From positions 1-22,972 of IMG/VR virus record IMGVR_UViG_3300020162_001647: a DNA stretch of 22,972 bases. One strand, given 5' to 3'. Source of the stretch: a virus. The translations under genes and the position numbers were made by a program. Below the pieces are notes generated by a model. That model was not told the DNA's origin and did not search any database. It saw nothing but the letters and a program-made list of their open reading frames with translations. Positions within the stretch are counted from its first letter, which is position 1. Every line of letters begins with the position of its first letter. This document shows positions 1 through 22,972 of this stretch, in pieces.

Positions 1-31
1 AACCCATTGTAGGGTAGATGAAAGGTCGGAC

Positions 32-80
32 AATTTGCGCGGGACACCTTCGGTGAGAGGGATAAGGCCCCCTCCCCTCG
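32..80 (-). ncRNA. Candidate structured RNA element, copy 1
   Basis: GC-rich island in an AT-rich region, lying right after the stop of the FkbM gene and upstream of whatever gene follows beyond the window. Read on the minus strand it starts CGAG, runs through a G tract, TTATCC and CTC, then a hairpin CACC-GAA-GGTG (45-55), and ends CCCGCGCAAATT. GAGGG near the 5' end can pair with CCCTC before the hairpin, and the spare G tract could pair with the CCC after it, giving a pseudoknot. A second copy lies at 826-875. No T tract follows, so it does not look like an intrinsic terminator. An ATG at 5-7 could be the next gene's start. I do not recognise the class; a riboswitch-like leader is an inference. 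Confidence 0.55.
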
Positions 81-82
81 TC

Positions 83-814
83 CTAATAGAACAGATAATC
101 GGCTATACCTACCTGTTTCATCTTGTAGCTATGTTCTTCTAATAGATCTCTATATAAGTCCTTTGTATAGTCTATATCGATTGTTCCGTTATGATCTTTC
201 CATGACTCTATAAGTAGAATAGGTCTACATCTCTTTATAGTCTCTTTACATCCATCTATGGCCTTTCTCTCATATCCTTCTATGTCTAGCTTTATAAAGT
301 CTACCTTAGTAAGATTTAATTCATCTATAGATATAAGTTCTACATCATATTGTTCTTCTTCTTTAGGATGCCATTCTCTATTGAAATGTTCTCCTATACT
401 ATTATCTTTTAATCCTGATGATCCTATATTACCTTCTGATATCCATCCCCATGTACTTATGCCTCTATTACTGGATAAGCCTCTATGGTCAAGTCTTACG
501 TTTGTACATCCATTTAGCTTTATATTCTCTCTCAATAGATCATAAGATGGTCTTAATGGTTCAAAGGCATATACCTTATCGGCTAGTTTAGATAGCTTTA
601 TAGTATGGATGCCTATATGAGCTCCTCCATCTATTGCTACCATATCCTTTGTTATACACTCTTCGAATACGTTTTGTATATTCTGCTCCCATATCGTACC
701 TTTCTTTACTTCATTACCTACAAAGCAGTCTTCATAAGTTTTAAAGTAAGCCGATTCATTACCGTAAAAGGTCTTGACTTCGTATATGTTAGGATCTACA
801 TTGTATTTACTCAT
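83..814 (-). CDS. FkbM family methyltransferase
   Basis: SAM-dependent methyltransferase of the FkbM family, which usually O-methylates sugars or similar small substrates. The 243-residue protein has a Rossmann-type SAM site AIDGGAHIG (about residues 60-68), an acidic strand end FEPLRP (84-89) and the family block KLDIEGYE (175-182) followed by a hydrophobic strand ending IES. The ATG at 814 lies about 10 bases after the conserved CGCGCAAATTT end of the structured element at 826-875, so the element forms its leader. Glycosyltransferase-like genes at 1740-3554 lie upstream in the same direction, so the substrate may be a glycan on the virion or host surface. Family is fairly sure; substrate is unknown. 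Confidence 0.88.
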   Translation of the reverse strand: MSKYNVDPNIYEVKTFYGNESAYFKTYEDCFVGNEVKKGTIWEQNIQNVFEECITKDMVAIDGGAHIGIHTIKLSKLADKVYAFEPLRPSYDLLRENIKLNGCTNVRLDHRGLSSNRGISTWGWISEGNIGSSGLKDNSIGEHFNREWHPKEEEQYDVELISIDELNLTKVDFIKLDIEGYERKAIDGCKETIKRCRPILLIESWKDHNGTIDIDYTKDLYRDLLEEHSYKMKQVGIADYLFY

Positions 815-825
815 AACACTTGTTA

Positions 826-875
826 AATTTGCGCGGGTCGACTTCGTCGGAGAGGATAAAGCGCCCCCCCACTCG
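826..875 (-). ncRNA. Candidate structured RNA element, copy 2 (leader of FkbM gene)
   Basis: Fills the gap between the stop of the 876-1073 gene and the start of the FkbM gene. Same layout as copy 1 on the minus strand: CGAG, G tract, TTTATCC, CTC, hairpin CGAC-GAA-GTCG (839-849), then CCCGCGCAAATT. The hairpin arms differ from copy 1 (CACC/GGTG) at two positions, each with the matching change on the other side, while the GAA loop and both flanks are kept. That is covariation and favours a selected RNA structure. GAGTGG can pair with CCTCTC with one mismatch, matching the outer stem of copy 1. Position suggests cis-regulation of the FkbM gene; the ligand or role is unknown. Confidence 0.6.
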
Positions 876-1073
876 CTACTTTCCGGACTTCTCTTTAATC
901 CAATTGTACATATAGTCTATAGCCTTCCAATGTGATATACCTTTATTACCGTCTTTGTCTGTTATCACACAAGGACTATCATCAAAGATACTCCTATTAC
1001 ACTTATCGCACCAATCGGTATTGTCTAAGTCTAATAAACTCTCACAACATTCACATTTGATTGTATTCTCCAT
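876..1073 (-). CDS. Small zinc-finger-like hypothetical protein
   Basis: 65 residues, not recognised. The N-terminal half carries two cysteine pairs, CECC (about residues 7-10) and CDKC (22-25), spaced like a small treble-clef or ribbon zinc site, with a further Cys at 35. The C-terminal half is charged and aromatic with no motif. It lies 6 bases downstream of the 1080-1322 gene and its stop codon abuts the structured RNA element. Zinc binding is an inference from the cysteine spacing. Confidence 0.65.
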   Translation of the reverse strand: MENTIKCECCESLLDLDNTDWCDKCNRSIFDDSPCVITDKDGNKGISHWKAIDYMYNWIKEKSGK

Positions 1074-1079
1074 ATTCTA

Positions 1080-1322
1080 TTATTTGTATAGTCCGTCATA
1101 CAGTCCTTCATCATATCCATCCATCCATACCTCTTGATATACTGCCTCTAGATTCTCGGGTCTTCTACCGGTCTTTCTTAGCTGGGGATTAGTCTCTATT
1201 ATGTGCGCTATTGCATGGACTATCTCTTCGGTGCCGAAATGAGTCTTCCAATCGCATTCATCTGCTACTTGATTTACCCACTCCATATACAACCTATGAA
1301 GTTCTTCTTTATCTATTACCAT
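1080..1322 (-). CDS. Hypothetical protein, 80 aa
   Basis: Not recognised. Acidic protein with predicted helices, including HAIAHIIE near residue 40, and an aromatic acidic tail. It starts one base after the stop of the coiled-coil gene upstream and ends six bases before the zinc-finger-like gene, so it belongs to the same co-transcribed run of small phage-style genes. No signal peptide, membrane segment or catalytic motif is visible. Confidence 0.65.
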   Translation of the reverse strand: MVIDKEELHRLYMEWVNQVADECDWKTHFGTEEIVHAIAHIIETNPQLRKTGRRPENLEAVYQEVWMDGYDEGLYDGLYK

Positions 1323-1323
1323 A

Positions 1324-1506
1324 TTAAGGTTTTTGTCTATCAGCTCTTTCGATATCTCTCTTAAGCTTATTAACTGTTCTTTGTTTACTCTTTATTGCTA
1401 CAGACTTAGCCCACTTCCCCATATTGTTTACAGGTACTCTTTCTTCCCATTCTTCGAGCTCATGCTCGGCTTTCTTTAATCGTTGCTTTAGTTTATTGCT
1501 TGCCAT
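1324..1506 (-). CDS. Small basic coiled-coil hypothetical protein
   Basis: 60 residues, highly charged. Residues 3-24 form a likely amphipathic helix (KLKQRLKKAEHELEEWEERV) and residues 40-57 form another basic one. It overlaps the end of the 1493-1735 gene by 14 bases, which supports translational coupling. No family is recognised; a protein- or nucleic-acid-binding accessory would fit the charge but is not shown. Confidence 0.6.
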   Translation of the reverse strand: MASNKLKQRLKKAEHELEEWEERVPVNNMGKWAKSVAIKSKQRTVNKLKRDIERADRQKP

Positions 1507-1735
1507 TGGGTAACACTTTGCTTATTCTATCAAATAGTTTCTGTAAATCTTCTACTCCTTCAACAGCCCATTGGTCTGTCTTTAGTATATAAAATGCTCC
1601 TCCATCTCTATCAATACCTAAAGATGATTCCATTCTAATCTCTAAATCCTCTATCTCATCTCTTCCACCATCAACACAATTTGCTTCTTGGCTAAAAAGA
1701 AAGGTAGCTGATTCTAACATTGGTCGTTCTTCCAT
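1493..1735 (-). CDS. Hypothetical protein, 80 aa (phage-type)
   Basis: 80 acidic residues. The central stretch LEIRMESSLGIDRDGG, followed by FYILKTDQWAVEGVEDL, resembles a recurrent uncharacterised protein that I associate with large marine phages; that resemblance is from memory and untested. Likely a small alpha/beta domain with beta strands at 30-55 and a terminal helix. It sits four bases after the glycosyltransferase-like gene at 1740-2381 and overlaps the next gene. No catalytic motif is seen. Confidence 0.65.
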   Translation of the reverse strand: MEERPMLESATFLFSQEANCVDGGRDEIEDLEIRMESSLGIDRDGGAFYILKTDQWAVEGVEDLQKLFDRISKVLPNGKQ

Positions 1736-1739
1736 AACT

Positions 1740-2381
1740 TTATATTAAAACTTCTTTTGATTCTATTCCTAACTTATCTAATACTATACTTAAAGCTAAT
1801 CCTTCTGCTCCTCCTAATGCAAATGGCGTCTTATTGTATGTATCTTTGTTCATTAGAGACATATAGGTAAAGACTGGAGCTATTGTTTCTAGTTCGTACC
1901 TTATTGCTTGATGGTCTATATCATCTCTAAAGAACATCACATACTCCCATATCGTCTTCCAATCCTTATACTCTATGCCTCTGTACTCGCAATACTCTTT
2001 TAAATACTTAAAGCATGGATTGATATTCTTATAATGTCCAAAGTCACCTTCCGGCCAGCTGCCTTGATAGGTTATCTGATGGTGTTGGGACTTCTCCAGG
2101 AAGCTTTTTATTCTATGCTCATCATAATACTTGTCAGCATCTAAATGCAAGACGTTACAATTATATTCCTCTACTAAGTCTAAACAAAAGAGAAGCTTAT
2201 CTAGATAGGTAAAGATCTGTCTAGTATATACATAAACGTCTTCTGGATCAAATAAGTCCTGACGATTAGTTAACACCCTTACTGTATAGCCTTGCTCTTT
2301 TAGAAATCTATAAGTTCCTATACAGTTACTTACATGATAACTATTAACTCCTACTAAAGATATAACGACATTGTCTTTCAT
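1740..2381 (-). CDS. Putative glycosyltransferase (GT-A like)
   Basis: 213 residues. The N-terminus VVISLVGVNSYHVSNC starts an alpha/beta fold. The block FTYLDKLLFCLDLV (57-70) followed by VLHLDAD (77-83) resembles GT-A nucleotide-sugar transferases, where the DxD pair D81/D83 holds the metal and sugar nucleotide. A later ALGGAEGLALS segment may be part of the acceptor side. Its start codon follows directly on the stop of the DxD protein at 2382-3554, so the two are surely co-expressed and may act on the same glycan. Short for a full GT; donor and acceptor are unknown. Confidence 0.6.
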   Translation of the reverse strand: MKDNVVISLVGVNSYHVSNCIGTYRFLKEQGYTVRVLTNRQDLFDPEDVYVYTRQIFTYLDKLLFCLDLVEEYNCNVLHLDADKYYDEHRIKSFLEKSQHHQITYQGSWPEGDFGHYKNINPCFKYLKEYCEYRGIEYKDWKTIWEYVMFFRDDIDHQAIRYELETIAPVFTYMSLMNKDTYNKTPFALGGAEGLALSIVLDKLGIESKEVLI

Positions 2382-3554
2382 CTATATAACGCTCTTTACT
2401 CCGAACTCAAAACCTGTTAACTCTTCGTATAGTTTTTCCCCTCTTGACTTTAAAGGTAAGTAGTAGCTTGGATAAGTCTTCTTATAGTAGCTATGAACTC
2501 GGTTTATATACTCTATACCAAATTGCTCTGCTATAATTCCTATAGTTAAACATTCAAATAGAGGAGCCCATTTATTAAAGCTTGGGTGTAATACTCCTAA
2601 GAAGTCATGATTAAAATACTTAACTAAGTCTTCTTTCTTCTCTATTGTATACTCCTTATACGTGTCTTTATCTAAGGTATAACCTAAGTTAGTAGCTATG
2701 TTTTTAGCCTCCTCTAGCTCTGCTATATAACCATCTTTTAAAGTATATAGTTTAAACTTAAATGGGAATGTATAGTTAAGATAGTCTGTTGTCTTATCCT
2801 TACTACCATAGTCCACATGCATAAAGATATTATCACACACTAGATGTTTATTTTCATCTACTGCTTCCTTATACTCCGGACTAAGTTCCATCAGATAGAG
2901 ATGAATAATCATCTGCTCTACATAGACTCCTCCATAAGTATTCCTATCGATAATACTCTTATGCTTGTAGTAATACGTTAATGCTTTATTAGTTGCTTCA
3001 ATAAAGAGTTTAGGGTCCCTAACATAAGTTAGATTGCCGTTTGGTATCTTCATTAGGTTTACATTAGGAGGGTTGAAGGATTTAAACTCTTCATCGTGTA
3101 AGAAGAATAGACTAGTATAGCATTTTGAAATGTTATTAATATACTGGCTTAGTACTTCCGAATCAACTTTCTCTTTAAACTCTACAGCTTGATCTGAATG
3201 AGCATATACTACCGGGCTTTTACTTTTACTGAAGTCTAGCTTCTTAAAGATAAAAGTATCGGTATCAATATGTAGATAAGGTTCACCAATCTCTCTAAAG
3301 ACTCTCATCTTAGGGTAAGTATAACTCTTACTACTTACTCCTTCAAGGACTGATGTATTAATATCAGTATAGGGTATACCTACATCTTGTATCTGCCGAG
3401 CAATATGTTCATTTGTATAAAGGCTAATGTTACCAAACTCTCTTTGAGCTAGTAACACGCTTAACATTTGACCATACATTAACTCTTTCCAGATTAGGTC
3501 TGGAGCTGGTTTATCACCAAACGCTGTAGGTATGTAGCTATGAATTATTTTCAT
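2382..3554 (-). CDS. Putative glycosyltransferase with DxD motif (DUF6734-like)
   Basis: 390 residues. It opens MKIIHSYIPT, and residues 80-99 read YPKMRVFREIGEPYLHIDTD, where D97-T-D99 is the metal/nucleotide-sugar site of GT-A enzymes, preceded by a Lys/Arg helix typical of that fold. The opening and layout recall DUF6734, a glycosyltransferase-like family I associate with Bacteroidota and phages; this assignment is from memory. The C-terminal third is rich in Tyr and Lys and not recognised. No membrane segment, so it should be cytosolic. It forms a pair with the shorter GT-like gene that follows it. Confidence 0.65.
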   Translation of the reverse strand: MKIIHSYIPTAFGDKPAPDLIWKELMYGQMLSVLLAQREFGNISLYTNEHIARQIQDVGIPYTDINTSVLEGVSSKSYTYPKMRVFREIGEPYLHIDTDTFIFKKLDFSKSKSPVVYAHSDQAVEFKEKVDSEVLSQYINNISKCYTSLFFLHDEEFKSFNPPNVNLMKIPNGNLTYVRDPKLFIEATNKALTYYYKHKSIIDRNTYGGVYVEQMIIHLYLMELSPEYKEAVDENKHLVCDNIFMHVDYGSKDKTTDYLNYTFPFKFKLYTLKDGYIAELEEAKNIATNLGYTLDKDTYKEYTIEKKEDLVKYFNHDFLGVLHPSFNKWAPLFECLTIGIIAEQFGIEYINRVHSYYKKTYPSYYLPLKSRGEKLYEELTGFEFGVKSVI

Positions 3555-3557
3555 AAA

Positions 3558-3815
3558 CTATCGAGTATAACAGTTTTTAGAAGCCAATGTATATAGCTTT
3601 AAATACTTGAGTGATGTATCATCTGCTCTAGTAATTGCAGCATACAAATCATTATCGCAAAGAGCTTCTACAAAGCCTCCGCCTTGCCATACTCCGTCTC
3701 TATGCATCATAATATTTGATACCATTCGAATGGCAGTAGCATCTTCTACGTTCCATCCTTTTAAAAACTGTTCTGCCGCTTTAAGGCACTTCTCGTGGTG
3801 AGTCTCTCTATTCAT
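3558..3815 (-). CDS. Hypothetical protein, 85 aa
   Basis: Not recognised. Mostly helical, with HHEKCLKAAEQFLKGW at the N-terminus and a glycine-rich turn WQGGGF near residue 45. The start overlaps the stop of the upstream gene by 4 bases (ATGA), a common coupling arrangement, and the stop lies 3 bases before the glycosyltransferase-like gene. Confidence 0.65.
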   Translation of the reverse strand: MNRETHHEKCLKAAEQFLKGWNVEDATAIRMVSNIMMHRDGVWQGGGFVEALCDNDLYAAITRADDTSLKYLKLYTLASKNCYTR

Positions 3816-4015
3816 AACTTATTATTTTTTATATGTTTTGCTAATGCATGCTTATAATTCATCTCATGGTTGAGTTGATCATTAGCTAAGATTCTCTCTT
3901 GATTCTCTTCCCACCATTCTTTATAGTCTTTTGACACGATAGAAGGTTTCAAGATTTCGTCTACTATAAGACCATCCTCTACCATCTCTTTATACTTCTT
4001 GATTGAATCGCTCAT
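3812..4015 (-). CDS. Hypothetical protein, 67 aa
   Basis: Not recognised. Charged and helical, with several Trp/Tyr/His residues (DYKEWWEEN near residue 30). No signal or membrane segment. It overlaps the end of the 3990-4277 gene by 26 bases and is coupled by ATGA to the next gene. Small phage ORFan by context. Confidence 0.6.
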   Translation of the reverse strand: MSDSIKKYKEMVEDGLIVDEILKPSIVSKDYKEWWEENQERILANDQLNHEMNYKHALAKHIKNNKL

Positions 4016-4277
4016 ATTCTTGAATTGCTTTTAATAAGTAAGTTACTTCTTCTTCGTCTAAATAACCTTGTACATCTCCTCCAGCTACTTCATTATCGTA
4101 ATGCAAGTCCCCATTAGAGTCTAATACTGCTAATTCATATTTACCGTCTTTACCGCCATAAGAATAGTCATGGCGTACTACAGATGCTCCCCATCCGTTA
4201 TCAAACATAATGCGGCTCATAATGCCTCTACTGTCAACTGGGTGTGGAGTAAATTTTAAATCGTTGAATGTTTTCAT
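3990..4277 (-). CDS. Hypothetical protein, 95 aa
   Basis: Not recognised. It looks like a small beta-rich domain (MFDNGWGASVVRHDYSYGGK near residues 24-43, then YELAVLDSNGDLHYD) followed by a C-terminal helix. The sequence pattern suggests a compact cytosolic fold. Its ATG is preceded by AAAGGTT, the same start context as five other genes here (6303, 7180, 10324, 10667, 11092), which suggests shared translational control. A weak promoter-like box (TATATTTAA on the minus strand near 4299-4307) lies upstream. Confidence 0.65.
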   Translation of the reverse strand: MKTFNDLKFTPHPVDSRGIMSRIMFDNGWGASVVRHDYSYGGKDGKYELAVLDSNGDLHYDNEVAGGDVQGYLDEEEVTYLLKAIQEYERFNQEV

Positions 4278-4331
4278 AACCTTTATTTGTTTTTATTTAT
4301 TAAATATACGAAAAAATACGCTAATATTCTA

Positions 4332-4844
4332 CTACTTCCAGTGGTTGTTTTCCTTCTCCCACCAGAAAGTTAAGTCGTTAAACTTATCGTCATAGTACTC
4401 TGCTATGTAATCACACTCGATAGCTGAACCTTTACTCTGGAATAGAGTAGTTGTTATAACCGGGTTATCCATTTCTAGAGATTGTCTCATCAGATTTATT
4501 AATGAGTTATAATTTGATCCTCTAATTACTCCTGCTTCAACTAAGATAATAGTTTTAACTCCTATTGATTCTCTATGCAATAAGAACATTGAACAGGCTT
4601 CATTTACAAACCTAGTATCCCATTGCTGGTCTGGATACGGAACATCTACTCCAAAGCCATCTGCTATCTCACCTTCATGAGTAAGCTCATGTCTAATAAT
4701 CTGTCCGGCAATTGAGGAGTAGTCTGTTGATACAGTAACTACAATACTATTACTAGCGTTATAACCATCTCTCTTTAGAGCTTCTGCAATCGATTTGATA
4801 CATTCTAACTCTCTGGTTAGGCTAACGTGTAGTTCAGTTCTCAT
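4332..4844 (-). CDS. Phosphoribosyltransferase-like protein
   Basis: 170 residues from the ATG at 4844; a GTG at 4865 would add seven residues, but the ATG overlaps the upstream gene by only 11 bases. Central beta-helix units, a long hydrophobic strand KTIILVEAGVIRGSNY (about residues 97-112) and a following VITTTL strand resemble the PRPP loop region of type I phosphoribosyltransferases, although the usual acidic pair is replaced by VEAG. The C-terminus is acidic and Trp-rich. I associate similar proteins with marine T4-like phages. PRTase activity is doubtful because of the changed loop; it may be a non-catalytic relative. Confidence 0.5.
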   Translation of the reverse strand: MRTELHVSLTRELECIKSIAEALKRDGYNASNSIVVTVSTDYSSIAGQIIRHELTHEGEIADGFGVDVPYPDQQWDTRFVNEACSMFLLHRESIGVKTIILVEAGVIRGSNYNSLINLMRQSLEMDNPVITTTLFQSKGSAIECDYIAEYYDDKFNDLTFWWEKENNHWK

Positions 4845-5121
4845 TTTCTCTAGTTTTAAGTCCACAGTATAAATTTAGAAACGCCATTTCTCTCTCTACT
4901 AGCTTCTTAGGTAACCTTTTCTTCTTCTTGATATGCTCTATACCCCATTTCATCCACTCTTTATTTTCATCTTCCGTCATTGTATATTGCTGATACCAGT
5001 TATCTTTCCGGCCTTCGACATCTTCAAACTTGAGGTCATGTCCGGCAATTTCAAACATCTTATCGATAAGTTCTTTTAGGATTAGCCTCTCTTTACTCTG
5101 CTTTTGTTCTATTCGAGTCAT
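4834..5121 (-). CDS. Hypothetical protein, 95 aa (phage-type)
   Basis: Charged helical protein. The middle block GHDLKFEDVEGRKDNWYQQ (about 28-46), followed by a Lys-rich helix and REMAFLNLYCGL, resembles a recurrent uncharacterised protein of T4-like marine phages, as far as I recall. It overlaps the genes on both sides: 4 bases with 5118-5717 and 11 with the PRTase-like gene. Function unknown. Confidence 0.65.
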   Translation of the reverse strand: MTRIEQKQSKERLILKELIDKMFEIAGHDLKFEDVEGRKDNWYQQYTMTEDENKEWMKWGIEHIKKKKRLPKKLVEREMAFLNLYCGLKTRENEN

Positions 5122-5717
5122 AGATATTTAGGTTTAATTATCTTAGTATAGTAATCTGTCGTTACAGGTTCTTCACCTTGTGCGTGAGAAGTCCAAGTCT
5201 GTGGATATTCACTCCTACATTCCTCTATTCTCTCTCGTCTTGACTTAGTCTTATCTGTATCGTTATAATAGTATAACCAAGGTTCCCAATAATGACAATG
5301 GTATTTGCTATAAATAGTTACCGCTATCTGGTAGCCAAAGAATACAAATGAAAATACCGGGTTCCATTCATGTCTGTAATCAGTACTAGTCCACTTCGTC
5401 TTATATCCTAATCCGCAATAACTAAATCCTACTTTCATTGGAACAAAGAATCTACATCTCATCTTCTCTTTATAGACATCTTCAAATGATCTTATAGTCC
5501 GGGTATAGTCAGTATTCTGTTCGTTCCACTTTTCTGCCTCTCTAATCTCTTTTGCAGCTGCTTCTGCTGCTAGTTTAGGAGTAGCCTTAACCGTTCTTCT
5601 AGGAAGAAAATAAGGCGTACCTATTTGTGTCTTACCGGCATAAAAGCCAACACTAAAAGGCTTGAATGGGCTATTCAAAATTCTTAACCAATATAGACTC
5701 TTAAAAAAGTATTTCAT
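5118..5717 (-). CDS. Hypothetical protein, 199 aa, aromatic-rich
   Basis: Not recognised. Rich in Tyr, Trp and Phe, with hydrophobic beta-like stretches (FSFVFFGYQIAVTIYS near residues 122-137) but no clear transmembrane helix, and a central Ala/Glu-rich helix (LAAEAAAKEIREAEKW, about 49-64). The C-terminus is charged. It is coupled to the downstream gene by a 4-base overlap. Could be virion-associated, but nothing in the sequence proves it. Confidence 0.6.
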   Translation of the reverse strand: MKYFFKSLYWLRILNSPFKPFSVGFYAGKTQIGTPYFLPRRTVKATPKLAAEAAAKEIREAEKWNEQNTDYTRTIRSFEDVYKEKMRCRFFVPMKVGFSYCGLGYKTKWTSTDYRHEWNPVFSFVFFGYQIAVTIYSKYHCHYWEPWLYYYNDTDKTKSRRERIEECRSEYPQTWTSHAQGEEPVTTDYYTKIIKPKYL

Positions 5718-5722
5718 ATAAT

Positions 5723-6007
5723 TTATTTTACAAGTCCTAGAGTCTTTGCTCTATAATAACCGACCATTCTTCCGTTAGCAGGATTTAAAAACTGCTGCTG
5801 AGACTTAGGAAGCTTTTTATTAGCTTTCTTAAGCTGCTGGTCTGGAGTTAAGAAATCCTTAGGGTAGACAATCTCTACCTCTATAGGACCTCTCGTAAAC
5901 TTATCTAAGTCATACTTCCAGATTGAAACCGATCCATCTGAGTCTTTATACTCATGCTGGAACTTTCTAGGATTACCTACTATATTCATCGAATTTTTCT
6001 TTTGCAT
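5723..6007 (-). CDS. Hypothetical protein, 94 aa
   Basis: Start chosen at the ATG at 6007. A GTG two codons upstream and an internal ATG at 5989 are alternatives. Residues 10-50 read as beta strands (SVSIWKYDLDKF, PIEVEIVYP) followed by a Gln/Lys-rich helix and a basic end. Not recognised. The start lies inside the preceding 40-residue gene. Confidence 0.6.
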   Translation of the reverse strand: MQKKNSMNIVGNPRKFQHEYKDSDGSVSIWKYDLDKFTRGPIEVEIVYPKDFLTPDQQLKKANKKLPKSQQQFLNPANGRMVGYYRAKTLGLVK

Positions 6008-6095
6008 ATTCACTAGCTTCTTCTTCTGATAGGCCCATTGCTAGGCCGACTTCATAGTAGTGTTCTAAGAACACTTGGTTTGCATTATGACTCAT
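5973..6095 (-). CDS. Small hypothetical protein, 40 aa
   Basis: Short ORF from the ATG at 6095 to TAA at 5973. The product is acidic and helical (MSHNANQVFLEHYYEVGLAM, then a Glu-rich helix ending DEYSR). It overlaps the end of the 6085-6303 gene by 11 bases and the start of the 5723-6007 gene by 35, the same coupled style as its neighbours, and it fills a stretch that would otherwise be empty. Supported only by context and composition. Confidence 0.5.
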   Translation of the reverse strand: MSHNANQVFLEHYYEVGLAMGLSEEEASEYAKEKFDEYSR

Positions 6096-6303
6096 ATACT
6101 ACCTCCTCTTCTTTTATGATGGTAGTCCCACCAGACTTAAAACTGCTCTTAATAGCTTCATAAGCTTCTAAGGCTTCTTCTTCTGTGTACTTTAAAGCAA
6201 GACAATTAGGTCCTGCCCATACGAAGTATTTGGTTACCATATCCATGGTACTAGAATCCCATTTTACTTCTTTTTCGATTTTAAATTTACAGTAACTTTT
6301 CAT
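6085..6303 (-). CDS. Hypothetical protein, 72 aa
   Basis: Not recognised. Beta strands at the N-terminus (SYCKFKIEKEVKWD, then TKYFVWAG) and a helix TEEEALEAYEAIKSSF (40-55), a typical small alpha/beta domain. The ATG follows the AAAGGTT context shared with five other genes. The 76-base region upstream (6304-6379) is A/T-rich and holds only a weak promoter-like match. Confidence 0.65.
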   Translation of the reverse strand: MKSYCKFKIEKEVKWDSSTMDMVTKYFVWAGPNCLALKYTEEEALEAYEAIKSSFKSGGTTIIKEEEVVYES

Positions 6304-6379
6304 AACCTTTATTTTTTTATTTATGTTTATTAACCTAATTAATTACGTATTCTCTTGTTTACTATGTAGATACCCCTAG

Positions 6380-7180
6380 TTAAGCAACAATTGATTCTCT
6401 ATAGTAAGAAAGTAAGCTTTCTACTTTATCCATTCTAACCTTATCTGCAGTAGTAACATTATCATGGATATTGCCATCCCAATCTTTATAACGGGTAACA
6501 ATCTCTAAGTCGGCAGATTTACCAGAAGCAGTCTTCTTAACAACTTTGATCTTAAAGATATTTCTTATTGACCAGTCCCAACGTGCTTCTAAGCTAGGTA
6601 AGTTATTATACTTATCAGCTACAAACTCAACACCTTCTGTCTCAAGTTTAGCTAAAAGAGCTTGACGTTGTAACTCAGATTGCTCATTACGTAGAGTTCT
6701 TAACTCTCCTTCAATTCTGTATACTTCTTTCTGCTCTGCAGAGTTCCAAGGTAAACTCATTCTGAAAGTCTCTACTAAGTTCGTTTTGTTTTCTTTAACA
6801 AAAGCAGCTACCTTACCTACGGTAATCAAACGATCGAATTCGAAGTCATTATCTACTGTAGTAGAATAAGTGCTAAGTTGGAAGGGCATACCTTCTTTAC
6901 TTCCGTAACTTGATCTACAGATATTGTAAATCTCTTGCTTGTAGTTGTACTCTTTTCCAGATCTATCAGTTCTAACCTGGATACGATTTACTCTGATTCC
7001 TTCACTGTAATCGTTTTCTAAGATATCACCTTCTTCTAAGATGGTACCTAACTGAGCAACCCAAGTTTCTTTAATAAGAGTCTTGTGATTGTCTTCTACA
7101 ACGTAAAGTGCAGATTTAGCTGTTTCTAACTGTGCTTCTAAAGAAGCAATTTCTGAATTGATGATTTCTAAATTTCTCAT
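6380..7180 (-). CDS. Coiled-coil hypothetical protein, 266 aa, with own promoter
   Basis: Not recognised. Residues 1-37 and about 150-185 are likely coiled coils (NSEIASLEAQLETAKSAL; EVYRIEGELRTLRNEQSELQ); the region between and the C-terminus look beta-rich. It has a clear promoter at 7210-7246 and an AAAGGTTATG start, so it is probably well expressed in one phase of infection. Longest of the promoter-driven ORFans here. No enzyme motif. Confidence 0.7.
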   Translation of the reverse strand: MRNLEIINSEIASLEAQLETAKSALYVVEDNHKTLIKETWVAQLGTILEEGDILENDYSEGIRVNRIQVRTDRSGKEYNYKQEIYNICRSSYGSKEGMPFQLSTYSTTVDNDFEFDRLITVGKVAAFVKENKTNLVETFRMSLPWNSAEQKEVYRIEGELRTLRNEQSELQRQALLAKLETEGVEFVADKYNNLPSLEARWDWSIRNIFKIKVVKKTASGKSADLEIVTRYKDWDGNIHDNVTTADKVRMDKVESLLSYYRESIVA

Positions 7181-7209
7181 AACCTTTGTTTTTATATGTT
7201 TTTCTAATA

Positions 7210-7246
7210 TACCTTAAGATACGAAATAGTACGCAGACTAGCAACT
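7210..7246 (-). promoter_or_regulatory. Promoter, Bacteroidota-like (-33 TTG / -7 TATCTTAAG)
   Basis: Minus strand: AGTTG (TTG 7242-7244), a 20-base gap, then TATCTT (7216-7221) followed by AAGGTA. Five other sites in the window share the same boxes and exactly the same gap. Drives the 266-residue gene starting at 7180. The promoter overlaps the 3' end of the upstream 38-residue gene. Confidence 0.75.
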
Positions 7247-7354
7247 TTTCCCATGTTTATTTTCCGGATTTTTTAAACCTAAATAAACAAAGAATCCGAT
7301 TACAAATGGTGTAAAAATTACCATCTCGATTAATAATTCTTGTAAAGCTGTCAT
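7238..7354 (-). CDS. Small single-pass membrane protein, 38 aa
   Basis: ORF from ATG at 7354 to TAG at 7238. Residues 8-26 are hydrophobic (LIEMVIFTPFVIGFFVYLG), a probable single membrane helix, followed by a short basic tail ending KSC. It sits about 20 bases downstream of its own conserved promoter (7373-7410), the best evidence that it is expressed. Its stop codon lies within the next promoter. No family recognised. Confidence 0.6.
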   Translation of the reverse strand: MTALQELLIEMVIFTPFVIGFFVYLGLKNPENKHGKSC

Positions 7355-7372
7355 AGTGTCTATCTTTTTATT

Positions 7373-7410
7373 ATACCTTAAGATACGGACACTTACGCAG
7401 ACTAGCAACT
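7373..7410 (-). promoter_or_regulatory. Promoter, Bacteroidota-like
   Basis: AGTTG, 20-base gap, TATCTTAAGGTA on the minus strand, nearly identical to the site at 7210-7246, including GCTAGTCTGCGTA just after the TTG box. Serves the 38-residue membrane protein gene. Confidence 0.75.
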
Positions 7411-7453
7411 ATTACACAAAATAAGTCACGGAAAACCTAAAGATTTTTCATTG

Positions 7454-7493
7454 AGAATCAATGAGTTATAACTTATTAAGAATCAATGAGTTA
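7454..7493 (-). repeat. Two copies of a 15-base repeat, TAACTCATTGATTCT
   Basis: Exact copies at 7454-7468 and 7479-7493 (minus-strand sequence), just after the stop of the GT2 gene and upstream of the promoter at 7373-7410. A third exact copy overlaps a stop codon at 10443-10457. The first copy extends into the hairpin CATTGA-TTC-TCAATG; the second can pair AACT..ATT with AAT.AGTT. Position at gene ends suggests an RNA 3' end, processing site or protein-binding site. No strong T tract follows. Confidence 0.6.
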
Positions 7494-7495
7494 GA

Positions 7496-8218
7496 CTAGT
7501 CCCAATATCCATGAGATTCTCTAAAGAATGCAGGATTTTTTCTATTAATATAGCTCTTTACCATTATGTAAAACATCCATAATACCCCCTTAGATTTGAA
7601 TCTACGAGAAGATGTATACGTTCCGGTTACCTTATGCACTCTAAACTCTTCTGGTTCTATCTTTTGGGATATTGAATAGTCCTCTGCAAATAACTCTTCC
7701 GGATTATATCCTCCTACTCCCCAGTATGCTTCTGTTCTCCATAATTGGAATCCTCCTATAGCAAATGGTACTTTAAGTTTTATAGATACAAGCTGTAATA
7801 AGTCAAATAACCTAAACACCCACTTATAAGGAACGTCTGTATAGAATGGAACTGTAACTAAACCCTTCTTGTATCTCATACATTGAACTAATATATTTCT
7901 ATTTGTTAAAAATATATCTGCATCTAAGAATAACATGTAAGGAGTCTTTACTAAGATGCTTCCGGCAAGTCTTCCTTGAGATGGATAACCTCCTTCAATT
8001 ACTTCTATTTTTAATGGTATATTTTTAAAGGTTGCTTTTACCTTTTCGATCCACTTTAATGATTCTTTTTCATCGGAGACATCGGCAATAATAACTCTGG
8101 TTTCTAGTATACCTTTTTGTTTTGAAAGATAGTCTACACATTCGTATAAAGTCTTACCTTCGTTTTTAGAAGGAATAACTATTGTTAATCTATCCTTTAA
8201 TGACTTTGTATTCTCCAT
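7496..8218 (-). CDS. Glycosyltransferase family 2
   Basis: Transfers a sugar from a nucleotide sugar. 240 residues with the GT2 start LTIVIPSKNEGKTL (11-24), strand RVIIADVSD (41-49), and metal site FLDAD (97-101, D99/D101) after the usual helix SILVKTPYML. The acceptor-side FAEDYSISQKI near residue 190 fits the catalytic ED motif of the family. No transmembrane helix is evident, so it is cytosolic or peripheral. It overlaps the phosphoesterase gene upstream by 29 bases, so the two are coupled and may act together on a lipid-linked or envelope glycan. Confidence 0.85.
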   Translation of the reverse strand: MENTKSLKDRLTIVIPSKNEGKTLYECVDYLSKQKGILETRVIIADVSDEKESLKWIEKVKATFKNIPLKIEVIEGGYPSQGRLAGSILVKTPYMLFLDADIFLTNRNILVQCMRYKKGLVTVPFYTDVPYKWVFRLFDLLQLVSIKLKVPFAIGGFQLWRTEAYWGVGGYNPEELFAEDYSISQKIEPEEFRVHKVTGTYTSSRRFKSKGVLWMFYIMVKSYINRKNPAFFRESHGYWD

Positions 8219-8873
8219 CGTATATGATATATGAGTTGTTTTCTATCCAATCTCCGCAGTTTAAGTATCTGCTGCCATTTATAATCTTATCATCTGGATG
8301 GTGAATATGTCCACACATTACTGTCTTGCAATTGTGTTTAAGACCTTGTCTAACTATCTCTTCTTCAAAAGAAGTCATAAACTTAACAGCTTCCTTCACT
8401 TTACCTTTTAAGTACTTAGAGAAGCTTCTTTTATATCCCCAAGACTTTAATGTTCTGTCTATAGAGATAGCTAAATCATACCCTATACTTCCTAAGATGC
8501 CAAGCCATTTTAATTTAACAACTCCATCGTATAAGTCTCCATGAGTTATATAAGTATCTTTCCATATATATTCGTTATGTATCTCTATCTTACCAAAATG
8601 AATATCTTGGTAGTCTCTCATAAACTCATCATGATTACCGGGTATGTAAATAACCTTAGTCCCGTTTTTTGAGTAGGATAAGATCTTTCGAATTACATTG
8701 GTATGAGATTGTGGCCAGCGGAATTTACGCTTAAGTAACCACCCGTCAATAATGTCACCAACTAAAAATAGATATTCTGGCTGGTATTCTTTTAGTACAC
8801 TTAGTACTTGTTCTGCGTTAGATCCTTTAGATCCTAAATGAACGTCTGATATAAATAAAGCTTCTATCTTCAC
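8190..8873 (-). CDS. LpxH-like metallophosphoesterase
   Basis: Calcineurin-like phosphoesterase of the UDP-2,3-diacylglucosamine pyrophosphatase type (COG2908-like). In bacteria the relative cleaves the pyrophosphate of a lipid A precursor. All family motifs are present in 227 residues: DVH (D10, H12), GDIIDGW (39-45), GNHD (79-82), HGD (111-113), GHIH (188-191) and the C-terminal NCGDWIENNSYIIYDG block. The start is GTG at 8873, fixed by the N-terminal motif. Coupled to the GT2 gene. Its presence on a phage suggests change to lipid A or another diphospho-linked glycolipid; the substrate is inferred. Confidence 0.85.
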   Translation of the reverse strand: MKIEALFISDVHLGSKGSNAEQVLSVLKEYQPEYLFLVGDIIDGWLLKRKFRWPQSHTNVIRKILSYSKNGTKVIYIPGNHDEFMRDYQDIHFGKIEIHNEYIWKDTYITHGDLYDGVVKLKWLGILGSIGYDLAISIDRTLKSWGYKRSFSKYLKGKVKEAVKFMTSFEEEIVRQGLKHNCKTVMCGHIHHPDDKIINGSRYLNCGDWIENNSYIIYDGEYKVIKG

Positions 8874-8925
8874 TATGATAAATAGTATTCTTTATTTTAT
8901 CGTAAGTTCAATAAATTATTAAGAT

Positions 8926-9549
8926 CTATGACTTTATCATACAATATTTACCATATTCCGGAAATTGGAACTTAAAGAACTCTACGTTTTTATCTTTAAA
9001 GAATTCATTTATAGCAATAACTGCTCCAGGCCACTTTTTTCCTTCCCCGTATTCATCAAACAATACTAAACCCCCCGGGGTTACTTTATCGTATAATGTC
9101 TCTAATACTGTTTTATATGACTGATATAAGTCGCAATCAATATGTAAGATTGCTATAGCACTTCCTGAGTAATCCTTAGTAGTCTCTTCAAAGAAACCTT
9201 TAACTACCTCTACAGGCACATTAGCTCTTTCTCTAACCTTGTATGCTTCTTCTATCGGCCTAGCCCATTGTCCTTTTCTAGGGTTACGTTTAGAAGTATC
9301 TTCTTTACTTGGTTCTGGAAAGCCTTCAAAGGAATCGTATAAATGAATCGATCGTTGTCTAATGGTTCCATCTATCATCAAGTCTGTAAAGATATTAGCA
9401 GTTATTCCACCGCCAAAGCCGCATTCAACTAAACTACCTGGAAGATGATTTATTAACGGTAATACTTCTTTAAAGTATTCTCGGTAGTTATCTCGGTTGT
9501 CTTCAATTGGAGAAGCATTAATTTTCTTTTTGTCTACTACTGTTATCAT
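8926..9549 (-). CDS. TylF/MycF-like O-methyltransferase
   Basis: SAM-dependent methyltransferase of the macrocin O-methyltransferase family, which methylates sugar hydroxyls and needs Mg2+. 207 residues: VECGFGGGITANIF (41-54) is the SAM loop, HLYDSFEGFPEP (69-80) the characteristic family block, LHIDCDLYQSY (135-145) carries D138/D140 and VLFDEYG (162-168) carries D165, all fitting the metal site. It stands between small membrane protein genes and the phosphoesterase/GT2 pair, so a glycan target fits. Length is close to the family norm. Substrate unknown. Confidence 0.88.
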   Translation of the reverse strand: MITVVDKKKINASPIEDNRDNYREYFKEVLPLINHLPGSLVECGFGGGITANIFTDLMIDGTIRQRSIHLYDSFEGFPEPSKEDTSKRNPRKGQWARPIEEAYKVRERANVPVEVVKGFFEETTKDYSGSAIAILHIDCDLYQSYKTVLETLYDKVTPGGLVLFDEYGEGKKWPGAVIAINEFFKDKNVEFFKFQFPEYGKYCMIKS

Positions 9550-9554
9550 AATTT

Positions 9555-9722
9555 TTACTTTCTGCTTCTAAAAGCTGCTCCTAGAATTGATATAAGGAGA
9601 GATAATCCAAATGCCTGAGTCCAGGTAATTGGGTAGAATAATCCTACAGCCCAATGTATAAGAGTTAACTCTATAAACATAACGACTGCTATTAATGTAA
9701 GCGCTCCTATAACCTTTAACAT
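9555..9722 (-). CDS. Small membrane protein, two helices, 55 aa
   Basis: Two hydrophobic segments, about residues 3-22 and 31-49, separated by an aromatic turn (FYPITW), ending FRSRK. Start chosen at ATG 9722, one base after the upstream stop (TAA then TATG). An upstream in-frame ATG at 9755 would overlap the preceding gene by 32 bases. No family recognised; likely inner membrane. Confidence 0.6.
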   Translation of the reverse strand: MLKVIGALTLIAVVMFIELTLIHWAVGLFYPITWTQAFGLSLLISILGAAFRSRK

Positions 9723-9723
9723 A

Positions 9724-9906
9724 TTAGTCTTTTTTATCTTTTGATACTGCTCCAAATAAGAGCATAAATCCTAACATACCACTTATAGAAAAGCAGAAAG
9801 CTTCGTTCAAAGGTTGGATAGTTAAACCTGTGTTACCTGTTATCAACAAACCTGCCCATATAAAGGCAAGTATCGATCCGATTGCGTATAAAGTTCTTTG
9901 TTTCAT
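9724..9906 (-). CDS. Small membrane protein, two helices, 60 aa
   Basis: Hydrophobic segments at about residues 5-24 and 35-54, a basic start (MKQR) and a charged end (SKDKKD). A small two-pass inner-membrane protein of unknown role. It is followed immediately by another two-pass protein of similar size; the pair may function together. Confidence 0.6.
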   Translation of the reverse strand: MKQRTLYAIGSILAFIWAGLLITGNTGLTIQPLNEAFCFSISGMLGFMLLFGAVSKDKKD

Positions 9907-9928
9907 ATCTATAAATATTAGTGTTTAA

Positions 9929-10324
9929 TTAAGCTACATTCATTACAAAAGCCTTATCTGCCCAAGTCTTTGCTTTAACAGCAGCATATTGTAATTGACT
10001 ATATAAATTAGTTTTTAAGAAATAACAATTAATAGTACCAACTTCTAACTCAGCTAAGATCTCACTATCGATTAATACAACCTTCTTACCTTTCAAAGCA
10101 AATACTGTAAGCCAATGATCAGTTCCTTCTGGCTTAAATTCTACTGTCTGAAGAGCTCCTTTCTGGAAACTATTTAATACCTGAGCTCCAGATGTGTAAC
10201 GGCCTTTCGACTCTGCTACTGTAAAGAAACCAGCCTTACATTTAACTACTGCTCTAAATTCACCTTGACGTCCATTAATGAACTCTACTGTGTTAATTCC
10301 GATTGCATTGATGATGTTTTTCAT
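9929..10324 (-). CDS. Promoter-driven hypothetical protein, 131 aa
   Basis: Not recognised. Looks like a beta-rich domain (TVEFINGRQGEFRAVVKCKA near 12-31, WLTVFALKGKKVVLID near 81-96) with a C-terminal helix QLQYAAVKAKTWADKAF. It has its own promoter at 10377-10414 and the AAAGGTTATG start. Lack of a signal or membrane segment points to the cytosol. A role in host take-over would fit a small, separately promoted phage ORFan but is speculative. Confidence 0.68.
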   Translation of the reverse strand: MKNIINAIGINTVEFINGRQGEFRAVVKCKAGFFTVAESKGRYTSGAQVLNSFQKGALQTVEFKPEGTDHWLTVFALKGKKVVLIDSEILAELEVGTINCYFLKTNLYSQLQYAAVKAKTWADKAFVMNVA

Positions 10325-10376
10325 AACCTTTGTTTTTTATTGTTTAAGTATCGTTAAAGTATCTATCTCTCTAACA

Positions 10377-10414
10377 TACCTTAAGGTACGAACATTCGGC
10401 CAGAATTCCAACTA
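10377..10414 (-). promoter_or_regulatory. Promoter, Bacteroidota-like, with palindromic -7 region
   Basis: TAGTTG (TTG 10409-10411), 20-base gap, TACCTT (10383-10388) on the minus strand. The -7 region reads TACCTTAAGGTA, a perfect 12-base palindrome that could also be an operator. Drives the gene starting at 10324. The gene-free region 10325-10454 (130 bases) holds this promoter, its leader, part of the repeat and a small AAAGTA/TACTTT hairpin. Confidence 0.72.
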
Positions 10415-10442
10415 ATTCACAAAGTATTTTTTACTTTTATTC

Positions 10443-10457
10443 AGAATCAATGAGTTA
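10443..10457 (-). repeat. Third copy of the TAACTCATTGATTCT repeat
   Basis: Exact 15-base match to the two copies at 7454-7493. Here the TAA of the repeat is the stop codon of the 10455-10667 gene, and the repeat runs into the region before the next promoter, as at the other location. Confidence 0.55.
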
Positions 10458-10667
10458 TGCAGCGAATTCAGACTGCTTTATGTTGTAAAATTCTCTTAAA
10501 ATCGCCTGTTTTTCTAGTGCTATATTAGGATCTGTACCTAACCCGACTTCGAATCTAGTATAGATTTCTATCATTTTCTCACAAGCTTCAAACTGAAGTA
10601 TGTTACTTACTGATTGAATAGTCTTATAGACTTTCATAAATGCAGCTGTCTTTTTCTCGTTATTCAT
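10455..10667 (-). CDS. Hypothetical helical protein, 70 aa
   Basis: Not recognised. Nearly all-helical, with a Lys-rich start and segments MKVYKTIQSVSNILQFEACE and NIALEKQAILREFYN. It starts with the shared AAAGGTTATG context, 5 bases after the stop of the 10673-11092 gene. Its stop codon is part of the 15-base repeat. No membrane segment. Confidence 0.65.
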   Translation of the reverse strand: MNNEKKTAAFMKVYKTIQSVSNILQFEACEKMIEIYTRFEVGLGTDPNIALEKQAILREFYNIKQSEFAA

Positions 10668-10672
10668 AACCT

Positions 10673-11092
10673 TTATTTTTTAACTGTTAGTAATAATTTA
10701 TCTTCTACTATCTTAATATGAGTAACAATTCCTTCTAAACCACCACCAAAGTGACTCATATCAGTTCCTGTACTCATATAAGGTCCTCCTGAAGGATCAA
10801 ACATATCGATCGTATCCATATCCGATACAATTAATGGAGCGAATAATTTCATAATCCAATTCTTACCATCTCTCCATTCGTGGACTACTTCTTTAAACTT
10901 CTCTAAAGACATTGGAGTACCGTCTGGTTGTTCAAAGATTACATCACAATAAGCTTGGTATGCTTCTGTATAGATGTTTGGAAAGCCGTAGCGGCAGTAT
11001 TCTGGATTATACCCAGACATTACAATAGTATCTTCGTTTTGTTCGAAGACAATCTGATCGCGGTAGCGATTTACGTAAGTTTGTTTGATCAT
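10673..11092 (-). CDS. Promoter-driven hypothetical protein, 139 aa
   Basis: Not recognised. Aromatic N-terminal half (YNPEYCRYGFPNIYTEAYQA about 29-48), a Gly/Ser/Met-rich acidic loop (MDTIDMFDPSGGPYMSTG near 93-110) and a C-terminal beta strand with helix. It has its own promoter at 11113-11149 and the AAAGGTTATG start, forming a two-gene unit with 10455-10667. Probably cytosolic. Confidence 0.68.
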   Translation of the reverse strand: MIKQTYVNRYRDQIVFEQNEDTIVMSGYNPEYCRYGFPNIYTEAYQAYCDVIFEQPDGTPMSLEKFKEVVHEWRDGKNWIMKLFAPLIVSDMDTIDMFDPSGGPYMSTGTDMSHFGGGLEGIVTHIKIVEDKLLLTVKK

Positions 11093-11112
11093 AACCTTTA
11101 TCTTTTTAATTA

Positions 11113-11149
11113 TACCTTAAGATACGAATAATAAAGTTCTAAAGCAACT
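11113..11149 (-). promoter_or_regulatory. Promoter, Bacteroidota-like
   Basis: AGTTG (TTG 11145-11147), 20-base gap, TATCTTAAGGTA (TATCTT 11119-11124) on the minus strand. It sits about 20-30 bases before the gene start at 11092, with an A/T-rich leader and AAAGGTTATG. Confidence 0.75.
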
Positions 11150-11163
11150 CTTTTTTTCCGGAA

Positions 11164-11346
11164 CTAATCTTCATGAAAGAAATGATAAATAAAGACCGAT
11201 ACGATTATAGGCCAAAATATCACATTTCTAAATCTATCTGAAAAGGTCCAAGGAGGTCCTATTTGTCTAGCTGTAGTAAACCACTCTAGCCAAGATCCCC
11301 ATACCATACCTAAACAAAGGTAGTATACTACTAAATATTGTTCCAT
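11164..11346 (-). CDS. Small membrane protein, 60 aa
   Basis: Two hydrophobic, aromatic segments, about residues 4-23 (LVVYYLCLGMVWGSWLEWF) and 40-57 (NVIFWPIIVSVFIYHFF), with a polar connection. Likely a two-pass inner-membrane protein; no family recognised. It is the last gene before the promoter at 11113-11149. Confidence 0.6.
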   Translation of the reverse strand: MEQYLVVYYLCLGMVWGSWLEWFTTARQIGPPWTFSDRFRNVIFWPIIVSVFIYHFFHED

Positions 11347-11355
11347 AGTTTTAAG

Positions 11356-11589
11356 TTAAGCTGGCCATTTTCCTTTTGGACAGTTTTTTTGTTCTGGTGT
11401 TGCAGAAGTAAATACCTTACCTCTTAGTGGGCAGCCGCATGCATTACATACATCCATCCCAACACTATTTACTCCTCTATCTTCGCAAGTATCGCAAATC
11501 TTGTATCTAATCTCTGCTAATCTTTTTCGAATAGGGGAAGGATTTAATGCTGTTGACCAGGCTTCTACTATCTCAAAGATCTTATTCAT
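11356..11589 (-). CDS. Cys-rich zinc-ribbon protein, paralogue 1
   Basis: 77 residues with cysteines at 32, 35, 48, 51, 53 and 70 in the pattern CxxC, CxxCGCPLxGKxFT, then CPxGKW. The CGCPL...CPxxKW signature is one I associate with small phage zinc-ribbon proteins. The protein at 22057-22338 shares the whole layout, including a helix with NP and R-Y before the first Cys pair, so the two are paralogues. Probably binds zinc and protein or nucleic acid; the role is unknown. Confidence 0.72.
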   Translation of the reverse strand: MNKIFEIVEAWSTALNPSPIRKRLAEIRYKICDTCEDRGVNSVGMDVCNACGCPLRGKVFTSATPEQKNCPKGKWPA

Positions 11590-11590
11590 A

Positions 11591-11779
11591 TTAGTTAAAG
11601 ATTACAATTTGTTCTTCTGTTGATGGATTCTGTAAACGTTTCTTAATTGATCGTCCTCTAGGGGCTGATTTCAATCTCTCATATGTAATATCTTCTAATA
11701 CAATATGGTGACCATACTCTACTATATCTGCGATTTTAGGAGAGATTCTGGTTGAGGCTACATAATAACTTTTTTTCAT
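11591..11779 (-). CDS. Hypothetical protein, 62 aa
   Basis: Not recognised. Basic, with a beta strand start (KSYYVASTRISPKIAD) and a basic helix (RGRSIKKRLQNPS, about 42-54). No signal peptide or membrane segment. One base separates it from the zinc-ribbon gene downstream. Confidence 0.6.
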   Translation of the reverse strand: MKKSYYVASTRISPKIADIVEYGHHIVLEDITYERLKSAPRGRSIKKRLQNPSTEEQIVIFN

Positions 11780-11796
11780 AACTGATTTTGGTTTGT

Positions 11797-12399
11797 TTAA
11801 ATGTTCTGCTCTTGATATAATTTTTGATACTTCTTAGCCATTTGTTTATAATTCATTCTAAACGTATCTGGCATAGCATCGTAAATTGCTTGGTTTCTAT
11901 AAGGAGAGTTACCTGGCTTACTCCACTTTCTGGAATAATACATCCAGTTATAAAACTGAACATATGCATTTGCTCTCTTAATATAATCTTTAATATCGAT
12001 AGGTAAGTTCCATTGCTTAATTAGTTTAACTGAGCGTTTCTCATTGTCTAATTCAAGGTCTCTACTACTATCTATATGCTGTTTAATATTCTTCTTTCTC
12101 TTACCGGCTAACCAATCTTCTAGATGGCCGATACCTTCACATCCTTCTTCCCATTCTTTACATCCTTCCGCCCATTGTGTTAAGTGACCATATTCATGAA
12201 CTAGTAAACCTAACCAGGCATCTTCGTTCTTAGTCGCTACAACCAACTTCCTTTCTTCTGAGTCGAAATAGCCTCCGCATTTGATATTACCTGTAAGTAA
12301 TAGAAATTTGACTGGCCTTAGTTGTAGCTTTATTTTATGCTTTTTACACTCTGCTTTAACATGTTCGATAAATGCTTGAACGTTCGGATTATTTAACAT
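11797..12399 (-). CDS. Zincin-like putative metallopeptidase
   Basis: 200 residues. LLVHEYGHLTQW carries HEYGH (68-72), the HExxH zinc and catalytic motif. A later helix rich in acids (DLELDNEKRSVKL, about residues 109-121) could supply the third, Glu ligand as in gluzincins. A Cys/Glu-rich insert lies between them. No signal peptide, so it acts in the cytosol or is packaged in the virion. Possible roles are cutting a host or phage protein. Promoter-like boxes lie at 12420-12447. Motif is certain, activity inferred. Confidence 0.68.
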   Translation of the reverse strand: MLNNPNVQAFIEHVKAECKKHKIKLQLRPVKFLLLTGNIKCGGYFDSEERKLVVATKNEDAWLGLLVHEYGHLTQWAEGCKEWEEGCEGIGHLEDWLAGKRKKNIKQHIDSSRDLELDNEKRSVKLIKQWNLPIDIKDYIKRANAYVQFYNWMYYSRKWSKPGNSPYRNQAIYDAMPDTFRMNYKQMAKKYQKLYQEQNI

Positions 12400-12419
12400 A
12401 AACTAAGATTATATTAATA

Positions 12420-12447
12420 AATATAAGGAATCTTAGCTTCTCTACAA
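12420..12447 (-). promoter_or_regulatory. Weaker promoter-like site
   Basis: TTG (12445-12447), 19-base gap, TATATTTA (12418-12425) on the minus strand, fitting the general Bacteroidota TTG/TAnnTTTG pattern but not the exact repeated sequence. Lies about 20 bases before the zincin gene. Confidence 0.4.
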
Positions 12448-12448
12448 A

Positions 12449-12766
12449 CTATTTGATGTAGATGTATTCCACTCGCTTTAGCTTTCTATCCATCTCCTCT
12501 TCTTCTTTCCATTCCTTAATTACTTCTAGGGCTTTATATCGAGTAGTAAAAACAAAGTCACTGTAGACCCATTCGCGTAATACTTTTCCGTTGAATACTT
12601 TCCTCATAGGGACATAAATACGATGTCCGGAAGGGGTGTACTTAATTGCAATCTTATACTTGTCATGACCTACTACTATCTCTTCAACTCTATCTTTGAA
12701 ACTTAGAGTTTGTGCTACAACATTGCTTACGAAAAAAAAACTTAGAATTGTTAATAACTTCTTCAT
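12449..12766 (-). CDS. Secreted hypothetical protein, 105 aa
   Basis: The N-terminus is a standard signal peptide: MKK, a hydrophobic core LLTILSFFF, and a likely cut after VVA (residue 18). The mature part is basic and beta-like (HRIYVPMRKVFNGKVLREWV about 49-68) with a Lys/Glu-rich helix near the end. No lipobox, so probably a free periplasmic protein. Lies in the run that also holds an NlpC/P60 hydrolase, so an envelope or lysis role is possible. Confidence 0.65.
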   Translation of the reverse strand: MKKLLTILSFFFVSNVVAQTLSFKDRVEEIVVGHDKYKIAIKYTPSGHRIYVPMRKVFNGKVLREWVYSDFVFTTRYKALEVIKEWKEEEEMDRKLKRVEYIYIK

Positions 12767-12772
12767 ATTATT

Positions 12773-13027
12773 TTATTTGTTTATATTTGTATACTCTATA
12801 TTGCCAACTAGCTGATAAGCTTCCCACATCTTTTCTAAAGCTTCCTGTATCAGTTCACCAACTTCTTGATAATTCTCTGTAAACGGATGCTGTAATGCAT
12901 GATCATTTATCGTATTCATCATTACATAAAGCCTATCCATTAATTCTATAGAGTGACCTGGGTTTAGTTCATTAAGTGGTTTTGGATCAAATTCAGGACC
13001 AAAATCTAGTTGTAATTGTGTTGACAT
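12773..13027 (-). CDS. Hypothetical protein, 84 aa
   Basis: Not recognised. Polar N-terminus (QLQLDFGPEFDPKPLNELNP) followed by two helices (SIELMDRLYVMMNTINDHAL; YQEVGELIQEALEKMWEAYQ). Acidic, no membrane segment. Four bases separate it from the upstream gene stop and six from the secreted protein gene. Confidence 0.62.
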   Translation of the reverse strand: MSTQLQLDFGPEFDPKPLNELNPGHSIELMDRLYVMMNTINDHALQHPFTENYQEVGELIQEALEKMWEAYQLVGNIEYTNINK

Positions 13028-13031
13028 TTAC

Positions 13032-13424
13032 TTAGTATTTAATAAGTTGGTAATTGCTATTTTTAGTTTCAAAAGTTATAACTCCTTCTTCATTTTCTGT
13101 AAAAGAGTTCATAGCAGAGGTTAACCATGTATATGTACCGTAACGAGGATCTACTACTAAACTAGCTCCTACTAGTGGATTATCATGATGCTGTTTATAA
13201 CTTCCATTTTCATTCCATTCTAACCAGAGTACTTTTTTACCCGTTACTGTTAGATTGTCACTAGATCGAATAAGCTTATACTTGTAAGAGGGCTTACCTC
13301 CATGCTCTTCGCAATACAAGTCTTCAGTCATTCCTTCAGAAATAATCCTATTACATTTATGGCAGAGAGTTGCTCCTCTTCCTCCGTTAAATTTATGAAT
13401 AGGTTTAATCTTACTCTGTTTCAT
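13032..13424 (-). CDS. Hypothetical protein with N-terminal zinc finger, 130 aa
   Basis: Residues 18-41 carry CHKC, then C and H (CHKCNRIISEGM...YCEEHGG), a likely single zinc site. The rest is beta-rich (KVLWLEWNENGSYKQHHDN, SLVVDPRYGTYTWLTSAMNS, VITFETKNSNYQLI), reading as a small barrel-like domain. No family recognised. It overlaps the upstream Rz-like gene by 14 bases. Confidence 0.65.
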   Translation of the reverse strand: MKQSKIKPIHKFNGGRGATLCHKCNRIISEGMTEDLYCEEHGGKPSYKYKLIRSSDNLTVTGKKVLWLEWNENGSYKQHHDNPLVGASLVVDPRYGTYTWLTSAMNSFTENEEGVITFETKNSNYQLIKY

Positions 13425-13662
13425 GATTCATATAGTTACTAGCCTGTAGAGCTGCTTTAGGATTTACTCCCTGTAGGTAATCTAATGTTAACTCATATCT
13501 TCCTAGTTGGGTCTTCAATATGAAATTCTCTGAAGTTAGACTATCATTAACCTGTGTTAAAGTCTCTACTTGTTTCTTATACTCTATAGATTTATTTCTA
13601 GTAGATATAGCCCAGAAGCATAGAATAATAACCCCAATAATTAATACTATTGTATTTCTCAT
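13411..13662 (-). CDS. Membrane-anchored coiled-coil protein (Rz/i-spanin-like)
   Basis: 83 residues: an N-terminal membrane helix (residues 4-20, TIVLIIGVIILCFWAIS), then a basic turn and a heptad-like coiled coil (about 27-66, EYKKQVETLTQVNDSLTSEN and onward). This is the layout of inner-membrane spanins, which help break the outer membrane in phage lysis, though many phage accessory proteins share it. No lipoprotein o-spanin partner is seen. Its start overlaps the upstream 46-residue gene by 4 bases (ATGA), and a peptidoglycan-hydrolase-like gene is nearby. Assignment is tentative. Confidence 0.5.
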   Translation of the reverse strand: MRNTIVLIIGVIILCFWAISTRNKSIEYKKQVETLTQVNDSLTSENFILKTQLGRYELTLDYLQGVNPKAALQASNYMNHETE

Positions 13663-13799
13663 TTTTTACGTTTTAAAATGTCTTTTAATTTTTTACCTTC
13701 TTTAATTACTTTACCGCGTTGGTCTAGAGTAGGTGCAGTATAAAATTCTACTGCTATCCAAATTAACGAGACTACGCTACCGATTGCCATTGCTATCAT
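13659..13799 (-). CDS. Small membrane protein, 46 aa
   Basis: ORF from ATG at 13799 to TGA at 13659. Hydrophobic residues 1-20 (MIAMAIGSVVSLIWIAVEFY) followed by a basic amphipathic tail (KVIKEGKKLKDILKRKK). It lies about 17 bases after the conserved promoter at 13815-13846 and is coupled to the Rz-like gene by ATGA. A second in-frame ATG lies three codons in. No family recognised. Confidence 0.62.
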   Translation of the reverse strand: MIAMAIGSVVSLIWIAVEFYTAPTLDQRGKVIKEGKKLKDILKRKK

Positions 13800-13814
13800 A
13801 TACTTTCTTTTTAT

Positions 13815-13846
13815 AAAGATACGAATTTACCTTGCGATAAACAACT
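13815..13846 (-). promoter_or_regulatory. Promoter, Bacteroidota-like
   Basis: TAGTTG (TTG 13842-13844), 20-base gap, TATCTT (13816-13821) on the minus strand, preceded by TTCG as in the other copies; the AAGGTA after the -7 box is replaced by TATAAA. Heads the 46-residue membrane protein, Rz-like and zinc-finger gene run. Confidence 0.72.
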
Positions 13847-13857
13847 ACTAAATTTCC

Positions 13858-14013
13858 CTAGAGAACGTGGTCTTTATCGTCTTCATCAAAAGGTCCGAAT
13901 AAATCATCTCCTTTATAGTCTGGATGATTCTTATGCATATAGTCGATTCCTTCTACCCATCTCCATGAAAGAAAAGCGACTGCTAATACCATACTTACAA
14001 TTACAATTGCCAT
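13858..14013 (-). CDS. Small membrane protein, 51 aa
   Basis: ORF from ATG at 14013 to TAG at 13858. Residues 2-16 are hydrophobic (AIVIVSMVLAVAFLS), followed by WRWVEGIDYMHKNHPD and an acidic tail. Either a single-pass membrane protein or one with an uncleaved signal anchor. It starts 7 bases after the NlpC/P60 gene stop and ends just before the promoter at 13815-13846, closing that unit. Not recognised. Confidence 0.6.
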   Translation of the reverse strand: MAIVIVSMVLAVAFLSWRWVEGIDYMHKNHPDYKGDDLFGPFDEDDKDHVL

Positions 14014-14020
14014 TTTATTA

Positions 14021-14491
14021 TTATTTTAAACGTCCAAATCCTCTTATTGATTTTTTATATCTAGGTTCTGCTAAACTACTTACCTTAACTCCTTCGTATC
14101 TATTTGATGCATGAAAGAACATTGTGTTACCAATATATAGTCCGCAATGCCATCCACTAGGTGAAACTTTACTTCTGAAGAATACTAAATCTCCAACCTG
14201 TAAACTATCTTGTTTAATTCTTTGAGTCTGTTCCCATTGCTTATAAGCTACATTCTCTAAGTCTTTATTGTAAACATCTTTGTAAAGACGTTTTGTTAGT
14301 TGTGAGCAATCAATTCCCTTATCAGTTCTTCCGCCTAGTTTATAAGGCTTTCCAATCCACTGTAGCATAAAATTATTCAAGATACTATCTGTTGTTAATA
14401 CATCTTCAATACCGCCTGTTGCTCTGCTTGTCTGTGCTTTACCTACTCCACCTAGTAGAATAAGTATAGCTATTATTATTACCTGTTTCAT
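14021..14491 (-). CDS. Secreted NlpC/P60 family peptidoglycan hydrolase
   Basis: Cysteine endopeptidase-type protein that cuts cell-wall peptide stems. 156 residues: signal peptide with core VIIIAILILLGG and likely cut after KA (residue 19), then one NlpC/P60 domain. GKPYKLGGRTDKGIDCSQL holds the nucleophile C62, WHCGLYIGN the base H115, and MFFHASN the third residue H127. GDLVFFRS is the usual strand before the His. A signal peptide is unusual for a classical endolysin; it suggests Sec-dependent export for lysis or wall remodelling. No separate wall-binding domain. Confidence 0.88.
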   Translation of the reverse strand: MKQVIIIAILILLGGVGKAQTSRATGGIEDVLTTDSILNNFMLQWIGKPYKLGGRTDKGIDCSQLTKRLYKDVYNKDLENVAYKQWEQTQRIKQDSLQVGDLVFFRSKVSPSGWHCGLYIGNTMFFHASNRYEGVKVSSLAEPRYKKSIRGFGRLK

Positions 14492-14500
14492 ATTTTAAAT

Positions 14501-15040
14501 CTAATCCCACCAGCCTCTCATATCCGATCCATCATACTCTTCTGACTTCTTAGTTCCTTCTAGTAAACTCCAAAGCTCCTTCCATTCTTGCTGTTCTATT
14601 TGTCTAGCTCTAACAAAAACTTTTCTATTATGTTTTTTTTGAGCGGGTGTATCTTGTATATCTTCGAACCATCCTCCTGAGTTTTGTATCTCTCCTAGCT
14701 CTTGTTCTGCTCTTTCAACATAGTTATCCTCTCTATTATTTTTAAGTAATTCTAATACTCTACGCATTGACTTTACCTTAGCATCTCTACTCTCCGGTAC
14801 TTCCCAACCCTTGGTACTCATTCCTTCTACTTGAACCTGTAAAGAGCGTTCAAATAAGTTCAAAGTAAACCTATAGTCCCACCAACGATGTTCCCATAAC
14901 TCTTTTCGAAACGTCCATACGTTTTGGATGAAATGTTTTATATCCCATCGTAAGAATTTATAGGTCTTATACCACCAGGTATTATGTCTAGCCATTACTT
15001 TTAAGCTATCCCAAAAGCTATCTGCAAATTTAATTTCCAT
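14501..15040 (-). CDS. Hypothetical protein, 179 aa, Trp-rich N-terminus
   Basis: Not recognised by function. The first 60 residues are rich in Trp, Phe and Arg (FLRWDIKHFIQNVWTFRKEL, WEHRWWDYRF), then helical segments DYRFTLNLFERSLQVQVEGM and KSMRRVLELLKNNREDNY, with a charged C-terminus. The middle resembles uncharacterised proteins I associate with large marine phages. No signal peptide. It starts 1 base after the stop of the 35-residue gene, so both share the promoter at 15149-15187. Confidence 0.65.
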   Translation of the reverse strand: MEIKFADSFWDSLKVMARHNTWWYKTYKFLRWDIKHFIQNVWTFRKELWEHRWWDYRFTLNLFERSLQVQVEGMSTKGWEVPESRDAKVKSMRRVLELLKNNREDNYVERAEQELGEIQNSGGWFEDIQDTPAQKKHNRKVFVRARQIEQQEWKELWSLLEGTKKSEEYDGSDMRGWWD

Positions 15041-15041
15041 C

Positions 15042-15149
15042 TTACTTTACTATTGTGTACAAGAGTACGATTACTAATCCAATAAGGGCCCAGAATGTAG
15101 CATCTTCTGAGTATTTAATTTGATCGGGTCTTTTTCCTTGATTTTTCAT
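15042..15149 (-). CDS. Small single-pass membrane protein, 35 aa
   Basis: ORF from ATG at 15149 to TAA at 15042. Polar basic start (MKNQGKRPDQIKYSEDA), then a membrane helix (TFWALIGLVIVLLYTIV) to the end. The -7 box of the promoter ends about six bases before the ATG, so the transcript would start at or next to the start codon. Not recognised. Confidence 0.58.
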   Translation of the reverse strand: MKNQGKRPDQIKYSEDATFWALIGLVIVLLYTIVK

Positions 15150-15187
15150 ACACTTAAGATACGAAAAAATATGATAGGAAACAACTA
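15149..15187 (-). promoter_or_regulatory. Promoter, Bacteroidota-like, abutting a start codon
   Basis: TAGTTG (TTG 15182-15184), 20-base gap, TATCTTAAG (TATCTT 15156-15161) on the minus strand. Only GTGT separates TATCTTAA from the ATG at 15149, predicting a leaderless or near-leaderless message. It overlaps the last codon and stop of the sulfotransferase gene by three bases. Confidence 0.7.
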
Positions 15188-15748
15188 TATTAAAGTTCTC
15201 TTTTCCTCCATACTGCTCTTTCTATACTTATTTCGACTATCAAGTATAAAGCGAAATGATTTACTAGATATACCAATATACTCATCTACCCTATCTTTAT
15301 CTATTCCGGAAATATAAAGGTCTTCGTATTTGACTGTAAATTCGTTAAAGTTTTTCGCTTCGTCTGCTCTATCTCTAAACTTCGTATAGGCTTTCTGATA
15401 ATCCTCTTCTGTGCTAGTAGTTTGGTTATAGACATAAGGAGCATGCCAGTCAACAGATTTTGTCGCATGAGCATAACTCTCTGCTTGCTCTTTTATATTC
15501 TCTCTAAAAAGAACTACTATCTTATCAAATTTTTTTTTAATCTCTTCGTACTGGAAGACACCTTGTCCGAACATCATTTTAACTACTACGTTATCTCTCT
15601 CCCAAATATCAAATTCAGTTATATCTTTATCCCAAAACCGTTGTTCATTATAAGGTTCTATAATTTCTCTATAGTGTAAAGAGTTTGCAATATAATGCGT
15701 TAGGTTGTTAGAACCTGTTCTCGGTAAAGCATAGATTAGTATTCGCAT
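15185..15748 (-). CDS. Sulfotransferase-like protein, short
   Basis: PAPS-dependent sulfotransferase fold: MRILIYALPRTGSNNL has the 5'-phosphosulfate loop PRTGSNN (9-15), and KIVVLFRENIKEQAESY has the 3'-phosphate site with R82 and S91. At 187 residues it is shorter than typical enzymes and has a small C-terminal part. It overlaps the SET gene by 13 bases. A second sulfotransferase lies at 18120-18824, so this region may sulfate one product at two positions or two acceptors. Acceptor unknown. Confidence 0.78.
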   Translation of the reverse strand: MRILIYALPRTGSNNLTHYIANSLHYREIIEPYNEQRFWDKDITEFDIWERDNVVVKMMFGQGVFQYEEIKKKFDKIVVLFRENIKEQAESYAHATKSVDWHAPYVYNQTTSTEEDYQKAYTKFRDRADEAKNFNEFTVKYEDLYISGIDKDRVDEYIGISSKSFRFILDSRNKYRKSSMEEKRTLI

Positions 15749-16122
15749 ATAGATTTGCCGAAGTTTTTATAATTCACATCCGTAAACCCTATTCTGTAAT
15801 AGCTGCCTCTAGGTCTTCCTAGTTTATGTTCAACAACATCGTAACTAACTGTAATTTCGTCTCCTATGTCGATAGGTCTATTAGCGTACAGGTCATAGCC
15901 GGATTCGGTTTGCACTAATGTAGCGTTAGGTCGTTCACTATGATTACAAAACCTACCCAAAAGCTCACTTTCCCATAGAGTATCTGTAAGTTGGCTTCCT
16001 ACTTTGTTAGGTTTATTTTGTATGTAAACTCCTATTAAGTCTTCTGTATCAAAGTTTGTATTTGAAAAAACCCCAGTTCCTCTTCCTTGCAGTACTATAA
16101 GTACAAATTTACTAACTTCCAT
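15736..16122 (-). CDS. SET-domain protein (putative protein lysine methyltransferase)
   Basis: 128 residues, a minimal SET domain without pre- or post-SET regions. GRGTGVFSNTNF (13-24) fits the opening strand, RFCNHSERPNA (57-67) the NHSxxPN SAM/pseudoknot block, and IGDEITVSYD (86-95) the second pseudoknot block with catalytic Tyr94. Such proteins transfer methyl from SAM to lysine side chains. It overlaps the halogenase gene by 11 bases and the sulfotransferase by 13, so it is translated with them. Target may be a phage or host protein, perhaps a product of this cluster. Confidence 0.83.
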   Translation of the reverse strand: MEVSKFVLIVLQGRGTGVFSNTNFDTEDLIGVYIQNKPNKVGSQLTDTLWESELLGRFCNHSERPNATLVQTESGYDLYANRPIDIGDEITVSYDVVEHKLGRPRGSYYRIGFTDVNYKNFGKSICEY

Positions 16123-17641
16123 AAGCTACTTGTATGTTATCTATAGAGTTTTCTTTAACTCTGTTAATATTGTCGAGTAATTGTTGCTTAAATGTTGCTA
16201 ACTTTCTATCTAACTCTAGTACTTTATTTTCTTCTTTTACTAAAGCCAGGTCAAGATTACCTATACCGGCCCCTACTAAGTACCAGCTATACATATCAAA
16301 AGAAGGTGATGGTGCCATTAGAGCTAAATCTCCATTCTTAGGGGGTCTAGCTTTCCATAAATCTAGTAGTTTCTGCAACCTGTCTGGTGTTTCTGTTCTT
16401 GTACTATAAGTTTTCCAAAATTCTGTATCCTTTCTTTTAGACATATAATGATAATATATAAAATTCATACATTCTTCATTCAAATCTGCCTGTGCTTTAT
16501 TATATAAATCTCTACTTGTTTGGCTATCTAGTGACATAGTTGTTGGATCTAAAGTAAATAAAGACGATATAGCTATCATAATAGATGTTGCTTCTAAAGG
16601 TTCTGTAAACCCTGATGATAATCCTATAGCAATACAGTTCTTTTTCCAGACTTCTTTATACCGTCCTGCTTTAAATGTGAATACCTTATTACTCTCAATA
16701 GAGTGACCTAAAAGTTCTTCAACTTCTGCTTTTGCTTGGGTTTGATCTATAAATCGATCGTCGTATATATATCCACATCCCCATCTACCTTTAACAGGTA
16801 TTTGCCACATCCAGCCATATTTCATTGCAATTGATCGCGTTTCTGGTCTAATAATTTTTTCTGTCTGTGGTAGGAAAAAGGGTATAGCTGAGTTTACAGT
16901 TAAGTATTTCTCATATGATATCCATTCTGTGTTGTATGTTTTACCTATTAATAATCTCTGAAATCCGGTGCAGTCAAATACAAAATTACTTTTAAAATAT
17001 CTTCTGTCTTTTAATAAAATACCTTTTATAAAATCTTCTTGATCTAGGTCAGCTTTATCAAACTCACCATCAATAACTTTGATACCTCTAGATTCTCCAA
17101 TCTTACGTAAATAGTCTGCTACTTTTCTAGCATTAAAGTGAAAAGAGAATGAGGTTGAGCTTTGAATTTGACCTCCTACATTGTAGTAAGGGCTTTTCTT
17201 ATTTATAATCAAATTATTTGTAGGGAGTACTTCGTCTAAAAGCTGTTCGTTAGCTATTGCATTTAAAATATAGTATGCAGAATTTGTATTAGGTATTCCT
17301 TCTTTTGAACTAATATTTAAAGCGTTTAGCTGTACAAAATCTAAAGGAGCTCCAAAAATAGAAGTGAACGGATGTAAGTAACTCTTACCATCCCCATTCC
17401 AATTCTCAAAATTGATACCTAGTTTAAATGTAGCATCACATTTATCTTTAAAGTCTCCTAAGTCTATACCTAAACTTTTAATAAATATTGGGAAAAGAGG
17501 TACAGAACCTTCTCCAGCTCCTAAAATACCTATAGAAGTACTTTCTATTAAGGTTATTTCAGCTTTATTAAATAACTGTTTTACTTGTAAAGCTGTCAAC
17601 CATCCTGCTGTTCCTCCTCCTACTATAACTATTTTTTTCAT
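16112..17641 (-). CDS. Flavin-dependent halogenase (tryptophan halogenase, PrnA-like)
   Basis: 509 residues, normal length for the family. Uses FADH2, O2 and halide to halogenate an aromatic substrate. Motifs in order: FAD-binding GGGTAGW (8-14), GAGEGSVP (41-48, corresponding to GVGEATIP), ATFKLG with the presumed catalytic K73, FDCTGF (222-227), the diagnostic WxWxIP as WMWQIP (277-282), and GFTEPLEATS (344-353) with the second active-site Glu region. Related genes are known from marine phages. Overlaps on both sides tie it to the SET and oxygenase genes. A FAD reductase is not in view. Free Trp or a peptide/protein Trp could be the substrate. Confidence 0.9.
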   Translation of the reverse strand: MKKIVIVGGGTAGWLTALQVKQLFNKAEITLIESTSIGILGAGEGSVPLFPIFIKSLGIDLGDFKDKCDATFKLGINFENWNGDGKSYLHPFTSIFGAPLDFVQLNALNISSKEGIPNTNSAYYILNAIANEQLLDEVLPTNNLIINKKSPYYNVGGQIQSSTSFSFHFNARKVADYLRKIGESRGIKVIDGEFDKADLDQEDFIKGILLKDRRYFKSNFVFDCTGFQRLLIGKTYNTEWISYEKYLTVNSAIPFFLPQTEKIIRPETRSIAMKYGWMWQIPVKGRWGCGYIYDDRFIDQTQAKAEVEELLGHSIESNKVFTFKAGRYKEVWKKNCIAIGLSSGFTEPLEATSIMIAISSLFTLDPTTMSLDSQTSRDLYNKAQADLNEECMNFIYYHYMSKRKDTEFWKTYSTRTETPDRLQKLLDLWKARPPKNGDLALMAPSPSFDMYSWYLVGAGIGNLDLALVKEENKVLELDRKLATFKQQLLDNINRVKENSIDNIQVAYGS

Positions 17642-18120
17642 ATTAAAGTCTTTCCTTGTTTATTAATATATGGATTTTCTGTTAAAAAAGCAACTAAGGT
17701 ATACCTTATTCCTTCCGTTACTGGAAGTATTTTATGTTCTAAATCAGGGCTAAAGACTAAAGAAGTGTTACTAAGAGGTTGTATTATATTAATATTCTCG
17801 TCTTTATATTCAAACTCTCCTCCTGTAAAATCTTCGTTAAGGAAGCATACTAAGTTTTCTCTATAAATTTGATTATGTCTATGGTAGTCGTCGATTACTT
17901 TTATACTAGTATCTATGCGCTGAACTCTAAGTATATCGACAGTCCCTAGTATGTTATGCTCCTTGAAAGCTTTTTCTATTCTAACCTGTAGACTTCCTTG
18001 AACGTGGTTTGATTTGAAAGCATAGATAGTATCATTTACTCTCCTATAACTACTTTTTTTAGCAAATTCATAAATTTCTAGGAATAACTCTTGTTCAAAA
18101 AACTGATTATATACTCTCAT
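17638..18120 (-). CDS. 2OG-Fe(II) oxygenase (prolyl-4-hydroxylase-like), altered metal motif
   Basis: 160 residues with the double-stranded beta-helix blocks of P4H-type dioxygenases: DYHRHNQ, then LVCFLNEDFTGGEFEY (90-105), TSLVFSPDLEHKILPVTEG (119-137) and GIRYTLVAFL. Distal H129 and 2OG-binding R139 are in place. The usual HxD is replaced by H80-R-H82-N83, so the carboxylate ligand is missing or supplied elsewhere. Loss of that Asp is a feature of Fe/2OG halogenases such as SyrB2, but they have Ala or Gly there. Coupled by 1-base and 4-base overlaps to the genes on either side. Confidence 0.8.
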   Translation of the reverse strand: MRVYNQFFEQELFLEIYEFAKKSSYRRVNDTIYAFKSNHVQGSLQVRIEKAFKEHNILGTVDILRVQRIDTSIKVIDDYHRHNQIYRENLVCFLNEDFTGGEFEYKDENINIIQPLSNTSLVFSPDLEHKILPVTEGIRYTLVAFLTENPYINKQGKTLI

Positions 18121-18824
18121 TATATTAGAGTATTATTACTTTTATATATAGGATCTACCCATTTATAGTAGAACTCTCTCAATTCTTCTGTAGGTTTTAA
18201 ATTTGTTTTTTCTGTCTTTGTATGGTTTGATATAATGAGTTCATAGGATATGTCCACAGTCTCCTTGACATACTTTTCTAAACTTCCTAAATTTTTAAAA
18301 TCAAAGTAAAGAATGTCTGAGTTATTTTCATGCCATCTAGAAGGTCCTGAAAGTGTTTGTGAGAATACAGAATAAAAGTTTAATTTTAAAGGAATCGATC
18401 GCCCTACAAGTTGTGTTATAAAGGTAGTTATTTTTTCTGACTCATTTACTTGGGCAGAATATCCTAGTACTTCAATCCAAGCTTCTATAAAAGTCCTATT
18501 GTCTACCTGTTTTAGTATTTGAGCTGCTTCGTAATCTATAGTTTGCAAGCATTTTATACAGTATTTCCAAGCAGAAATAAACCGATCTAATTCATCTCGC
18601 TTAATTGCTACAATCGGGTAAGTGTATCCAAATACTTCTCGAATAAGACTAACCGGTTCATGAGAGTGTCCTAAAGGAGACTCTCCTGTAGCAGCTCTTT
18701 TATGTGTAAGTAGTTGATCTGTAGGGTACTTAACTTCTAGATTTGCAAGAAAACATGACCGTTCAAAAGATGTTGTCCCAGTTCTAGGTATTTTTAAAAA
18801 TAAAAACTTATTTCCGACTAACAT
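18120..18824 (-). CDS. Sulfotransferase family protein
   Basis: 234 residues. FLFLKIPRTGTTSFE (7-21) is the PAPS 5'-phosphosulfate loop with K11/R14/T17-S19, and PIVAIKRDELDRFISAWKYC (70-89) the 3'-phosphate site with R76 and S84. The middle holds a likely acceptor loop with HSHEP. No membrane anchor, so cytosolic, unlike Golgi-type relatives. Its stop overlaps the oxygenase start by one base. Together with the 15185 gene it indicates that sulfation is part of this cluster's chemistry. Confidence 0.85.
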   Translation of the reverse strand: MLVGNKFLFLKIPRTGTTSFERSCFLANLEVKYPTDQLLTHKRAATGESPLGHSHEPVSLIREVFGYTYPIVAIKRDELDRFISAWKYCIKCLQTIDYEAAQILKQVDNRTFIEAWIEVLGYSAQVNESEKITTFITQLVGRSIPLKLNFYSVFSQTLSGPSRWHENNSDILYFDFKNLGSLEKYVKETVDISYELIISNHTKTEKTNLKPTEELREFYYKWVDPIYKSNNTLI

Positions 18825-18839
18825 AACTATTTTTTCTTA

Positions 18840-18953
18840 CTAACTTAAATGTTTTGCTTTTATTAAAGTTATGATAGATTCTATAACTTCTTTTACTTTT
18901 TCATCATTTGCCTGTGTAGTTGGTTGTACTACCGTTCCTATTGTATTTGACAT
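18840..18953 (-). CDS. Small peptide gene, 37 aa
   Basis: ATG at 18953 to TAG at 18840, in the 147-base gap between the sulfotransferase and the Hint protein. The peptide opens MSNTIGTVVQPTTQANDEK and ends in an amphipathic helix (VKEVIESIITLIKAKHLS). It has no Cys, Trp, Tyr or Phe. The arrangement resembles a leader-like peptide next to tailoring enzymes, but no core motif is visible. Could be a small helical partner of a neighbour. Supported by position and clean ORF only. Confidence 0.5.
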   Translation of the reverse strand: MSNTIGTVVQPTTQANDEKVKEVIESIITLIKAKHLS

Positions 18954-18971
18954 ATCTTTTTTTTCTTTATA

Positions 18972-20897
18972 TTATGCTTTTTTCTCAAAATTATGTACAA
19001 CAAATTTGTTAGCTATAAACGTGTGAGTTTCTTCTACTGTAATATTATATACAATTCCTTGATATGGTTCTAATTCTAGTTTTTCTATTAACTTCCATTC
19101 ACCGTTAACATTAACATATTTACCGTTTATTTCTTCCAGTTTTTCTAAAATAATATCTTTCCCCACTGCAAACTCTTCTGTACTATTAGGATCGTATGCA
19201 GCAAAGGTAATTGTACCTTCTATGTCTTTAATTGCAAAAGGATGTCCTATTGTAGCTTTTGTCTTAATCCCATTTATAATTACTAAACTACTGTCATATT
19301 CAGATTTCCAAAGACCTGTTACTTTTCTTGTTACTATGTTATTTGTATGTACATCGTAGGAATCTACAAGATCTCCAATTTGTATATCTTTAATTTGCTT
19401 CGTTCCTTCTGCTGTCTCAACAGTAGTATCCCCCACAAAACAACCCCCAGTGCAAGCGACGCAAAAACTTTCGCAGTACCAGGTTCCACAGTTCCACCCG
19501 TTGCAATAACAAGGGTTGTGTTGCACTAAAGCAATACTTTGTTCTTCATTTAAGATTGATAAAAATATATCCTGCTCTTCAACATTTACTTCATATATAA
19601 CTTTTGTATCAAAATTAACACCTAACTCTGTAACTTCTCTTTTTTCTAACTCATTTGTATTATGGTTAACTACTATTATTTTATCTCCTAAAACTACCTG
19701 TGCTAGGGCTTTAAATTGTGTTTCAGTACTTCCGCTTCTTTCTACGTATGTGGTAGATCTAACTGAATCATCCCAATTTGTACCGTCTTCTAATGTAACA
19801 TTTATATAGACTCCTTCATAGCTTGCGCTGTACAAGTCTACTACTTGTGCTGTATTAATAGTAAGACTATCATGCATTTCTTGGAAAGATGAAGTATGTG
19901 CAAAAACATCAACAAAAGAGCCTGTTGGGAAGTTACTAAAGTCTGCTGATTTAACAAGTAGCCCTTGGTAGAGTTGAGATGGTAGTAGGTACTCTCCATT
20001 TGCTGCTACTACCTTTGTTTCATCGTCTAAGTGGTACCATCTTGTTTGATTACCTACAGGTTTTGTTAACCACTTTTGTCTAGATTTATTAGTCATTCTT
20101 GTAGTACTGTCGATATATTCGTTAGGCCATATATCTGTACTAATCAATGAGCTTTGATGATAAGAACCTAGGTGCATTACTTCTAGAGTGCTTCCGTACA
20201 CTAAGTCAAAAGATCTTATTATTGCGTACTTACCTTGTATCTTATTATTATCAGAATTAATAAACTCCTGTAAGTAGTAATCAGCTTCGTAAGTTTCTTT
20301 TAATTCTTGCAATTGTTCATTAGTTGTAACATTATGTACTTCCGGGTAACGGTTTGTATCATATCCAGGATTTTTTGCTTTTACAACAATATTTGGTTCT
20401 TTAGGTACTAGAGTATTTAATGTATTGATGTTGTGTAAGGTAGATATCGCAAATGTGCCTACTGTGTAGGCTTCGTCTTTAATTAATTCTTGTAAGTTTA
20501 ACTTATCTGCACAATACTCATCATCAATCAAAGCAGTTGAATCGAAAGCTTGTCTAAATATTAATTTATTAGGGGTATCTTCTATATACGGAACAGTAGT
20601 TGCATTCACATTTACCTGGTAAGGTGTGTATGTTATTCCTAATGTTTGACAAATTGCCTGCAATCTACTCCCGATTGATATATTTATACGGAAATTAGGA
20701 TCTACAACTGTTTGTTCGTTACTGAAGATATATACAACCTCGTTTATTGAGTTTTGTTCAATTAATTCTGTAACCGGTGAGAAGTCTAAATGAGGAAGCA
20801 TACTTTGGTATACGCTTGCATTTGTATTCATCTCTAAAATCTTTGCATTTCCGTTATCATCTAACAAAAAATCGCTTCCTATTAAAACAGCTTTCAT
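18972..20897 (-). CDS. ATP-grasp-like / Cys-Trp-rich / Hint autoprocessing protein
   Basis: 641 residues. Residues 6-30 (IGSDFLLDDNGNAKILEMNT and onward) look like the terminal Mg-binding block of an ATP-grasp enzyme, here at the N-terminus. Residues 110-250 carry further ATP-grasp-like elements (KLIFRQAFDS, NIVVKAKNPGYD, YYLQEFI, YAIIRSFD). Residues 398-461 (VLGDKIIVVNHN...VIYEVNVEEQDIF...ALVQHN) resemble the end of a degenerate Hint domain. Residues 462-485 form a Cys/Trp-rich stretch ending TGG. A full Hint domain follows: C486-FVGDTTV, TIGHPF with H552, and terminal VVHN (N636) before FEKKA. Hint domains cut their own backbone at Cys. An in-frame stop upstream supports this start. Confidence 0.75.
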   Translation of the reverse strand: MKAVLIGSDFLLDDNGNAKILEMNTNASVYQSMLPHLDFSPVTELIEQNSINEVVYIFSNEQTVVDPNFRINISIGSRLQAICQTLGITYTPYQVNVNATTVPYIEDTPNKLIFRQAFDSTALIDDEYCADKLNLQELIKDEAYTVGTFAISTLHNINTLNTLVPKEPNIVVKAKNPGYDTNRYPEVHNVTTNEQLQELKETYEADYYLQEFINSDNNKIQGKYAIIRSFDLVYGSTLEVMHLGSYHQSSLISTDIWPNEYIDSTTRMTNKSRQKWLTKPVGNQTRWYHLDDETKVVAANGEYLLPSQLYQGLLVKSADFSNFPTGSFVDVFAHTSSFQEMHDSLTINTAQVVDLYSASYEGVYINVTLEDGTNWDDSVRSTTYVERSGSTETQFKALAQVVLGDKIIVVNHNTNELEKREVTELGVNFDTKVIYEVNVEEQDIFLSILNEEQSIALVQHNPCYCNGWNCGTWYCESFCVACTGGCFVGDTTVETAEGTKQIKDIQIGDLVDSYDVHTNNIVTRKVTGLWKSEYDSSLVIINGIKTKATIGHPFAIKDIEGTITFAAYDPNSTEEFAVGKDIILEKLEEINGKYVNVNGEWKLIEKLELEPYQGIVYNITVEETHTFIANKFVVHNFEKKA

Positions 20898-20942
20898 ATT
20901 ATATTTTTAATTTATTATATTTAGTATAAATAGTTGAGCTAG

Positions 20943-21536
20943 CTAAATAAGTCTAGTTATGTTGAAACTAATATTAGAACATAAAGCAATACGCTCTTCT
21001 TTAGAACAAGGTGATAGGTTTGGCTTATGCTGTATGTCTCCTTTAAAAATAAATATATCTCCTTCTTGAGGGACTATATTAACAATCTTATTGCTTTTAT
21101 CCATAAGTGAAAGAGCTCCTTCTGTGCCTTGTAGGTCTTTAGGTACTTGTATATACACACAGTATGTCCAGCTTGTAAGTATGGGAGCATTAATAGGGCT
21201 ATCTGGGAAGTTTATAGCTGCTTTATGTGCATGCCAATTTTGAGAGGGAGCTATAGAATCTGCTCGCTGTATATAGCTCCAAGTCTTTTCTACCCAACTC
21301 CCGTCCCAGTCTTCCGGAATACCTGGTAGGTTTTTTGTAATACTGTACCCAAGCTTCTTTATATGGTCTAACTCTGGAGATTGAAGTTTTACTTCAGTAG
21401 TATTAACATCAGTTAAACCTAGTAAAAAGTTATTCTGTTTTATCCTCCGTATAATACTTTCTTTTGAAAATTTCCAGTCGTATACCCCTTTGTAAATTTC
21501 TAAACTATCCGTTAATCTCAACCTCTGAATTATCAT
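20943..21536 (-). CDS. Putative 2OG-Fe(II) oxygenase
   Basis: 197 residues. The C-terminal half fits the phage-type 2OG-Fe(II) oxygenase fold: SWTYCVYIQVPKDLQGTEGA (122-141), IVPQEGDIFIFKGDIQHKPN (154-173) with the distal H170, and ERIALCSNISFNI with R182 for 2OG. The proximal metal motif may be WHAHK (H102/H104), again without the classical HxD. Overlaps the next oxygenase-like gene by 4 bases, so the two are coupled. Substrate unknown. The first 80 residues are not recognised. Confidence 0.72.
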   Translation of the reverse strand: MIIQRLRLTDSLEIYKGVYDWKFSKESIIRRIKQNNFLLGLTDVNTTEVKLQSPELDHIKKLGYSITKNLPGIPEDWDGSWVEKTWSYIQRADSIAPSQNWHAHKAAINFPDSPINAPILTSWTYCVYIQVPKDLQGTEGALSLMDKSNKIVNIVPQEGDIFIFKGDIQHKPNLSPCSKEERIALCSNISFNITRLI

Positions 21537-22060
21537 AATAGTGATTTAGTTAATTTTTGAGGTAGTCCTACAAAGATAGTAAATGTTAATCTTCCATTTT
21601 CTATACAGTCACCAAAAGGTTCTTCTATTGAATGTAAAATTCTAGATGGGTAAAAAGCTAATCTGTTGTAAACATTATCTACTCTGTGTATAGGTCTGTA
21701 ATCGTCATCATAAAAAACTGTACCGGAATTAGGTGGGGGTGTTGGTGTAAGATAGATGACTCCCGCATAATCTATTCTTGAGTCTCTATGTATTTTACTC
21801 TTATTATAGTCGGGTGTATTTTTCGTATCTTTCAAAGAATAGTGAAAATATGTATCAAAGTTACTATTGTAAAAAGATCCGTCTAGTCTTTCTTTTAAAA
21901 GCTCTACTAACTTGTCATTATATACCGATTGTTCTAATGCTCGAAAACCTTTCCATCCAGTATTTTCATCTGATGCAGTATATTTCATCCCCAATGCCAT
22001 TGCTCTAATAGCATCTGGTTTAAGTAAGAAGTTATCAATTTGTATGATCTGATCTATCAT
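21533..22060 (-). CDS. 2OG-Fe(II) oxygenase-like protein (DUF6445-like)
   Basis: 175 residues. KIHRDSRIDYAGVIYLTPTP (89-108) holds the classical HxD (H91, D93), NSGTVFY follows, and RLAFYPSRILHSIEEPFG (133-150) holds distal H143; R157 in GRLTFTIFVG is well placed for 2OG. The layout matches DUF6445, as I recall it. Unlike the two neighbouring oxygenases it keeps the Asp ligand. Coupled by 4-base overlaps to genes on both sides. Probably hydroxylates a peptide or small molecule made here. Confidence 0.8.
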   Translation of the reverse strand: MIDQIIQIDNFLLKPDAIRAMALGMKYTASDENTGWKGFRALEQSVYNDKLVELLKERLDGSFYNSNFDTYFHYSLKDTKNTPDYNKSKIHRDSRIDYAGVIYLTPTPPPNSGTVFYDDDYRPIHRVDNVYNRLAFYPSRILHSIEEPFGDCIENGRLTFTIFVGLPQKLTKSLL

Positions 22061-22338
22061 AAGGTAGTTTTCTCTTTTTTTATAAACTTAGATAAATATT
22101 TTTCTTCTACATCTTTCCACTTTTCTAACGGGCATCCATTATACTTTGGTGTAAATATCTTACCCTGTAATGGACATCCACATTCAGAGCAATGTTCGGT
22201 CCATTTTTTCTGTAGCAGTAAGTTAGACCTAGAAGGACATTCTTCACAGATTGCATATCTCTCTATAGCTAATTGCTGCTGAGTTAGAGTAGGGTTCTTT
22301 TTAATAATCCAAGCAGAAATAATCTCTTTTATATCCAT
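22057..22338 (-). CDS. Cys-rich zinc-ribbon protein, paralogue 2
   Basis: 93 residues. Cysteines at 31, 34, 50, 53, 55 and 69 in CxxC, CSECGCPLQGKIFTP and CPLEKW, the same order and spacing style as the protein at 11356-11589. Residues 1-30 form a helix with the shared NP...A..RY.IC lead-in, and a Lys-rich tail follows the last Cys. Binds zinc by inference. It is translationally coupled to the oxygenase-like gene at 21533. Confidence 0.72.
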   Translation of the reverse strand: MDIKEIISAWIIKKNPTLTQQQLAIERYAICEECPSRSNLLLQKKWTEHCSECGCPLQGKIFTPKYNGCPLEKWKDVEEKYLSKFIKKEKTTL

Positions 22339-22339
22339 T

Positions 22340-22675
22340 CTACATATTTAGATTTCTTATTATAATAGTCAAAGATATACAAATCCATATAGTATTAAAT
22401 AGTATTAGGGTAGGTAAGCTCTTTCTCATACTTGCCCAGATCAGAGCTGATGATGTAGCTAGAGTTAAGAAATGTAATTGCCAAACCTCTATTCCAAATA
22501 TCAATCCAGGAATAATAATAGCTGCTTTAGACATCCAAGCTGCTGCCTCAATTATGTTATAATCGGTCCAATACTCCTTACAAAAATACATTTTGTACCT
22601 CTCGATAATCTTATTAAAGCCTATCACTGAATATAAAGCTGTAAGGAATATAAGGAATGTTAGTATATATATCAT
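22340..22675 (-). CDS. Membrane protein, 111 aa
   Basis: About three or four hydrophobic segments: residues 2-20 (IYILTFLIFLTALYSVIGF), 47-62 (WMSKAAIIIPGLIFGI), 65-80 and 92-107 (LILFNTIWICISLTII). An inner-membrane protein of unknown role. It overlaps the DUF2061 gene by 4 bases, so the two membrane proteins are made together and may interact. No family recognised. Confidence 0.65.
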   Translation of the reverse strand: MIYILTFLIFLTALYSVIGFNKIIERYKMYFCKEYWTDYNIIEAAAWMSKAAIIIPGLIFGIEVWQLHFLTLATSSALIWASMRKSLPTLILFNTIWICISLTIIIRNLNM

Positions 22676-22890
22676 ACTTCATCTTTTTTTAATCCAAACT
22701 TAATCCATCTATACCAGATACGTTCGTGCAAGTAGTATTGAATAGGTTTGTATACTAACTCTGCTATACCAAAAGCAGCTCCGACTTTTACAGAACCGCT
22801 AATAAGCCACATTAGTAAGAAACCAATTAAAGTACTTACTACTCTGTAGCTAATAGTCTTTGCAATATGTCGCTTTCTTTCTACTATCAT
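22672..22890 (-). CDS. DUF2061 family membrane protein
   Basis: 72 residues. KRHIAKTISYRVVSTLIGFL (6-25), the second hydrophobic segment GAAFGIAELVYKPIQYYLHE (37-56) and the HERIWYRW ending are diagnostic of DUF2061, a small two-helix membrane family found in bacteria and often in marine phages. In some proteins the domain accompanies sulfur or nucleotide enzymes. Here it follows a gene tail that looks nucleotidyltransferase-like, with its ATG overlapping that stop. Molecular function is not known. Confidence 0.85.
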   Translation of the reverse strand: MIVERKRHIAKTISYRVVSTLIGFLLMWLISGSVKVGAAFGIAELVYKPIQYYLHERIWYRWIKFGLKKDEV

Positions 22891-22972
22891 AACTTACCCT
22901 CTGCTTTCATTTGTTCCCTAATCTTAGTTGCTGAGATGTATAGAAGATCATCTGGTGGCATATGTTCAATAA
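22887..22972 (-). CDS. Partial CDS, C-terminus of nucleotidyltransferase-like protein
   Basis: Only the last 27 codons are in the window; the start lies beyond 22972. The end reads MPPDDLLYISATKIREQMKA followed by EGKL and TGA. ISATKIRE matches the ISxTKIR motif of HxGH-type nucleotidyltransferases (NMN adenylyltransferase, cytidylyltransferases, ATP sulfurylase-like enzymes). The exact enzyme cannot be told. If it belonged to sulfate activation it would supply PAPS to the sulfotransferases, but this is a guess. Confidence 0.55.
   Translation of the reverse strand, partial: IEHMPPDDLLYISATKIREQMKAEGKL

Follow-up and report, generated by a model that had tools for sequence, protein, structure and literature searches.

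The gene at positions 18972-20897 (minus strand) of the analysed DNA, a complete IMG/VR record of 22,972 bases that is probably a genome fragment and is called the window below, encoded a 641-residue Hint protein, which was found to belong to a previously undescribed family carried by many aquatic phages. Five parts were distinguished in the protein, namely an ATP-grasp domain, a first Hint domain (Hint-A), a Cys-rich peptide, a second Hint domain (Hint-B) and a terminal FEKKA, and this anatomy was well supported by sequence comparison and structure models. As for its function, we give about even chances to the reading, built on sequence and modelled structure, that the protein serves as a phage-encoded self-processing carrier or precursor, in which Hint-A would free the six-Cys peptide and Hint-B would trim or re-ligate the C-terminus.

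Domain organization of the window protein

The five parts were assigned as follows, with the basis of each assignment in brackets.

20037..20897, minus strand, residues 1-287: permuted ATP-grasp domain of the glutathione/glutathionylspermidine synthetase type (AF2, Foldseek, VIA)
19515..20036, minus strand, residues 288-461: Hint-A, a C1-less Hint fold (AF2, VIA, conserved His-Asn)
19443..19514, minus strand, residues 462-485: peptide with six Cys and two Trp, PCYCNGWNCGTWYCESFCVACTGG (Cys pattern kept by family members)
18990..19442, minus strand, residues 486-636: Hint-B, a canonical Hint/BIL-like domain (Pfam PF14890, NCBIfam TIGR01443)
18972..18989, minus strand, residues 637-641: FEKKA and stop, a Lys-containing C-terminus (relatives without Hint-B)

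The residues named in a preliminary description of this DNA were all found at the positions given there (C463, C465, C470, C475, C479 and C482; W468 and W473; G485-C486; H460-N461; N636-F637). Every Cys, both His-Asn pairs and C486 were kept in relatives at 77% and 57% identity, which indicated that these features were not due to chance. For the window protein, an AF2 model was built from a 45-sequence alignment and reached a mean pLDDT of 78; Hint-A and the ATP-grasp domain were assigned their folds on the basis of AF2 models.

Distribution of the family

Three overlapping sets of viral relatives were collected: 107 with a sub-alignment of residues 100-260, 99 with an alignment of the degenerate Hint domain plus tail, and 199 contig stretches with a more divergent front alignment. 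For the His-Asn and Cys counts, 97 distinct sequences were used. Most members had about 495 residues and ended right after the peptide. No member was detected in two scans of 84,980 bacterial and archaeal genomes. With the front and with two further members as queries, tblastn gave no relative in 50,697 phage records, and the matches that tblastn produced in cultured phages were confined to Hint domains belonging to unrelated proteins. Three large contigs carried a T4-type major capsid gene, indicating that the carriers are tailed phages. An earlier description of the family was not found in the literature searched, which largely left aside subscription papers.

An ATP-grasp domain of the glutathione synthetase type

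The front of the protein had been described as ATP-grasp-like, and Foldseek and VIA searches with the AF2 model identified a real ATP-grasp fold. When residues 1-287 were modelled alone (pLDDT 87, pTM 0.83), the top matches were yeast glutathione synthase (Foldseek 4.1e-6) and glutathionylspermidine synthetases (Foldseek 4e-6 to 6e-6 for the group as a whole), with VIA Z scores of 9-10 and a best of 10.3, followed by TTL and RimK (Z about 6). The permuted strand order was the same as in glutathionylspermidine synthetase (GspS), residues 1-281 of the model matching 310-608 of the E. coli enzyme. The candidate Mg/ATP ligands D9, E22, N24, K132, K173, E211 and R228 were invariant in 45/45 family sequences, and D9, E22 and N24 may be equivalent to the GspS Mg ligands D318, E330 and N332, an equation made through residue offsets rather than alignment. 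The family ATP-grasp profile found nothing in the PDB by hmmsearch. Residues 1-287 are presumed to have ATP-grasp activity.

Hint-A, a Hint fold that keeps its terminal His-Asn

The preliminary description had taken residues 398-461 for the end of a second, degenerate Hint domain, stopping at HN461. Its Hint origin was supported; the limits had to be widened, as 288-461 form a complete Hint domain. In the AF2 model a Hint fold covered residues 285-464 with pLDDT mostly 80-93, and Hint-A superimposed on the NpuDnaB intein with a VIA Z of 16.4 (1.9 A over 139 residues). Residues 1..440 of the Mtu RecA intein corresponded to 289..461 of the model, which places His289 in the C1 position and makes N461 the terminal Asn. 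Sequence profiles did not reveal the domain: comparison of residues 283-461 with Hint-B gave no significant match (one comparison aligned only the tail), Pfam searches of 45 members detected a Hint domain only in the four bearing Hint-B, and the Hint-A family profile met only chance antibody matches in the PDB by hmmsearch. Hint-A being invisible to sequence-only methods, its assignment rests on the AF2 model and the fold search.

In the family alignment, position 1 of Hint-A was His in 43/45 and Ile in 2/45 sequences, the block-B His was absent and replaced by Ser or Cys, and block-F position 13 (F:13) was Asp443 in 45/45 rather than His. The terminal His460-Asn461, by contrast with these lost residues, was kept in 97/97 distinct sequences, and its His and Asn codons differed synonymously among relatives, so that selection acts on the residues. 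Asn cyclisation uses the F:13 His, the G:6 His and the G:7 Asn, and the F:13 His normally assists the reaction (PMC4031507). Hint-A thus lacked the C1 nucleophile and the block-B His of an N-cleaving Hint of the intein or Hedgehog type, and loss of the C1 nucleophile ruled out N-side cleavage by this residue. The penultimate His and terminal Asn of a C-cleaving Hint were present without the block-F His, and the modelled domain is therefore one in which C-side cleavage is possible, minus one usual helper residue. Given the lost block-B and block-F His, Hint-A could be a structural relic, and its His-Asn could be kept for folding.

The six-Cys peptide

A discrete Cys/Trp-rich peptide between two Hint domains had been claimed, and residues 462-485 agreed with this, their pattern being conserved in the family. 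The idea that the peptide might be freed was strengthened as well, since some 100 distinct phage proteins, the majority lacking Hint-B, kept the peptide together with the His-Asn that precedes it. Most members stopped about 25-33 residues after the invariant His-Asn, and exactly six Cys lay within the first 34 tail residues in 82/97 distinct sequences; the commonest tail resembled SCWCPWNYCGHWCNSWYCPGCGGGGFEKA. The residue after His-Asn was variable and mostly small (S, G, A, T or P). Members without Hint-B had C-termini such as ..CGGGGFEKA, ..GRFAKR and ..ERFAKA. The tail alone matched no solved structure.

A divergent clade (L167, L168, L171, L172 and L186) kept the ATP-grasp domain, Hint-A, His-Asn and the Cys-rich tail; its loci had no halogenase nearby and instead carried a series of consecutive 2OG oxygenase genes, and the tails of L167, L168, L171 and L172 contained no Trp.

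Hint-B, a Hint/BIL-like domain at the end of the peptide

The proposal of a canonical Hint domain starting at C486 was confirmed by Pfam, NCBIfam and PDB sequence matches. Residues 486-636 matched Intein_splicing (PF14890) at 2.3e-12, over the cut-off, as well as PT-HINT (Pfam, 1e-6) and the NCBIfam model TIGR01443 intein_Cterm (1.3e-6), and the PDB sequence matches were bacterial intein-like domains, the best being Tetrahymena BIL2. The motif residues were C486, T549xxH552, H625 and H635-N636, with Phe637 at +1. Hint-B was carried by six proteins (the window protein, L001, L002, L005, L213 and L170), which were monophyletic with support of 100/98, most simply explained by one gain. No endonuclease was present. 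The +1 residues of the six copies were F, F, M, F, M and N; since Cys, Ser or Thr never occurred there, a canonical (class 1) splicing intein was rejected. With its His-Asn and no +1 nucleophile, Hint-B corresponds in sequence to the bacterial intein-like domains. In L213, F:13 of Hint-B was Gln.

Hint-B lay between the peptide and the Lys-containing end (..CVACTGG|FEKKA), and its removal restored the usual C-terminus of the family. Cleavage rather than classical splicing had been expected. Because the insertion of Hint-B splits a conserved C-terminus (..GG|FEKKA, compared with ..GGGGFEKA in relatives), ligation of the kind known from bacterial intein-like domains is as plausible as plain cleavage. 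A product ending in a Gly thioester had also been foreseen; Hint-B being a late insertion in one clade, such a product is not the general output of the family.

A self-processing domain of another kind was observed on the contig of L016 (the same contig as L120), where an S74-like self-cleaving chaperone domain followed the six-Cys tail at 9162-9401 (Pfam S74 0.0012, below the cut-off; PHROG 6121 1.4e-8). It started at the spot equivalent to that of Hint-B (..CTGGFK|SDISFKEN). That self-processing domains of two unrelated kinds occupy this position suggests, from this one contig, that the C-terminus of the tail must be regenerated.

It is improbable that Hint-B represents a decaying, selfish mini-intein of one clade, with no biological role, in a protein that works with or without its removal. 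Its restriction to one clade and the missing +1 nucleophile and endonuclease would fit such an element, whereas C1, TxxH and His-Asn were kept in 6/6 copies although these have diverged deeply (about 50-77% identity), and the domain lies precisely at the boundary with the conserved end that follows it.

Neighbouring genes

The family gene was surrounded by a cassette of putative modification genes. Neighbour counts refer to the 39 loci with enough flank, which are fragments and include related contigs that are not independent. The genes of the window were as follows.

15185..15748, minus strand: P-loop sulfotransferase-like (cluster 5), ends KRTLI (a family member weakly matches Stf0 sulfotransferase; 38/39 loci)
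15736..16122, minus strand: SET-domain gene (Pfam SET 4e-9)
16112..17641, minus strand: flavin-dependent tryptophan halogenase (Pfam Trp_halogenase 1.5e-108; 33/39 loci)
17638..18120, minus strand: 2OG-Fe(II) oxygenase (cluster 1), ends GKTLI (PHROG 61 1.3e-10; 38/39 loci)
18120..18824, minus strand: sulfotransferase-like (cluster 2), ends NNTLI (Sulfotransfer_2 0.0039, below cut-off; 39/39 loci)
20943..21536, minus strand: 2OG-Fe(II) oxygenase-like (cluster 3), ends ITRLI (Pfam/PHROG; 39/39 loci)
21533..22060, minus strand: DUF6445/2OG-like gene, ends TKSLL (Pfam DUF6445 1.3e-14)
22057..22338, minus strand: small CxxC protein (cluster 4), ends KTTL (PHROG 13558; 35/39 loci)

The window halogenase had the marks of a flavin-dependent tryptophan halogenase, with the FAD motif GGGTAGW, an aligned catalytic Lys and WMWQIP. 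This Lys was aligned in all halogenases compared, and WxWxIP was intact in the window gene. Most relatives' halogenases (L006-L083, cluster 6; about 418 residues) were without about 50 residues after Pfam model position 97, and in many of them WMF replaced WMW in WxWxIP, the window clade having the full-length form. The SET-domain gene adjoined the halogenase mainly in the window's clade.

By locus, a Trp-containing tail occurred with a halogenase in 33 cases and without one in 10, and a tail without Trp in 3 cases without and 0 with a halogenase (Fisher p 0.019, a value confounded by phylogeny and by related contigs that are not independent). Trp-less tails were limited to one clade, in which no halogenase lay nearby. 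This co-occurrence is suggestive of the tail being the halogenase substrate.

The protein might instead belong to the virion or its assembly, the ATP-grasp domain and Hint-A serving mainly as folds, the six-Cys tail as an attached disulfide- or metal-bound knob, and Hint-B or S74 as a C-terminal maturation domain. In several loci the family gene stands upstream of a long tail-fibre-like gene (cluster 13), the S74 domain after the tail in L016 is typical of tail fibres, and Hint-A has lost several catalytic residues. The invariant candidate ATP-grasp ligands and HN461, on the other hand, suggest retained chemistry, and the immediate neighbours are mostly modification enzymes, not structural genes; we put the odds of a virion role at about one half of those given to the self-processing precursor.

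A C-terminal tag shared by the cassette enzymes

Unrelated enzymes of the cassette were found to end alike, approximately in K-x-S/T-L-I. This tag was present in 219/361 unique cassette ends compared with 3/225 other genes of the same loci, about 1% being expected from composition. In the window the tagged genes were 15185-15748, 17638-18120, 18120-18824, 20943-21536, 21533-22060 and 22057-22338, and in L167 nearly all genes of 7255-13244 bore the tag or a close variant. The codons for Ser/Thr, Leu and Ile and the stop varied freely, from which it follows that the tag is a peptide motif, and a DNA signal was disfavoured by the same synonymous variation. In Syn10, HTVC008M and S-H38, the halogenase and 2OG genes that were examined did not bear the tag. 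It is proposed to be a docking tag.

A rival reading of the protein is that of an amide-forming enzyme: the ATP-grasp domain would join a carboxylate, such as the C-terminus of a tagged enzyme or the Lys-Leu end of the peptide, to an amine, with the Cys peptide as mobile arm or acceptor, and Hint-B could transfer what lies upstream of it to a Lys, as does BIL2 of Tetrahymena BUBL1, an isopeptide-forming ubiquitin-dispensing platform (PMC8616854). The closest folds of the front (glutathione and glutathionylspermidine synthetases, then TTL and RimK), BIL2 as the closest solved relative of Hint-B, a Lys a few residues past Hint-B in 6/6 copies and the tag common to cassette enzymes are in its favour. 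We nevertheless regard this activity as rather unlikely, the 287-residue domain being smaller than glutathione synthetase (GSS) and GspS and without part of their substrate-binding region.

Proposed processing of the protein

For a self-processing precursor the following course can be proposed. Without an N-terminal nucleophile, Hint-A would not cleave on its own N side; Asn cyclisation at its His-Asn would cut the junction between N461 and the peptide and so free the latter. Before or after release, the peptide would be the probable substrate of some neighbours, namely the tryptophan halogenase, the 2OG-Fe(II) oxygenases and the sulfotransferases. In the window clade, Hint-B, inserted between the peptide and the Lys-containing end, would remove itself, either by double cleavage (hydrolysis of the C486 thioester and cyclisation of N636), leaving a peptide that ends in Gly-Gly, or by ligation as in bacterial intein-like domains, giving a peptide that ends in Gly-Gly-FEKKA. 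Sequence and predicted structure bear out the domain anatomy, the conservation, the insertion site and the gene neighbourhood; both cleavages and the modification of the peptide are presumed. The ten Trp-containing loci without a nearby halogenase speak against a self-processing precursor, and it is not obvious what the ATP-grasp domain would contribute if the peptide is simply released.

Extended to the whole cassette, this would amount to a phage-only peptide-maturation pathway: the precursor self-processes, halogenase, hydroxylase, sulfotransferase and sometimes radical-SAM enzymes with the shared docking tag decorate the core, and Asn cyclisation releases the peptide. We hold this full pathway to be tentative, with a little over one chance in four.

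Comparison with known systems

Like Hint-B, the BIL domains and the Tetrahymena BUBL loci (BIL2, PDB 6tmm/6y75) have a Hint fold with C1, TxxH and His-Asn and no Cys, Ser or Thr at +1, and their Hint domains are fused to a small protein whose last residue is Gly. The phage cargo, in contrast, is a six-Cys peptide of 24-33 residues behind an ATP-grasp domain and a C1-less Hint, and most phage relatives have the C1-less Hint only. With glutathione and glutathionylspermidine synthetases and YgiC/YjfC, the front shares the permuted order and may share Mg/ATP ligands; however, it is shorter than GSS and GspS, fused to Hint-A and the peptide, and has no detectable sequence similarity to them.

RiPP precursors acted on by flavin-dependent peptide halogenases also have a C-terminal Cys/Trp-rich peptide encoded next to tailoring enzymes, among them a halogenase and 2OG oxygenases. 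Here the "leader" is a 461-residue ATP-grasp-Hint protein and release would use Hint instead of a protease; the likeness of the phage peptide to modified RiPP cores is one of genomic association only. Cyanophage halogenase clusters (VirX1 of Syn10; PMC7824862) likewise contain a group of adjoining 2OG oxygenases together with a Trp halogenase, but the cultured-phage loci examined were without the family protein and without the C-terminal tag, and no convincing equivalent was seen among Cys-rich or HN-ending proteins near the cyanophage halogenases. A review read these halogenase/2OG clusters as capsule decoration or secondary metabolism (PMC7824862), and another, of the characterised viral halogenase VirX1, listed no biosynthetic cluster for it (PMC8407142).

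If the proposed processing is true, a Hint domain would have been kept across many phages solely for C-terminal release of a small peptide, within a phage-encoded ribosomal-peptide pathway. One class of viral tryptophan halogenases would gain a concrete candidate native substrate, and the tag common to the cassette enzymes would represent a novel means of marking a set of modifying enzymes.

Further genes of the loci

SGNH-hydrolase-like, radical-SAM-like, APS kinase and nucleotidyltransferase-like genes were recurrent in the loci. APS-kinase-like and cytidylyltransferase-like genes (clusters 10 and 9) recurred upstream of the family gene (L005, L008, L017 and others) and could supply activated sulfate to the sulfotransferase-like genes. 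Just outside the cassette, 14021-14491 of the window encoded a small protein whose start resembles a signal peptide and whose Cys/His pattern, noted by eye, is suggestive of an NlpC/P60 peptidase.
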